Of a stretch of 64,000 bases of DNA, positions 1 through 64,000 are shown piece after piece. The translations under genes and the position numbers were made by a program. This DNA comes from Clostridiales bacterium Firm_04 (GTDB lineage Bacteria; Bacillota; Clostridia; Oscillospirales; Ruminococcaceae). Position 1 is the stretch's first letter, and each line of letters begins with the position of its first letter. The DNA is taken from contig LVAJ01000027.1 in the NCBI GenBank assembly GCA_001603005.1, forward strand, positions 1 to 64,000, written 5' to 3'. The notes beneath the pieces were generated by a model. That model did not search any database. It saw nothing but the letters and a program-made list of their open reading frames with translations, and was not told where the DNA came from.

Positions 1-89
1 GCCTCGCCATTCCGGCAAGGCTAGTTCTTTACTGCAAGGCGTCGATTGTTTGTCGCATACGAAGGAACAATTTATAAACCTATGAGTAA

Positions 90-122
90 TCCGCGCAGAT
101 CTTTATCAGGTCTGCGCGGATT
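90..122. terminator. Hairpin terminator at end of defence operon
   Basis: tccgcgcagatctttatcaggtctgcgcgga inverted repeat overlapping the 3' end of the OLD gene. Confidence 0.6.
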
Positions 123-1863
123 TTGTATCTGGTTCCGGTTTTTTTGGTGTCCATCCTCTAATAGTCTTTATCAGTTCAGTAATTCGCTGTTTCAAATCAG
201 ATTCACGTACTTGGGTTGAATTCTCCGCTGTAATATGCTTTACGACCTCCGAAGCAAAGGAGACTTTTCCTTTACCAAATGCCTTTTTTGTGGTTGCATT
301 CTTTTCAATATAAGGCGGGAATAGTTCATTCAAACCGCATTGTGGAAGATGACTTTTGTAGGTAGCGTTGATTGCTTGACTTGAAACATAATTCTCGATT
401 TCTTTCCCTTGAGTGATCCAACAGAATAGCTGCTTGGCTTTAAACTCCTTTTGAATGCGCTGTTTGGTTGCGTTTATTCTGGAGCATGGGGTTCTTTTAT
501 CGCTGTCAATCACGATTGCAGAGTTTCGGTTTGTAGTGAGAATTCCAATTAAATCATTTTCAGCCTGTGCTTCCTCGGCTGAATAATGAGACAAAAGCCT
601 TCCGCCATAATACAGGAACTGATAGTCAATGCCTTCACACAGATCGCCGCCGCCCCATATCTCTATCCATCGTTTGATGTAAATGCGGTCAGACGGGCCT
701 TCCACCCAGATAATGCCGTTTGATTGCAGCAAGTCGCTAGCTCTGACATCCAGATCATTCAACACTTCGCTTTTGGTGATGAAGTCATCTACAATCTGAA
801 TAGCAGATTTTCCATTCTCTTTTGTAATATGAAGAATCTGAGCATCCTCCTGATCAGCAAACATATTGATGGGGACATGAGAATGCGTTGTGAGAAATAC
901 ATAAGTGTTGGGATGATCTTCAATGTATGTGTCAATGTATTTAAATAGTCTGCGCTGTAATGCGGGGTGTAGATTATTTTCCAGTTCTTCAAACGCGAAA
1001 AAATAAATTGGAGATTCAGGAATATCTGTATGGTTGGTCTTAGCTTTTTGCTCTGCTTCTTTCTTTTGAAGCTCAGGGATTACTAACAAATTCAAAAGAA
1101 CAAGAATAATGGTCTTTAATCCACTTCCGGTTTTTGATAAGGGGTATCGGACACCATCTTCGTAAAGAAAAACTTCCCATTTTTCATTGTCAACTCTTTG
1201 GATAGTAATACCTGTGAATATGGATTCAGGATACATAATGGCATTTAATGCTTCCAAAAGTGAATGCTGAATGAGGTTTTCATCGTATTCGTCGTTATTA
1301 AGAATACGGTTTATTAAATTGGTTGCACCCGCCCCATTGACAGTCATTTCAAGCGATGAGTTGGATTCTTTTGGTACAACTTCTGGTACAATATCACGCT
1401 CAGCATTTAAGCGAAGACATTTAAACCTGTGATAATAATGATTAATATTGACAACAAGTTTATTTGCCATATCTGGATCAGACATATTCTGCGTTGTTAG
1501 ATTAATGGTTTTCCAGCTATCTCCAGCAGGGACTGCATCAAGACAATCTTTTCTTGAATTATCTATTCTGAATAATAATGATGGCAAATTCGGTACATAT
1601 GACGTAATGGTTAAAATGCCATTTTGCTGTTGTTTATCTATTGTCTCCTCTTTTTCAAGATGAATATTGCAAAAAATGTCTGCTTGTCGATTTTGAAAAA
1701 GTGGGTAGTCAGTCATTGCTTCAATCACATCAATACAGCTTGACTTTCCGCAGTTGTTTCTCCCAATCAATATATTCATTCGTTTGAGAGCAATTTTGCA
1801 ATCTCCATTTCTAAAAGATTTGTAATTACGAAAGATGATGTCTTCAATCTGCGGCATGAACAC
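106..1863 (-). CDS. OLD-family AAA ATPase with C-terminal TOPRIM nuclease domain
   Basis: Walker A GRNNCGKSS; FEELENNLHP Walker B/ABC-type signature; TOPRIM-like VEGPSD, IDSDK, EIENY. Last gene of the R-M operon. Confidence 0.85.
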   Translation of the reverse strand: MFMPQIEDIIFRNYKSFRNGDCKIALKRMNILIGRNNCGKSSCIDVIEAMTDYPLFQNRQADIFCNIHLEKEETIDKQQQNGILTITSYVPNLPSLLFRIDNSRKDCLDAVPAGDSWKTINLTTQNMSDPDMANKLVVNINHYYHRFKCLRLNAERDIVPEVVPKESNSSLEMTVNGAGATNLINRILNNDEYDENLIQHSLLEALNAIMYPESIFTGITIQRVDNEKWEVFLYEDGVRYPLSKTGSGLKTIILVLLNLLVIPELQKKEAEQKAKTNHTDIPESPIYFFAFEELENNLHPALQRRLFKYIDTYIEDHPNTYVFLTTHSHVPINMFADQEDAQILHITKENGKSAIQIVDDFITKSEVLNDLDVRASDLLQSNGIIWVEGPSDRIYIKRWIEIWGGGDLCEGIDYQFLYYGGRLLSHYSAEEAQAENDLIGILTTNRNSAIVIDSDKRTPCSRINATKQRIQKEFKAKQLFCWITQGKEIENYVSSQAINATYKSHLPQCGLNELFPPYIEKNATTKKAFGKGKVSFASEVVKHITAENSTQVRESDLKQRITELIKTIRGWTPKKPEPDTKSAQT

Positions 1864-1873
1864 TCCTCCAATC

Positions 1874-3352
1874 TTATTTCAACTGCGCCTTCAACTCCTC
1901 AAAGCTCTCCAGCGCGCTCTGCAAATTCTCAATGATGCTGTCCGCGAGCACATCCGGTTCCGGCAGATGATCGAGGTCGGCAAGTGACTTGTCCTTGATC
2001 CAGAAGATATCAAGACTGGTCTTATCACGGGCGAGAATATCTTCAACCGAGAATTTCCGCCAGCGTCCCTCCGGATTCTCCTCCGACCATGTTTCCGTGC
2101 GGTTATGCCGGTTCTCCGGCTGATAGCATGACACAAAATCATCGAGATCGCTGTCGGTCATCGGATTCTTTTTCAGCGTGAAGTGAATATTCGTGCGGAA
2201 ATCATAGATCCAGACCTCTTTGGTCTGCATTTCGGCGCTCGCAGGACGCTTATCATAAAAGATGACATTCGCCTTGACACCCGGCTTATAGAAAATGCCG
2301 GTCGGCAGGCGGAGAATCGTATGCAGATCGCAGGTTTGCAGCAGTTTCTTGCGGACGGTTTCACCGGCGCCGCCCTCAAACAGCACATTATCCGGCACAA
2401 CGACCGCAGCCTTTCCGGTCGCTTTCAGGATCGTGTTGATATGCTGAACGAAATTGAGCTGCTTATTCGAGGTCGTTGTCCAGAAATCCTGCCGGTTATA
2501 GACGAGATCCTCGTCCTCCTGCTCGCCCTCCTCATTGGTAAAGGTGATTGAGGATTTCTTCCCGAAAGGGGGATTCGTCAGCACATAGTCCACGCGCACA
2601 CCGCTGTCCGTGAGCAGCGCATCGCCGAGCGTGACCGGAATCGTGCCGTAAATATCACCGATATTATGCAGATACAGATTCATCAGACAGAGCTTATAGG
2701 TCGTCGGGACAAGCTCATTGCCGAAGAATGTCTCGTTTTTCATAAAGGTTTTCTGATCGCGGTCAAGCGTATAATTCTGCGCAATGAACGACTGCGCGGC
2801 GAGGAAAAAGCCGCCGCTGCCGCAGCACGGATCCGCGATGGTTTTCATCGGTTCCGGACGCATACACCGCACCATTGCGCGGATCAGCGGGCGGGGCGTG
2901 AAGTACTGTCCTGCGCCGCTTTTGATGTCCTCTGCGTTTTTCTGGAGCAGTCCCTCATAGATCTCGCCTTTGACATCCGAGGACATGGCAACCCATTTCT
3001 CCTTGTCGATCATCTGCACGATGCGGTAGAAGATCGCGGCGTTCCGGATCTTATTGGTCGCGCCTGCGAAGATTTTGCCGAGGATGCCGCTCTGTTTTGC
3101 AAGCTCCTCCAGCGTTTTCTTGTACTGCGTCTCCAATGCCGCGCCTTTGAGTCCGCAGAGGTCTGCCCAGCCGAAGCCCGCCGGAATGCCGGTTTGCTTT
3201 TTGTAGGGCGGCTTGGAATATTCATCGGACATTTTGAGGAAGATCAGGTAGGTAAGCTGTTCGAGATAGTCGCCGTAGGATACGCCGTCATCGCGCAGCG
3301 GATTGCACATTCCCCAGACCTTTGATATGATGCTTGCGGTTTGTTCTGACAT
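1874..3352 (-). CDS. hsdM: Type I restriction-modification N6-adenine methyltransferase subunit M
   Basis: ADPCCGSGGFF (SAM binding), VDYVLTNPPFG catalytic motif, N-terminal HsdM helical domain. Confidence 0.95.
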   Translation of the reverse strand: MSEQTASIISKVWGMCNPLRDDGVSYGDYLEQLTYLIFLKMSDEYSKPPYKKQTGIPAGFGWADLCGLKGAALETQYKKTLEELAKQSGILGKIFAGATNKIRNAAIFYRIVQMIDKEKWVAMSSDVKGEIYEGLLQKNAEDIKSGAGQYFTPRPLIRAMVRCMRPEPMKTIADPCCGSGGFFLAAQSFIAQNYTLDRDQKTFMKNETFFGNELVPTTYKLCLMNLYLHNIGDIYGTIPVTLGDALLTDSGVRVDYVLTNPPFGKKSSITFTNEEGEQEDEDLVYNRQDFWTTTSNKQLNFVQHINTILKATGKAAVVVPDNVLFEGGAGETVRKKLLQTCDLHTILRLPTGIFYKPGVKANVIFYDKRPASAEMQTKEVWIYDFRTNIHFTLKKNPMTDSDLDDFVSCYQPENRHNRTETWSEENPEGRWRKFSVEDILARDKTSLDIFWIKDKSLADLDHLPEPDVLADSIIENLQSALESFEELKAQLK

Positions 3353-3354
3353 TA

Positions 3355-4074
3355 TTATTCCTCCGCGATAAGTTCAATATGTCGTTTACTAATTCTTGGA
3401 AAGTTTTTATAGATATATATATATTTCTCCCGGATTGAAGGATTCGTTTCCGATTCTATTACTTTTTTAACATACCGAGCAAATGTTTTCCACTCGTTTT
3501 TTTCATGATATACTCCATAGAATAACAATAAAGAGTCAACACAGTAGAACAAATCCGTATCCTCGAAGGTATGAGTTTCTAGATAATACTTTCCATTTTC
3601 ATCGCAGTTCGTGATTGCACCATCTAATACTTCCTTGGTCATTATTACTCTTGGATATTTAGCAACATTTTCTTCAAGTAAATATGCATTTACAATTCCC
3701 TCACCAAAGAAAACATCATCTTCACAATATAGTTTTCCTTTTACAACCGCGCCTCTTGATAATACTGGAGTGAGAAGTTGCAACATTCTTACTTGAAAAT
3801 ATGAACAAAATGCAAGCAATCCTGCTAATGAATTGGTCTCTGAGCATTCTACAAAAAAGCACACTGTATCTGACATGACTTTCATATGTATCTTTTCACT
3901 AGGCACTAATGCTTTTCCTGTAGTATTTACAGTAACTGTAACCTTTTGATGGATTTCATCATAACACTGTGCAATTTCTTCACAGTTCTTATGCATAATT
4001 GAGTTTTTGAAGCCAAGTAAATCAATAATAGCTACATAGCATTCTTTGTACTCTCTTTTTTCTTTCATAATCAC
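3355..4074 (-). CDS. Class III nucleotidyl-cyclase-like domain protein embedded in the R-M operon
   Basis: YVAIIDLLGFKN...HMKVMSDTVCFF...RGAVVKGKLYCEDDVFFGEGIVNAYLLEENVAKYPRVIMT resembles class III cyclase metal-binding Asp motifs and the G-x-V-x-G...FG...VN-A-LE region. Confidence 0.55.
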   Translation of the reverse strand: MIMKEKREYKECYVAIIDLLGFKNSIMHKNCEEIAQCYDEIHQKVTVTVNTTGKALVPSEKIHMKVMSDTVCFFVECSETNSLAGLLAFCSYFQVRMLQLLTPVLSRGAVVKGKLYCEDDVFFGEGIVNAYLLEENVAKYPRVIMTKEVLDGAITNCDENGKYYLETHTFEDTDLFYCVDSLLLFYGVYHEKNEWKTFARYVKKVIESETNPSIREKYIYIYKNFPRISKRHIELIAEE

Positions 4075-5234
4075 AATCCTCCCTCAAAAGCCTTTTTGAG
4101 AATGCTCTGCCGCAGGGCTTCTGCCTGCTGCAAGGCGGCATCTACGGTTTGTTCGATTTGGTCGCAGACGGATAAACGGGATTCGATCTCTGCTAATACT
4201 TCTGCTGCTTCATCATCTGATACCACAGGAACAGGTGTATCTCTGATATCATCCAATCCAAGCCCCATTTTTCCTGCTCCGCGCTTATTCTTCAACAAGT
4301 CTTTCTGTCCCCAATCGCTGCGAAGATAGTAAGCCATAAACTTTCCCTGATTTGAGTTCTGAAAACGAACAACGGCAATATGCTGATTGATATATGCTTC
4401 TGGAATTGTTTCAGGAACAAGACCGATGCTTCCCAAATCAGCAGTAATAGAAATCAAAACATCATTTGGCTGCAACCGCGAGCGCAAACCTTCCGCTCTA
4501 TCCGGCAGAAAGACATTCTGTATATCGTCAAAGTTGATTTCAATACCTGTTCGTGTCAGATTGCCGATGCGTATAAACAATGCGCCTCTGTCGCTGTAAT
4601 ACTGCGCCCAACCGCGAGAACCGCTTGTAACAAGCGTTGTCAAATCTCGAATAGGGGCTTTCTTCTCAATATGAGCAAACGCCTCTTTCAGCACCGCCTG
4701 CCGATACACCGCAAGCTGCGCTTTGGTTTGTTTGAGCGTTTCCACGCCGCTTTCAAGCTGCGAAAACAGCTCCTCAATCCGCGCCACAATGCGCGCTTGT
4801 TCTTTCAGCGGCGGGACAGCGACTTTGATCTTTGAATACTGCTGAATCCAATATCGCTTGTGTGTACTGCTATCAAACTGAATGATCTGCATTCTATAAT
4901 AAATGTACTTCGGATTTACAAGTTCTGTATTGGGTATCAATATCTTCATTGCAGAAGATTTTACCTTGAATTTGAAATTCACATACTGACTTGCAGTTGT
5001 AAAATCATCGAAAATGATAACCGGTAAATTGTCATAGATTCCGGTTGTTTCGTCTGTATAACCGAGAATGAACGTTTTTCCGGCAGTTAAGACGGGGATT
5101 TTATATTTGTCATCATATTTCGTCGATTCTACGATATAGGCGGTCGGCTGCTCATAAGATAGTAAGTCACCGAGTTCATATATTATGTTACTAGAATCAT
5201 GCATCTCCATTTTCCTCATTCTTTTGCTGAGCAT
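4071..5234 (-). CDS. hsdS: Type I R-M specificity subunit S (true start probably 5204-5210)
   Basis: Two TRD-like halves, each followed by a conserved helix (PPLKEQARIVARIEELFSQLESGVETLKQ; SRLSVCDQIEQTVDAALQQAEALRQSILKKAFEG). Confidence 0.93.
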   Translation of the reverse strand: MLSKRMRKMEMHDSSNIIYELGDLLSYEQPTAYIVESTKYDDKYKIPVLTAGKTFILGYTDETTGIYDNLPVIIFDDFTTASQYVNFKFKVKSSAMKILIPNTELVNPKYIYYRMQIIQFDSSTHKRYWIQQYSKIKVAVPPLKEQARIVARIEELFSQLESGVETLKQTKAQLAVYRQAVLKEAFAHIEKKAPIRDLTTLVTSGSRGWAQYYSDRGALFIRIGNLTRTGIEINFDDIQNVFLPDRAEGLRSRLQPNDVLISITADLGSIGLVPETIPEAYINQHIAVVRFQNSNQGKFMAYYLRSDWGQKDLLKNKRGAGKMGLGLDDIRDTPVPVVSDDEAAEVLAEIESRLSVCDQIEQTVDAALQQAEALRQSILKKAFEGGL

Positions 5235-6024
5235 ATATTCTTAATTCGTCAGATAACTTAATTAGTAAATCTATTGTTAGAATGGCTTTTAGCGAATGTT
5301 CTTTGGATCCAAAGTTCAGTTGATCTCCATGGCAAATCTTATTACGTAATGGTTGTGAAGTCCAAAGTGAAGTATCAGATGAGGAATCTAAGATCACTTC
5401 TTTGATATATTTGGCAAAACTATACCATGCTCCGGTATTCATTTCACTTATAAAAAGCATCTGCATTAATTGTCCTCTTTCTGTATTAAGATACTTTGCA
5501 TCAAAGCAAAAGACCTCTGTCACAGCTTCCTTATCATCTTTTGTCAGATATAATTGATTTTGTTTAGCGACAGATACAACATCTGCTGATACACCATATA
5601 ATTGACACATTAATAATGATGTTGAAGCATAATAGTACCCTAAATTATGCAACTCAATTGCTTGTGATAGAATCGGATATCGTTCTGGCTTGATTGTAGT
5701 AATTGATAGCCATCTCTGTTTCATTGACTCAATATAACTATCTGACATATAGGAAAAAACTACGTCGTTAATCTGATTATATGAAGCGTTGGATTTATGT
5801 AATTCAATTATTTTGTGCCGAAACTGTTTATCCTCAACATCATAAAGAGGCCAGTGTAATTCATCAATCGCAGTTAGATAACTTGCATATTCACCAACAG
5901 CGTCAATTAAGTCAATAATTTTAGTATAATCAAATTTAGATACTCGTTCAACAATTTTATCGACAGCATCGCACAGAATGGTTAGGGCGTTTGCCATGTT
6001 ATCAAGCATTGGATTATTATTCAT
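5197..6024 (-). CDS. HEPN-like (Abi-type C-terminal) protein embedded between hsdR and hsdS
   Basis: C-terminal RNKICHGDQLNFGSKEHSLKAILTIDLLIKL matches the RX4H HEPN motif in a helical context. Confidence 0.6.
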   Translation of the reverse strand: MNNNPMLDNMANALTILCDAVDKIVERVSKFDYTKIIDLIDAVGEYASYLTAIDELHWPLYDVEDKQFRHKIIELHKSNASYNQINDVVFSYMSDSYIESMKQRWLSITTIKPERYPILSQAIELHNLGYYYASTSLLMCQLYGVSADVVSVAKQNQLYLTKDDKEAVTEVFCFDAKYLNTERGQLMQMLFISEMNTGAWYSFAKYIKEVILDSSSDTSLWTSQPLRNKICHGDQLNFGSKEHSLKAILTIDLLIKLSDELRIYAQQKNEENGDA

Positions 6025-6035
6025 TCGGTCCTCCT

Positions 6036-8789
6036 TTACGCCACCAACTCAATATTCATTTCCATTAAAATTTTCTCATAATCATCCCCGAACACCTCAT
6101 AGAAGCGCCCGAGTCCGCCCATGCGGTCAAAGGGAGAGAGCTCCAGATCCTCCGGCTCCACGCTGAGCGAGCTGCTGATATGGTCGCGGATCAGCCGCAG
6201 CCATTCCATCTGCTCCGCCGTGAAATGCACTGATCCGGCATTGCGTTTCAGCGTCCACTGCTGGAAATTCTGATTGACCGTATCCGCAAACGGGGCAAGG
6301 CGGTCGCTCGCGCCCATCTCAAACCGGATCATCGAGATCAGGTCGGTGAGCTGCGCCATCGTGCCGCGCCTGACCTTTTCCGGCTGCTGCATCGCATAGC
6401 AATCCCACAGGCGCTCCGTCGTGATGCGGCGTTCTTTCAGCTTTGCATAGAGCGCTTTGAGCTGCCCGATCGCCATCGGCATATCGCGGAAGCGCTGATC
6501 GTAGAGGATGCGCAGCGCAAGGATTTCGTCCTTGTGTTCCTCAATAAATGCGCGGAAATCGGTGATCGTCTGCGCCGCGTGCTTCTCCTGATCGGTGTCG
6601 AATCCGGCAAATGTCACGCTGTCGAGATTCACATTGTCGATGATCTGCTCATGACAGCGGCGGACATTTTCGATGAAATCACGCGCCGCCGGATTGTGGA
6701 ACGGCTTGACCGCCTCTTTCAGCATTTCTGCCTGCGCCTGATGCATCTGTTCGATCTGCTCCGGCGTGGGATCGTCGCCGCTTTCCGAGAGGACAAAACC
6801 TGCCCTTGCTGCAATCGCATCCTGATCGAATGCGTCAAGCAGCTTCTGCGCCACCTGACTCGCCGATGCACCGACCTGCTGCGTGAACTGTTTGCGCTCC
6901 GCATCGCTCATCTGACTGTTCAGCCGGATGATGCGGTTTGCCAGCGATGTGAGAATATCCGCGTCGGTCGTATTCAGTGCGGCGTTCATCATCAGCTCTT
7001 TCATGGGGACAGTCGGCTTGCGCTCCAGTGCGCGGGTATCGCATTTCTTGGATTTCGTGACACCGACCGCGTCCACAATGACAAAGTGATCCTTGTTTTC
7101 GGTCGCAGAGGGCGAAACCTTTTGCAGATCGTCCTTGCTCAGTGTGCGGGTGCCGCGGCCTTTCATCTGCTCAAAATAGTTCTTGCTGCGGACATCGCGC
7201 ATGAAGATCAGACACTCGATCGGCTTGACATCGGTGCCGGTTGCGATCATGTCAACGGTCACGGCAATGCGCGGGTAATAATCATTCCGGAATTCGCTGA
7301 GCGTTTCTTCCGGATTTTTCGCGTGATAGGTGATCTTACGGCAGAATTCATTGCCCTCGCCGAATTCATCGCGCACAATCTGGATGATGTCATCGGCATG
7401 GCTGTCCGTCTTGGCAAAGATCAGCGTTTTCGGGACTTCTTTTCGCTGTGGGAACAGCTGTGTGAACAGGGCATCCTTGAATGCACGGATGACTGTGCGA
7501 ATCTGACTCGGGTTCACAATGTCACGGTCAAGCTGTGACGGCACATAATCCACATCTTCATCCAGCTGCTGCCAGCGTCTTGCGCGGGAGAGGCGTTCAC
7601 GGGTTTCGATCATCTGCTTCATGATGTGCCCGCCTTTTTTGCCGATCTCCGTTTCAATGATGAAGATATCCTCACCGACATTGACGCCGTCAACAATAGC
7701 CTGCTCACGCGGGTACTCGCTGACGATATTCTGATGAAAAAACGCAAATGTGCGCTTATCCGGTGTTGCAGTTAGCCCGACAATGAATGAATCGAAATAG
7801 TCGAGCACCTGCTTCCATACATTATAAATGGAACGGTGGCACTCGTCCACGATGATACAGTCAAAGAACTCAGGCGGATATTTCGCGTTATATACGACCT
7901 CTTTCGGTGCCTTGCTGTCTGCGGTCGTATACTCTGCAAAGGGCGTTTCCTCGGCACTTTCGTCCAGTTCTTCTCCTTTGAGGATAGAGTACATCCGCTG
8001 AATTGTGCTGATATAAATATTCGTATCCTGCGGCATCCGCGAGGTTTTCAGCCGGTGAACACCGTAAATACTGGAAAACGGGCGCGGATCATCATTCGGC
8101 ATATAGGCAAGAAATTCACGCTCTGCCTGTTCACCCAGACTTTTGGTATCCACCAGAAACAGGATGCGGTTCATGTTGCCGTATTTGAGCAGTCGGTATG
8201 CGGCTGTGATTGCGGTAAAAGTTTTGCCTGCACCGGTAGCCATCTGAATCAAAGCGCGGGACTTGTTTTCTGCAAAAGACTTGTCCAGATTCTCGATCGC
8301 ACGAATCTGACAGGCACGGAATCCGGTCGAATCAAACGGAATGGGCTGCTTGAGATTGTTCCGAATCGTATTCTTTTCCTGCATCAGCCGCTGTAGTGTT
8401 TCAGGTCTGTGGAAAGAAAAGACATCCCGCGAGCGATACTTGATATCATCGTAATCCGTAAACCGCGTAAGCCTTCCAGTTGATTCGTATGCAAACCGGA
8501 TCCGGTAGTTCCCGGTGATCCATTTCAGTGTGCTGTTTGCATAGCGGGCAGACTGCTGTTCAACCGAGGTAATATCTTCACCCTTTTCCTCTCGCTTGGC
8601 TTCAATCACGCCGACAGGTACACCGTTTACGAAAAGGGCATAATCAACCTCGCCGGTGCTGGTCGGGAATTCCCGTACTGCTACACCGAGCGATGCAGAG
8701 ATATTCATTTGCTTGGTATCCTGAATCACCCAGCCGGCTTGTCTGAGCTTTTCATCTATGATTTGTCTTGTTTTTTCTTCCGGCGACAC
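6036..8789 (-). CDS. hsdR: Type I restriction endonuclease subunit R (GTG start)
   Basis: N-terminal nuclease motif GEVDYALFVNGVPVGVIEAKRE; ATGAGKTFTA; DECHRS; GLTATP; RGTRT. Confidence 0.96.
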   Translation of the reverse strand: MSPEEKTRQIIDEKLRQAGWVIQDTKQMNISASLGVAVREFPTSTGEVDYALFVNGVPVGVIEAKREEKGEDITSVEQQSARYANSTLKWITGNYRIRFAYESTGRLTRFTDYDDIKYRSRDVFSFHRPETLQRLMQEKNTIRNNLKQPIPFDSTGFRACQIRAIENLDKSFAENKSRALIQMATGAGKTFTAITAAYRLLKYGNMNRILFLVDTKSLGEQAEREFLAYMPNDDPRPFSSIYGVHRLKTSRMPQDTNIYISTIQRMYSILKGEELDESAEETPFAEYTTADSKAPKEVVYNAKYPPEFFDCIIVDECHRSIYNVWKQVLDYFDSFIVGLTATPDKRTFAFFHQNIVSEYPREQAIVDGVNVGEDIFIIETEIGKKGGHIMKQMIETRERLSRARRWQQLDEDVDYVPSQLDRDIVNPSQIRTVIRAFKDALFTQLFPQRKEVPKTLIFAKTDSHADDIIQIVRDEFGEGNEFCRKITYHAKNPEETLSEFRNDYYPRIAVTVDMIATGTDVKPIECLIFMRDVRSKNYFEQMKGRGTRTLSKDDLQKVSPSATENKDHFVIVDAVGVTKSKKCDTRALERKPTVPMKELMMNAALNTTDADILTSLANRIIRLNSQMSDAERKQFTQQVGASASQVAQKLLDAFDQDAIAARAGFVLSESGDDPTPEQIEQMHQAQAEMLKEAVKPFHNPAARDFIENVRRCHEQIIDNVNLDSVTFAGFDTDQEKHAAQTITDFRAFIEEHKDEILALRILYDQRFRDMPMAIGQLKALYAKLKERRITTERLWDCYAMQQPEKVRRGTMAQLTDLISMIRFEMGASDRLAPFADTVNQNFQQWTLKRNAGSVHFTAEQMEWLRLIRDHISSSLSVEPEDLELSPFDRMGGLGRFYEVFGDDYEKILMEMNIELVA

Positions 8790-8819
8790 GGTTCATCCCT
8801 CCTCGACGGTTTTCTTTAT

Positions 8820-8848
8820 ATTATACCATATTTTAGACAATAATTCAA
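8820..8848 (-). promoter_or_regulatory. Sigma-A promoter of the R-M operon
   Basis: Minus strand TTGAAT-N17-TATAAT directly upstream of hsdR. Confidence 0.65.
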
Positions 8849-8951
8849 CCAGTTTTCAGTGCTAAATCGTGTTTTCATCCGAAAGCATAATTACAAAAAG
8901 CCGCAACAGTAATCAGGAAACAATCATCCTAACCACCGTCACGGCTTTATC

Positions 8952-10025
8952 CTATATTTCAACTAGCACTTCCCACAGTCCGTTTCGTTTTCCGTTTTTG
9001 CGACGAAGCAGACCTTTGTCTTGCAATTCAACAGTTCGGGACTTGACAGTTCGCTCCGATTTTCCGATAGCCTCAGCAAGTGCTTTCTGCGTGATAGATG
9101 GATTGGTAGATATTTCACGCAGGATTGCCAATTCCTCCAAAGTGCAATTTTTGCACTTTGAAATCTCCGGTTTTGCACTTTGGAGAGTTACTGAGTAGTC
9201 GATATGCATATATCTGTTCTTCAGATCATGCCGTGCGCCGGTAAGCAGATTCTCCATAAACTGCTCCAGAAAGGCAGTCGTAGCATGAACATCATTTTGC
9301 AGATCGTTATAGTTTGCTCTGACGAGCGCATTGCGGAAATACCATGAATTGTCGGCGAAAACCTGATTGCTCACATTGAATCCGAAAGTTTGCAGATACT
9401 TGATCATGAACACAGCAGTCGTGCGGGTATTGCCCTCACAGAACGGATGAATCTGCCAGATACCCGAAATGAACTTTGCGATATGCTTGATTGCCTGCGC
9501 AGCATCCAGATTGGCGTAGGAAAATTCCTTTTCCTGACTGAAATCGTAATCAAGTGTCTCGCGGATACTGTCAAAGGCAGCGTAGAAAACAGATTTCCCG
9601 TTCAGCACCCATTCTTTCTTTGAGATGTTATATGTTCTGAATTGTCCGGCTGACTTAAACACACCGGTGAACAATCTGCGATGAATGGATTGCAGCTCTG
9701 CCGGCGAAAACTGAAATGTCTTCTCAGCCAGCAGCTCGGCGATACGGGAAGCAACAATATCCGCTTCTTTTGTATCCTGTTCGGAGGTCATGCGAACATC
9801 CCGCTGTTCGTAATAGTTGTAGATTCGCTTTTGCACTGTGGCAATGTCGATTTTGCCCTCAATATGCTCCTTGGCGGTTTCGAGCAGATAGTCCGAAGTC
9901 CGGAGGCCGTCAACATCCTGCAAGCCGATCGCGGTCTGCCATGCAGCACTTTTTTCGGAACGGTCAGGCTCGCCCTGACGGATATATTCATCTAAATCAT
10001 ATTGCCAGTCGTGTTCCTGTCCCAT
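8952..10025 (-). CDS. Fic/DOC family protein with C-terminal winged-helix domain
   Basis: IHPFCEGNTRTTAVF Fic motif; C-terminal LREISTNPSITQKALAEAIGKSERTVKSRTVELQDKGLLRR HTH; start taken at MGQEHDW. Confidence 0.9.
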   Translation of the reverse strand: MGQEHDWQYDLDEYIRQGEPDRSEKSAAWQTAIGLQDVDGLRTSDYLLETAKEHIEGKIDIATVQKRIYNYYEQRDVRMTSEQDTKEADIVASRIAELLAEKTFQFSPAELQSIHRRLFTGVFKSAGQFRTYNISKKEWVLNGKSVFYAAFDSIRETLDYDFSQEKEFSYANLDAAQAIKHIAKFISGIWQIHPFCEGNTRTTAVFMIKYLQTFGFNVSNQVFADNSWYFRNALVRANYNDLQNDVHATTAFLEQFMENLLTGARHDLKNRYMHIDYSVTLQSAKPEISKCKNCTLEELAILREISTNPSITQKALAEAIGKSERTVKSRTVELQDKGLLRRKNGKRNGLWEVLVEI

Positions 10026-10418
10026 ATTCTGCCTCCTTTCAGCGTATTTGCATCTACATTTAGTATACCATAATATCCGCGAAAAAGCAAGCGGAGTAAT
10101 GCACACTATTCTTCATTTATAATATAGTATAGTGATAATATGGGCAATATTATGCCAGTTAAAGCAACATTCTACGGAAAGAGTGTGCTTTCGTGTGAAC
10201 TGCGCCGCCGATGCCGGTCTCATCGCCGCCGTTTGAAAGAGTATGAAGCCTCAAAATCCGCCTGAATCCACACGATCGGATGCCTGCGTACACACAGTAG
10301 AGAGGGTGCAAACCCTCGGTTTTCGTGTGAACTTTCGTGTGAACTAGCCTTGAAAATGGCTTCAAAATAGCGAAATTCGCTTCAAAATACGGAAAAATTT
10401 TTCAAAGCACGATGTAAT

Positions 10419-10463
10419 AAAAACGACGCTGTTACGCGAAATTTACGTAACAGCGTCGTTTTC
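10419..10463. terminator. Bidirectional hairpin terminator
   Basis: aacgacgctgttacg-cgaaattta-cgtaacagcgtcgtt, 15-bp perfect stem with T-rich flank. Confidence 0.7.
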
Positions 10464-10469
10464 TTCTGG

Positions 10470-10556
10470 CGGAGAAAGAGGGATTTGAACCCTCGCGACC
10501 CTTTCGAGCCCTACTCCCTTAGCAGGGGAGCCCCTTCACCACTTGGGTATTTCTCC
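10470..10556 (-). tRNA. tRNA-Ser(GCT)
   Basis: Cloverleaf readable: acceptor ggagaaa, anticodon loop CTGCTAA, long variable arm, T-loop gttcaaatc. Confidence 0.93.
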
Positions 10557-10589
10557 AACGTCGGTGAATGCGATATCCGGGAGATTTGT

Positions 10590-10678
<89 letters not shown>

Positions 10679-10782
10679 TTTCGGATTCAGCTTTATCATT
10701 ATATCACAAAATCGAAGTTTTGTCAAGTACTGATTGGAAAAAAATTGCCGGTTTGCACGATTTGTTGAATACTGCCGAATCA

Positions 10783-10974
10783 GCGGGCAGTGCCCGCCGC
10801 CGTGATAGCGCCCATAAAGCAGAACGGTAAAATTTATGTCCTCTCTCCCATTGCACTTTTCGCAGATATATGCTATAAGCGGGCAGTGCCCGCCTCCATT
10901 ATAACGCCCATGAAGCGAAAAGCAGATTTTTTGCATTCTCTCCCATTGCACTTTTCGCGGATATATGTTATAAT
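10783..10974 (+). repeat. Two tandem ~96-bp promoter-bearing repeats upstream of degV
   Basis: Each unit starts with gcgggcagtgcccgc, contains cgcccatRaagc, and ends ctctcccattgcacttttcgcRgatatatgYtataa. Confidence 0.85.
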
Positions 10975-11021
10975 AGGGGGGGCGGGGGAGAACGAATCAA
11001 CCCGCACGAAAGGAGCCTTGC

Positions 11022-11897
11022 ATGGCTGATTATATCATTGCGGCTGCATCGACTGCCGATCTGCCGGAGACCTTTTATCAGGATCACGAGATCCCGCTGA
11101 TCCGCTATACGTATTCGATCGGCATGGATGTCTTTGAGGACGACTGCCGCGAGGAATCGCGCGCACAGGCGTATCAGGAAATGCGCCGCGGCGTGGTGTA
11201 TTCGACCTCGATGATCAACGAGGAGACTTATTACGAGTTTTTTCGCGGCTTGATGGAGCGCGGAAAAGACGTGCTGTATCTGGATATGTCGAAGGAGATG
11301 TCCAGCTCCTATGCGGCATCGCACCGTGCGGCGGCGCGCGTGCAGCAGGCGTTTCCGGATCAGCAGCTTGTTCTGCCGGATACGCGCTGCATTTCGGGCG
11401 GACTCGGTCTGCTTCTGCGCGAATCCGTGCGCCACATGGAAGAAGGCATGGGTTTTCAGGCATTGCTGAACTGGATCGAGAGCAATAAACTCCATATCAT
11501 GCACCGTTTTACCGTTGACGATCTGAACTATCTGAAGCGCGGCGGCAGAGTGTCGAACGCCTCTGCGATGATCGGTTCGATGCTGTCGATCAAGCCGGTT
11601 TTGTACGTACCGGACGACGGCAAGCTGACGGTTTCGTCGAAGGTACGCGGCAGACGCGCGGCGATGCAGGCATTGCTGGACGGCGTCAAGCGCGACATGA
11701 CGGCGCCTTCCGGGCAGCACATCATCATCAATCATGCGGACTGCGAGGCAGATGCGAACTGGCTGCGCAATGAGCTGCTGGATGCTTATCCGACGCTCGG
11801 CGGCGTGGATATCTACCAGCTCGGCGTCATCATCGGCGCGCACTGCGGACCGGGCTTGCTGACGGTGTTTTATTTCGGCGATCAGCGCAAAGCATAA
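11022..11897 (+). CDS. DegV family fatty-acid-binding protein
   Basis: ADYIIAAASTADLPETFY N-terminus, VYSTSMINEETYYEFF, FTVDDLNYLKRGGRVS, GAHCGPGLLTVFYFG. Confidence 0.92.
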   Translation: MADYIIAAASTADLPETFYQDHEIPLIRYTYSIGMDVFEDDCREESRAQAYQEMRRGVVYSTSMINEETYYEFFRGLMERGKDVLYLDMSKEMSSSYAASHRAAARVQQAFPDQQLVLPDTRCISGGLGLLLRESVRHMEEGMGFQALLNWIESNKLHIMHRFTVDDLNYLKRGGRVSNASAMIGSMLSIKPVLYVPDDGKLTVSSKVRGRRAAMQALLDGVKRDMTAPSGQHIIINHADCEADANWLRNELLDAYPTLGGVDIYQLGVIIGAHCGPGLLTVFYFGDQRKA

Positions 11898-11942
11898 CAA
11901 AAAGAAGCGGTTAAGAGGATATTGCCTCTTAACCGCTTTGTT
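11898..11942. terminator. Bidirectional terminator between degV and yebC
   Basis: aaagcggttaagaggatattgcctcttaaccgcttt. Confidence 0.8.
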
Positions 11943-11960
11943 TTGCGCTGAAATGGTGTA

Positions 11961-12698
11961 TCAGTCTTCTTCCGGCATATCCCAGTTATGCCAGACGTTC
12001 TGCACATCGTCGTCATCCTCAAGATGCTCAAGGAGCAGCCCCATTTTGCGGAGCGATTCCTCCTCGGTCAGGGTGACATAGGTGCTCGGAACTTCCTCCG
12101 CCTCTGCGGAAGCGACCAGATAGCCCTTTGCAGTCAGCCCCTCGCGGAGCTCGCTGACCATAGCCGGATCGCAGACGATCTCGATGCTGTCCTCGGAGTA
12201 GGTCATATCGTCGCCGCCGAGCTCCATGACGTCTTCGAGCACAGTGTCCTCCTCAAGCTCACCCTCATGCTCAATGACGATGATGCCTTTTTCGGAGAAC
12301 AGATAGGACACGCAGCCGGTCGTGCCGAGGTTGCCGCCGAACTTATCGAAGTAGTGGCGGATATTGCCTGCTGTACGGTTCTTGTTATCGGTCAGGCACT
12401 CGACGATGACAGCAACACCGTTCGGACCGTAGCCCTCGTAGGTGAGTGCCTCATAGTTGTTCTTATCGCTGTCGCCGGCAGCCTTTTTGATCAGGCGGTC
12501 GATGTTGTCATTCGGCACATTGTTCGCCTTCGCCTTTGCGATCAGATCGCGCAGCTTGCTGTTGTTGTTGGGATCGGGACCGCCCTCTTTGATGACGACC
12601 ATCATCTCACGGCCGATCTTTGTAAAGATCTTCGCCTTGACGGCGTCAGTAGCTTCTTTTTTCCGTTTGATGTTATTCCATTTGGAATGTCCGGACAT
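11961..12698 (-). CDS. yebC: YebC/PmpR family regulator
   Basis: MSGHSKWNNIKRKKEATDAVKAKIFTKIGREM N-terminus. Confidence 0.96.
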   Translation of the reverse strand: MSGHSKWNNIKRKKEATDAVKAKIFTKIGREMMVVIKEGGPDPNNNSKLRDLIAKAKANNVPNDNIDRLIKKAAGDSDKNNYEALTYEGYGPNGVAVIVECLTDNKNRTAGNIRHYFDKFGGNLGTTGCVSYLFSEKGIIVIEHEGELEEDTVLEDVMELGGDDMTYSEDSIEIVCDPAMVSELREGLTAKGYLVASAEAEEVPSTYVTLTEEESLRKMGLLLEHLEDDDDVQNVWHNWDMPEED

Positions 12699-12710
12699 AC
12701 AGAACGCCTC

Positions 12711-13148
12711 CTATTCTGAAAAATTCTGATTTTGCTGACTTTCCTGCCAGATGACCGCGAACAGCTCGCGGAGTCTGTCGGTCTGTCCGCAAAGAAATAA
12801 ATATCCGAACAGGCATTCAAAGCCTGTTGCTTTCCGGTAATCCGCCGGCGTGGCATGCTTCGGCACACTGATGCCGCTTGCATTTCTGCCGCGGCGGAGA
12901 ATATCCGCTTCTGTTTCGGTCAGCATATCAGCGATCCTGCCGGCGGCTTCTGCCTGATACGCCGCGCGGACATGTGCGACCGCCTGCTGATGCAGCTCTC
13001 TTGCGGGACGGTTCGCCTCGCGCAGGAGCATTTCGCGCACCATGACCTCATAGACGCTGTCGCCGAGAAAGGCGAGCGTCAGGGGACTGTACTGCTTTGC
13101 ATCGTCCTCTGTCAGCGGGATCTGTGTCTGAAGGAACTCAATCGACAT
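12711..13148 (-). CDS. mrnC: Mini-ribonuclease 3
   Basis: LAFLGDSVYEVMVREMLL; position next to obgE. Confidence 0.85.
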   Translation of the reverse strand: MSIEFLQTQIPLTEDDAKQYSPLTLAFLGDSVYEVMVREMLLREANRPARELHQQAVAHVRAAYQAEAAGRIADMLTETEADILRRGRNASGISVPKHATPADYRKATGFECLFGYLFLCGQTDRLRELFAVIWQESQQNQNFSE

Positions 13149-14412
13149 AATCGAACTCGAAACCGTTGATCGAAACGGTCACGCCCTCCTTCGCACCCAT
13201 CTGCTCCAGCTTGTCGATGATGCCGCTGCTGCGGAGCACGCGCTCAAAGTACTGGAGCGAAGACCAGTCGTCGGGATTGATCGTGCGCATGATCGGTTCC
13301 ATGAACGGCGCATCGACCTGATAGATCCCGTCGCTGTCGATCTCAACTGTAAACTTTTTGACCTCCTCCGGCGCTTTTTCGGGGATTGCCTCCGGTTCAA
13401 AGCGCTTGACAGGGGGGAGTGTTGCGAGCGTTTTCGCGATCTCATCGAGCAGCGGTTTTGTGCCCTGTGCAGCCGCCGCAGAGATGACATAGAACGGCAG
13501 TCCCTTTTCGGAGATATAGCCGTGCAGACGCTCGATCTGCGATTCATCCGCAAGATCCGCCTTATTTGCCGCAACGATCTGCGGGCAGCGGCTCAGCTCC
13601 TCGGAGAAATTGGAAAGCTCCAGATTGATCTTTTCAAAATCCTCGATCGGATCGCGCGCCTCGCTGCCGGAAACGTCGATCACATGCACGATCAGTCTGC
13701 ATCGCTCCACATGCCGCAGAAAGGCATGTCCGAGTCCTGCGCCGTCCGCTGCGCCCTCGATCAGACCGGGGATATCCGCCATGACGAACGAGCGCTCGTC
13801 ATCGAGCCGGACAACACCGAGCACAGGCTCCAGCGTCGTGAAGTGATAGTTTGCGATTTTCGGTTTTGCAGCAGATACGACAGAGATCAGAGTGGATTTG
13901 CCCACGTTCGGGAATCCGACCAGTCCGACGTCAGCGAGCAGCTTGAGCTCAAGCACGACATCGAATTTTTCGCCGTCATAGCCGGGCTTTGCGAAGCGGG
14001 GGACTTGTCTGGTCGAGGTCGCAAAGTGCTGATTGCCCTTGCCGCCTCTGCCGCCTTTCGCGAGAATGACAGCCTCATCGCCGGAGATATCCGCCATGAC
14101 TCTGCCGCTCTCAGCCTCCCGGATCACGGTACCGCGCGGCACCTTGATGACAAGGTCAGGCGCACTTTTACCGGTACAGCGCTTTGCAGCGCCGTTCTGT
14201 CCGTTTTCTGCAACATATTTCCGCTTATAGCGGAAGGAGATCAAGGACGTCATGTGATCGTCGGCAACAAAGACGATATTGCCGCCCTTGCCGCCGTCGC
14301 CGCCGTCCGGACCGCCCGCCGCGACATATTTCTCTCTGTGAAAGCTGACGCAGCCGTCGCCGCCGTTGCCGGCTTCGATACGGATTTTCGCCTGATCCAC
14401 GAACATAGACAT
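13138..14412 (-). CDS. obgE: GTPase Obg
   Basis: Gly-rich Obg domain, GFPNVGKSTL, DIPGLIEGA, NKAD, C-terminal OCT domain. Confidence 0.97.
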   Translation of the reverse strand: MSMFVDQAKIRIEAGNGGDGCVSFHREKYVAAGGPDGGDGGKGGNIVFVADDHMTSLISFRYKRKYVAENGQNGAAKRCTGKSAPDLVIKVPRGTVIREAESGRVMADISGDEAVILAKGGRGGKGNQHFATSTRQVPRFAKPGYDGEKFDVVLELKLLADVGLVGFPNVGKSTLISVVSAAKPKIANYHFTTLEPVLGVVRLDDERSFVMADIPGLIEGAADGAGLGHAFLRHVERCRLIVHVIDVSGSEARDPIEDFEKINLELSNFSEELSRCPQIVAANKADLADESQIERLHGYISEKGLPFYVISAAAAQGTKPLLDEIAKTLATLPPVKRFEPEAIPEKAPEEVKKFTVEIDSDGIYQVDAPFMEPIMRTINPDDWSSLQYFERVLRSSGIIDKLEQMGAKEGVTVSINGFEFDYVD

Positions 14413-14519
14413 AAACTCACCTCATAAGAAATCCCCCTGCCGGAACAGCAAGGGGACTATGCGGTTATCGCATAAGCGGCACCGCACCGGATTTTTCCGG
14501 CACGGTACCGTGCATTTTC

Positions 14520-14804
14520 TTACTGCTCGACAGCGTAGACGCTGACGCGCTTACGGTCACGGCCGTAACGCTCGAAGCGAACCTGACCGTCGATCGTTGC
14601 AAACAGGGTATCATCCGAACCCTTGCCGACATTGTTGCCCGGGTGGATGTGGGTACCGCGCTGACGCACGATGATGTTGCCGGCCAGCACATACTGACCG
14701 TCGCCGCGCTTGACGCCAAGGCGCTTTGCCTCGGAATCACGGCCGTTCTTTGTAGAACCAACGCCCTTCTTGTGAGCGAAGAACTGCATGCTAATACGGA
14801 TCAT
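14520..14804 (-). CDS. rpmA: Ribosomal protein L27
   Basis: [32 protein letters not shown]. Confidence 0.97.
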
Positions 14805-14843
14805 TGAGATACACCTCCGTTTTCAGATTATACTGCGTACATT

Positions 14844-15179
14844 TCAGCGTTCTGTGACAGTGACGCGGAAATTGCCTTCGGCGTCTTCAGCGAGCGCCTG
14901 AAAATGCAGCAGCAGCCCATTGAGAATGTTGGAATGCACGGGATCCGGCTCAGAAAGCCGTATCCGGATCTGATTCTGTGCGTTTTTTGCGGCATGCACC
15001 TGCACGCATTGCTCCGGCGCGCCGAAGCAGTCGCAGAGCAGTGCAGAGGTCAGCTGCACGGCAGAGGAAACTGCCGCACAGAGCACCGAATAACCGGTAT
15101 CCTCTGTATAGGTGTCATGACCGGAGACGGTGCATTCCGTGAGGAGCCCGTCCTTTCGCACAAAATGCGCGTTCAGCAT
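14844..15179 (-). CDS. prp: Ribosomal-processing cysteine protease Prp
   Basis: SGHDTYTEDTGYSVLCAAVSSAV between L21 and L27. Confidence 0.9.
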   Translation of the reverse strand: MLNAHFVRKDGLLTECTVSGHDTYTEDTGYSVLCAAVSSAVQLTSALLCDCFGAPEQCVQVHAAKNAQNQIRIRLSEPDPVHSNILNGLLLHFQALAEDAEGNFRVTVTER

Positions 15180-15188
15180 AGCCCGTGC

Positions 15189-15500
15189 TTATTTGCTGAT
15201 GGATTCGATGCGGATCTGCGTGAACGGCTGTCTGTGACCGATTGCGCGCTTCTGACCGCACTTCGGCTTGTAGGTGAAGACGCGGATCTTCTTGCCCTTG
15301 CCGTTTGCGAGGACCGTTGCCTTGACGGAAGCGCCTGCAACAGTCGGTGCGCCGATGGTCAGACCGCTCTCGTCGCCGATTGCTGCGACCTGATCGAAGG
15401 TGACGGTATCGCCCTCTGCTGCTGCGAGCTTCTCAACGCGAACAACGCTGCCTTCCTCGACTTTCAGCTGCTTACCGCCTGTCAAAATGACTGCATACAT
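15189..15500 (-). CDS. rplU: Ribosomal protein L21
   Basis: MYAVILTGGKQLKVEEG...KRAIGHRQPFTQIRIESI. Confidence 0.96.
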   Translation of the reverse strand: MYAVILTGGKQLKVEEGSVVRVEKLAAAEGDTVTFDQVAAIGDESGLTIGAPTVAGASVKATVLANGKGKKIRVFTYKPKCGQKRAIGHRQPFTQIRIESISK

Positions 15501-15694
15501 GGTTTTTTGGCACCTGCCTTTTCCATAATCTCGCTGCGAACGGTGCGTGCTCTGTCCGGAAACGGGCATAGTACGACTTCAACCGTCCAGCATGCGGCTT
15601 TTTCATTATACAAAATTTTCGCGGTTTTGTCAAGAGCTGACGGAAAGCCGCCGGTAGAATCATCGGCGGCTTTCGGCATATTTTTTGGTGATTT

Positions 15695-17662
15695 TCACCG
15701 TTTCGACTGGAACTCGTCTTTGGAGAGCTGTCTTGCGATATAGAGCAGCACTCTGGTGATATCGTCGGGCGTGACGCCGTAGGTGCTGTCGCAGTCCGCA
15801 TTGGCGAGTCCCTGCTCGGAGATCGAAGCAGTCTTGTCCTCGGTCACGAAGCGCGCGATGAGCACGGCATCGGAGACATCGACCGTGCCGCTGCAATCGG
15901 CATCGCCGAGCAAGGTCGGCTCCAGTATATCGCCCTTTGCGGGTGTTGTGGCAGGCGTTGTCGTGGAGACCGGCGCTGCTGTCGTGACTGCCGCGGTCGT
16001 TGTGGTGACGGTTTTGGTCGTATCGGCAGGCTTTGTCGTCACGGCAGGCTTTGTCGTGGACGGCGCGGTTTCCGGTTCATAGGTATCCCAGTCCGGCAGC
16101 TCATCCAGCGTGATGCAGTAGTCGCTCGTGTAGATCTTTTTCAGTTCCGAAGCAGTGGTCAGCTCGGTGAGATAGCGCTGATACCACGGGCAGAAGTAGA
16201 GCCATGCAGCTTTGTCTTTCAGGAGATTGTCGAGCGAGGGAATGGTATCATTTTCGCTCATGACGACCATTTTTCTGCCTTCGGTCTGCCCGACCATAGA
16301 GTAGAACGACGCAGAGATCGCACTCGGATTCGGCTCGCTGTTGTTGATTGCGTTATACTTGTCAATGCCCTGGAAATCGACGTATTCGTCGCCCGGATAC
16401 CAGTTCATAGCGTTTGCCGAGGTCGAACCGGTCCAGATCCAGAGCAGATTGTTCAGCTTATACTTATTCGTCAGCTGATCCCACATGTAGCGGTAGAGCT
16501 TTTTGCAGGCTTCGGGGCCGTCCGCGCCCCACCAGAACCATGCGCCCTCTGCCTCATGCAGCGGACGGAACAGGATCGGAACGCCGGCATCGCGTGCCTT
16601 GCCGAGCTGCTTTGCGAGATTTTCGAGGTCGGCGTCGATCTTCTCGTGCTCCCATGTGCCTTCCTTGACCGCATTTGCAGCGCTGAAATTGGTATAGGGC
16701 GTATTGCCCGTGCTTTCGACATAGAACGCGACTTCACTGCTGCCTTTTTCGGTCGGCACATTCCAGTGGAATGTCACGGTCGGGATGCCGCCCTTGTCCT
16801 TGTACCACGCAATGACGCGCTCCGGCGCATCATCCTCGTAAGCCTTTGTCGTGTTATAGAACAGGAAGTCGATGCCGCGGATCGCGGGCTGCTTGCCGGT
16901 CGTTTTCTGGATATATTCAAATTCCGCCTCGTTGTCCACGAGATAGTCGATCGGCTTGCCCTGCGATTCGAGCGCATTTTTATTATAGTTGTGCGAGCCG
17001 CAGTATTCCTGCTGACCGGAGAGGATATGCTTGCTGTAGACGCTCCGCAGATAGGCATAGAGCTTGCGGGCTTCGGGGCTTGCGTCCGGATTGCACGGCG
17101 CCTCGTCCGGCGAAAAGCTCGTCAGATAGGCAGGAGCATCGGTCAGCTTCACATAATCGAGGAAGGTGTAGCCCCAGTAGCTTTTGATCGTAATGGTATT
17201 CTCGCCCTTGTTGAGATGCACATAGCCTGCGGGGAGCTCCTGCCAGCCCTTGCCGGAGTTGAACGGGAACATGACCTCGCCCTGCGATTCGCCGTTGACG
17301 AGCAGATACTGCGTTTTGTTCGGGTTATCCGGTGTGCCGAAGCACTGGATATAGCAGATGTTGAGCGCATAGTAGTCATCGCGCGGCGCATTGACCGTGA
17401 CGGTCGCAGCGGCATCCTTGCGGTCGATGTAGACATAGCTGTCGCCCGACCAGCCGGTCATGTCGCAGACATTGCCGAAGCCGTCCTCGTCGATCTTCTC
17501 CCATGTGATCGGCTCACGGTTTTCGCAGTCTGTCAGCGTACCGCTTTCAAACTCCGCCTTGATCTCGGTACCCGCCGCGGCAGTGGAGCCTGCGGGGAAC
17601 GAGAGCGCACTGATGCTCAGCATCGCTGCTGTCAGCAGTGCCGTCGTTTTTTTCTCTTTCAT
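15695..17662 (-). CDS. Secreted CBM35-GH26 mannanase with Thr-rich linker and dockerin
   Basis: Signal peptide; LSGQQEYC, LFRPLHEAEGAWFWWGADGPEACKKLYRYMWD (GH26 motif); TTKPADTTK linker; LLGDADCSGTVDVSDAVLIARFV...LANADCDSTYGVTPDDITRVLLYIARQL dockerin. Confidence 0.9.
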   Translation of the reverse strand: MKEKKTTALLTAAMLSISALSFPAGSTAAAGTEIKAEFESGTLTDCENREPITWEKIDEDGFGNVCDMTGWSGDSYVYIDRKDAAATVTVNAPRDDYYALNICYIQCFGTPDNPNKTQYLLVNGESQGEVMFPFNSGKGWQELPAGYVHLNKGENTITIKSYWGYTFLDYVKLTDAPAYLTSFSPDEAPCNPDASPEARKLYAYLRSVYSKHILSGQQEYCGSHNYNKNALESQGKPIDYLVDNEAEFEYIQKTTGKQPAIRGIDFLFYNTTKAYEDDAPERVIAWYKDKGGIPTVTFHWNVPTEKGSSEVAFYVESTGNTPYTNFSAANAVKEGTWEHEKIDADLENLAKQLGKARDAGVPILFRPLHEAEGAWFWWGADGPEACKKLYRYMWDQLTNKYKLNNLLWIWTGSTSANAMNWYPGDEYVDFQGIDKYNAINNSEPNPSAISASFYSMVGQTEGRKMVVMSENDTIPSLDNLLKDKAAWLYFCPWYQRYLTELTTASELKKIYTSDYCITLDELPDWDTYEPETAPSTTKPAVTTKPADTTKTVTTTTAAVTTAAPVSTTTPATTPAKGDILEPTLLGDADCSGTVDVSDAVLIARFVTEDKTASISEQGLANADCDSTYGVTPDDITRVLLYIARQLSKDEFQSKR

Positions 17663-17797
17663 GTTTATAACCTCTTTCAAAAAATGATTTATCATCAGCC
17701 CCGTTCCGGAGCCGATTAACCGAAATTTGCATTTTCTCTTTATTTTTATTTGAATGATGCATCCGACCGCAGTCAGGATGCGATTTTGTATCCTATT

Positions 17798-18586
17798 TTA
17801 TAGATTGCTGCTGCGGATTCCTGATGCCGACGCGACCAGATAAAACCGGTGAATGCGTCCTTCCAGATAACCCTGTTCGCGGCAGATCTGTTCCGCATTC
17901 AGGAGTTGTTCGGTGCAGCGGTCAACGGAAAAATCAGGGAACTCCCATTCGATCACCTTTGCAAACCAGACCAGCGCGCCGACATCGGAAAAGCGGATCG
18001 GCAGATACACCTCGTTCTGCTCCCGGATCGTAAAGCCAGCCTGACGGAACCTTTCCGCCTGTTCTTTCAGCGTAATCTCCGGAAACGGAACCGGCACACC
18101 GGGCAGCAGAAGATTCACAAGCTCGCGGTCATTGTCCCGCCCGACCTGCTGCGTGATAAACACGCCGTGCGGTTTCAGGACGCGCTTTAATTCGCGGATA
18201 TCGTAGCTGCCGTGCCGGTTGAGGATCACATCGAACTGCGCGTCATCAAACGGCACCGCGGCTGCGTCCGGCATGGGGCGGAAGTCGATGCCCAGCGGCA
18301 GCAGACGCTCTCTGCAAAGCGCAATGTTCGGCGCCCAGCCCTCGGTTGCAGCCGTGTTTTCGTGGGGATGCCCGATCGACAGCAGAAATTCGCCGCCGCC
18401 GGTGTCCATGTCCAGCAGCCGGTCATCCGGTTGCAGATACCGCCGCAGGATCGTTTTGAGATCCCACGGGAGCGCATCGTCGCCGGATTCCATGCGTCCT
18501 GCGAGGTGCGAAAAATCCCAGCCGTGCATCTGTGCCTGACGCTCCTCTGCGCGCCAGCTTTCAATCAATTCTTGTTTGTTCATCAT
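17798..18586 (-). CDS. Class I SAM-dependent methyltransferase
   Basis: DDRLLDMDTGGGEFLLSIGHP motif I-like; VFITQQVGRDND. Confidence 0.8.
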   Translation of the reverse strand: MMNKQELIESWRAEERQAQMHGWDFSHLAGRMESGDDALPWDLKTILRRYLQPDDRLLDMDTGGGEFLLSIGHPHENTAATEGWAPNIALCRERLLPLGIDFRPMPDAAAVPFDDAQFDVILNRHGSYDIRELKRVLKPHGVFITQQVGRDNDRELVNLLLPGVPVPFPEITLKEQAERFRQAGFTIREQNEVYLPIRFSDVGALVWFAKVIEWEFPDFSVDRCTEQLLNAEQICREQGYLEGRIHRFYLVASASGIRSSNL

Positions 18587-18825
18587 AACTGCTCCTTTTC
18601 AACAATATTTTGCATGCGATGAAAGGTGCAGTCTGACAGCGGAATCATGTCCCGATACAGCTGCTGTCAGCGCTGCACCGGGCAGTTAATTCGTGGCATC
18701 ACGTTTCTCCTCTTAAAATGGGATTCTTAAGGGACATCTGTCCCTTTGGCGGGGTTTGGGTGCGTTTGCCTGCAAACGCATAGCGAATCGTGCGAGCGCC
18801 CCATTATAAATGCATCGCAGATCCC

Positions 18826-19257
18826 TTATTTCTCCAGCTCCATGACCATGTCAATGCGGCGCTGATGTCTGCCGCCCTCGAACTCGGTGAACAGGAATGC
18901 ATCGAGGATCTCCTTTGCAAGGCCGCTGCCGACGACGCGCGCGCCCATGCAGAGCACATTCGCATCATTGTGCAGGCGGGTGAATTTTGCGCTGTAAGTC
19001 TCCGAGCAGACCGCCGCGCGGATGCCCTTCATCTTGTTTGCGGTCATGCACATGCCGATGCCGGTGCCGCAGAGCAGAATGCCCGTGTCAGCTTCCCCGT
19101 TCTGGATCTTTTCACAGACTGCCTTTGCGATCACGGGATAGTCGCTCGGTGCCTCATCGGTGCCGCAGTCGATGTACGGCATTTCCTGATCTTCGAGATA
19201 TTCCTTGACGATTTTGCGCAGATCTGCTGCTGCGTGGTCACTTCCAATTGCGATCAT
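18826..19257 (-). CDS. rpiB: Ribose-5-phosphate isomerase B
   Basis: MIAIGSDHAAADLRKIVKEYL...GILLCGTGIGMCMTANKMKGIRAA. Confidence 0.95.
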   Translation of the reverse strand: MIAIGSDHAAADLRKIVKEYLEDQEMPYIDCGTDEAPSDYPVIAKAVCEKIQNGEADTGILLCGTGIGMCMTANKMKGIRAAVCSETYSAKFTRLHNDANVLCMGARVVGSGLAKEILDAFLFTEFEGGRHQRRIDMVMELEK

Positions 19258-19284
19258 AATTCATGTACCTCCTGAATTTTTCTG

Positions 19285-19944
19285 TTATCCGATCTTGACC
19301 TGCTGCAAATAGCTGACAGCGAGCTGATCGGGTGAAACGGGCGTTTTGTGCATAGCCGCCATTGCGATGCCGCAGGCGGACTGGTCGCGTAGGTGCATCG
19401 GCGCATCGAGGAAGCCCTCATAGCTCTGCCGCAGGATCGCGGCGCCGTCCCCGATGACCATGACGGGTTCATTGTAATGTTCGATCTGTGCGGCGATATC
19501 GCCGGCTTCGAGGATGCAGTCTTCGGTCAGGCGTGTGATCTCCCCGCCGCTGCTCTCAAAAAATGCGCAGTAGCAGAGATTTTTGCGCGCGGCGAGGCAT
19601 GCGCAGAGGATGCCTGTCCTGCCGCAGAGATTCCACGCGAGCCCTTCCAGCGTGGAAACGCCGACGCATTGTTTTTCTCCGGCAAATGCCAGCGCCTGCA
19701 CCGCAGAAATGCCGATGCGCAGACCGGTATACGAGCCCGGACCGTCCGCGACCGCAAAAACGTCCACATCTTGCACGGAATGTCCCGTATCTGCGAGCAA
19801 TTGCTTTGTCATCGGAAGCAGGATCTGCGAATGTGCCCGCTGGGTATAGAGCATCCGGTAACCGAGCAGCGTCCCGTTTTCCGCGAGCGCGCAGGAAGCG
19901 GTTTTGCCCGAGGTGTCAATCGCCAAAAGCATCAAGCAGCTCAT
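19285..19944 (-). CDS. tsaB: tRNA t6A synthesis protein TsaB
   Basis: LLAIDTSGKTASCAL, GPGSYTGLRIGISAVQALA. Confidence 0.93.
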   Translation of the reverse strand: MSCLMLLAIDTSGKTASCALAENGTLLGYRMLYTQRAHSQILLPMTKQLLADTGHSVQDVDVFAVADGPGSYTGLRIGISAVQALAFAGEKQCVGVSTLEGLAWNLCGRTGILCACLAARKNLCYCAFFESSGGEITRLTEDCILEAGDIAAQIEHYNEPVMVIGDGAAILRQSYEGFLDAPMHLRDQSACGIAMAAMHKTPVSPDQLAVSYLQQVKIG

Positions 19945-20362
19945 CTCCTTCCAGTGTGATCTCCCGCGGCTGATCGCCGCTGCCGCTGATCGTGATTTTA
20001 AGCAGCGGTTCCGGCAGTTCTTCCGCGATATTCTCCGCCCATTCGATCACAAAGACCGCATCTTCGAGCGGATAGTCCCAGAAGCCGGTCGTTTCGAGTG
20101 CTTCGGGGGAGTTGACGCGATACATATCGAAATGGTACACCGAAATACAGTCCGGCGCATGGTATTCATTGACAAGCGCGAAGGTCGGCGAGCTGACGAT
20201 ATCGGGCAGACCGAGCCCTTCCGCGAGCCCTCTGGTAAAGGTCGTTTTGCCGGCGCCGAGCCCGCCGAAAAAGGCGATGCAGGTGCCGGGGCGGAGCGCC
20301 GCGCCGATTTTCTTCGCAAGCGCGTGCGTTTCCGCAGGGGAGTGCGTCACAAAAGTTTGCAT
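19916..20362 (-). CDS. tsaE: tRNA t6A synthesis ATPase TsaE
   Basis: FFGGLGAGKTTFTRGLAEGLG, SPTFALVNEY. Confidence 0.94.
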   Translation of the reverse strand: MQTFVTHSPAETHALAKKIGAALRPGTCIAFFGGLGAGKTTFTRGLAEGLGLPDIVSSPTFALVNEYHAPDCISVYHFDMYRVNSPEALETTGFWDYPLEDAVFVIEWAENIAEELPEPLLKITISGSGDQPREITLEGDELLDAFGD

Positions 20363-20366
20363 ATGT

Positions 20367-21092
20367 TCAGTCCTGTTTCATAGAATAGTACACCGTGACG
20401 GCGTAAGCCTGCTGTTCTGGCAGACGCTTTGCTTTCACGGCAAGGATCTCTTTGCAGTCTGGCGCGAGCGGTTCGGGCAGCTGATCCGACAGGAGCTTTG
20501 CCATGCCGCAGACCTCGCCCTCCCATTGCAGCGGATAGAACCCGCAGCTTTCCAGCGTGACCGCCCAGATCTCGGATTCGACCGTTTCCGCCGTCACGCG
20601 GAACGTGACCGCGCCGGCAGCCGGATCCTTCCCGAACAGTCTTGCGGTTTTCATCTCATGCTTCCGCAGACGCTTTGCGATCTGTGCGGTGAGCTCGGCG
20701 AGCTGCTGTTTCCAGTCAGACTGCAAGATCTTCTGAAAGGAAATGCCGCAGTGCGATTCGGAGAACGATGCGGGAACCTGAATCACGGCATCGGTACGCG
20801 TTTTCGTCATGATGTTGTACTTGCCGTCGTGCTCCTCGGTTTTTTCCTCGGAGAGTACGGCAGCGGGGTAGCTGATATTCAGCGACGGGAACCGTTCGCC
20901 GAGTCCGCGGACAGCCGCCGCATTGATTTCGAGTTCGGGGCTGAGCTGTTTGACGGGCAGCGGCGTATCATTCTGATTCCGGAAGGTGACAGCGATGCCG
21001 ATGACTTTTGTGATCGTGAAATCGCTGCCGTCCGACTGCATTGCCTGCGTGAACAGTTCTTCGCAGAGTGCTTCGGTGGATAATGCGGACAT
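20367..21092 (-). CDS. Conserved hypothetical protein
   Basis: Coding-like ORF following tsaE; start at MSALSTEAL. Confidence 0.6.
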   Translation of the reverse strand: MSALSTEALCEELFTQAMQSDGSDFTITKVIGIAVTFRNQNDTPLPVKQLSPELEINAAAVRGLGERFPSLNISYPAAVLSEEKTEEHDGKYNIMTKTRTDAVIQVPASFSESHCGISFQKILQSDWKQQLAELTAQIAKRLRKHEMKTARLFGKDPAAGAVTFRVTAETVESEIWAVTLESCGFYPLQWEGEVCGMAKLLSDQLPEPLAPDCKEILAVKAKRLPEQQAYAVTVYYSMKQD

Positions 21093-21286
21093 TTTATCGC
21101 CTCCTGACTGCTGATACCCATACACATTTATTATAGCAGTATCCGCGCGTAAAGTCAAGTATTCAATCATCCCCACTGTATAAGCGATCGGCATTTCTGC
21201 ATTGTCATGATCCCGCATGCGATCCGATTGCAAAATCAGCGGTTTCATGGTATAATAGACCTATCAAACGGGAGAGGAGCAACGAA

Positions 21287-22123
21287 ATGCAGAACCGGAA
21301 ACAGATCACCGCGCTGTCAGAATCCCCGTGGCAGGATTATCTTGCCTGCTCGGAAACGCAGCTTTATCATTATTTTGAGCCGGAGCAGGGGATTTTTCTT
21401 GCGGAGAGCCCGAATGTCATCGAACGCGCAGTCAGCGGGGGATATCAGCCGCTTTCCTTTCTGATCGACATCACGCAGCTTTCGGCGCAGACCGAACAGA
21501 TCCTTTCGCAGTTTCCGGATGTTCCGGTTTATCTTGCGGAGCCGGCGGTCATGAACTCGGTGAGCGGCGTGCATCTGACGCGGGGCGTATTGTGTGCAAT
21601 GCGGCGTCATCCGGCAGCATATTCGCCGGATCTGACTGCAAATGCGCACCGGATCGCCGTGCTGGAAAACGTCATGAACCCGACAAATCTCGGCGCGATC
21701 TTCCGCTCTGCGGCAGCGCTCGGCATGGATGCGGTGCTGCTGACATCGGGCTGCACCGATCCGCTTTACCGGCGTTCTGCGCGCGTCAGCATGGGAACGG
21801 TCTTTCAGGTGCCGTGGGGGTATCTGCCGGATGCGCCGGATGCAGCGCAGGCGGTCACGATGCTGCGGGAGCGCGGATTCGTAACGGCAGCAATGGCGCT
21901 GCGGGATGATTCGGTCAGCATTGCAGATCCTCGGCTCGGTTCTGCGGAGAAGCTGGCAGTCGTGCTCGGCACAGAGGGCGAGGGCTTGTCTGATGCGACG
22001 ATCTCTGCCTGCGATCACACCGTCCGCATCCCGATGTCGCACGGCGTCGATTCGCTGAATGTCGCCGCAGCGAGTGCGGTCGCGTTCTGGGCGCTGCAGA
22101 AACAGCCGGACGGCTCGTGCTGA
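21287..22123 (+). CDS. TrmH/SpoU family RNA methyltransferase
   Basis: VLENVMNPTNLGAIFRSAAALGMDAVLLT, LGTEGEGLSD, RIPMSHGVDSLNVAAASAVAFW. Confidence 0.95.
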   Translation: MQNRKQITALSESPWQDYLACSETQLYHYFEPEQGIFLAESPNVIERAVSGGYQPLSFLIDITQLSAQTEQILSQFPDVPVYLAEPAVMNSVSGVHLTRGVLCAMRRHPAAYSPDLTANAHRIAVLENVMNPTNLGAIFRSAAALGMDAVLLTSGCTDPLYRRSARVSMGTVFQVPWGYLPDAPDAAQAVTMLRERGFVTAAMALRDDSVSIADPRLGSAEKLAVVLGTEGEGLSDATISACDHTVRIPMSHGVDSLNVAAASAVAFWALQKQPDGSC

Positions 22124-22147
22124 CGCGGAAAATCGGCGCTTGGCTTA

Positions 22148-22176
22148 TTGACAAATATTTGCGGATGTGCTATAAT
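22148..22176 (+). promoter_or_regulatory. Sigma-A promoter of the TPP riboswitch/thiT unit
   Basis: TTGACA-N17-TATAAT. Confidence 0.85.
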
Positions 22177-22185
22177 ATGCATGCT

Positions 22186-22320
22186 GATGCAGGGGAGCTT
22201 GTGCGACAGGCTGAGAGGGCGCGCGGTACGCGCCGACCTGAAACCTGATGCGGGTAATGCCGCCGTAGGGATCGCAGGATCAGTATGCCGCCCCGCCGCG
22301 TTTGTGCGGGGACTTTTTAT
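22186..22320 (+). promoter_or_regulatory. TPP (THI-box) riboswitch with downstream terminator hairpin
   Basis: aggggagctt...gcgacaggctgagaggg...gacctgaaacctgatgcgggtaatgccgccgtagggat; then ccccgccgcgtttgtgcgggg-actttttat. Confidence 0.95.
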
Positions 22321-22368
22321 GCCCTTTTGCGGATGCGGAATCCAAAAAAATGAAAGGGACTGATTTTC

Positions 22369-22974
22369 ATGAAAAACAGCAAGACCAAAATGCTCGTAGA
22401 GGGCGCGATGATGCTTGCGCTGGCGATCGTGCTGAGCCTGATCACGCCGTTCCAGAAGCTGCTGCCGTTCGGCGGCTCCATTACGCTTGTTTCGATGCTG
22501 CCGATCTGTATTTTCAGCATCAAATACGGCGTTGCAAAGGGCTTGGGCGTGTCATTCCTGTTCGCGGTGTTCCAGTTTGCGCAGGGCACGATCAAGGACG
22601 GCTTGTTCGGCTGGGGACTGACCGTCGGCATGCTGATCGCCTGCATTGTGTTCGATTATTTCCTTGCATACACCGTGCTCGGTTTAGCAGGATTTGCGCG
22701 CAAAAAGGGACTCGGCGGCTGGATCACGGGCATTGTCATTGCGCTGACGCTGCGGTTCCTCTGCCACTTTATCAGCGGTGTTTACGTGTTCGCATCGACG
22801 GGCAAGATCTGGGACGATCTGGATTTTGTTGCGGACAATAAATATGTATACAGCCTTGTGTACAATGCGGCGTACATGGTGCCGGAGATCATCCTGACGA
22901 TCATCGTCACGGTGATTCTGTTCAAGATCCCGCAGGTGCGCAGACTGCTCACCGATGAAGGCGCAGAGGCGTAA
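22369..22974 (+). CDS. thiT: Thiamine ECF transporter S component
   Basis: Multi-TM protein directly behind TPP riboswitch; LVEGAMMLALAIVLSLI...GIVIALTLRFLCHFISGVYVF. Confidence 0.92.
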   Translation: MKNSKTKMLVEGAMMLALAIVLSLITPFQKLLPFGGSITLVSMLPICIFSIKYGVAKGLGVSFLFAVFQFAQGTIKDGLFGWGLTVGMLIACIVFDYFLAYTVLGLAGFARKKGLGGWITGIVIALTLRFLCHFISGVYVFASTGKIWDDLDFVADNKYVYSLVYNAAYMVPEIILTIIVTVILFKIPQVRRLLTDEGAEA

Positions 22975-22987
22975 CGGTTTTCTATCA

Positions 22988-23030
22988 CAAAAAAAGCAGC
23001 AGGTGCGAACAAAACACCTGCTGCTTTTTC
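22988..23030. terminator. Bidirectional terminator between thiT and hsp20
   Basis: aaaaaagcagcaggtgcgaacaaaacacctgctgctttttc. Confidence 0.85.
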
Positions 23031-23047
23031 ATTATGGGATTCCTTTA

Positions 23048-23470
23048 TCATCCCTCGATCTGGATCAACCGCTTGGTTTCGGCTTCCGGCTGCGGCTCCT
23101 TTTTGGGGATCGTCAGCTTGAGCACACCGTTCTCGAATTTCGCCTTGATATCGTTTTCCGTGACGGTCTCGCCGACATAGAAGCTTCTGGAATACGATCC
23201 GGAGAAGCGCTCGCGGCGCAGATATCTGCCGTTGTCGTCCTGCTGATCGTTCTGCTGTGCAGTCGTTGCAGTGATATTGAGATAGCCGTCCTTCAGTTCG
23301 GCGGTCACATTTTCCTTCTCGATGCCGGGAAGGTCGATGAGCAGGCTGTAATCCTGATCGGATTCGAGTACATCCGTTTTCATCAGCTGTGCGGCATTCC
23401 GCCCGCCGTTGAACGGATACTCAAAAAAGTCATCAAACACATTTCTTCTAAATACACTCGGTACGAACAT
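23048..23470 (-). CDS. Hsp20/alpha-crystallin small heat shock protein
   Basis: MKTDVLESDQDYSLLIDLPGIEKENVTAELKDGYLNITA...GVLKLTIPKKE. Confidence 0.95.
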   Translation of the reverse strand: MFVPSVFRRNVFDDFFEYPFNGGRNAAQLMKTDVLESDQDYSLLIDLPGIEKENVTAELKDGYLNITATTAQQNDQQDDNGRYLRRERFSGSYSRSFYVGETVTENDIKAKFENGVLKLTIPKKEPQPEAETKRLIQIEG

Positions 23471-23562
23471 AACGCAAAACTCCTTCCGATAATTTGAAAC
23501 AGATTCTTTGGAGCATCGGGGATGAACCCCGCTTTCCGGTATTCTTCCCTTGCTCTGATGCT

Positions 23563-23605
23563 ATTATACATCCAAAAATTAGCACTGTCAAGGTGAGAAT
23601 GCTAA
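23563..23605 (-). promoter_or_regulatory. CIRCE-like operator overlapping sigma-A promoter of hsp20
   Basis: TTAGCACTG-N9-GAATGCTAA (23579-23605); minus strand TTGACA-N17-TATAAT (23563-23591). Confidence 0.85.
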
Positions 23606-23760
23606 TTCTCAGTTCCGCGTCACAATCTTTCACGAACCGGACACTTTTTCACGCGATTTTCCTTATATTTTTATGAAGTCATTGACAAAGCCGGCATTTC
23701 AAGTTATAATAAGATGCGGCGCGGTTCTGCGTGCCGACGATTTCGGAAAGGGGAGCCTGC

Positions 23761-24807
23761 ATGGAGAAAAAAACACTGAAATACGTGCTGAATGTGCTGT
23801 TTGTTGCGCTGATCCTCGGGCTGACCTTCCGGCTGATTTTTTCGGGGCAGGAGCTTCCGGAGATCCTCTCCGACCTGAAAGCGGCGAATCCGTTCTGGAT
23901 CGCAGCGGGCGCGGGACTGGTCTTTCTCCATGTGGCGGGCGAGTCTTCCGTGATCCATTATATGCTGCGGAAGCTGGATAAAAAAACGTCCTTTCTCCGC
24001 TGCCTGAAATACTCGTTCATCGGTTTTTTCTTCTGCGATATCACGCCGTCCGCGTCCGGCGGGCAGCCGATGCAGATGTACTATATGAAAAAAGACGGCA
24101 TCCGATACGGCTATTCGACATTGATCATGATGCTGATTACGATTGCGTATAAAGCGGTGCTGGTGCTGTTCGGCGGGGGATTCCTGCTGCTGCGGAGCGG
24201 AACGGTCGCAGCCTATGCGGACAAAATGGCATGGCTGCTGACGCTCGGATTTGTGCTGAACATCGCGTTCATCGCGCTGCTTGTGCTGCTGGTGCTGCGC
24301 CCGAAATGGGTGCGGAAGATCGGGCTGAAGCTGATCCTCTGGCTGACGGCGCACAGGCTGCTCAAGCAGAAGACCTGCGACCGTCTGACAGCAAAGATCA
24401 ACCGCATCTGCGATACCTACACGGCAGGCGCTGCATATATCCGCAAGAATCCGCATGTTGTGCTGCGCATTTTCCTGCTGACGGCAGTGCAGCGGCTTTG
24501 TCAGTTCGCGGTCACATGGGTTGTGTACCGCGCATACGGATTGAACAGCGTCAGCTTTCTGGATATCGTGACGCTGCAAATCATGATCAGCATTGCGGCG
24601 GAAATGCTGCCGCTCCCCGGCGCGGCGGGCATCACGGAAGGATGCTTTCTGCTCGTGTTTACGAAGATTTTCAGCGAGGATCTTGTGCGTCCGGCGTTGC
24701 TGCTCAGCAGAGGTCTCAGCTATTATCTGGTGATCGTGACCGGCGGCATCGTCACGCTTGCGGCACATGCAGCGCTGACATTCCGCAGCAGGCACGGGAA
24801 AGCATAA
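23761..24807 (+). CDS. YbhN/MprF-like flippase-domain integral membrane protein
   Basis: Multi-TM; HVAGESSVIHYMLRKL, GFFFCDITPSASGGQPMQMYYMKKDG, LPLPGAAGITEG. Confidence 0.85.
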   Translation: MEKKTLKYVLNVLFVALILGLTFRLIFSGQELPEILSDLKAANPFWIAAGAGLVFLHVAGESSVIHYMLRKLDKKTSFLRCLKYSFIGFFFCDITPSASGGQPMQMYYMKKDGIRYGYSTLIMMLITIAYKAVLVLFGGGFLLLRSGTVAAYADKMAWLLTLGFVLNIAFIALLVLLVLRPKWVRKIGLKLILWLTAHRLLKQKTCDRLTAKINRICDTYTAGAAYIRKNPHVVLRIFLLTAVQRLCQFAVTWVVYRAYGLNSVSFLDIVTLQIMISIAAEMLPLPGAAGITEGCFLLVFTKIFSEDLVRPALLLSRGLSYYLVIVTGGIVTLAAHAALTFRSRHGKA

Positions 24808-24837
24808 CGCTTTTGCGAATGTTCCTGACAATGAAAA

Positions 24838-24880
24838 TCGCCCCGAAGCAATTCATTTTGCTGCTTCGGGGCTTTTTTGT
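24838..24880 (+). terminator. Rho-independent terminator
   Basis: gccccgaagcaattcattttgctgcttcggggcttttttg. Confidence 0.85.
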
Positions 24881-25017
24881 ATTTGCAGCGTTCAGCCGTC
24901 CGGTCCGGCAAGGAAGTCCGCAATGATCTGCGCGCATGCATCAGGCTTCTGCGGGGAGTGGCTGTTCAGGGATTTATGATTACGCATCCGGCGCGCACAG
25001 GATTAAAGTTTTTGATC

Positions 25018-25184
25018 GAGCTTTTTTCAAAAAGCTCGCGGAGTCCAGAGGCAGAGCCTCTGGTCGCGATCCGCAGATCGCGAAACTCCAAAGCGTTCTG
25101 TTTCGGGAAGAAAAGGGCTTGGGAAAAGCCCCCCTTTCTGAAAGGGGCAGCTTTTCCCATTCCAAATAGCATCCGCGAAGCGGA
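25018..25184. repeat. Array of consecutive palindromic hairpin modules, no ORF
   Basis: gagcttttttcaaaaagctc; ccagaggcagagcctctgg; tcgcgatccgcagatcgcga; gggcttgggaaaagccc; ccccctttctgaaagggg; atccgcgaagcggat. Confidence 0.7.
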
Positions 25185-25317
25185 TTCCTCTTTTTTATGA
25201 CTCCCTGTTTCGACCACTCCCGTCGATTTATCTGCGGGAATACAGAATCCCCCGAAGCAGCGGTCAGACTGTTTCGGGGGATCATGCTGTGTGAAAATCA
25301 AATTATTTTGCGCTGAT

Positions 25318-28300
25318 TCAGCTGCGGCAGGTCAGGAATCTGACAAGCGCCGCAGGATCCTTGCTGTCGATTTTGCCGTCGCCGTTGAAGTCGGCGGCGC
25401 GTTCGGTGCGCGCATCGGTAAAGCCGTCGCGCAGTCCCATTTTCAGCAGGGAGAGATCTCTCGCATCCGCCCGCAGATCGAAATTCAGATCGCCGACGAG
25501 CGCATTGGCAGCGGGTGCAATATAATCCGGATTCGGGATCGCAAGCGCAATGCGGTCAACCGAGGGCGCATTGCCGCTGTTGTTGTAGAGCCGGATTGTA
25601 TTCGTGCCCTTTTTCAGCCGGACAGTCGCGTTTGCCGCGCGGATGCCGCTCCAGTCGTTGCGGTTCGCGTAGCAGTTGTCGAGCTGCGCGGCAAAGCTGC
25701 CGTTGACGTCAATTTTCAGGGTGCGCGGCTCGCCGGAGATGTAATACACACGCAGCGTATACTCGCCGTCTGCCGGCGCTTCGACCTGCTCGAAGTTCAC
25801 GCCGTTGTCGCCGCCGCCGACATAGCCGACATAAGCGCTGCCGGACGAATACTTGCCGTCCTTGCCGTAGGTGACGGACGCTTTTCCGGTGAGCTTGGCG
25901 TTTTCCGCCTCATAGAATTTGTAGTTGGAATATGGCGTTTCGAGGTTCATGGTACCCTTTGTCAGCTTGATGACAAAGCCGCCGTTCGGGAGCATGCTGC
26001 GCTCGATCGTATCCGCCTTGGTCAGTCCGTTCAGGACGCTGACTTCCAGCGCACTGCCGTCCTTGTTATCCGCAAAGATATATGCATTGTAGCTGTCATT
26101 GTCAGAGACCAGCTCCGAAAGCGGGATGCTGACTGTGCGCGCATCGATCGTCGAGGCGCCGATGTACCAGTCCGTACCCTTGCGCCGCGCCGTGACGTTG
26201 AACTTCATCGGTCTGCCGTCGATGACATGGATATCATCCCACGCGACCGGCACATCATTGAGCAGCGGCAGGGCAGGGGAGCCCTCGTAGGTATAGACCG
26301 AATGCGCAAAATGCTGCACGCCGGATTCGATCGTCACGACATCCGCGAGCGCAAAACCCGCAGTCGCCTTGATGCCGTAGATCGGCACGCCGGTCGGGGT
26401 GAAGTCCGCAGAGCCGATGACATTGCGCGTAAACGTATACGAAACGCGGTTTGCGAGCGACGGCGCATCGAACCATTTGTAATATTCCGAGCCGTTGACC
26501 GCCTCATAGGAGACAATGTTCGGATAGGTTCTGCTTTCGCCGCGCGGAACGGTACAGCCGTGGAACAGCACCATGAGGTGATTTTTCGCGGCAATATCCA
26601 TGCAGAGATACATCTGCCGCATGGTCTCCTGCGTGTCGCTCTCATAGTAATCGACCTTGACGCCGCGCACGCCGAGTCCGCTGATGCGTTCAAATTCGCG
26701 CACGATCGTTTCCTCGTCGAGCAGCGAGTAGTAGGGGTATGCAGGATGCCCCTGACTGTCCTTGTAGCCCGAATGTCCCTTGTTGTTGACGCCGTACCAG
26801 AGGTAAATGCCGATGCCGCGCTCCGCCGCATATGCGCAGAGCTCTTTGACCTTTGCGGCACTGTCATCCCAGAGCGCCCAGCCGAAATCGAGGCAGACAT
26901 AGTCCCAGCCGTTTTCGGCAGCAAAATCAATATAATCCTTCTGTGTGTGGTATTCGACCGGCGAATCGCCGCCGCTGCTCCACCATGACCATGCGACTTT
27001 GCCGGGCTTGATCCAGCTGGTATCTTCGAGCACAGAGGGCGGATTCAGATTGAGGATGAGATCGCTTGACGCCATTTCATCGAGCGTGTCGCCGATGACG
27101 ACCGCGCGCCACGGCGTATGGAACGCATCGCGCATGGTGATGCCTTCGACCTTGACGCCGCCCTTGAAATGGAGCGTGCGGTAATTGCCTTCAAATTCGA
27201 GCGCGCCCGCGCAGTAGGGCGACGGCTCATTGAAGACATTCGCTTCCGAAACGGTCACCCAGTAGCGGTTCGCGACGCAGCCGGTATACGGCACGGAGTA
27301 GGTCGAGGACGTTTCATTGTTCCGGTCACGCGGCAGCTCGACCATGTCCCATTCATAGGTCGCATTCGGCCAGTTGCCCCAGAACGTGCTGTTTTCCGGA
27401 AAGACGACCTGTGTCGCCTCGCGGCGGATCGACGCGCCGTGATTGAGCGCATAGCGCACGCCGACGCCGTCATTATAGGTGCGCACATAGACCGTCAGGA
27501 CGCTGTCGCCCTTGACGAGCGGGAATGCAAGCTCCTGATAATTGTCATGTACAGTCGTGTGCTTGCCGTATGGCATGTGATAGGTTTCGTTATGATTTTG
27601 GATCGCGGCATCCGGCGCAGTCAGCGGGAATCCGGACGAGAGATCCTCTGTTGTTGTGGTGAAGCCGAGCTTCGAGGGCAGAATGACATTGCCCGCGCTG
27701 CTGCCCTTCATCTGTACGGAGTAGTAGTAGGCGCCGCGGCTGTCGTGCCAGATCTTCGTGACGAGCGTGCCGTCGGGCGAAGTCGTGGTCAGCTCCGGCA
27801 TACCGGTCAGCTGTGTGCCGTCCGAGGCAGTGCTGACTTCCGGTTCCGCGGGCTCCTCGCCCTCTGTGATCGTATCCGCATCAAAGGTGTAGAGATATGC
27901 GGCATCATCGGGCATTGCCCTGACCTGCGCAGCGGACAGCGGATAATCATAGAATGCAATATCATCCACTTTTGCCTTGAGATCCGAGTCGGTATACAGC
28001 GAATGACCGACGCCGCAGTACTGATACGCGGAGAGCAGTTTTTCGCTGTAAATGGTCTGCATGACGGCGGAGAGATCGTCTGCGCCGTCGAGCGTCAGGC
28101 GGCTGCCGTCGAGGTAGTAGTCCGCGCCGTTCGGCGTATAGACCGCGGTGAGCTGATGCCATTTCCCCGCATCGGGCGCCGCACCGAGCGTAAAGATCGC
28201 ACGGTGTTTGCCGTCATTTTCGGTCGCGGCGGCTGTTCCGGCAAAGACGCTTGCACGATAGGCGGTCTTGTCGTTCAGATCCACCGAAAAGTCCGGCGAG

Positions 28301-28722
28301 GAATAGGCGGGTGCCGAACCGGTTCCGAGCGGGATGCTGGAAAACTGGAACAAGCGCATGTATTTTTCCGCATCGGAATCGAGCTGAAAGCGCATCGAGA
28401 ATGTGAAGCCGTTTTCACATCCGCTGTCGAACAGCTTCGGCAGCTGGAGCCAGCCGGAGCCGAAGCCCGTGCCGCTGAGCGCCAGCACATCGGATTTCAG
28501 CGCGCTGTCATAGACGACAGAAGCGCCGCTGCCCCGGATCACTGCCGGAGCGGGATCGGAGCCCTTGCTCGTAACGGAAGCGCCCGCATAGTTTGTTACC
28601 GCTGAAACAGACTGCTGCGCGCGCGGACCGGAGAGCAGGGGAATGCCGGTCGAACCTGCCTGCATACTGATCGCGGCAGCGGTCAGCAGACAAGCGGCTC
28701 TTTTTTTGGTTATCTTTCTCAT
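25318..28722 (-). CDS. Secreted GH97 glycosidase with LamG-like, CBM35-like and dockerin domains
   Basis: GH97 motifs KVAWSWWSSGGDSPVEYHTQKDYIDFAAENGWDYVCLDFGW, RGVKVDYYESDTQETMRQMY; C-terminal LVGDLNFDLRADARDLSLLKMGL...AADFNGDGKIDSKDPAALVRFL dockerin. Confidence 0.92.
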   Translation of the reverse strand: MRKITKKRAACLLTAAAISMQAGSTGIPLLSGPRAQQSVSAVTNYAGASVTSKGSDPAPAVIRGSGASVVYDSALKSDVLALSGTGFGSGWLQLPKLFDSGCENGFTFSMRFQLDSDAEKYMRLFQFSSIPLGTGSAPAYSSPDFSVDLNDKTAYRASVFAGTAAATENDGKHRAIFTLGAAPDAGKWHQLTAVYTPNGADYYLDGSRLTLDGADDLSAVMQTIYSEKLLSAYQYCGVGHSLYTDSDLKAKVDDIAFYDYPLSAAQVRAMPDDAAYLYTFDADTITEGEEPAEPEVSTASDGTQLTGMPELTTTSPDGTLVTKIWHDSRGAYYYSVQMKGSSAGNVILPSKLGFTTTTEDLSSGFPLTAPDAAIQNHNETYHMPYGKHTTVHDNYQELAFPLVKGDSVLTVYVRTYNDGVGVRYALNHGASIRREATQVVFPENSTFWGNWPNATYEWDMVELPRDRNNETSSTYSVPYTGCVANRYWVTVSEANVFNEPSPYCAGALEFEGNYRTLHFKGGVKVEGITMRDAFHTPWRAVVIGDTLDEMASSDLILNLNPPSVLEDTSWIKPGKVAWSWWSSGGDSPVEYHTQKDYIDFAAENGWDYVCLDFGWALWDDSAAKVKELCAYAAERGIGIYLWYGVNNKGHSGYKDSQGHPAYPYYSLLDEETIVREFERISGLGVRGVKVDYYESDTQETMRQMYLCMDIAAKNHLMVLFHGCTVPRGESRTYPNIVSYEAVNGSEYYKWFDAPSLANRVSYTFTRNVIGSADFTPTGVPIYGIKATAGFALADVVTIESGVQHFAHSVYTYEGSPALPLLNDVPVAWDDIHVIDGRPMKFNVTARRKGTDWYIGASTIDARTVSIPLSELVSDNDSYNAYIFADNKDGSALEVSVLNGLTKADTIERSMLPNGGFVIKLTKGTMNLETPYSNYKFYEAENAKLTGKASVTYGKDGKYSSGSAYVGYVGGGDNGVNFEQVEAPADGEYTLRVYYISGEPRTLKIDVNGSFAAQLDNCYANRNDWSGIRAANATVRLKKGTNTIRLYNNSGNAPSVDRIALAIPNPDYIAPAANALVGDLNFDLRADARDLSLLKMGLRDGFTDARTERAADFNGDGKIDSKDPAALVRFLTCRS

Positions 28723-29009
28723 TCCCTAGATCCTCTCTGTCAATATAATGGATTTGTATTTCTGTCCTCCCCCAAAAAAACGGCATCTGTACAGGAACCG
28801 GCGGAGCAGCCGCAGCGGTAACAAAGCTGTCCGCGCAAATTTCCGCAGCAGACACCATTACATCTTTATTTTAGCTCAAAATCACGATACATGTCAAGTA
28901 TTATGTATGGAAACAGTGCGAAATGTAACAAAAAGAATATAAATACACAGTACAAATACATAAAAACGCAGCCGGAGTTGTATTGTCTCCGGCTGCATAT
29001 GATTTCAGA

Positions 29010-31958
29010 TTACGGTAGGATGACGGTCGCGGTGACCGTTTCAAATTGCGGATCGAGCAGCGACGATGCGGGCATAGCGATGTCCGGCACGCCGTTTGCG
29101 TCGATGTAGACCTGCCGGATGCGCGTGTGCCGGCAGGGATCGTAGAGCGGATCGGACGCATAGGTGCCGCAGGATTTGGAATCGTGTGCGGAAGGACGTG
29201 CGTGATAGACGATCAGCAGATTGCCGTTTTCATCGGTGACGAAGGAGTTGTGTCCCGGACCGGATTCGCCCGCAACATCCGCGGAGCTGAGCACCGGCGA
29301 TTTGAGCTTTGTCCAGCTCTTGATGTCCATGAGGTCGGCGTCCGCATCGGCTTCCATTCTGCCGACGCAGTATTCCGAGCCGGTGCCGGATGCGGAGAAG
29401 AACACATAGACTTTGCTGCCGGTTTTCAGGACGGCAGCGCCCTCATTGACGCGGTGATTGACCTTTTCCCAGTCGTATTCCGGCTTGGTCAGCAGGATTG
29501 GCTTGGAGATCAGCTTCCACGGCTCATCAGGATTGATCTGCGCCAGGAACAGAGAGGAATCGCCCTTGATCTCCGCCCAGATCACATAATGCTTGCCGTT
29601 GTTTTCAAAATAGGTCATGTCGAGCGAAAAGCTTGTGAATGAATCGGAATCGCCGGCGGAAGCCTGCATCTGTCCGCATTCTGTCCATGTGCCGGTATAG
29701 GGATCGCCGTCGCAGCGCAGCACATAGGGGCGGATCGCCCAGATATCGGAGCTTGCGCCTGCCGCGAAGAACATGTACCATTTTCCGCCGATTTTGTGCA
29801 TTTCCGGCGCCCAGATATGCTTTGCGAGGATGCCGCTGCTGTGCGCCTTCCAGATCGTTTTCTCCTCTGCGGATGCGAGCCCCGCAACGGTATTGCTCCG
29901 GCGCAGAATGATGCGGTCATAGCCCTTGTCCACGCTGCCGTATGCCGGATAGGACGCAGTAAAATAGAACCAGCCGTCGCCGCCGTCCGTGATAAAGGGA
30001 TCGGCGCGTTCGGTGATGAACGGGTTCTTGTAGCTTGCCGGCTTGACCGTTCCGCGGACAGTATAGCTGCCGGATGCGGCGCCGCTGAGCTTTGCGAGGT
30101 CGTCGCTGTTCCATGTGACCGGCAGCTCCATCGTGCCGCCGTCGCTGTACTGTGCGGTGACAGTCTCCGGCATGCGGAATGCGCTGCTGTTTGCGCGGAC
30201 GGAAATCTGTTCAATGCCGGTGTTATAGGTGCCTGCACTGCTGCTGCCGCCGCCGAATGCGCCGGTCAGTGCGGTGTACTGATTCTGCGTGATCGGGATG
30301 ACGTAGCCGTGGCGCGGGGTGAAGCCCTCGAAGCTGTAATCGCTGCGGCTGACGGTCGTGAAGTTTTGCAGATCGGTCGTTTTCTGCATGACGTAGTAGC
30401 CGTCGCCGTAGGCATCGGACATCAGCAGCCACTCATTTCTGCCGGTGACTTTATAGATATTCGGACCTTCGACGCCGAGGCTGCCTTCCGAGATCTGCTT
30501 GATCTCCTTGTACGGACCGGATGCGCTGTCCGCCGTCGCGAGATAGATGTGCTTGTTCGTTTCATTTTTATAATACATATAGTATGTGCCACCGGAGCAG
30601 ATGATATCGGAGTCGATCGCGTCATTGCCGTTTGCCGGTGCAAAGAGCAGCTTCGGCGCAGTATCCAGCTTCATCAGATCCTTGCTGTATGCATAATACA
30701 TGACCGTGCGGTTATCGGTTCCGGGAACGCGCGCCGCGAAGTAGATCATATAGGACTGCTCCTTCGGATCGTAGATCGCCTGCGGCGCCCATGCGCGGTC
30801 GCAGCCCTGCATGTTCGGGTATTTGTTTGCGATCTCAATGAGCGATTCATCGAACCAGTGCACGAGGTCGGTGGATTTTGCGCTGATGAGATTGCGGTTG
30901 CTGCTCCAGCCGAGCGAGGATTTCATGTCCGTAGCGAGCAGATGCCAGAGCCCGTCCTCGCCCTTGAACACATAGGGATCGCGGATGCAGCCCGTGCCGA
31001 CGGATGACTGCCAGACTGCCCTGCCGCCGTTCAGCGCGGTGAAATGATAACCGTCGCGGCTGATCGCGTAGGACAGGCGTTCCTGTTCCGGTGCATTGCC
31101 GAGGAAGTAGGCGAACAGATAGGCGACCGGCTTGCCCTCGAAATAGGGGTAATAGGAATCTGTGCTGAGAAATTTGTCGCGTTTGGCAAGCAGATAATCG
31201 CTGAGCGCTTCGGCATCCTCATGACTGACCGGAACCTGCGGCGGCTTCGCTTCGGGATCCCGGAAATAGGAATAGGCAAGATCGCCGCACTGCGCAATGC
31301 CCGCCATGATATCGTCAAAGCCGTTCAGTATGCCGCGCTTCTGGAGCGTCAGGTCTTTCGCGGTCAGGACACCGTCGAAATCGAGGTCGGCTTTGGCATA
31401 GCGATATTTTTCTGCGGTCGGGCGGATATAGAATTTCTGTCCCTCGCCGCCCCAGTAGTCCCACTGGTCGATGTTCGCGCCGTTGTCATAGCTGATGTCA
31501 TAGACGTCCATTGCCGCATTGCCGCTGCATTTTGCGGTGATGTAGTAGGCATCGTCGGTACGGTTCAGCCGGAACAGCTGCGAAGCCGCGCCGGTGTATG
31601 CCGCGAGGGAAAAGTTATTGCCGTTTGTGCTGTCGCCGCCCTCGACGGTGATCGCCTTGCTGTGGTCGCCGCCTGCGAGAAATGCGACATACCCGTTTCC
31701 GGCATCCACGATCCGCCAGTTCTGGGAATCGTCGCCGCGCGCCGCCCACTGCATGACATTGCCGTTTGTGTCGGCAGTGATGAATTTGCCGCTCAGCCGC
31801 ACCATAATGGTGTAGTCGGTGCCGAACGGGATCTGCTTTGCGCTGTCCGCATAGCTTGCGCTGACGATGCCGGACGCAGCATTTGCCGACTGCACCGGCA
31901 GCAGACATGCCGCACAGCCCGCGAGCAGCATTGCAGATACCAGACCGCTTCTTCTCAT
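29010..31958 (-). CDS. Secreted enzyme with ricin-type lectin-like module, single dockerin-like loop, and two GH43 domains separated by an Ig-like module
   Basis: Signal peptide; SGKFITADTNGNVMQW... lectin-like; YAKADLDFDGVLTAKDLTLQKRGI; first GH43 GCIRDPYVFKGEDGLWHLLATD; second GH43 ERADPFITDGGDGWFYFTASYP, HIWAPEMHKIGGKWYMFFAA. Confidence 0.87.
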   Translation of the reverse strand: MRRSGLVSAMLLAGCAACLLPVQSANAASGIVSASYADSAKQIPFGTDYTIMVRLSGKFITADTNGNVMQWAARGDDSQNWRIVDAGNGYVAFLAGGDHSKAITVEGGDSTNGNNFSLAAYTGAASQLFRLNRTDDAYYITAKCSGNAAMDVYDISYDNGANIDQWDYWGGEGQKFYIRPTAEKYRYAKADLDFDGVLTAKDLTLQKRGILNGFDDIMAGIAQCGDLAYSYFRDPEAKPPQVPVSHEDAEALSDYLLAKRDKFLSTDSYYPYFEGKPVAYLFAYFLGNAPEQERLSYAISRDGYHFTALNGGRAVWQSSVGTGCIRDPYVFKGEDGLWHLLATDMKSSLGWSSNRNLISAKSTDLVHWFDESLIEIANKYPNMQGCDRAWAPQAIYDPKEQSYMIYFAARVPGTDNRTVMYYAYSKDLMKLDTAPKLLFAPANGNDAIDSDIICSGGTYYMYYKNETNKHIYLATADSASGPYKEIKQISEGSLGVEGPNIYKVTGRNEWLLMSDAYGDGYYVMQKTTDLQNFTTVSRSDYSFEGFTPRHGYVIPITQNQYTALTGAFGGGSSSAGTYNTGIEQISVRANSSAFRMPETVTAQYSDGGTMELPVTWNSDDLAKLSGAASGSYTVRGTVKPASYKNPFITERADPFITDGGDGWFYFTASYPAYGSVDKGYDRIILRRSNTVAGLASAEEKTIWKAHSSGILAKHIWAPEMHKIGGKWYMFFAAGASSDIWAIRPYVLRCDGDPYTGTWTECGQMQASAGDSDSFTSFSLDMTYFENNGKHYVIWAEIKGDSSLFLAQINPDEPWKLISKPILLTKPEYDWEKVNHRVNEGAAVLKTGSKVYVFFSASGTGSEYCVGRMEADADADLMDIKSWTKLKSPVLSSADVAGESGPGHNSFVTDENGNLLIVYHARPSAHDSKSCGTYASDPLYDPCRHTRIRQVYIDANGVPDIAMPASSLLDPQFETVTATVILP

Positions 31959-32009
31959 AGAATAACCCCCTTATTCCCGTCCGAATTGTACAGACAGGTT
32001 TCTGCCTTG

Positions 32010-32340
32010 ATTATAGCATATTATCGGGAAAAGTGCAATGGGAGAGGGGACATAAATTTTACCGTTCTGCTTTATGGGCGCTATCACGGCTAAGGGCACT
32101 GCCCGCTTATAGCACATTATCCGGAAAAGTGCAATGGAGTGTGCGTATTTTTCAAATGATGCAGAATGGGAGCAGTAACTTATGAGAAGCCGCGAACAGC
32201 GGCGTGTACTGCGATTACGGGGACAGTCCGCGAAACCGGCTCCCGGAGGGAATCGGCAGCGGGCACTGCCCGCTTATAGCATATTATCGGGAAAGTGCAA
32301 TGGGAGAAAAGGCATAATTTTGCAGTTTCGCTTTATGGCA
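32010..32340 (-). repeat. Three copies (one interrupted) of the promoter-bearing repeat upstream of GH43 gene
   Basis: Minus strand: (g)cgggcagtgcccgc palindromes and repeated cccattgcactttt(c)ccgataatatgctataaK; 32010-32106, 32107-32273, 32274-32340. Confidence 0.83.
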
Positions 32341-32417
32341 CTGTACATACTATAACAATAGAAGAAAAGATCCGGTCAGTCATCTGCCGGATCTCCGATC
32401 ATCTGTAAAAAGAAACA

Positions 32418-32448
32418 ACCCATTCCGTTTGGAATGGGCTGTTTTTTC
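32418..32448. terminator. Terminator downstream of tRNA-Arg
   Basis: cccattccgtttggaatggg with flanking T/A tracts on both sides. Confidence 0.75.
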
Positions 32449-32449
32449 A

Positions 32450-32523
32450 TGCGCCGGAAGGGATTCGAACCCCCGACCTACTGGTTCGTAGCCAGTTACT
32501 CTATCCAGCTGAGCTACCGGCGC
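32450..32523 (-). tRNA. tRNA-Arg(ACG)
   Basis: gcgccggtagctcagctggatagagtaactggctACGaaccagtaggtcgggggttcgaatcccttccggcgc. Confidence 0.95.
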
Positions 32524-32856
32524 ATCTCTGGTGCTGACGTTTTCCGTCAACTCTGATATTATAGCACATCCGGACGGAAATGTCAAGCGCTTTTCGGATT
32601 TTTTTTGATTTCGTGCGGGAATTTCCGGTATTCGCAGCATTTGCGCACATTTTCAGAAAAATCATGTGGATTCTGCTGAGCAGATTTCGTAGATCTTTTT
32701 CTGGAATTCGCAATAATTGACAATAAGTCCGCAATATTTGATTTGCAGTGCGGAAATCATTTGTTTATACTCAAATTATAGGAAAAAAGAAATGCGGGGC
32801 TCCGGGGGGAACACTCGTATAAACAAACGCAATCTGATTTTATGGAGGGATCAAAC

Positions 32857-34821
32857 ATGAAAAAAATGCTTGCAATGCTGGCATCCGCTGTTCTGGCGGC
32901 TGCGGCAATTCCAAAACTGGATCTGTCCGGTCAGCCCGCCGCCGCTGCGGAAGGATACCGGATCATGCCGGTCGGTGACTCGATCACATTCGGCATGGGT
33001 GAGGACGGCGGATACCGGAAGTATCTCGACTACAGCCTGAAACAGAAGAACATCCAATTTGACATGGTCGGCCCGGAAGGTCCGGATTCTGCATCCTTCA
33101 ACTACAACGGTCAGCGCGTGAACTACGACAACAATCACGCAGGTTACAGCGGTTTTCAGATCAAGGAGGAGCCGGGCTGGGCAAAACAGCAGGGGACATC
33201 CGGCAGCCTCTATAACAAGCTGAAAAGCGTCAATGCGGTGAAATCCTGCAAGCCGGACGTCATTCTGCTCATCATCGGCACGAATGACATGACCGCGAAC
33301 CGCTCCATGAACGACTGCGAGCGGGATCTGCATGATCTGGTCGATTACATGCTTGCGGATATGCCGTCTGACGGCATGATCTTCATGGGCTCCATTCCGG
33401 AGTTCACGGCTTACGGGGGCAATGCACAGAAGATCGCAAGCTACAACAACACGGTGAAAAAGGTCGCCGAGGATTACGGCACAGCCGGCAAGCATGTGCA
33501 GTTTGCAGATGTACACGGCTGTCTGAACGGTACGGCGGATCTGGGATTTGACCAGCTGCATCCGAACGGTACCGGCTACGAGAAAATGGGCAAATTCTGG
33601 GCGGAAACGCTCGAAAAATACTTCACCATCAATGTTGAAACGACCACCGAGACCACGACAACAACGACAACGACGACCACAACAACCACGGTGACTGAAT
33701 TTATCTCCGACACCTCGCCGACGACCGGCACCACAACGATTGCGACGGATCAGCCGACCGGCACAGTCACGACTGCGGACACTTTATACGCAGTGACGCT
33801 GCCGCCGCGCAATACCGATGTGACAACAACCTGTCTCTCGAATGACACCCGGCCGGTCTGGGACGAAAACGGCATCTACCGCGGCACGAATGCACTGTAT
33901 GATGTGCATCTGGAATTTGCAACGGAGCCGAATTACGATTATCCGGAGAAGCTTCCGCTTGATCTGAGTGATCTCAAGGTCAATCTGATCGAGGAGCGCC
34001 GCTTCAATATATGGGCGCACGATGTTTCCGGCATGCTCAATGTGAACAAGATGGAAAATATCGAGCTGGATGACGGCACGCCGGCATTGCGTGTGCTGCT
34101 CACAACGGATTACGAACTGTCCGAATGGGGAAAGCCCGCGGAACCGCTCGAACTGATCATCAAGAAGAAAACTGCGCCGGCGGTCACGACCAATACGGAT
34201 ATTCTCCTGCCGGAGCGCAATACCAATGTGACACATTCGGTGATCTGGGAAGACACCTCTCCGGTCTGGGATGAAAACGGTCATAACCGCGGCACGAATG
34301 CGCTGTATGCTGCAACGCTTGAATTTGCAACGGAACCGAATTATGACTATCCGGAACCGCAGGATTTCCCGCTGGATCTGCGCGATCTGAAGATCAACCT
34401 GATCGAACACAAAACATTCAGCACCGTAGCATTTGATGTTTCCGGCATGCTGACAGTCGTGGATGCAGGTTATACGGATGACGAGAAGGAAGGTCATGCG
34501 TTCTATGTGGATCTCGGTACGGATTATCAGCTGAAAGGCTGGGAGAAACCCATTGAACCGATCCGCCTGCTGATTCCGGAGCATCGCCTCACAGCGATCA
34601 CGATTCAGAAACCGACCAAGCGCGGCGACCTCACCGGCGACGAGAAAATTGACGTTTCGGATGCCGTGCTGCTCTGCCGGTATCTGGTGCAGGATAAGAA
34701 AGCGGCCGTTTCGGATGCCGGTCTGCTGAATGCGGACTGCAACGGCGACGGCGATATCACATCCGACGATGTGACGAAGATCATGGAATGCATCGTGAAC
34801 CGCCGGACAGAAATCGAATAA
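32857..34821 (+). CDS. Secreted SGNH/GDSL esterase with Thr linker, two copies of an uncharacterised module, and dockerin
   Basis: VGDSITFGMG, IIGTNDMT, DQLHPNGTGY; TTTTTT linker; duplicated VWDEN(G)..RGTNALY..LEFATEPNYDYPE module; LTGDEKIDVSDAVLLCRYLV...NADCNGDGDITSDDVTKIMECIV dockerin. Confidence 0.9.
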   Translation: MKKMLAMLASAVLAAAAIPKLDLSGQPAAAAEGYRIMPVGDSITFGMGEDGGYRKYLDYSLKQKNIQFDMVGPEGPDSASFNYNGQRVNYDNNHAGYSGFQIKEEPGWAKQQGTSGSLYNKLKSVNAVKSCKPDVILLIIGTNDMTANRSMNDCERDLHDLVDYMLADMPSDGMIFMGSIPEFTAYGGNAQKIASYNNTVKKVAEDYGTAGKHVQFADVHGCLNGTADLGFDQLHPNGTGYEKMGKFWAETLEKYFTINVETTTETTTTTTTTTTTTTVTEFISDTSPTTGTTTIATDQPTGTVTTADTLYAVTLPPRNTDVTTTCLSNDTRPVWDENGIYRGTNALYDVHLEFATEPNYDYPEKLPLDLSDLKVNLIEERRFNIWAHDVSGMLNVNKMENIELDDGTPALRVLLTTDYELSEWGKPAEPLELIIKKKTAPAVTTNTDILLPERNTNVTHSVIWEDTSPVWDENGHNRGTNALYAATLEFATEPNYDYPEPQDFPLDLRDLKINLIEHKTFSTVAFDVSGMLTVVDAGYTDDEKEGHAFYVDLGTDYQLKGWEKPIEPIRLLIPEHRLTAITIQKPTKRGDLTGDEKIDVSDAVLLCRYLVQDKKAAVSDAGLLNADCNGDGDITSDDVTKIMECIVNRRTEIE

Positions 34822-34837
34822 TCACATATCAACAGAA

Positions 34838-34880
34838 CAGCCCGAATGCAGCGGATTATGCAGCATTCGGGCTGTATTGT
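34838..34880. terminator. Bidirectional terminator
   Basis: acagcccgaatgcagcggattatgcagcattcgggctgt. Confidence 0.8.
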
Positions 34881-34883
34881 TTG

Positions 34884-36305
34884 TTATGAGATGCCGGAGA
34901 CTGCATTGAGCAGCACTCTTGCGATCTGCGCCGTGGAGATCTCCCAGCTCTGCCGCTCCTCAATGAGGATGCAGAATGCGACCGGCGCGCGGTCGTCGAG
35001 GCAGAAGCCCGCAAGCAGCGAGTTTTCGTATTCTCTGCCGTCATCATTGACCTGTGCGGTACCGCTCTTGCAGCCGCAGCTGTAACCGTCGAACGAGATA
35101 TAATAATGGTCAGTCGCGTTCTGCGTTTCAACGTCCTTGACGCCCTGCGCTGCTGCCGCTGTAAAGAACTGCGGTGTTGCGCCGTGTGCGGGTGCTTCGG
35201 TCACTTCGCCGGTCGGAGAGGTGTACGAGCGGATCAGATACGGCTGGACTGCCGAGCCCGAACCGTTTGCGATCGCACCCTGCCAGAGCATCAGCTGATA
35301 GGGACTGACGAGCGTTTTGCCCTGTCCGAGCGCGCCCCACTGCGTCTCAAAATTGTTCGCATCGGAAAGCTTGGTCGATGCGGGCTGGATCGTGATGCCG
35401 TCGAGCGAAAGCGTATCTGCCTTTTCGCCGTTGACCGCGTAGCCCATGCGGGTGTATGTCCCGATGATCGAGGAGAGCGGCGCAATGCCGGACTGCACAA
35501 GCTGCGCGAAATAAGGGTTGCAGCTGTTCGCGAATGCATGCACGAGATCCTGCGTGCCGTGACCGTATGCCTGATGGCAGTTGATCGTATCGCCGCCCGC
35601 GTTCACCCATTTGCCGGTGCAGTCAAACTGCAGCGCATTGACCGTATCGACGCCGGCTGCTTCATAGGCAGCGAGCAGCGTCGAGACCTTCTGCGTCGAG
35701 CCGGGGACGGTCGGGAAGAAAGCCTTGCAGAGCAGGCTGCCGGACGGCATGCTGTCGAGATTGGCATAACCCTGTGCGATATCCACGCAGGGGCGGCTGA
35801 CGCAGACGAGCATTTCGCCGGTGCGCCAGTTGTATGCGACCGCTGCGCCGTTTTTCTCGCCGAATGCGTTGAATACGGCGCGGTTTGCGCTGTGCGAGAG
35901 CGTCGTTTCGACCTTTGCCTTGCCTGCCTGATTGCCGTAGGTGAAGCTGTAATTCGCGAGCTCGGAAAGATGCTTTGCGACAACGGTGTTGGACATCTGA
36001 CCGCTCGTATCGCCGATCAGATTGCCGACGTCCGCGAACTGTCCCGCGGGGTAATTCGTAAGCGGCTGGCTGCCGTCAAAGAGCACATCGCCCGTCCGGT
36101 CGCAGACGATGCCGTAGGTCGTGGAACCGGATTTTGCCATGTAAAAAGATGATTCCGTGATGAGCGTATAGCCGAGATAGATCAGCGCCGCGATGAATGC
36201 CGTCAGGATCAGCGCAGTCCATTTTCCGGCTCTGCGCATGCTGCGCGGTGCGGAGATATCGAGCACGGGGCGCGGCGGACGCTGTAATTTCTGCCTTTCT
36301 GCCAT
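34884..36305 (-). CDS. Penicillin-binding protein (transpeptidase, PbpA/FtsI-like)
   Basis: VAYNWRTGEMLVCVSRP, SANDxx-like region, KSGTAQ, downstream of FtsW/RodA gene. Confidence 0.88.
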   Translation of the reverse strand: MAERQKLQRPPRPVLDISAPRSMRRAGKWTALILTAFIAALIYLGYTLITESSFYMAKSGSTTYGIVCDRTGDVLFDGSQPLTNYPAGQFADVGNLIGDTSGQMSNTVVAKHLSELANYSFTYGNQAGKAKVETTLSHSANRAVFNAFGEKNGAAVAYNWRTGEMLVCVSRPCVDIAQGYANLDSMPSGSLLCKAFFPTVPGSTQKVSTLLAAYEAAGVDTVNALQFDCTGKWVNAGGDTINCHQAYGHGTQDLVHAFANSCNPYFAQLVQSGIAPLSSIIGTYTRMGYAVNGEKADTLSLDGITIQPASTKLSDANNFETQWGALGQGKTLVSPYQLMLWQGAIANGSGSAVQPYLIRSYTSPTGEVTEAPAHGATPQFFTAAAAQGVKDVETQNATDHYYISFDGYSCGCKSGTAQVNDDGREYENSLLAGFCLDDRAPVAFCILIEERQSWEISTAQIARVLLNAVSGIS

Positions 36306-36306
36306 A

Positions 36307-37569
36307 TTACGACTCTCCTTTCTCCGTGCGTCTGCCGGTCAGGACAGGCGCCTGCGCAGCTTTCAGGAAGCCCGCGAGGATGCCGCTGGCGAGCATGGAG
36401 CTGCCGCCCTGCGAGATGAACGGGATCGTGACGCCGGTGAACGGGATCAGGTTGCAGGAGCCGAAAATATTCAGCGTCATCTGCACCATGAAGACCGCTG
36501 CCACGCCGACTGCGAGTCCGGAGTGATAATAGCTGCGCGGCGGGACAGTCAGGATGGATGCTGGCAGGAACAGCACGAGAATGACCGTCATCATGCCCGT
36601 GAACAGTCCCCATTCCTCGCAGATCGTGGAGAAGACGATATCCGTGCGCGATGCGGCAACATGGATCAGCGAACCGTTTCCGGCGCCCTTGCCGAACCAG
36701 CCGCCCTCTGCGATCGCGGTCAGCGCCTTGACCTGCTGATAGCCGGTGCCGGACATATCCGACCAGATATCGGAATGCAGACGCTCCTGCACATAGGCGG
36801 GCGCGAGCTTCCATGCGAAAACGCCCGCTGCGACGACGCAGAGTCCGAGGAAAACGATCAGCCGGACGGAGATCTTTTCACGCAGATAACAGAACCGGAG
36901 CATTACGGCAAGTCCTGCAACGGCAAGGAAGGTCGGCAGAGAACCGAGGTCGCGGCACCACCATTGCAGCACGGCGATCACTGCGGTACAGAAGATCAGC
37001 AGCAGATTGTCCGGTACGAAATGGATGCCGAGATATTCGGATTTTTTCAGCTGTGTACGGATCGAGCTTGCGCAGATCAGCACGAACACCGGCTTGACAA
37101 ATTCCGACGGCTGGATCGTGATGAATCCGAGGTCGATCCACATGCTGCGGCTGCCGGTCAGGAAGCGGATCGCTGCGACCAGCGCGAAGAACATGAAATA
37201 CCACAGCGGTTTGAGCCGTTCGGCGCGGTAGGGGTTGCGTGTGACGAGATAGGATGCCTGACACATCAGAAATGCGCCGACGGAAAAAATGAAATGCTTT
37301 GTGGCAAATTCGAGCCCGCCGAAGCAGGACTGATAGATCGTGCTCATGCCGATGACAAGCAGCAGCACGGTATCGACGGTGCATGCTTCGCGCTGCACGA
37401 TCTGCAGAATGATCGAGCCGACGAAATCGGCGGTCAGGACGATGCAGGCGAGCTTGATGACCTCCGGCGTGATGCCGAACGAGAGGATGACCAGCAGCAT
37501 CATTGCCGCATGCGCGATCAGCACGAGCAGCAGCAGGAACGGGTGGGAGATCGGCTTTGTTTTCGTCAT
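36307..37569 (-). CDS. FtsW/RodA/SpoVE family glycosyltransferase
   Basis: Multi-TM SEDS protein; LGFITIQPSEFVKPVFVL, GTGYQQVKALTAIAEGGWFGKGAGNG, NLIPFTGVTIPFISQGGSS. Confidence 0.94.
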   Translation of the reverse strand: MTKTKPISHPFLLLLVLIAHAAMMLLVILSFGITPEVIKLACIVLTADFVGSIILQIVQREACTVDTVLLLVIGMSTIYQSCFGGLEFATKHFIFSVGAFLMCQASYLVTRNPYRAERLKPLWYFMFFALVAAIRFLTGSRSMWIDLGFITIQPSEFVKPVFVLICASSIRTQLKKSEYLGIHFVPDNLLLIFCTAVIAVLQWWCRDLGSLPTFLAVAGLAVMLRFCYLREKISVRLIVFLGLCVVAAGVFAWKLAPAYVQERLHSDIWSDMSGTGYQQVKALTAIAEGGWFGKGAGNGSLIHVAASRTDIVFSTICEEWGLFTGMMTVILVLFLPASILTVPPRSYYHSGLAVGVAAVFMVQMTLNIFGSCNLIPFTGVTIPFISQGGSSMLASGILAGFLKAAQAPVLTGRRTEKGES

Positions 37570-38024
37570 GATACCACGCCCTTTCCGGTTCCCTTGATGA
37601 CGGTCATGCGGTGTTTGCCGATCTGGATCGCGTCATTCTGGTGCAGCGTGCAGGGCTTGCTGATGCGTCTGCCGTTGACGAGCACGCCGTTCTGTGCGCC
37701 GATATCCTCGATCTGCCATTTGCCGTTGGAGAGGCACAGCAGCGCATGAAAGCGCGAGACCTCGGTATCGGAAAAGCGGATGTCGGCGGACGGATGCCGT
37801 CCGATGAGAATTTCGGCTGCACCGAGTGGATAGACCGTGCCCTCGCAGGCGAGCATGTAGCCGCGGCTTTCCTGCGCCCAGCCGCGGTCGCCGCGCCGCC
37901 GCTCTCTGCCGGCAGCGAGGAGAATGACCAGTGCGCAGATGTCCACGAATATGACGACAAACGCCGTCGCAGCTTCCCGAAAGAACGGGTACTGCTCAAA
38001 CAGCGGAGTAAAATCCATATGCAT
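37566..38024 (-). CDS. Membrane-anchored FHA-domain protein
   Basis: N-terminal TM; EILIGRHPSADIRFSDTEVSRFHALLCLSNGKWQIEDIGAQNGVLVNGRRI. Confidence 0.93.
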   Translation of the reverse strand: MHMDFTPLFEQYPFFREAATAFVVIFVDICALVILLAAGRERRRGDRGWAQESRGYMLACEGTVYPLGAAEILIGRHPSADIRFSDTEVSRFHALLCLSNGKWQIEDIGAQNGVLVNGRRISKPCTLHQNDAIQIGKHRMTVIKGTGKGVVS

Positions 38025-38162
38025 ATTCCTTTCTGTTTTTCAGCGCCGGCATACACCGGCTTTCTGTATTGTAATAGTATAGCACAACACCCCTCTTTTT
38101 GTCAAGCGCGGCGGGGAGCCCCCGCTGGCATATCCCTCCGGAGTGCGGCAGCGTGGCTCGCC

Positions 38163-38215
38163 CAGCATTCGCAGTACACGCCGCTAGACGCGGCTTCTGT
38201 GGCGTGACTGCTCCC
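38163..38215 (+). repeat. Second interspersed repeat (copy of 32168-32220, inverted)
   Basis: Shared tcgcagtacacgccgct-N3-cgcggcttct-N6-t-N-actgctccc. Confidence 0.75.
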
Positions 38216-38226
38216 AGCGGATCAAG

Positions 38227-38268
38227 TGAATGGTGAATAGTGAAAAATGAATGGTGAATAGTGAAAAC
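38227..38268. repeat. 21-bp tandem direct repeat x2
   Basis: tgaatggtgaatagtgaaaaa / tgaatggtgaatagtgaaaac. Confidence 0.85.
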
Positions 38269-38391
38269 GGAGTGCATCGGGAGCATATGCAGGCGGGCGC
38301 GGACGGCGAAAGCGAAGCAAGCGGCTCTGCCCGAAAAACACGAAACGACTGCGGCGCGCACCAGAGGGGAGAGAATCAGGAAAGAGAGAGC

Positions 38392-38469
38392 GCGAGAGGG
38401 AAAACCTGAGAGAGAGGGGAGACCGGAGCGCAGCGACGACTTCCCTTTCTCTTGGGTTTTCCCTCTCGC
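38392..38469. repeat. Long inverted repeat (about 29-bp stem, 20-nt loop)
   Basis: gcgagagggaaaacctgagagagagggga...ttccctttctcttgggttttccctctcgc. Confidence 0.8.
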
Positions 38470-38937
38470 ACCCGCGCCCCGCGCCCAGACAAATTATACG
38501 TCGGACAAAGGATAAAGAACAAATAGCTAAAATGCACGCTCGCATCCGGTTAAGTCATTCATCAGACATACAAACGGACATTCAAACGCGACATGCATAC
38601 AAACATACATAAAACAGAATTTGACGGGCTGTTTACGCCAATATGCAGCCCGCCAATATGCAATTGTCAAGATTCCAGACGCGTTGTGACTTCGGCTTAC
38701 TCTGGTCAGACACCTCATTGCGCTGCCGGTTCTGCCTACTGGACCGCACCGGCTGGCTTCGCTTTCCATTTCCCCGCGAATGCCCCCGATGCACAGCGCC
38801 CTCTACTAATAGTGCTCAAATCGCCAAAAATTGCACGTTTCCGTGCAACTAGTACCAAATTGTAATCAAATCTTCAGATTTGGAGCAATAATATGCAAAA
38901 TATTCTGCGGTTACAGCAAGATAATCATATACAAAAA

Positions 38938-38985
38938 ATGCCCCGAAGCAACCGTAAAATCGCTTCGGGGCATCCCTCTGTTCGG
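38938..38985. terminator. Terminator of the ABC/S41 operon
   Basis: atgccccgaagcaaccgtaaaatcgcttcggggcat flanked by A/T tract. Confidence 0.75.
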
Positions 38986-39003
38986 ATCATCGCAGGCTCT
39001 TTT

Positions 39004-40695
39004 TTACCGGAGCAGCGCGAGCGCCTGTTGCATCGCGTAGTCCTCGCCGTCATCGAACAGCGTGCGGATCGCCTGCTCATCGAACGGAATCTGCACATCC
39101 AGATCGTCCGTGCTCTGACGGTCGGTGCCGGAATCAATGAAAATATTGCCGTCTGCATCGTTGTTGACGCAGTTTGAGAAGGATAAGGCGCCGCCGTCCA
39201 GCGTCAGTCCGCCGACAGCCTGACAGGAGCCGTTCGGCTGCGTGAAGCCGATGACCGTCACATTCGGCAGCCCGCGCATTGCCTTGACCATGTAATCGCC
39301 GGCGCTGACCGTATTGGCATTGACCAGCAGGATCACTCTGCCGCCCTGAATGAAGTCCTCGCCGTTGAATGAGGTGACCTTGCCGGACAGGTATTTGCCG
39401 TTTTCATCCGTTTTCCAGCATTTTGCATCATCGTCCCAGACGCCGTCATATATCACCGGATAATGGCCCTCCGGCGCAAACAGCGACATCATTGCATTGA
39501 CCATGTGAGGAGAACCGCCGCCGTTGTTGCGCAGGTCAATCACATAATCCTGCACGCCGTCGTCCATGTATTCCTGAATCTGCATTTTCAGCTGATCCGT
39601 CATTTCCGTATAGGCGGACGGTTTGTCAGACGCATAGGATTTTGAATCATACGACATGCCGGTGACGCGCAGGCAGGCGGTCGTTTTGTCCATGCGCTGC
39701 CATGTCAGATTGCCGAGCGGAAGTCCCTGATCTATCGTTTCCATTGCGGGGAACAGCCGGTCGGCGTATTCTCCGAGCTTCGGCAGCGTGACCGTCTGCT
39801 CTTTGCCTGCTGCATCCAGATAGCTGACCGATGCCGTTTCATCGCCGAGCCCTGCAGCAAGCAGTCCGCTGTAAAAGATCTCGTTGTCGATGTCGGGATA
39901 GCCGCCGAGCTCCCACATGTTCTCCGTTTCGTCATCTGTGCAGGTCAGCTTCATGTTCCATGCGGGCGAAGTTTTGCTCGCTTCATCCGGCACCATGCCG
40001 TTCCATTTGGTAATGATCGTGCCGTTCGTGATGCCGTGTGCTTTCAGCGAATCATCGGTATTGACCGCGGCAAATCTGCCGTCCGTCAGGCGCATGACGG
40101 CAAGCCCGTAATCATTGCCGAGGATCGCGCGCACCGCTGCTTCTTCTGCTTCGCGGTCACGCATGGCATAGCTCACATGACCGTCGTGGAATGCTGCAGT
40201 AAAGCCTGCCCATGCATAATAATTCTTCGCCGCATCCTGCGTGCGCTCCGCTTCTTCGATCTGCGGCATATACGCCGCATAGAGCGCATCCCAGTCGATG
40301 TTCTTGTGCGCGGACAGCACATAATGCCGGCGCATGCGGTCGAATGCCTTCTGGAAATCCGCCTTGTAGCCGATCGCACGGTAGCGCGGATTCAGCAGGC
40401 AGACGGGTACCGTCAGCAGCATGCAGAGCGCTGCAATGACCGAACTGCGCTGACGCAGCTTCTTCTGTTCCGTGAAAAAGCCTGTCAGGGCGATCAGACT
40501 GCCGAGATAAAGCGGCAGCAGAGACAGCTCCGGTCCGTCCTTTGCAACAATGATTGTCAGGAGCGGGATGAGCCAGCATCGCTTCCAGCCGGTGCTCTTG
40601 GAGCGGTCCGCACGGTCTGCCAGAATGAACAGCGCAATGCAGGCTGCGATACCGTACAGCAATGCCAGAATATCAAATTGTTTCATGCTGCACAC
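39004..40695 (-). CDS. Membrane-anchored S41 family peptidase
   Basis: N-terminal TMs; YVIDLRNNGGGSPHMVNAMMSLF, GGRVILLVNANTVSAGDYMVKAMRGLPNVTVIG. Confidence 0.88.
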   Translation of the reverse strand: MCSMKQFDILALLYGIAACIALFILADRADRSKSTGWKRCWLIPLLTIIVAKDGPELSLLPLYLGSLIALTGFFTEQKKLRQRSSVIAALCMLLTVPVCLLNPRYRAIGYKADFQKAFDRMRRHYVLSAHKNIDWDALYAAYMPQIEEAERTQDAAKNYYAWAGFTAAFHDGHVSYAMRDREAEEAAVRAILGNDYGLAVMRLTDGRFAAVNTDDSLKAHGITNGTIITKWNGMVPDEASKTSPAWNMKLTCTDDETENMWELGGYPDIDNEIFYSGLLAAGLGDETASVSYLDAAGKEQTVTLPKLGEYADRLFPAMETIDQGLPLGNLTWQRMDKTTACLRVTGMSYDSKSYASDKPSAYTEMTDQLKMQIQEYMDDGVQDYVIDLRNNGGGSPHMVNAMMSLFAPEGHYPVIYDGVWDDDAKCWKTDENGKYLSGKVTSFNGEDFIQGGRVILLVNANTVSAGDYMVKAMRGLPNVTVIGFTQPNGSCQAVGGLTLDGGALSFSNCVNNDADGNIFIDSGTDRQSTDDLDVQIPFDEQAIRTLFDDGEDYAMQQALALLR

Positions 40696-40699
40696 CCCC

Positions 40700-41503
40700 T
40701 CAGTTCAGATCGTCCGTGCGGAAATAATGGTAGCCGAGCAGCAGCCAGAACGCACTCATGACCAGCGAGACAATGACGACGCCCGCGACTGTGCTGCCGG
40801 ACAGTGCCGGATAATAAATATAATTGTATTTCAGCGATGAGCCGTAGGTATACCACGCATCAAACTGGCTCAGATTGCCGATGCTCAGGATGCTCAGCAG
40901 ATAGGGATTGGTCATCAACCCGCGCAGATACGGGATCGACGCTCCCATTGCCATACTGTAACAGGCGAGTGCTGCAAAAATGGAGACCGTGAGGCAGGCG
41001 CTCATTTTTTTCGTCAGGAACGCGATCATGCCCATAAAGCAGCTGTATCGCAGAATTGCTGCCAGAATCAGGACGAGCCGCAGCAGAACATTGGAGAGCG
41101 GGATGTCTGTGCCCCAGCCATGCATGAACGTCAGCAGGGTAAACGGTACCGCAAGCACGAGCGCATAGCAGAGCAGGCTGATCACCAGCCCCGGCAGGAT
41201 GCGTGCAAAATAGACTTTGATGCGCGGCATACCGGCGGTCAGCTCATGATTGATCGTTTTATCCGTGAAGTCATCGCTGCAGCAGACATCCATAATGCAG
41301 CCCGGCATGATAAGCGAAACTGCACAGGAAAAGAGCGCGAACTGACCGAGAAATGCGGACGCCGTCAAGATCCTGCCGCTGTTGTCCGTGCTTTGCAGCA
41401 GGACGGAAAGTACAAGTGTGATCAGCAGTGCGATCAGCGGGAACTGGAAAATGCCCTTCCGGCGGAACAGCTGCCGGATCTGTGTTTTCATGATATCAGT
41501 CAT
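40700..41503 (-). CDS. ABC-2 type transporter permease
   Basis: Six-TM-like ABC-2 permease in operon with ATPase. Confidence 0.8.
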   Translation of the reverse strand: MTDIMKTQIRQLFRRKGIFQFPLIALLITLVLSVLLQSTDNSGRILTASAFLGQFALFSCAVSLIMPGCIMDVCCSDDFTDKTINHELTAGMPRIKVYFARILPGLVISLLCYALVLAVPFTLLTFMHGWGTDIPLSNVLLRLVLILAAILRYSCFMGMIAFLTKKMSACLTVSIFAALACYSMAMGASIPYLRGLMTNPYLLSILSIGNLSQFDAWYTYGSSLKYNYIYYPALSGSTVAGVVIVSLVMSAFWLLLGYHYFRTDDLN

Positions 41504-41515
41504 TGGAATCCCCCC

Positions 41516-42328
41516 TTACCGCAGATCCTTTTTCCGGAAAAACAGGTAGCCGAGCGCGATCCACAGGATGCCGAACAGAACCGAGCTGATGATCGTTTCT
41601 GCGACGAACTGCGACGTCAGGACATGCTTGTAGACATCGACATGTCTGCCGTTGATCAGCTCTGTCGTCGAGTTGTCAATCATCAGCAAGTCAGCCAGAT
41701 TCAAGCTCGCCGTCAGCCACGAAGGCGGCGTCCAGAGCCGCAGCATTTCTCCCAGTACCTTGAACAGCATTGTGGTCATGCAAATGAAAAATGTTGAGAC
41801 AAACGTGACGATTTCGTTTCCGGTTATGAATGTGAGTGCTGTGAAAAAGCAGAGCAGCCGGAACGTGACCGGAATCGCAAGGGCTGTGTGCAGCAGCGCA
41901 TTCTGTACCGTAAAGCTTGCGCCCCAGCCGTTGCAGACCGTGCAGAACAGTGTTCCGATCGGGAGGATCAGCGGAATGGAGATCAGACCGATCAGCAAAA
42001 CTGCCAGCAATCTGCCGAAATACACCGCACTGCGCTTTTTTCCGAACAGCACCTCATAGTTTGCGGTCTGATCCCTCAGATCCCAGCCTGCGATCCTGCC
42101 GGCGACCAGAGCACAGCACAGCGCCAGAAATTCAGAGCCGAACAACATTCCGCACTGGATAAATGAAAAGCTGCCGGTCACGCCGGAAAAGGGTGTATCC
42201 GGATCCATGAAGCACATGAACATGCCGCAGAAAGAAATCAACAGCATGAACACGAGCATACCGTATGAAATGCGGTCACGCTTTGTCTGATGCAGCGTCG
42301 CTTTCAGAATATTCCACATTGTCTTCAC
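41516..42328 (-). CDS. ABC-2 type transporter permease
   Basis: Multi-TM; overlaps end of ATPase gene. Confidence 0.8.
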   Translation of the reverse strand: MKTMWNILKATLHQTKRDRISYGMLVFMLLISFCGMFMCFMDPDTPFSGVTGSFSFIQCGMLFGSEFLALCCALVAGRIAGWDLRDQTANYEVLFGKKRSAVYFGRLLAVLLIGLISIPLILPIGTLFCTVCNGWGASFTVQNALLHTALAIPVTFRLLCFFTALTFITGNEIVTFVSTFFICMTTMLFKVLGEMLRLWTPPSWLTASLNLADLLMIDNSTTELINGRHVDVYKHVLTSQFVAETIISSVLFGILWIALGYLFFRKKDLR

Positions 42329-43232
42329 CTACCAGTTTCAGATAATAGCTTTCCAGATCCGCTTCATGCACATGCAGCGTCACCGGAATCAGTCCGTTTT
42401 CATAGAGTGTGCGCGAAATGAGCGGCTGCTCGTCCATGCGTTCAAAGATCCGGAGCGAGCCGTCCTTCAGGACATCGCATTCCGTGATGCCGAGCTTGTT
42501 TTGCAGGATCGCAAGCGCCCGCGCATCGTCATCCGTATGGACATGGTAGTATTCGCCGCATTGCTTGTGCAGATCCTCCGACGAGATCTCCTGCACGAGC
42601 CTGCCCTTTCGCAGAAAGAGATAATCTGTGCAGAGCAGCGAGAGTTCTGCAAGCAGATGCGAGGAAATCAGGATCGTGACCTTTTCTTCCTCATTGAGCC
42701 GTTTCAGCATGTTGCGGATCTGGATGATGCCCTCCGGATCGAGACCGTTGACCGGTTCATCGAGCACCATGATCTCCGGCTTCGAGAGCAGCGCACCCGC
42801 GATGCCGAGGCGCTGCCGCATGCCGAGCGAGAACTTCGAGGCAGGCTTTTTGCCGGCATCCTGCAAACCGACCAGCTCCAGTACCTCATCGACGCGCTTC
42901 GGATCGGGGATGCCCTTTTGCAGACGCAGCTTTTCGATATTGTCCCGCGCGGACAGCTCCGCTTTGGCGTAGGGCGTTTCGATCATGAAGCTCATGCGGG
43001 AACGGGCGTGGCAGAGCCCCTTTTCGGTCTCCTCACCGAAAATCGAGAAGCTGCCCGCTGTCGGGAAAACCAGTCCGCCGAACATTTTCATAATCGTCGT
43101 TTTGCCGGCACCGTTCGGGCCGACCAGTCCGCAGACCATGCCCTTTCTGATCTGGAAATCCACATGGTCAACGGCAAGCTGCTTTTTGTACTGCTTCGTC
43201 AATCCCTGTGCTGTAAGAACGATATCTGACAT
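42276..43232 (-). CDS. ABC transporter ATP-binding protein
   Basis: GLVGPNGAGKTTIMKM, FSLGMRQRLGIAGALL, IMVLDEPVNGLDPEG. Confidence 0.95.
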   Translation of the reverse strand: MSDIVLTAQGLTKQYKKQLAVDHVDFQIRKGMVCGLVGPNGAGKTTIMKMFGGLVFPTAGSFSIFGEETEKGLCHARSRMSFMIETPYAKAELSARDNIEKLRLQKGIPDPKRVDEVLELVGLQDAGKKPASKFSLGMRQRLGIAGALLSKPEIMVLDEPVNGLDPEGIIQIRNMLKRLNEEEKVTILISSHLLAELSLLCTDYLFLRKGRLVQEISSEDLHKQCGEYYHVHTDDDARALAILQNKLGITECDVLKDGSLRIFERMDEQPLISRTLYENGLIPVTLHVHEADLESYYLKLVGEDNVEYSESDAASDKA

Positions 43233-43425
43233 ATTCTGACCTCCTGTTTCGGATTTTGCTTTGGATATCCTTGCTGATTATATCATAAAAGGAAATCATA
43301 AAGAATTTCTTAATTCCTTCAAAATTCACAAATTGTTCATAACTGAGATGCAAGCTATCAATCTATACACCGACAACAAAAGCCCCGATGTCTCACATCA
43401 GGGCTTCTTTCTGCTGATTCAAAAA

Positions 43426-43920
43426 TCAACGGTTGTTGACCGGCTCCGGATACAGGTCATGATGCGTCAGGCGGTCCCACGCGACCTGCTCCCACTTTGT
43501 CCCAGGCATGCCGTAATTGCAGTAGGGATCAATCGAAATGCCGCCGCGGGGCAGGAATTTGCCCCAGACCTCGATATAGGCAGGCTCCATGAGTTTAATG
43601 AGATCGTTCATGATGATGTTCACGCAGTCCTCGTGGAAATCGCCGTGGTTACGGAAGCTGAACAGATACAGCTTCAGCGACTTGCTCTCGACCATTTTGA
43701 TGCGCGGCACATAGGAAATGTAGATCGTTGCAAAGTCCGGCTGACCGGTAATCGGGCAGAGACTTGTAAATTCGGGACAGTTGAATTTGACGAAATATTC
43801 TCTGTCCGGATGCTTGTTCTCGAAGGTTTCGAGCACCGACGGATCATAGTCCGAGGGATATCTGGTATGCTGATTGCCGAGCAGCGTGATGCCTTCCTGC
43901 TCCTTATTCCGTTCGCTCAT
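43426..43920 (-). CDS. queF: NADPH-dependent 7-cyano-7-deazaguanine reductase
   Basis: [51 protein letters not shown]. Confidence 0.96.
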
Positions 43921-43935
43921 AGTTCGCGCTCCTTT

Positions 43936-44151
43936 TCAGATTCTGCCGACGATTTTCAGATACCGGACGACGGCGTTCAGGATATCGTGGTAGACATCCT
44001 CCATGCCCTCCGGAACGAGGATCGACTGCTGCGGGATATCGCAGATAAATGTGACCGGTCTGCCCTGATAGGTTCCCGCGATGCCGTGCATGACGTCCCC
44101 GATCAGCTTGACGGTATCCGGCTGGACTTCAAAATGTGTTGCTTCGCTCAT
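43936..44151 (-). CDS. Small uncharacterised protein between queF and queC
   Basis: 71-aa ORF in operon register with its neighbours. Confidence 0.6.
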   Translation of the reverse strand: MSEATHFEVQPDTVKLIGDVMHGIAGTYQGRPVTFICDIPQQSILVPEGMEDVYHDILNAVVRYLKIVGRI

Positions 44152-44858
44152 CTGGATACTCCTTTCTGCTGATCCGGCGTTAGTGCGGGATCTGCGATGC
44201 CGTTTGCTGCAAATGCTGCCGCGCGGTCACGGCAGGTGCCGCAGAGCCCGCAGGGACGGTCGCCGCCCTCATAGCAGCTCCATGTCAGCGCATACGGCGC
44301 ATGCAGCCGCAGACCTTCCGCGACGACATCCGCTTTTGTTTTCCCGACAAACGGCGCTTCCACGCGCAGCTGCTTTCCGCTGCCGAGGAAGATCGCCTGA
44401 TTGATCGCATCGTTGAAATCCTGACTGCAGTCGGGATAGGCATTGCCTGCTGCGTCATCGGCATGCGCACCGTAATAGATCACCTCGCAGCCGTGCGACA
44501 GCGCGATGCTCGCCGCAGAGGACAGGAACAGTCCGTTGCGGAACGGCACATAGGTCGAGACTGGCTTGCCGTCTGTTTCGGTGAGCTGCTCGGCATAGCT
44601 TTCTTTCGGGATCTCCTGTGTACTGCCTTTCAGCAGCGAGCAGTCGGAATCTGCGAAAATTGCAGCAAGATCGAGCGTTTGCAGTGTGACACCGTAATGC
44701 GCCGCGACTGCCTTTGCCGCTTCGATCTCCTTCGTATGCTTCTGCCCGTAGCTGACCGACAGTGCGAGCACCTCGTCTGCGCCGTAACGCTCGACAGCGA
44801 GCGCCAGACAGGTCGTGCTGTCCAGTCCGCCGCTGAATAAAACCAGTGCCTTCATCAT
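44148..44858 (-). CDS. queC: 7-cyano-7-deazaguanine synthase
   Basis: [58 protein letters not shown]. Confidence 0.97.
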
Positions 44859-45424
44859 TTTACCCCCTCGGTGATCAGTCTTTGCAGGTTCCAGTCCTCG
44901 CGGAATCTGCCGCAGAATGTCTGTGTGACGGTTCTTGCAGACGCATTGCGGATGCCGCGCGCCGTCATGCAGCTGTGCGTACCCGCGATCACCACGCCGA
45001 CATCCGGCGTGCCCGCTGCATCCATCATGATCTCTGCGATATCCGAACCGAGCCGCTCCTGCAATTGCAGCCGCTTTGCCGCCATGTCGCAGATGCGCGC
45101 GATCTTGGAAAGCCCGATCACTTTGCCCTGCGGCACATATGCCACATTGACCGACATATCGTACATCAGCGCGAGATGATGCTCGCAGTAGGAGAACACC
45201 TCGATATCCCGCACGACAACGGGGCCGGCGTTCTGCGGGGCTTCAAAGGTCTTGCCGAACAGTTCGGCGATCTCGTGATTCGTATAGTTGATGCCGTCGA
45301 ACACCTCGGCGTACATTCTTGCCACGCGCGCCGGTGTTTCGAGCAGTCCTTCGCGGTTGGGATCCTCGCCGAGCGCCAGCAGAATGCCGCGGACATGCTC
45401 CTCAATTGCTTTCTGGTCGATCAT
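44855..45424 (-). CDS. folE: GTP cyclohydrolase I
   Basis: [41 protein letters not shown]. Confidence 0.97.
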
Positions 45425-45445
45425 ATCATCACTCTTTCTCTCTGT

Positions 45446-46183
45446 TTATCCATTATAATCGTAGAATATCTCGTCCAGCAGCCTGTCCAGCGCCCGACGA
45501 TCTCCGACTGCCGCCCTGAGCAGTGCGCCTGCATTGGCAAGCATCAGCTTCAGGTACATCCAGTCCCCCATCTCGTCATATTTCCGCGTCGAATTGATAA
45601 GATAATTCTGACGCAGAACCGTGTATTTCCTGCCGTGCAGCTTTCCGTATGCCTTCAGCCGTTTCGCGGTCGCGGCGTCTTCCATTGCCTTTTTCTCGAC
45701 AAATCCGCCGACCGCCCGAAAGGTCGCTGCTTCTGCCCAGAAGATGCCGCAGTACAGTCCGGTGAGCCGGAATGCCGCACGGCAAAGCAGGTCATTGCAG
45801 AAAAGCGCGGCGGAATACCGCTCAAACCGGATCGGTGCGCCGCCTCCGATATAGCGTCCGGTTTTCAGCAGCGCGGCAATCTCGCTGAGCGTTCCTTTTG
45901 TCATGCGGTTGTCGCAGTCGATCGTGACGATGATTCTGCCGGTCGCTGCCGCAATGCCCGCATTCCGCACCTTTGCGATGCAGCGGTCGCCGTTCGGAAT
46001 GATGCGTGCACCGCATGCCTGCGCAATCTCCGCAGTCCGGTCGGTACAGCGGTTGCACACGACGATGATCTCGGCTGTTCTGCCGGATTCCGCAGCAGCC
46101 TTCCGAACAGAGCGGATGCATCTTGCAACATACCGCTCCTCATTGTGTGCGGGGATGACAACTGAAAAAGTACAGTTCTGCAC
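45446..46183 (-). CDS. Family 2 glycosyltransferase inside the queuosine operon
   Basis: FSVVIPAHNEERYVARCIRSV, IIVVCNRCTDRTAEIA, IIVTIDCDNRM. Confidence 0.9.
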   Translation of the reverse strand: MQNCTFSVVIPAHNEERYVARCIRSVRKAAAESGRTAEIIVVCNRCTDRTAEIAQACGARIIPNGDRCIAKVRNAGIAAATGRIIVTIDCDNRMTKGTLSEIAALLKTGRYIGGGAPIRFERYSAALFCNDLLCRAAFRLTGLYCGIFWAEAATFRAVGGFVEKKAMEDAATAKRLKAYGKLHGRKYTVLRQNYLINSTRKYDEMGDWMYLKLMLANAGALLRAAVGDRRALDRLLDEIFYDYNG

Positions 46184-46222
46184 GATTTTTCTCCTGTATA
46201 CTATCCGGGATCCGCAGACTGC

Positions 46223-46891
46223 TCATACGCCCCTTGCCGTGGGATCCCAGATGAATTTATGCAGCTGCAATTGCAGCCGGAAACTGCCCATTTTCTGCTC
46301 TTTCATGATCTCCACGATCTCTGCGGGATCAATCCGCCCGAACACGGGGCTCAGATACATCGGACACTGCGGCTCAAACTGCTCTGCGATCTCCTTTGCG
46401 CGGAATACATCCGCACGCGATCCGCAGACGAATTTTACGCAGTCCCATTCCCGCAGCAGCGCGAAATTTTCCGTGCACATATGCTGTTCCATTTTGCTCG
46501 ACGGCAGCTTGTAATCCATCGTGAATACGGCGCCGCATTTCCGGAACGGTTCGAGCGGCACTGCGCCGTTTGTCTCGATCTCGACACGCAGCCCGAGCGT
46601 TTTGCCGAGCCGGTCGATCAGTTCGCCGATGTGCGCCTGCAAAAGCGGTTCACCGCCCGTCAGCGTGACATTCCGCACACCCTGCGCGGCGGCATCTTCT
46701 GCGATCTGCATCAGCCGCGGCAGCCCGACGATCTCGCAGGGCGCATCCTTGCCGCATGCCCATGCCGTATCGCACCAGTCGCACCGGAGATTGCAGCCCG
46801 CAAACCGCAGGAACAGCGCGAGTTCTCCGGCACAGCGTCCCTCGCCGTTGATGCTGATGAAATGCTCTGCCAGTTTGAATGTACTGCTCAT
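46223..46891 (-). CDS. queE: 7-carboxy-7-deazaguanine synthase (radical SAM)
   Basis: FISINGEGRCAGELALFLRFAGCNLRCDWCDTAWAC, VTLTGGEPLLQ. Confidence 0.95.
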   Translation of the reverse strand: MSSTFKLAEHFISINGEGRCAGELALFLRFAGCNLRCDWCDTAWACGKDAPCEIVGLPRLMQIAEDAAAQGVRNVTLTGGEPLLQAHIGELIDRLGKTLGLRVEIETNGAVPLEPFRKCGAVFTMDYKLPSSKMEQHMCTENFALLREWDCVKFVCGSRADVFRAKEIAEQFEPQCPMYLSPVFGRIDPAEIVEIMKEQKMGSFRLQLQLHKFIWDPTARGV

Positions 46892-46892
46892 A

Positions 46893-47312
46893 TCACACCT
46901 CGTAGGTTGCGCAGTTGTCCGGCGTTTCATAGACCGTCACGCGCAGAACCGGCAAGCCCTGTGCCGTGAGCGTCTCGAAAAACGCCCGCGCAAAGTTCTC
47001 GGCGGTCGGGCGGTAGGGGACTTCGATCAGCCGGAACTGCTCGTCCTGCAATGCCGCAAGCGTCGCGGCTTTCAGCGAGCCCGTTTCATAGATCAGCGCA
47101 TGGTCATAGTGATCCGCAAGCGCGCGCACCGTCTTTTTCAGGTCGCCGAAGTCGATCACCATGCCGCGTTTTTCGCCGGTCTGCTGCAAATGCTCCTGTC
47201 CCGCCTCGACCTCGATCATCCAGTGATGTCCGTGCAGATTCGCACATTTTCCGTTGTAGCCCGCCAGAAAATGCGCACTGTCAAAGGCAGCTGCGGTTTT
47301 CAGCCGATACAT
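46893..47312 (-). CDS. queD: 6-carboxytetrahydropterin synthase
   Basis: FDSAHFLAGYNGKCANLHGHHWMIEVE, MVIDFGDLKKTVRALADHYDHALIYE, RPTAENFARAFFE; ATG at 47312. Confidence 0.95.
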   Translation of the reverse strand: MYRLKTAAAFDSAHFLAGYNGKCANLHGHHWMIEVEAGQEHLQQTGEKRGMVIDFGDLKKTVRALADHYDHALIYETGSLKAATLAALQDEQFRLIEVPYRPTAENFARAFFETLTAQGLPVLRVTVYETPDNCATYEV

Positions 47313-47331
47313 CGCCCTCACTCCTATATCA

Positions 47332-47435
47332 TAAAAAAATACTCCCGTCCGCATGCAGACAGGAGCCTTGTTGTTCCGTAAGTCTGCCCTGGTTTTGTTT
47401 TCCGACAGGATGGCGCAAACGAACTGTCGGGCATG
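47332..47435 (-). promoter_or_regulatory. Probable preQ1 riboswitch plus intrinsic terminator upstream of queD
   Basis: Minus strand: ccgacag-ttcgtttgcgccatc-ctgtcgg stem, A-rich tail gaaaacaaaacc, then ctcctgtctgcatgcggacgggag hairpin and U-tract before queD. Confidence 0.7.
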
Positions 47436-47453
47436 CGGACGCATACCGCATTC

Positions 47454-47519
47454 AGTATACCACAGTGCGCCGCATTTGTCAAGTATCCGGTTGACTTTTT
47501 CTGCGAGATCGCTTATAAT
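47454..47519. promoter_or_regulatory. Back-to-back divergent sigma-A promoters
   Basis: Minus TTGACA-N17-TATACT (47454-47482); plus TTGACT-N17-TATAAT (47491-47519). Confidence 0.85.
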
Positions 47520-47555
47520 AGTTTTATCGGATAACAAGCAGAAAGGAGCACTGTC

Positions 47556-48635
47556 ATGCAAACAGATGAAATCAGACTGCTGCAAACACTGCACACGGTC
47601 ACGGACACGGATTCCGGTTCGGACGATGCAGAATACCGCATTTCGTTTTCGGTTGACTGCGCGTTCAGGAAAGCAAAATCGCATGCTGCGGAAGTGATGA
47701 TGCTCTGCACCTATGCGCCGGATGCGGAATACGGGACAGAGGGCGACAGCCCGTATCTTGCGGTTCAGTGCGATGATGCGGTTTATGAAGCGGTCGAATC
47801 CTACAAGAAAACCGGCAGCTTTGACGGCGCATCGGAGCTGACGCCGCTTTCCGGACAGTTCCTGTTCAAAGCGAAAATGGAATACTTTGGGGAGATGATG
47901 TATTTTTACGCGCTCGACCGCTGCGGCGGGTTCTGGGAGAACAACGCGCTGTGCATGGTCTATCCGAAGAAATATGCCGGCACGGAAAATGAGCAGCGGC
48001 TCATGCAGGTGCTCGATGCCGCCGCTGCCAGCTACCGCGAGGAACGCATCGGCAGCGATCCTGCGCCGCACAGCCAAGCGCCCGCTCCGGTATCGCAGCA
48101 AACCGCAAAGCGTGATGTGCTGCAAACCGTCACGCAAACCGCGAAAAAAATCAACCGGCTGCGATTCTGGGCAAGGCTTGCGGTGCTGGTCGGGCTGATT
48201 GCGGTCATGATCGGCGGCGGGATCGCCAAACGCTTCCGGATACAGCATCTCATTGCGCAGAACGGCAGCGAAACCGTTCTCTCTGACTTTACGCCGGACG
48301 AACAGCAGCAGATCCTCGATGCATTTCATATCACGGTTCCCGCGCAGGAGCAGGATGCCTGCGTATCGGCATTTCTGCGCAGCAACCGGAATGAAAAGAT
48401 GTGCTCCTATGTCATCGAGATCGGCGGTGTTTCGGATTATGATGCGTTTTTTGCGGCGAATGCGGCGCGCGATCTGGGACAGTCGGTCAATGAAACGCGC
48501 GTGCCGGATCCGAAAAAACGGTATTATATCACGTACAATGTGCATTTCGTGCAGGATCCCGAACAGCGCGCAAAGCATGAACATGCCGCTGCCTATGACC
48601 GGATCGAGGCGCTGTTTGCGGCGCTCTCTGCATGA
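47556..48635 (+). CDS. Hypothetical single-TM protein
   Basis: Plus promoter upstream; C-half TM ARLAVLVGLIAVMIGGGIA. Confidence 0.7.
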   Translation: MQTDEIRLLQTLHTVTDTDSGSDDAEYRISFSVDCAFRKAKSHAAEVMMLCTYAPDAEYGTEGDSPYLAVQCDDAVYEAVESYKKTGSFDGASELTPLSGQFLFKAKMEYFGEMMYFYALDRCGGFWENNALCMVYPKKYAGTENEQRLMQVLDAAAASYREERIGSDPAPHSQAPAPVSQQTAKRDVLQTVTQTAKKINRLRFWARLAVLVGLIAVMIGGGIAKRFRIQHLIAQNGSETVLSDFTPDEQQQILDAFHITVPAQEQDACVSAFLRSNRNEKMCSYVIEIGGVSDYDAFFAANAARDLGQSVNETRVPDPKKRYYITYNVHFVQDPEQRAKHEHAAAYDRIEALFAALSA

Positions 48636-48668
48636 TACTGTATATGGAGCAAATGGAAGGGGAACAAC

Positions 48669-49268
48669 ATGAATCAACGTCTCAAAAAAGCCGCCATAGC
48701 AGGCATTGCCGGAGAAATTCTTTATTGTATTTCAATGGCGTTATTTTTGATCACGCAGGCTGAAGCCGCATTGACATTCTGGGAAGCAATGACAGTCGCC
48801 GGAGCAATGATCATGCTGATTGTTTTGGCAGTGATCGCGGATGAATATCAAATGCAGCAAATCTATCACAAACTCATGCTGATTGCAGTGTCGGGAACCG
48901 TATTTCTTACATCTGCTGCACATTTTACGAGTATCGGTGTGATCCGGAAACTGGAATCACAGGGTATATCTGTTCCCGATTATTTCAAAATAGGAGCATC
49001 ACCGAGTATCGAAATGACGATAGATTATGCTGCATGGGGCTTCTTTATGGGATTTGCTTTTCTTGCCCTGTTTCTTGGAATGAAAGAGAAAGCAATCAAA
49101 AGCTGCTCCGTCATCTGCGGAATCCTTTGTCTGTGCGGTTTTGCCGGAAGTTTCATCTCGGATTCTTTCTGGTATGCTGCACCGCTTGGGTACGGGATTG
49201 GATTCCTTGTTATGTGTATTTTTGTCCTCAGATCAGCAAAAGCGCAATCAGTACAAGGGCAGGCATAA
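48669..49268 (+). CDS. Hypothetical multi-TM membrane protein
   Basis: Hydrophobic segments; RBS ggaagggg before ATG. Confidence 0.7.
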   Translation: MNQRLKKAAIAGIAGEILYCISMALFLITQAEAALTFWEAMTVAGAMIMLIVLAVIADEYQMQQIYHKLMLIAVSGTVFLTSAAHFTSIGVIRKLESQGISVPDYFKIGASPSIEMTIDYAAWGFFMGFAFLALFLGMKEKAIKSCSVICGILCLCGFAGSFISDSFWYAAPLGYGIGFLVMCIFVLRSAKAQSVQGQA

Positions 49269-49307
49269 GCCCGTCCATCACACATTCAGCGCATTGCGCA
49301 TCATCGT

Positions 49308-49372
49308 ATCACAAAAAGCCGGACAGGGATTCAGGCGGCGAAATGCCTGATTCTCTGTCCGGCTGATTTTAT
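49308..49372. terminator. Bidirectional terminator
   Basis: aaaaagccggacaggga...tctctgtccggctgatttt. Confidence 0.75.
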
Positions 49373-50373
49373 GGTTCCGCATGCAGATGCCGTTCGTACT
49401 GCGCAAGATAATCCTGCACGAGTGCTTCTGCATCTGCATAGCTGTTGAGCGCCGCTGACCGCGCCCGGAATCCCGCGGCGCCCGGATATCCGCGCAGATA
49501 CCAGAGCGCATGCTTGCGCGCTTCCCGCATTGCCAGCTGCTCGGATTTTTCGCTGCGTTCGAGGATCATCCGGATGTGCAGCAGCATTTCCTGCAAACGC
49601 TCCGGCACCGTCGGCGGCGTGAATGTTTCGCCGTTCACGGCTGCCGCGATCTCCGCAAAGAGCCACGGATTGCCGTAGGATGCCCGTCCGACCATGACCA
49701 GATCGCAGCCGGTTTCGCGGTACATCCGCAGCGCATCGGCGCCGCTTGTCACATCGCCGTTTCCGATGACCGGCACCCTGACCGCCTGCTTGACCGCCGC
49801 GATCGGCGCCCAGTCGGCTGTTCCGCTGTAAAACTGCATCCGCGTTCTGCCGTGTACGGTGATCGCCGCCGCGCCTGCCGCTTCCATGCGCTGCGCAAAC
49901 GGCACTGCATTGATCTCCGCGGCGTCCCAGCCGATGCGCATTTTGACCGTGACGGGGCATCTGCCGTCCGCTGCGCGCACCGCTGCCTGCACGATCTTTT
50001 CGGCAAGCGCAGGCGTTTTCATGAGCGCGCTGCCAGCGCCCTGATTGACGACCTTCGGCACGGGGCAGCCCATGTTCAGGTCAATGAAATCCGGCGCAAA
50101 CGGCAGGATCCGCTGCACTGCTTCCTCAATAAAATCCGGCTCGCTGCCGAACAATTGCAACCCCATCGGGCGTTCCTGCGCCGTGATCCTGCAAAGCTCC
50201 GCACTGCCGCGGCTGCCGTAACACAGCCCCTTTGCGGAGACCAGCTCGCCGGTCGTCATGCAGGCGCCGTGCGACCGGCAGAGCAGCCGGTATGCGGTAT
50301 CCGCGACCGATGCCATCGGTGCAAGCGCTGCCGTCTGCGGAACGGTCTGTCCCGCGATTGTCACTGTTGTCAT
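49369..50373 (-). CDS. tRNA-dihydrouridine synthase
   Basis: LAPMASVADTAYR, DLNMGCPVPKVVNQGAGSALM, VHGRTRMQFYSGTADW, VMVGRASYGNPWLF. Confidence 0.95.
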   Translation of the reverse strand: MTTVTIAGQTVPQTAALAPMASVADTAYRLLCRSHGACMTTGELVSAKGLCYGSRGSAELCRITAQERPMGLQLFGSEPDFIEEAVQRILPFAPDFIDLNMGCPVPKVVNQGAGSALMKTPALAEKIVQAAVRAADGRCPVTVKMRIGWDAAEINAVPFAQRMEAAGAAAITVHGRTRMQFYSGTADWAPIAAVKQAVRVPVIGNGDVTSGADALRMYRETGCDLVMVGRASYGNPWLFAEIAAAVNGETFTPPTVPERLQEMLLHIRMILERSEKSEQLAMREARKHALWYLRGYPGAAGFRARSAALNSYADAEALVQDYLAQYERHLHAEP

Positions 50374-51203
50374 GCTGAAACTGTTTCCCCCAATAGTCTT
50401 TGCGCGTTCTGATGCGTAATCAGTGCAAGCTCCTGCGCCGTCAGTCCGAGCGACTGCAAAAATGCCAGCGTATCTGCCGGATCCTCCCACGGCGAATCTG
50501 AGCCGAACACGACCTTGTCAGCACCGTGCGCACGGATCATGCGCAGGCATTGCGCCGGATCAATGAACTGCCGGATGAACGCGGTATCAAAATGAATCGG
50601 CGTGCCGACCAGATATTTTTCCACATCGTCCCACTCCGCCCAGCCGCCGAAATGCGCGGCGATCAGGTGCGAGCCTTCCATTTCGGTCAGCACATGCGAG
50701 ATCTTTTCCGGCGTGGTATAAACCGGCGGCGGCAGTCCGATATCGGCGCCTGCATGGAAAATGACCAGCAGACCGAGAGATTCGCATTTTTTCAGGATGC
50801 GGATGACTTCGGGGCTGTCGATGTCATACTGCTGGAACTGCAAATGCAGCTTGATGCCGCGAAATCCGCGCGCTGCGAGCGATTCGAGCACGCGTTCCCA
50901 TTCCGGATCGGCGGGGTGGAGCGTGCCGAACGAGAGCACCTTCTCCGAGCGCACGGTCTCCGCAAAGCGGTTGATGCTTTCGGTCTGCGAGGGCTTTGTC
51001 GCGATCGGCAGGCAGATGCTCCTGTCCACGCCGGAGCGTTCCATAGACGCGAGCAGCCCTTCGAGTGTTGCCGGACGGCAGGTCAGCGGTGCGCCGCCGC
51101 CGTAATCCTCGCCCTGCTCCCGTTTGATTCCGGCGACCAGCGCATCAATGCTCCGCTGCGCAATTTTCTCCGGAAAAATATGCGTGTGAAAATCAATCAG
51201 CAT
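50370..51203 (-). CDS. Amidohydrolase family (TIM-barrel) protein
   Basis: MLIDFHTHIFPEKIA, RGIKLHLQFQQYD, KVVFGSDSPWEDP. Confidence 0.9.
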   Translation of the reverse strand: MLIDFHTHIFPEKIAQRSIDALVAGIKREQGEDYGGGAPLTCRPATLEGLLASMERSGVDRSICLPIATKPSQTESINRFAETVRSEKVLSFGTLHPADPEWERVLESLAARGFRGIKLHLQFQQYDIDSPEVIRILKKCESLGLLVIFHAGADIGLPPPVYTTPEKISHVLTEMEGSHLIAAHFGGWAEWDDVEKYLVGTPIHFDTAFIRQFIDPAQCLRMIRAHGADKVVFGSDSPWEDPADTLAFLQSLGLTAQELALITHQNAQRLLGETVSA

Positions 51204-51215
51204 GTATGCCTCCGT

Positions 51216-51971
51216 TTACATGTACTCCATGAGAAAGCCGTAGCCCTCCAGCCGCGGCACATCGACCTCATTGAGGATCATATCCATAATCTCGTTTTCG
51301 TCCGCGCAGGCGGCATAGCGCTTGCGTTCCTCATAGTCATAATTCTGGTCAATTGCCTCCTGAAGCTCCTCCGGATCCTCGATATCACCGTAGTAAAATT
51401 CATCGGTTTCCCACGGTTCTACGGAGAATTTCGCATAGTTCAGGCAGAAGTACAGCGCGGCAAACGTCCGCTCTCTGCCGATCGTCCGGCGCAGCATTGC
51501 AAAGACCGGCAGCATGTTGTCATCCTGTTTCAGATTATCCGAAAGCACCTGCACGAGCAGTTCCTGCGGATAGCCGCCGTCCTCGGCAGGATCGTAATGA
51601 ACGGCATCCAGATCGGTATTGTGCAGCATTTCTTTCGCAATATCCGACAAAGGAAATGCGAGCTCCGGCTGCTCCGGATCGTCGATCTCCTCAAAGAACC
51701 GCGCCGCGAACATCTGATAGATGCGGCAGCTGCCCTGAATCATGCTCATCAGCGCGAGCCTTTCCGCAAGATTGCTGTAAAAATGCCGCTTCTCCCGCAC
51801 GATCAGCTGCCAGATCATCCGGAACCAGACCATGTATTCGCCGTCAAGCCGGACGTCGCCCGCTTCGATATTGCGTTCAAATTCCGTTTGTGTGTACTGC
51901 TCCATTGGGCACCCCTTTCTCACGGTTCGGAAAAGGCTGTACAGATCTCCTGCACAGCCCTTTTGTCTCAA
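51216..51971 (-). CDS. Hypothetical protein
   Basis: Coding-like ORF; start probably MEQYTQTEFE (51905). Confidence 0.6.
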   Translation of the reverse strand: MRQKGCAGDLYSLFRTVRKGCPMEQYTQTEFERNIEAGDVRLDGEYMVWFRMIWQLIVREKRHFYSNLAERLALMSMIQGSCRIYQMFAARFFEEIDDPEQPELAFPLSDIAKEMLHNTDLDAVHYDPAEDGGYPQELLVQVLSDNLKQDDNMLPVFAMLRRTIGRERTFAALYFCLNYAKFSVEPWETDEFYYGDIEDPEELQEAIDQNYDYEERKRYAACADENEIMDMILNEVDVPRLEGYGFLMEYM

Positions 51972-52633
51972 AAATACTGTAAAAATCCGGCATCGCCGAG
52001 CGCCTGCCAGCTGTCTGTCACCTGATCGCAGACGGCTTCGAGCGCGTCCCAGTCCTCGCGGCTGTACGGATCGCGGAAGCCGACTGTGTAGAATCCCGCA
52101 GCCTTCGCGGTTTCTGCGGCATGCAGCGCGTCTTCGATGACGGCGGTTTCCGCAGGCGCCGTGCCGAGCAATTTTGCCGCAGCCAGATAGATATCCGGCG
52201 CATGCTTGCCTGCAAGCTCCGTATCCGGCGTCAGCACACCGCGGAAGCAGTCCGCAATGCCGAGCCGGTCGAGTGCGGCATGCAGCAGCGCAGGGTAATT
52301 CGCGCTGGCAATCACGCAGGGGATCTCCTGATGCGCCGCCTGTTCGAGAAATGCCTTTGCGCCTGCTTTCAGCGGCAGATGCAGCCGGTACGCTTCCTCT
52401 GCGAGCTGCTCGATGCGTGCCTTGACGGCTTCGGGCGTCATTTGCAGCCCGAACCGCTCCACGAAATACGCCGAGGATGTCTCCACGGTCATCGTTTTTA
52501 CAATGTCGGAGATATCGTCCGGCGGTTCAATGCCGTTTTCGCGCAGGAATGTCCGGTCGAGATCCCGCCACATGCCCATCGAATTGAGCAATGTGCCGTC
52601 CACATCGAAAATGATTCCGTTCAGCTTTTTCAT
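51968..52633 (-). CDS. HAD superfamily hydrolase
   Basis: GIIFDVDGTLLNSMGMW, VIASANYPALL, AVIEDALHAAETAKAAGFYTVGF. Confidence 0.93.
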   Translation of the reverse strand: MKKLNGIIFDVDGTLLNSMGMWRDLDRTFLRENGIEPPDDISDIVKTMTVETSSAYFVERFGLQMTPEAVKARIEQLAEEAYRLHLPLKAGAKAFLEQAAHQEIPCVIASANYPALLHAALDRLGIADCFRGVLTPDTELAGKHAPDIYLAAAKLLGTAPAETAVIEDALHAAETAKAAGFYTVGFRDPYSREDWDALEAVCDQVTDSWQALGDAGFLQYF

Positions 52634-52645
52634 TCTGCTTCTCCG

Positions 52646-53248
52646 TTACATTTCGCTGCGGTTGGAGAGCGCGCGGTAGAGCGTCACCTCATCGGTGTAC
52701 TCGATTACGCCGCCGACGGGCAGTCCGAATGCCAGACGCGTGACGCGCACGCCGAGCGGCTTGCACAGGCGCGACAGATACATCGCGGTCGCTTCGCCCT
52801 CGACGCTCGGATTCGTCGCCATGATCAGCTCGGAGATGCCGCCTTTCCGGATGCGCTCCAGAAGCTCTGCGACACGCAGCTGATCTGCGGTGACGCCGTC
52901 CAGCGGGGAGATTAGTCCGTGCAGGACATGATACAGCCCGTGATACTCATGCGTCCGCTCGATCGCGGCAACATCCTTCGGTCCCTCGACGACGCAGACG
53001 ATGCTGGAATCGCGCTTCGGATTCGCGCAGATGCTGCAGATTTCCTGTTCCGTCAGATTCTGGCAGACAGGGCAGTCATGCACCTGATGCTTGGCATTGA
53101 GGATCGCGTCCGCGAAGGCATGCGCTTCCTCCTCCGGCATCTCCATGACCGCATACGCAAGGCGCTGCGCGGTTTTCATTCCGATCCCCGGCAGCGCTGC
53201 AAATTTTTCTGCTAATACAACAAGCGGCAGTGCGCTGAAGTCCTCCAT
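52646..53248 (-). CDS. recR: Recombination protein RecR
   Basis: KFAALPGIGMKTAQRLAY, CPVCQNLTEQEICSIC, VVEGPKDVAAIE. Confidence 0.97.
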   Translation of the reverse strand: MEDFSALPLVVLAEKFAALPGIGMKTAQRLAYAVMEMPEEEAHAFADAILNAKHQVHDCPVCQNLTEQEICSICANPKRDSSIVCVVEGPKDVAAIERTHEYHGLYHVLHGLISPLDGVTADQLRVAELLERIRKGGISELIMATNPSVEGEATAMYLSRLCKPLGVRVTRLAFGLPVGGVIEYTDEVTLYRALSNRSEM

Positions 53249-53253
53249 CGGAC

Positions 53254-53598
53254 TCAGAACAGTCCCGGCAGAGCCACGCCGCCGGTGATCTTGCTCATCT
53301 CATTCTCGGTGGTGGTCTCGATGTTGTTGACCGCCTCATTGACGGCGCTGATGATGAGATCCTGAAGCATGTCGATATCCTCCGGATCCACAACTTCCTT
53401 CTTCAGCTCAAGAGACTGGATCGTCTTCTTGCCGGTCAGGGTAACGGTGACAGCACCGCCGCCTGCCGTTGCAGAGAATGTGCGCTGCTCGATGTCTTCC
53501 TGAAGTGCAGTGATCTGATCCTGCATTTTGCGGGCCTGATGGATCATGGAGTTCATGTCTCCGCCGCCCTGAAACTGCTTGGGTACTCTGGATTTCAT
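53254..53598 (-). CDS. YbaB/EbfC nucleoid-associated protein
   Basis: NSMIHQARKMQDQITALQEDIEQRTFSATAGGGAVTVTLTGKKTIQSLEL; between dnaX and recR. Confidence 0.95.
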   Translation of the reverse strand: MKSRVPKQFQGGGDMNSMIHQARKMQDQITALQEDIEQRTFSATAGGGAVTVTLTGKKTIQSLELKKEVVDPEDIDMLQDLIISAVNEAVNNIETTTENEMSKITGGVALPGLF

Positions 53599-53676
53599 AA
53601 GAATTCTCCTATCATTTTCTAAATTTATATATGATAAGCCGCGCAGCATTGCCGCATGCGGCTGCATCATGCATGA

Positions 53677-55287
53677 TTATACGCCGATATTCTCCTGCTC
53701 GCTGACCGCGATGCCCTGTGCCTGCGCACGCTGCAGCAGCACATCGGCAGGCGCCTGCTGCTCCGCTTCGGGCTCCACGGATTTATAGCGGATCGAATAT
53801 TTTTTGCCGAGCACCTGCTGTGCGGCAGCGCCCAGCGCAACGGCATCCTTCTGCGTAAACAGCTTCCGGAACAGTTTGTTCCGCACCATCATCAGCAGGA
53901 TCCCTGTTTCGTCATTCGCAAACGCGGTCGATTCCTGCAGCAGACCGGAAACAGACGGGTTGACCTCGTCGAACCGTTCCAGAACAGTTGCCCAGTTCTT
54001 CACGGGGATGTATTTGGATGTATCCGGCTTGCCCTCGATCTGCAGATTCTGCGCGGGAACATCGCCCTTCGGTGCCGGCGCTTTGCGCGGCGCAGAGGGC
54101 AGGGGAGCGGCTGGTACACCGTTCTGTTTCAGCTCCGCGATCTGCTGTTCGAGCTGTGCGATCCTCGCGTTCAGCGCCTGTTCATCGCCCTTTTGCGCCT
54201 GAAAATCGCTGCAAAGACGGATCAGCGTCATTTCCAGCTCCATCCGGCGGTTTCCGGCGCGTGTCATGCGGTCGCAGCAGGCGCGCACCGCAGAAAGCGC
54301 TTCGAGGATCCCCGCAAGCGAAAATCCCTTCGCAAGCTCCTGAAGCTGTGCGGCATCATCCGGCATTACGCCGAGCAGCGAAAGATCGTTCGGCGCGGTT
54401 TTCAGCAGCATCAGCGCACGCAATTGCTGCGAGAGCTCGTCTGCAAAGCGCGTCATATCCTTCGACTGCCGGTAGAGCAGGTCGATGCGTTCGAGCGCCG
54501 CCGAAGCATTGTGTCCGGAGATCGCACGCAGGATCTCGTAGACCGATTCCGTTCCCGCTACGCCGACCGCTTCCTCAACCGTCGAAAGCTCGATCTGTTC
54601 GGAAACTGCCGCGCACTGATCCAGCAGGCTCAGTGCATCGCGCATACCGCCGTCCGCAAGCATTGCAATGCGGTGTGCGGCGGCATCGGAGATCGAAAAG
54701 GCTTCATGCTCCGCGATAAACTGAATGCGTCCGACGATATCCGCAGGCAGGATCCGGCGGAAATCAAACCGCTGGCAGCGGGAAAGGATCGTTGCCGGAA
54801 CCTTGTGGATCTCGGTGGTCGCAAACACGAATTTGACGTAGGCAGGCGGTTCCTCGATCATTTTCAGCAGCGCATTGAACGCGCCGGCTGACATCATATG
54901 CACCTCGTCGATGACATACACCTTATATTTGCAGCGTACCGGCAGGAGCGCGGCATTTCCGCGCAGGCTGCGCACTTCATCGACGCCGTTGTTCGAGGCA
55001 CCGTCGATCTCAATGATATCTGTCAGCGCGCCGGCTTCGGCATCGCGGCAGATCTCGCATTCGAGGCAGGGATTCCCGTCCTTCGGATGCAGGCAGTTGA
55101 CTGCCTTTGCAAAGATGCGGGCACAGGTGGTCTTACCGGTGCCGCGCGATCCTGTAAACAAATAGGCATGCGCTGTTTTTTCGCGCATGATCTGATTTTT
55201 CAGTGTTCTGGTGATATGCGGCTGCGCGACAATGTCCTCAAAGGTCTGCGGCCGCCATTTGCGATACAGCGCTTCATATGCCGCCAT
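53677..55287 (-). CDS. dnaX: DNA polymerase III subunit gamma/tau
   Basis: ALYRKWRPQTFEDIVAQPHITRTLKNQI, LFTGSRGTGKTTCARIFAKAVNC. Confidence 0.97.
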   Translation of the reverse strand: MAAYEALYRKWRPQTFEDIVAQPHITRTLKNQIMREKTAHAYLFTGSRGTGKTTCARIFAKAVNCLHPKDGNPCLECEICRDAEAGALTDIIEIDGASNNGVDEVRSLRGNAALLPVRCKYKVYVIDEVHMMSAGAFNALLKMIEEPPAYVKFVFATTEIHKVPATILSRCQRFDFRRILPADIVGRIQFIAEHEAFSISDAAAHRIAMLADGGMRDALSLLDQCAAVSEQIELSTVEEAVGVAGTESVYEILRAISGHNASAALERIDLLYRQSKDMTRFADELSQQLRALMLLKTAPNDLSLLGVMPDDAAQLQELAKGFSLAGILEALSAVRACCDRMTRAGNRRMELEMTLIRLCSDFQAQKGDEQALNARIAQLEQQIAELKQNGVPAAPLPSAPRKAPAPKGDVPAQNLQIEGKPDTSKYIPVKNWATVLERFDEVNPSVSGLLQESTAFANDETGILLMMVRNKLFRKLFTQKDAVALGAAAQQVLGKKYSIRYKSVEPEAEQQAPADVLLQRAQAQGIAVSEQENIGV

Positions 55288-55302
55288 AGCCGATCCACTC
55301 CT

Positions 55303-56226
55303 TTAGCTTTCGGGATCCGCCTGCTCATCGGATGCAGCGCCGGTCTTTTCCGACCAGTCCGGATGCAGCTCCAGCATGAGCCGTTTCGTCTCCTCGAAAT
55401 ATTTGCGGAAAGCAGCCGGCTCGTCCAGATGATTGACCAGCGCTTTATAGTGATAATCCTGTGCGGTGATAAAATCGCCCTTTTGCAGCGCGGCGATCGC
55501 CATGCCGCTCAGTGCAAAGGCATAATTCTGCTTTTTCGCGATCGACTGCTGAAACCATTCCTCCGCCTCGTCGGGCTTTCTCTGCCGGATAAACAGGAAC
55601 CCGATGTCGGTATACAGAAAATAGAAATCCTCCGGCGGATCGTTTTCGAGCAGATCCTGAAAAAGCCGCAGACTGCGTTCATAATCGCCGCCCTCTGCAC
55701 AGCTGCGCGCCTCGAACAGCGTCGCATAATGCGCGGAAAAGCCCTTCTCGCGTGCCGTTTCAAAGTAGCTGACGGCATTCGAGGGGCAGCGGAGCATCTG
55801 ATAGCATCTGCCGATATAAAAGGAAAGCACGCCTGCTTCGGCGTCTGTCAGGTCATATTCGCGCACTGCGAGGAAATGCTCCAGCGCCGTGCGTGCGCGT
55901 TCCTTGGAATATGCTTCGAGTCCGTCGGAAAAGAGCCTGTCCTGCTTGCGCAGTCCGCCGAAGACATTGCCGATGAGATCGCTGTCAAGGCGTGTCGCTG
56001 CGCGGACGAGACTCCGGTATTCGATCACGCAGGTCGCGATAAAGCATGCTCCGTAGCAAAGCAGAAGAAGCTCCAGATAGTAGAGCGGATTCAGCTCTGC
56101 GCTTTCCGGTGCGCCGCGCCTGACAAAACCGGCGATCAGGACGCCGTCGATCAGCAGCGCCCAGAAGGCAGCCTTTTCCGCGACCTTGCCGAGCTGCGCC
56201 GCATATTTCCGGAGCCAATTGCCCAT
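55303..56226 (-). CDS. TPR-like repeat protein with N-terminal TMs
   Basis: Start corrected to MGNWLRKYAAQ; TPR-like helical repeats. Confidence 0.75.
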   Translation of the reverse strand: MGNWLRKYAAQLGKVAEKAAFWALLIDGVLIAGFVRRGAPESAELNPLYYLELLLLCYGACFIATCVIEYRSLVRAATRLDSDLIGNVFGGLRKQDRLFSDGLEAYSKERARTALEHFLAVREYDLTDAEAGVLSFYIGRCYQMLRCPSNAVSYFETAREKGFSAHYATLFEARSCAEGGDYERSLRLFQDLLENDPPEDFYFLYTDIGFLFIRQRKPDEAEEWFQQSIAKKQNYAFALSGMAIAALQKGDFITAQDYHYKALVNHLDEPAAFRKYFEETKRLMLELHPDWSEKTGAASDEQADPES

Positions 56227-56279
56227 TACTACGCCTCCGTTCAGGGTTGACAGTGGATCAAAAACGCGGATAAGCAAGA

Positions 56280-56412
56280 AAAATTCCGGAGCATAGGTGT
56301 GCAGGCTGACTGCGGCACGCCCAGCGATCCGCTTAATGCTGCTCGGTTCCCCGCCTGACATGGTTCACGGTGCTTAGCTGCACAGGGCCCGCACACCTAT
56401 AATCCGGAATTT
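56280..56412 (-). ncRNA. ffs: Bacterial SRP RNA
   Basis: Minus strand gtgaaccatgtcaggcggGGAAccgagcagcattaag helix 8 apical loop; closing stem ccggattataggtgtgcggg...cctgcacacctatgctccgg; located upstream of dnaX. Confidence 0.93.
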
Positions 56413-56654
56413 CCAGATGTTTCTTGCCGAACGCGGTGTCTCTCCTGCGTTCTGGTAACATTATACCACATTTCTTTCTGAATTTCAAGGGGTAAATTGT
56501 GTTTTCTGATAATTTTTGCAAATTGCGAAAAATACACTTGACATTTTCGTAACTTTGTGCTATAATAGCAAAGCAGTCGGGAGACAGAACGAACCCGGAC
56601 GGGGGACAGAACGATCTCCGCGAACACGAAAATCTCTCAATCGACTGGAAAAAT

Positions 56655-56731
56655 CGAGGTGTGGCTCAGTTTGGTAGAGCGCTGCGTTCGGGACGCAGAG
56701 GCCGCAGGTTCAAGTCCTGTCACCTCGACCA
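56655..56731 (+). tRNA. tRNA-Pro(CGG)
   Basis: cgaggtgtggctcagtttggtagagcgctgcgttCGGgacgcagaggccgcaggttcaagtcctgtcacctcgacca, encoded CCA. Confidence 0.95.
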
Positions 56732-56961
56732 TATCGGAAAAAACAGGCAGCAGGCGAAAGCATGCAGCCTGTTTTCTTTTTGCATAGGAGCGCGCAGAGC
56801 GGGGGAGACTCCGGTTCGGCGCGCTTTTTGTTTCTGCCCCCGCCGCAAAAAAACAAAGCCCGCCGAAGCGAGCTTTGCTTTTGCTGTCCGTCGGGAAGTA
56901 CGGACTGCGCGGCATCCATCCCAAACCGCAAAAGGGTGTATTGTCGATAGAAAGCAGGAAA

Positions 56962-58212
56962 TTATTGTTTGAGCTTGTTTTTGAAAGCATCCGATGTGAT
57001 ATCGCACATGTATTTTCCGCTGTATGTGGATGTTGCATTATAGTAGAAGTAAACGCGTGCGTTTGTGCCCGGATGACTGTTCAGCCAGTTCTGCACCCAA
57101 GTATTGTGCGCAAAGCCGTCCTTCCAGCCGTAGGAGAGGAATATATCCAGCTTCTGCTGTCCGTAGGCTTTCTGAAACTCCGGAATTGTGATGTCCTTTT
57201 CGCCGATTGAAATATAGAGATTGTTTCCGCTTGTTCTTGCACACACAAAATTCTTCGTGTTGAGGAAATTGTTTTTCTGTGTACCGGAAATTGCAGTGTG
57301 CAGCGTATTGCCGTCCAGATAACCGGCATAAACATTATTATATAGCCGATCATATGTTTGCTCAAATTTGCTTGTATAATACGAAGCATACGCTCCTCCA
57401 GCATAATATGCGTTATTAAGGAACGTGAGATTTTTCAGGATTGTGCATGACTGTTTATTGCCAAAATACAGCGTTCCGTCTGTTTTGAACGGTATTTTTC
57501 CGCTGAACGACAGTTCGGTTTTGATGTATTCGTCATCTTCCAGAACAATCACCGGTTCTTCAAATTTTGTAAGATAGTCGAAACAAATAGCTTTCAGACC
57601 GGCAATATAGTAATCATACAGAACAAATTTTCCGGAATATTTACCTGTCTCACGATCCAGTGTGAAATCCTCCAGCTGAATTTGGCTAAGAAGATTATTG
57701 GTGTTGTATTCATTAAGCAGTCTGATTGCAAAATGATTTTTTTCTGCTTCCGCATCATACTCCAGTACAGAAGCAAGCGGTTGCAATGAATCGTTGCTCT
57801 GCCTTTTGCGAATAAAGAATTTGTCTGCACTAAGTTTTACCTGTGCAAGATTGTTGAACGGTGCAGCTGAAAAATCCAATGTGCAGAAAACTGATTCACT
57901 ACTTCCCCAGCCATGAAAAGAATTGTAAGGAAGCGTTTCTTTGATGTTACTTCCATTCAGATCGCTGAGAGAATAGGAAGGGTAGGCTTTTTGGAGACTG
58001 TTCGAGTTCCAAACATGCGAGAATAGATTTTTTGCATAAGACGACAGATTATTGTATGCAGCCTGCTGCGTACCGTTCAAATACAAATCGCCGTTTTGCA
58101 AATGCTTGGGTGCACCGTAAGCAGAAGCCGTCAACCCGGTTGCGGAAAGTGCGGAGACCGCTGTGATCGCTGCTGCGGCGAGTGCGGTCAGTTTACGGTA
58201 AATGTGTTTCAT
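56962..58212 (-). CDS. Secreted hypothetical protein
   Basis: Signal peptide MKHIYRKLTALAAAAITAVSALSATGLTASA; no recognised domain. Confidence 0.75.
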   Translation of the reverse strand: MKHIYRKLTALAAAAITAVSALSATGLTASAYGAPKHLQNGDLYLNGTQQAAYNNLSSYAKNLFSHVWNSNSLQKAYPSYSLSDLNGSNIKETLPYNSFHGWGSSESVFCTLDFSAAPFNNLAQVKLSADKFFIRKRQSNDSLQPLASVLEYDAEAEKNHFAIRLLNEYNTNNLLSQIQLEDFTLDRETGKYSGKFVLYDYYIAGLKAICFDYLTKFEEPVIVLEDDEYIKTELSFSGKIPFKTDGTLYFGNKQSCTILKNLTFLNNAYYAGGAYASYYTSKFEQTYDRLYNNVYAGYLDGNTLHTAISGTQKNNFLNTKNFVCARTSGNNLYISIGEKDITIPEFQKAYGQQKLDIFLSYGWKDGFAHNTWVQNWLNSHPGTNARVYFYYNATSTYSGKYMCDITSDAFKNKLKQ

Positions 58213-58400
58213 AAAAACCTCCTTTTGAATAAAAATTGATAGGAAAAAAGAAATGGAAAAGAAATGGAAAAAGGGTATCGTCAAATCCTGAGCTGTCTAT
58301 CTGAAAGCTGTCGTGCGTCGGGCAACCCCTTGACCTCCGCAACATCATCATAGCATAAACGCTCCGAAAAAGCAATATTTTCTGACAGAAAGCCGTTTTT

Positions 58401-58536
58401 CGCGACGAAATGCCGTATACGGCGACGAACGGGCAAAAAAACGCACTGAACTGCCCGTCCGCGACGAAATGCCGGATGTGGAATTTCGTCGCCGAAAAGC
58501 GGGATTTCGTCCAAAATTCCGCCATTCGTCCGCGAC
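58401..58536. promoter_or_regulatory. Putative operator array of CGACGAAAT-type motifs
   Basis: cgcgacgaaatgccg (58401, 58460), ggcgacgaacgggc (58421), inverted atttcgtcgcc (58483), gggatttcgtcc (58501), gccattcgtccgcgac (58521). Confidence 0.65.
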
Positions 58537-58539
58537 GGC

Positions 58540-58569
58540 TTGACAAAAGCAATATCGTCATGATATAAT
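58540..58569 (+). promoter_or_regulatory. Sigma-A promoter of LytTR regulator gene
   Basis: TTGACA-N18-TATAAT. Confidence 0.75.
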
Positions 58570-58609
58570 GAACATGATCCATAAATAAACAGACAAAGGG
58601 GGTTCTATC

Positions 58610-60319
58610 ATGCACGAACAAATCGCAATCATCTTCTCTGACTTCAAAAACGACTACAATGACGGCTATGTGCTCGGCATCCAGAAGCAGGCGAATCTTT
58701 ACGGCTACCGCACGTTCACGTTTTCCATGCCGCAGACCGGCGAGCTTTATACCAACAACGAAGAATGGGTGTTCTCGCTCGTGGATTTCGACCGCTATGA
58801 CGGCGTGATCTTTGTCGAGCACAGTTTCTGCACGCATAAAAATCTGATCCTGCCGATCGAAGAAGCGCTGCGGGAGCGCTGCCGCTGCCCGGTCGTGGTC
58901 ATCGGCGATTCCAACACGCAGCCGCATGTGCTCCGGCTCGAAAACCGCGAGCGGTTCGAGCGCGTTGCGGAGCATCTGATCGACGTACACGGCTGCCGGA
59001 AAATCTACTGTCTCGGCGGCGACCGCAACATCGCAGACGAGCGCATTGACGGCTTCCGGAACGTGATGCAGCGCCGCGGACTGCCCTGCGGCGAGAATGT
59101 GCTCTACGGCGGCTACTGGATCCCCTGTGCGGAAACGCTCGCAAAGGATATCGCATACGGCGCGGTCGAAAAGCCCGATGCGGTGCTCTGCGTCAACGAC
59201 GAGATCGCCTATGCGCTGATCAAAAAGCTGTTCTTCTTCGGGCTGCGCGTGCCGGAGGATCTGCTGGTCGCGGGCTTTGACAATGCGCGCTTTGCATCGA
59301 ATCAGGCGGTCACGATCACGACCTGTGCCGCCGACACGAACCATTGCGGCAGACGTGCTGTTGCCCTGCTGCATGCGCTCATCACCGGAAAGGAACCGGA
59401 GCAGATCCCGCAGAAGCCGCAGGGGATCATCACCGGCGCAAGCTGCGGCTGCGGCGCAAAACCGCCGTTCAACATCCGCGCGCTGCTGGATACGATGCAG
59501 AAAACCGAGACCGCCGAAATGGAGTTCCGCAACAGCCGCTTTGAGGAAAAGCTCTATCAGGTCACATCGCAGGAGGCGCTCTCGCAGTTCATCAAAAATC
59601 ACAAGTACCTCATCCGCGATCAGATCAGCGTCGGCGTCAACTGGATGGAGGAGGATGCGGAGGAAGCGACCTGCATCTACCTGAAAGATCATCTCATCAA
59701 CGGCGAAAGCGTGCAGTTCCGTGCGCGGAATATCTATCCGGAGGTATTCACATTCGGCGCGATCAAAAATGTGCATGTGCTGCCGCTGGTCTTTGACAAG
59801 CGGATCTACGGCTTCATGACGATCGGCTATGCGGAGGAGCATGTCTATACGCTGCATGCCAAGCAGTTTGCGAACCGGCTTGCGATCGGCACGGAGATCC
59901 TGCGCGTCCGGCAGAATATTGCCGAACAGCATCAGCCGGAAGCGGAAATGCCTGCCGATCTGATCGGCTCCAACATCGACCTGAAAAAATCCGCCGCGAT
60001 CCTCGTGCTGCATAACGGCTCGATGACAAAGGTCGCGCTCGATCATGTGCTCTATTTTGAAGCCTACGAAAAGAAGGTGTTTGCGGCGCTGAAAAGCGGC
60101 AAATACGAGATCCGGCAGCGGCTCTGCGAGCTGGAGGATATGCTGGAGGGGCGCCGCTTCATGCGGGTTTCGCGCTCGGTTCTGGTCAATATGGAGCGCG
60201 TGGTCGGCTATAAGACCGGCTTTGACCGCACGCTGCTCGCGGTGCTTTCGGACAAAGAGGAGCTGCGGGTTTCGCGCAATCATACGGAGAATTTCAAAAA
60301 ACAGATGGAACAAACCTGA
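58610..60319 (+). CDS. Regulator: LacI-type periplasmic-binding-like sensor + middle GAF-like region + C-terminal LytTR DNA-binding domain
   Basis: AIIFSDFKNDYNDGYVLGIQKQANLYGY...CGRRAVALLHALITGKEPEQI (PBP1-like); ALDHVLYFEAYEKKVFAALKSGKYEIRQRLCELEDMLEGRRFMRVSRSVLVNMERV (LytTR). Confidence 0.85.
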   Translation: MHEQIAIIFSDFKNDYNDGYVLGIQKQANLYGYRTFTFSMPQTGELYTNNEEWVFSLVDFDRYDGVIFVEHSFCTHKNLILPIEEALRERCRCPVVVIGDSNTQPHVLRLENRERFERVAEHLIDVHGCRKIYCLGGDRNIADERIDGFRNVMQRRGLPCGENVLYGGYWIPCAETLAKDIAYGAVEKPDAVLCVNDEIAYALIKKLFFFGLRVPEDLLVAGFDNARFASNQAVTITTCAADTNHCGRRAVALLHALITGKEPEQIPQKPQGIITGASCGCGAKPPFNIRALLDTMQKTETAEMEFRNSRFEEKLYQVTSQEALSQFIKNHKYLIRDQISVGVNWMEEDAEEATCIYLKDHLINGESVQFRARNIYPEVFTFGAIKNVHVLPLVFDKRIYGFMTIGYAEEHVYTLHAKQFANRLAIGTEILRVRQNIAEQHQPEAEMPADLIGSNIDLKKSAAILVLHNGSMTKVALDHVLYFEAYEKKVFAALKSGKYEIRQRLCELEDMLEGRRFMRVSRSVLVNMERVVGYKTGFDRTLLAVLSDKEELRVSRNHTENFKKQMEQT

Positions 60320-60531
60320 TCCCGTTTTCCTGCATCCATACCGATCCGGCAGCGACCGATCGGTATCTTTTTTTCGGGATACTATTATATATAATACAGC
60401 ATACGGCACGCGAGTATTCCGCTTGCAGCAGACTGAAAAGCCTGAAAAAAATTTTTTTCGATCGCTGCACAAAATCCGTTCCGTTTTCTGTCTGAATAGG
60501 CAGAGGAACATGAAAGGACGGTGCAAGATCC

Positions 60532-61089
60532 GTGAACGACAATGCAATGATCGCATTATTTGAGCAGAGAAATGAGCAGGGCATCGCAGAAGCAAACCGT
60601 GCGTACGGCGGCATGCTGCAAACGATCGCCGTGCGGATCCTGCGGGACAGCCGCGACGCAGAGGAATGCGTCAGCGACACATTCTTCAAGGCATGGAACA
60701 GCATTCCGCCGCAGAAACCGAAATTTTTCTCCGCATTTCTTGCAAAGCTGACGCGAAACTGTGCGCTCAACCGCTATACCGAAATGCATGCACAGAAGCG
60801 CGGCGGCGGTGTGGTGCCAGCGGTGCTGGATGAGCTTTCGGAATGCATCCCCGCGCAGTCGGACACGGAGCAGGAGATCGACCGTCTGTTCCTTTCGGAA
60901 GCGATCGAATCTTTTCTCTCGGCAATCCCGCATCAGCATGCAAAAATTTTTATGCACCGCTATTTTTCGATGCAGGAGCCGAAGGAGATCGCAGCAGAAT
61001 TGCAGATCAGCGAAAACACCGTCCGGAGTGTTCTGCGCCGGACGCGGGAAAAGCTTCAGGCCTATCTGGAACAGGAGGACTTGTTATGA
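60532..61089 (+). CDS. ECF-type RNA polymerase sigma factor
   Basis: ILRDSRDAEECVSDTFFKAWNSIP; EIAAELQISENTVRSVLRRTREKLQAYLE. Confidence 0.95.
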   Translation: MNDNAMIALFEQRNEQGIAEANRAYGGMLQTIAVRILRDSRDAEECVSDTFFKAWNSIPPQKPKFFSAFLAKLTRNCALNRYTEMHAQKRGGGVVPAVLDELSECIPAQSDTEQEIDRLFLSEAIESFLSAIPHQHAKIFMHRYFSMQEPKEIAAELQISENTVRSVLRRTREKLQAYLEQEDLL

Positions 61090-62543
61090 AGAATCAGGAT
61101 TTGCTGGACGCGATCGGCGCCGTATCCGACAAGGCGGTCAGAAAATACGCGCTGCCGGATGATGCGGCACAGGTCGATTCCGATGCGGCGCCCGTCCGCG
61201 GCGCACGCATCGTGCAGCAGAAAAAGAAGCCGTTCCGCATTCGTAAGGGCACAGTTGCCGCAGCGATTGCGGTCTGCGTTGGACTGAATGCCGCATTGAT
61301 CTACGGCATCAGCAGAATGCGGCAGGACGACGGCATCGGCATTCCGGCGGCGGAATCGGCTTTGCAGAGTGCGGCGACACAGCAGGCTGCGGCAGAGCTG
61401 ACGGTCAACAGCGCGACGCCGACGACGCTGCACATGACCGTGACGAACCGCTCCGGTCAGGATCTCTATTTCGGCTATTCGCTCAGCGTGATGCAGGGGG
61501 CGCAGGAAGTGCTCACCATTGCGCAGCCGACGGAAACGCATTGGCTGACATACGCGGAAGACGGCGCGATCCAGCTGCAGCCGTCCTTGTCAGAGCCGCT
61601 CGACAAGCATATTCTTGCGCCGGAACAGACCTCGCCGGAGATCACAGTTTATCTGGTGCGGGAGCTGGATACGGAAGTGACGGATCTTGCAGAAGCAGTC
61701 AGACAGCGCAGCATGGAAGCAGGGGACTATACTTTGCGGGTGCCGGTTCGTTTCGGCGCGCCGGATGCAGAGGTCATCTATCTGGATCAGCCGTTCACCA
61801 TTGCCGCAGAGCAGCCTGTCGTGCAGCTGCCGGATTTCCGGAATGCACGGTACGAGAATGTCAGGGAGCAGCTTTCCGATCTGGATCTGTTCTATACCGC
61901 GGAGGAGATACCGGACGAGACTGTTCCGGCAGGCGCGGTCGTCCGCACGGAGCCGGAAGCCCCCGCAGAGCTGCATGCCGGCGATTTTGTCTGCGTGTAT
62001 GTCAGCACCGGCAGCGCACAGGAATTGCCGGATATCCCCGCGCCGAATTTTGTCAATCAGCATATCGAGCTTGCAAAGACGATGGCTGCAGCAATGGGGC
62101 TGGAGCTTGCGATCAACGTGACAGAGGTTCCGGCGGGCAGCAAAGAAGAAGGTCTTGTGCTGTCGCAGGATATTCCCGCGGGCGAACCGGTTCCTGCGGG
62201 TACGGTCATTACGCTGGAGGTTGCAGGATCCGGCGCTGAAAAGCAGAAACTCCGGCTCACATTCCAGATTCCTGCGGATATGGACGGCTTATATCATTTT
62301 GAGGTGCGGAATGATCAGGATCAGATGATTGAGAGCGGCGCATCTTTCAGACCGGAATACTTTGCGGGAAGTACGTCAGTAACAGTCGGCGGCAGCGAAC
62401 AGGAGCAGGAGGTCAGGGTATATCTTGTCAGAGAAGACACCGGAAAGAGCAGCCTCTACGGCACTTATCTGCTGCATTTTCCGGAACAGAGCATCGAAAC
62501 GATCTCAGAGAATGCCGAATCCGCATTCCAAAACGTGCAGTAA
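61086..62543 (+). CDS. Putative anti-sigma factor with TM helix and extracellular PASTA domains
   Basis: ATGA overlap with sigma gene; short N-terminal cytosolic part, TM GTVAAAIAVCVGLNAALIYG; PASTA-like QLPDFRNARYENVREQLSDLDL...GAVVRTEPEAPAELHAGDFVCVYVS and IPAPNFVNQHIELAKTMAAAMGLEL...VLSQDIPAGEPVPAGTVITLEV. Confidence 0.8.
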   Translation: MKNQDLLDAIGAVSDKAVRKYALPDDAAQVDSDAAPVRGARIVQQKKKPFRIRKGTVAAAIAVCVGLNAALIYGISRMRQDDGIGIPAAESALQSAATQQAAAELTVNSATPTTLHMTVTNRSGQDLYFGYSLSVMQGAQEVLTIAQPTETHWLTYAEDGAIQLQPSLSEPLDKHILAPEQTSPEITVYLVRELDTEVTDLAEAVRQRSMEAGDYTLRVPVRFGAPDAEVIYLDQPFTIAAEQPVVQLPDFRNARYENVREQLSDLDLFYTAEEIPDETVPAGAVVRTEPEAPAELHAGDFVCVYVSTGSAQELPDIPAPNFVNQHIELAKTMAAAMGLELAINVTEVPAGSKEEGLVLSQDIPAGEPVPAGTVITLEVAGSGAEKQKLRLTFQIPADMDGLYHFEVRNDQDQMIESGASFRPEYFAGSTSVTVGGSEQEQEVRVYLVREDTGKSSLYGTYLLHFPEQSIETISENAESAFQNVQ

Positions 62544-62549
62544 ACAGCA

Positions 62550-62588
62550 AAGCACCGCTCCCATGCAAGGGAACGGTGCTTTTTCAGT
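62550..62588 (+). terminator. Terminator
   Basis: aaagcaccgctcccatgcaagggaacggtgctttttc. Confidence 0.85.
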
Positions 62589-63044
62589 TCAGATGCTCAT
62601 AATATAGATCTGGCACGGATTTGCCTCATCCCAGATCGGCAGCACTTCCAGCTCGCTGAATCCGAGGCTGAGATAGAACCGGTTTGTCGCGTCATAATCG
62701 GGGTACATGCCCATTTTGACGGTCTTGACCTGCATGAAGCGGAATCCTTCGTCCGCGGCGAACTGCTTTGCCGCATCAAACAGCGCGCGCCCGACGCCCT
62801 GTCGGTGATGCGATTTCAGTACGCCCATGACGGCGAGTTCCACGGTCGCATTTCCGGTCTGCTTGAGACAGAGAAACCCGACCGGTTCATTGCCGTCGAA
62901 TGCAGCAAAAAAGGGCTGCCCGACGCATTCGGCGATATACTGCTCCCGGCTGGATTCGACCTCGAACCATTCGGGGAGCGCTTCGAGGATCCGGCGGGTG
63001 ATCTGCTGTTTTTCCGCAGGCTCCTGCAATTGTCTGATCTGCAT
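62589..63044 (-). CDS. GNAT acetyltransferase
   Basis: VELAVMGVLKSHHRQGVGRALFDAAKQFA. Confidence 0.92.
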   Translation of the reverse strand: MQIRQLQEPAEKQQITRRILEALPEWFEVESSREQYIAECVGQPFFAAFDGNEPVGFLCLKQTGNATVELAVMGVLKSHHRQGVGRALFDAAKQFAADEGFRFMQVKTVKMGMYPDYDATNRFYLSLGFSELEVLPIWDEANPCQIYIMSI

Positions 63045-63080
63045 GTTCGATCTCCTTTGTATCAATATTGCGATCGGGAT

Positions 63081-63434
63081 TTATACCGGCACATCATTTC
63101 CGTTCCATTTGATTCCGGCAGCGTTTTCGCATTGCGCCGCCCAGATAATGAGCGCAGAAACAAACTTCGGCGTGATGATGTCCGGAACCGGAAACGGCAG
63201 AAGATAGCGGTTCCAGATCCCGTTTGTCTGTTGCTTTTGAAAGATATTGCCCTTGCTGATGACATAAGGCGTTTTCGTGTTCAGCGGGCAGGTGAGAATC
63301 AGCGCTTTATCCGGCGAAACAATATGCAGCAGAAAGTACGCGGATTCGTCGTCCGCTTTTATATACCAGAAATATTCCTGACCGGATACGGTGATTGTCC
63401 GTCTGCCTTTTCCGGATACGCCCATGTTTTTCAC
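63081..63434 (-). CDS. Hypothetical protein
   Basis: Coding-like ORF between neighbours. Confidence 0.6.
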   Translation of the reverse strand: MKNMGVSGKGRRTITVSGQEYFWYIKADDESAYFLLHIVSPDKALILTCPLNTKTPYVISKGNIFQKQQTNGIWNRYLLPFPVPDIITPKFVSALIIWAAQCENAAGIKWNGNDVPV

Positions 63435-63511
63435 CTCTGTAAACCTGTGTGCATAAAGCGAAGCGATCCTGCCGAAAATAAGGACAGAATCGCATCAAAG
63501 GGGGCATCGCA

Positions 63512-63922
63512 ATGCACAAACATGCCGGCGAATATGCCGCCGTATTTCTGTTCGGCTTTTTTCTGTATGCGATGCTGGAAATTGCCGGACGCGGGCGCAC
63601 GCACTGGACCATGGGGATCCTCGGCGGCACCGCGCTCGTGTATCTGTACAGTATGGAGCACCGTCTGCGCGAGCCGCTCTGGATGCGGGCGCTGCTCGGT
63701 GCCGGATTTGTGACGGCTTCGGAATTTGCCGCCGGTATCTTTGACAATCTGATCATGGGCTGGGCTGTCTGGGATTACTCCGACCGCGCCGGCAATCTGC
63801 TCGGACAGATCTGCCCGCTGTTTTCGGGGATCTGGTATCTGCTCTGTCTGTTCGGCTGCATGCTTTGCGCCGCGTTTTACCGGCAGTATCATCCGACGGT
63901 TAGCCCGCCTGCTCCGCGATAA
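63512..63922 (+). CDS. Small multi-TM protein (putative ABC transporter permease-like family)
   Basis: TM-rich; EFAAGIFDNLIMGWAVWDYSDRAGNLLGQICPLFSGIWYLL. Confidence 0.75.
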   Translation: MHKHAGEYAAVFLFGFFLYAMLEIAGRGRTHWTMGILGGTALVYLYSMEHRLREPLWMRALLGAGFVTASEFAAGIFDNLIMGWAVWDYSDRAGNLLGQICPLFSGIWYLLCLFGCMLCAAFYRQYHPTVSPPAPR

Positions 63923-64000
63923 GCCCCTGAATGTATTCGGTCAGCTCGCAAGCCATTTCGCATTGCTCCGGAATCCGCGGATGTCCGGGCGTTGCCATGC

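Follow-up and report, generated by a model that had tools for sequence, protein, structure and literature searches.

A short, apparently mobile promoter element of rumen Ruminococcus that probably inserts within −10 boxes and stacks into arrays

Promoter arrays in the window

The window, i.e., the whole stretch of DNA analyzed here, comprises the first 64,000 nucleotides of contig LVAJ01000027.1 from Clostridiales bacterium Firm_04 (assembly GCA_001603005.1). A degV gene in this window (Pfam match to DegV, PF02645, E 7.5e-59) is preceded by two head-to-tail units (Table 1). The 15-bp palindrome GCGGGCAGTGCCCGC occurs in both units, 96 bp apart, and each unit ends near a promoter-like sequence: TTGCAC-N17-TATAAG in the distal unit (10851-10879) and TTGCAC-N17-TATAAT in the proximal unit (10946-10974). 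Allowing up to two mismatches, we found seven matches to the palindrome in the window, where chance predicts 0.29; none of 100 shuffles reached seven. The 30-mer promoter pattern matched twice against 0.00 expected. A previous sequence-only reading of this DNA had described such a 96-bp pair combining palindrome and promoter, with the proximal TATAAT about 48 bp before the degV ATG; the pair was recovered in place and above chance, and the measured distance is 47 nt. The same reading proposed that each unit ends in TTGCAC-N17-TATAAK. The −35 hexamer and the spacing held, but the distal G did not: it already belongs to the second palindrome, being its first base, such that the distal promoter reads TATAA and then enters a hairpin.

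A generic promoter scan of the window missed the degV promoter because TTGCAC equals TTGACA at only three of six positions. No RNA family was found by an Rfam search at the degV array. Two tRNA-Ser genes lie divergent from degV (10467-10726, minus strand) and have a perfect TTGACA-N17-TATAAT promoter at 10726-10698. Further downstream, the window contains a TPP riboswitch (Rfam RF00059; 22183-22288, plus strand).

A second array, overlooked in the earlier reading, is located on the minus strand at approximately 32278-32010. From far to near, its promoters carry TATAAG (32278-32273), TATAAG (32111-32106), and a terminal TATAAT (32015-32010), and its hairpins begin at 32273 and 32106. The product of the adjacent 982-aa gene looks secreted and has a weak alpha-arabinofuranosidase-like match that falls below the curated cut-off.

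Table 1. Positions of the array components and neighboring genes in the window.
Feature	Position	Strand	Remark
Hairpin opening unit 1, palindrome GCGGGC-AGT-GCCCGC	10783..10797	+	Preceded by AATCA, not TATAA
Type-A spacer of unit 1 (CGCCGTGATAGCGCCCATAAAGC...CTCTCCCA)	10798..10850	+	
−35 TTGCAC of distal promoter	10851..10856	+	
6-bp box CTATAA, i.e., distal −10 minus its final T	10873..10878	+	Next base, 10879, is base 1 of hairpin 2
Hairpin of gene-proximal unit, left end of proximal element	10879..10893	+	Covers the position where the distal promoter is expected to start transcription
Type-A spacer of unit 2 (CTCCATTATAACGCCCATGAAGCGAAAAGC...CTCTCCCA)	10894..10945	+	
−35 TTGCAC of proximal promoter, supplied by the element	10946..10951	+	
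TATG, inferred right end of element; gives TG of extended −10	10964..10967	+	Repeat boundary at base −13
TTATAAT, i.e., second NTATAA copy plus native T; intact degV −10	10968..10974	+	
degV (PF02645)	11022..11897	+	Ribosome-binding site AAAGGAG at 11009-11015
Second array, three promoters	32010..32278	−	Before the 982-aa gene starting at 31958

Distribution, anatomy, and orientation of the family

The unit is interspersed, as had been proposed from the degV pair with a genome-wide BLAST search as the check: BLAST located it at 50 places in its own genome, and the pattern CATTGCACTTT-N14-TATAA, with up to two mismatches, gave 130 matches compared to one for the reversed control. Family members were present in 20 of 25 genomes of the same genus (counting its own genome), and a search of 16 other genera of the order recovered none, counts drawn from draft assemblies, many of them clearly MAGs, in which repeats may collapse. 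The exact sequence TATAAGCGGGCAGTGCCCGC was found in 18 GTDB stretches, all from MAGs titled Ruminococcus, Oscillospiraceae, or Clostridia and mostly from the ruminant gut; phage and plasmid records yielded no match to the unit. The unit is apparently a genus-wide mobile element found in −10 boxes, beyond a local repeat.

We compared about 36 stretches surrounding the BLAST matches in the own genome with 80 loci from ten related species, and one rule described both sets. The gene-proximal promoter reads TATAAT followed by unique DNA, and each upstream promoter reads TATAA followed directly by a GC-rich hairpin, a spacer, and the next promoter; the −10 boxes of upstream units lack their last T and have G or C at −7. 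A single copy of about 90 bp extends from the GC-rich hairpin to ...ATAATATG and contains no ORF, and the consensus of the family promoter is TTGCAC-N17-TGNTATAAT. Type A units have a period of 94-97 bp and type B units one of about 160 bp with a hairpin-rich spacer; a type C spacer (GATCTAAAGC...CTTGCTTTTT) is also present. Both A- and B-like spacers occur in the region of the second window array (29013-32340, minus strand). The B repeat also spreads outside promoters: a copy in the window (GCGGGGAGCCCCCGC...; 38110-38230, plus strand) has no promoter at its end, and other promoter-less copies are found at L014 (4040), L016 (4532 and 4235), and L026 (4676).

Among 148 hairpins preceding a family promoter in the own genome and the ten related species, 101 directly follow TATAA or TATAC. 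Many of the other 47 follow TATA or a one-base variant, and some array-first copies, such as that at 10783, follow unrelated DNA. The stems differ between species (GCGGGC, GGCGGC, GCCGGC, CCGGGC, CCGCGC) and within one genome (at least four kinds in G004, two common kinds each in G005 and G020), yet they pair. Across 23 distinct variants, all six pairs had changed on both sides, 94% of cells paired, and the covariation score was 0.48 compared to 0.11 in shuffles; these figures are inflated by a hairpin finder that demanded at least five of six pairs, of which the five different fully paired stems are independent. The sequence-only reading regarded the palindrome as a cruciform or binding site upstream of its promoter. 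Hairpin behavior is consistent with the stem changes that keep complementarity, but the placement was amended, given that the palindrome at internal junctions abuts the TATAA of the previous promoter and replaces its last −10 base.

Folded as single-stranded DNA, the window unit gave a z of −2.97. A fold beyond the hairpin was dropped, as the post-hairpin part was ordinary over 87 units (mean z −0.30), and an inner inverted repeat suggested by the window-unit fold, TTATAAC...GTTATAA, had inconsistent base covariation.

We evaluated the proposal of a portable, oriented promoter element by scoring genes downstream of terminal promoters. For 92 of the 101 terminal promoters, a same-strand ORF with ribosome-binding site and start codon lay within 220 nt (median 48), compared to 26% of random positions; hence the copies are not placed in random orientation. 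The downstream genes are unrelated housekeeping genes, including metG, miaB, fba, ade, ruvC, rsmE, nadA, gatC, and degV, i.e., near-identical, promoter-bearing intergenic repeats lie upstream of non-homologous genes. The proximal promoter is presumably active and the distal promoters weak.

The elements often precede orthologous genes in several species (e.g., L140/L160 and L142/L273), which indicates that part of the pattern reflects inheritance. Such inheritance before the same genes, the palindrome beside promoters, and the arrays of 2 to 5 promoters would also be expected of a regulatory array in which the hairpin is an operator and the number of tandem promoters tunes the expression of a regulon. 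We consider this very unlikely, since the stem varies within a genome (at least four kinds in G004), unlike a single operator, the targets are unrelated housekeeping genes, and the terminal unit needs no downstream hairpin.

Insertion junctions and a model for stacking

The junction lies between bases −8 and −7, inside the −10 hexamer. In G008, five copies with 97-100% identity are located between TATAA and T before unrelated genes, and their upstream DNA differs. The distal-most promoter of an array is often a plausible non-family promoter with a spacing of about 17 bp; its −35 hexamer is TTGAAA in L117 and L127, TTTACA in L114 and L156, TTGAAC in L026, TTGATT in L154, and TTGACA in L102. In addition, five loci from three species (L013, L025, L101, L132, L144) have distal promoters that read TATGNTA joined straight to the hairpin, with three bases (TAA) gone from the −10 box.

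A short core, NTATAA, is repeated at both ends of the element. Base −13 agreed between distal and proximal promoters in 88 of 100 pairs (44.8 expected) and, among pairs with different spacers, in 28 of 36 (17.9 expected); in the latter, bases −26 to −19 were at or near expectation. Deviations of native promoters at −14, −16, or −17 (L117, L114, L102) were not copied by the proximal promoter, and L156, with the only terminal TATACT, has TATAC on both sides. The ends of the element appear to be marked by this 6-bp NTATAA repeat, because base −13 agrees and the neighboring deviations at −14, −16, and −17 are not followed. In 39 of 40 pairs of near-identical elements located at different loci, base −13 is the same; the element therefore appears to select targets matching its own overlap, in the manner of site-specific recombinases. 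Simple duplication of a random target site was disfavored, as overlap matching better fits a base −13 that follows the subfamily.

Comparison of orthologous loci showed that the −10 box and 5′UTR are in common, while the number of units differs and can be zero. In degV of about 20 species, the −10 box is similarly distant from the ATG and the upstream DNA is very different: G000 has two units and G004 one, the G020 copy follows an ATTGAG...TATAA promoter, and G003, G009, G001, and G017 have TTGACA promoters. Between G020, G019, and G024, whose coding DNA is mostly 88-95% identical, unit number differs at pyk, coaBC, and other genes, and the 5′UTRs align. G021 and G043, 98% identical in this region, have a common element and 5′UTR with different distal promoters, and the break coincides with the TATAA/hairpin junction.

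Tandem duplication with gene conversion offers an explanation without a mobile element: promoter regions with a palindromic spacer would be duplicated by slippage or unequal crossing-over and homogenized by homologous recombination. Identical 17-nt spacers in 31 of 101 neighboring promoters (5.8 in shuffles) and near-identical units in L010, L138, and L146 are in line with this process; indeed, several arrays consist of near-identical units that local tandem duplication explains equally well. As a general explanation it is nevertheless unlikely, given the identical units before unrelated genes in G008, the unrelated native promoters joined at exactly TATAA, and the difference between G021 and G043 solely upstream of the junction. 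The age order within arrays was weakly as predicted from stacking, with the proximal unit being younger in the four arrays with a clear difference and in 12 of 20 overall.

We think it probable that the unit is a short, non-coding mobile promoter of rumen Ruminococcus that inserts inside the −10 box, rebuilds the promoter, and stacks; the degV repeat appears to be one such stacked array. Insertion would take place within an existing −10 box, between NTATAA and the final T, leaving flanking NTATAA copies. The element would bring a −35 hexamer (TTGCAC), a 17-bp spacer, and the TG of an extended −10, with no −10 box of its own, and the new promoter would combine these with the NTATAAT of the target. 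Because the target NTATAAT is reused, the start site, 5′UTR, and ribosome-binding site would be unchanged. The old promoter would retain NTATAA, its T at −7 would become G or C, and the hairpin would cover its start site. Few bases of sigma-70/sigma-A promoters are more strongly conserved than the −7 T, and thus its loss should cripple the old promoter. The rebuilt −10 box could be hit again, such that units stack into arrays, to which unequal recombination would later add near-identical units. Movement presumably occurs by a site-specific mechanism.

If this model is correct, selfish DNA in an abundant rumen genus enters the −10 box, the very place where breakage is rebuilt and the gene taken over, and thereby overcomes the difficulty of inserting into a compact genome. 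The family would also amount to a natural system for swapping promoters, one whose copies ahead of the housekeeping genes pyk, metG, miaB, fba, and ruvC can be counted, and may point to a recombinase with a promoter consensus as its attachment site. With junctions, target, and stacking resolved at single-base level, the concept of mobile promoters, which has so far been mostly statistical, would become open to direct tests.

Known systems and a candidate recombinase

Matus-Garcia, Nijveen and van Passel in 2012 (NAR 40:10032) and van Passel et al. in 2014 (Genetics 197:291) reportedly found short repeats, assumed to be promoters, that propagate before non-homologous genes; these putative mobile promoters are said to lie upstream of genes and to have no defined target. 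As presented in the papers that cite them, they resemble the Ruminococcus element in being promoter-type repeats that spread before non-homologous genes, and differ in that the latter targets the −10 hexamer, has no −10 of its own, breaks the old promoter, and stacks. A literature search, in which the original mobile-promoter studies were represented through citations only, found no description of such an element.

TnGBS and ISLre2/ISKra4 elements (DDE, Mutator-like) have terminal inverted repeats and a DDE transposase and insert in an oriented manner 15-17 bp upstream of the −35 (PMC3942029). What they have in common with the Ruminococcus elements is an insertion that is oriented and held at a constant distance from sigma-A promoters; in contrast, the Ruminococcus elements lie inside the −10 box, rather than 15-17 bp upstream of the −35, and have neither inverted termini nor an ORF. 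Short, intergenic promoter-supplying repeats are also represented by the non-autonomous Correia repeat enclosed elements of Neisseria (PMC2649163) and by BrickBuilt of Porphyromonas gingivalis (PMC4596501), which also contains variable-number tandem repeats. Both are MITE-like with inverted termini, and the descriptions consulted mention no insertion into a −10 box. The left GC-rich hairpin and right ATAATATG of the Ruminococcus element, unlike MITE termini, are not inverted copies of each other.

REP/REPIN sequences with RAYT share a short GC-rich hairpin, a genome-wide population, and family variants per species, but the Ruminococcus elements carry promoters and 6-bp flanking repeats and most carriers have no Y1 transposase. 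Mobilization by a Y1 (IS200/IS605-like) transposase, recognizing a hairpin beside a short target as in REP/RAYT-type elements, would account for the left end, where the hairpin immediately follows a fixed short target. We regard this as highly improbable, since the flanking NTATAA repeat is not expected and Y1_Tnp (PF01797) is absent from G000 and from 27 of 30 genus genomes. Y1/RAYT was rejected as a general mover because most carriers, including the element-rich genomes G004, G005, G008, G020, and G021, lack the enzyme.

Tn916 is a tyrosine-recombinase element with a 6-bp crossover. Like SE-6945, it resembles the Ruminococcus elements in the 6-bp sequences that flank the integrated element and in a short AT-rich core. 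The SE-6945 tyrosine-recombinase element has a 6-bp crossover, and one flank derives from the donor site (PMC9345347); by comparison, the Ruminococcus elements have a −10 box as their core, and their two flanks agree at the variable base.

In G021, G043, G020, and G004, a tyrosine recombinase gene (PF00589, E 8e-24) immediately precedes promoters of the kind described here; in G024, the gene at this position is broken. Comparison with G043 delimited an element of about 12 kb in G021 that abuts −10 boxes at both ends: on the left, TAATGTG|CTATTA of a type-C promoter, and on the right, GGGTTGAAAAATCCGGGTTAATATG|CTATAA. The 12-kb element thus also has a −35 and TG at its end and appears to use the −10 box as a 6-bp core. 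Its right end carries a −35 and AATATG like the short elements, and the same right end (ATTTTCGCGGYGAGGGTTGAAA...TATG) is found where a promoter would lie in several species; the left end of the 12-kb element lacks a hairpin. A related G043 contig encodes a MobC/NikA-like mobilization protein, which suggests a mobilizable element. In G021, the element (contig C43, about 48600-60800; L337, L345) encodes the tyrosine recombinase, a 1592-aa protein that resembles exonuclease/RecQ/UvrD-like helicases by eye, a TerB-domain protein, and further uncharacterized proteins; it is possibly a cargo or defense island.

These observations bear on a possible, more specific version of the mobile-promoter explanation, namely that the units are tyrosine-recombinase cassettes with the −10 box as attachment site, are moved in trans by the integrase encoded on the 12-kb element or by a related enzyme, and have their hairpin within a folded recombination site as in integrons or CTX phage. 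The position of the PF00589 integrase, the −10 boxes at both ends of the G021 element, the base −13 common to near-identical pairs, as overlap matching predicts, and the 6-bp crossover known for such enzymes (PMC9345347) are consistent with this version; the hairpin-less left end of the 12-kb element is not, and the likeness of its right end to the short elements goes no further than that between promoters. Since target and core are shared with the short elements and the left end is not, we put forward movement of the short elements in trans by a 12-kb-type recombinase as a speculative hypothesis. More broadly, and with some doubt, we suggest that the sigma-A extended −10 (TATGNTATAA^T) might be the attachment site of Ruminococcus tyrosine recombinases, at which large mobilizable elements and hairpin-ended cassettes of about 90 bp would integrate in fixed orientation, each rebuilding the −10 box and taking over the gene without shifting the start site. 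The arrays would then be stackable like integron cassettes and the hairpin a folded recombination site.

Upstream of pyk in G024 (L285/L340), the 12-kb element has been cut to fragments by internal deletions, and the 3′ end of the recombinase gene is fused to a family promoter. Upstream of coaBC in the same genome (L271/L342), a weak (38%) similarity to the recombinase was observed near another non-family promoter with TATGCTATAAT; this stretch may represent a different group of recombinases that use −10 boxes.
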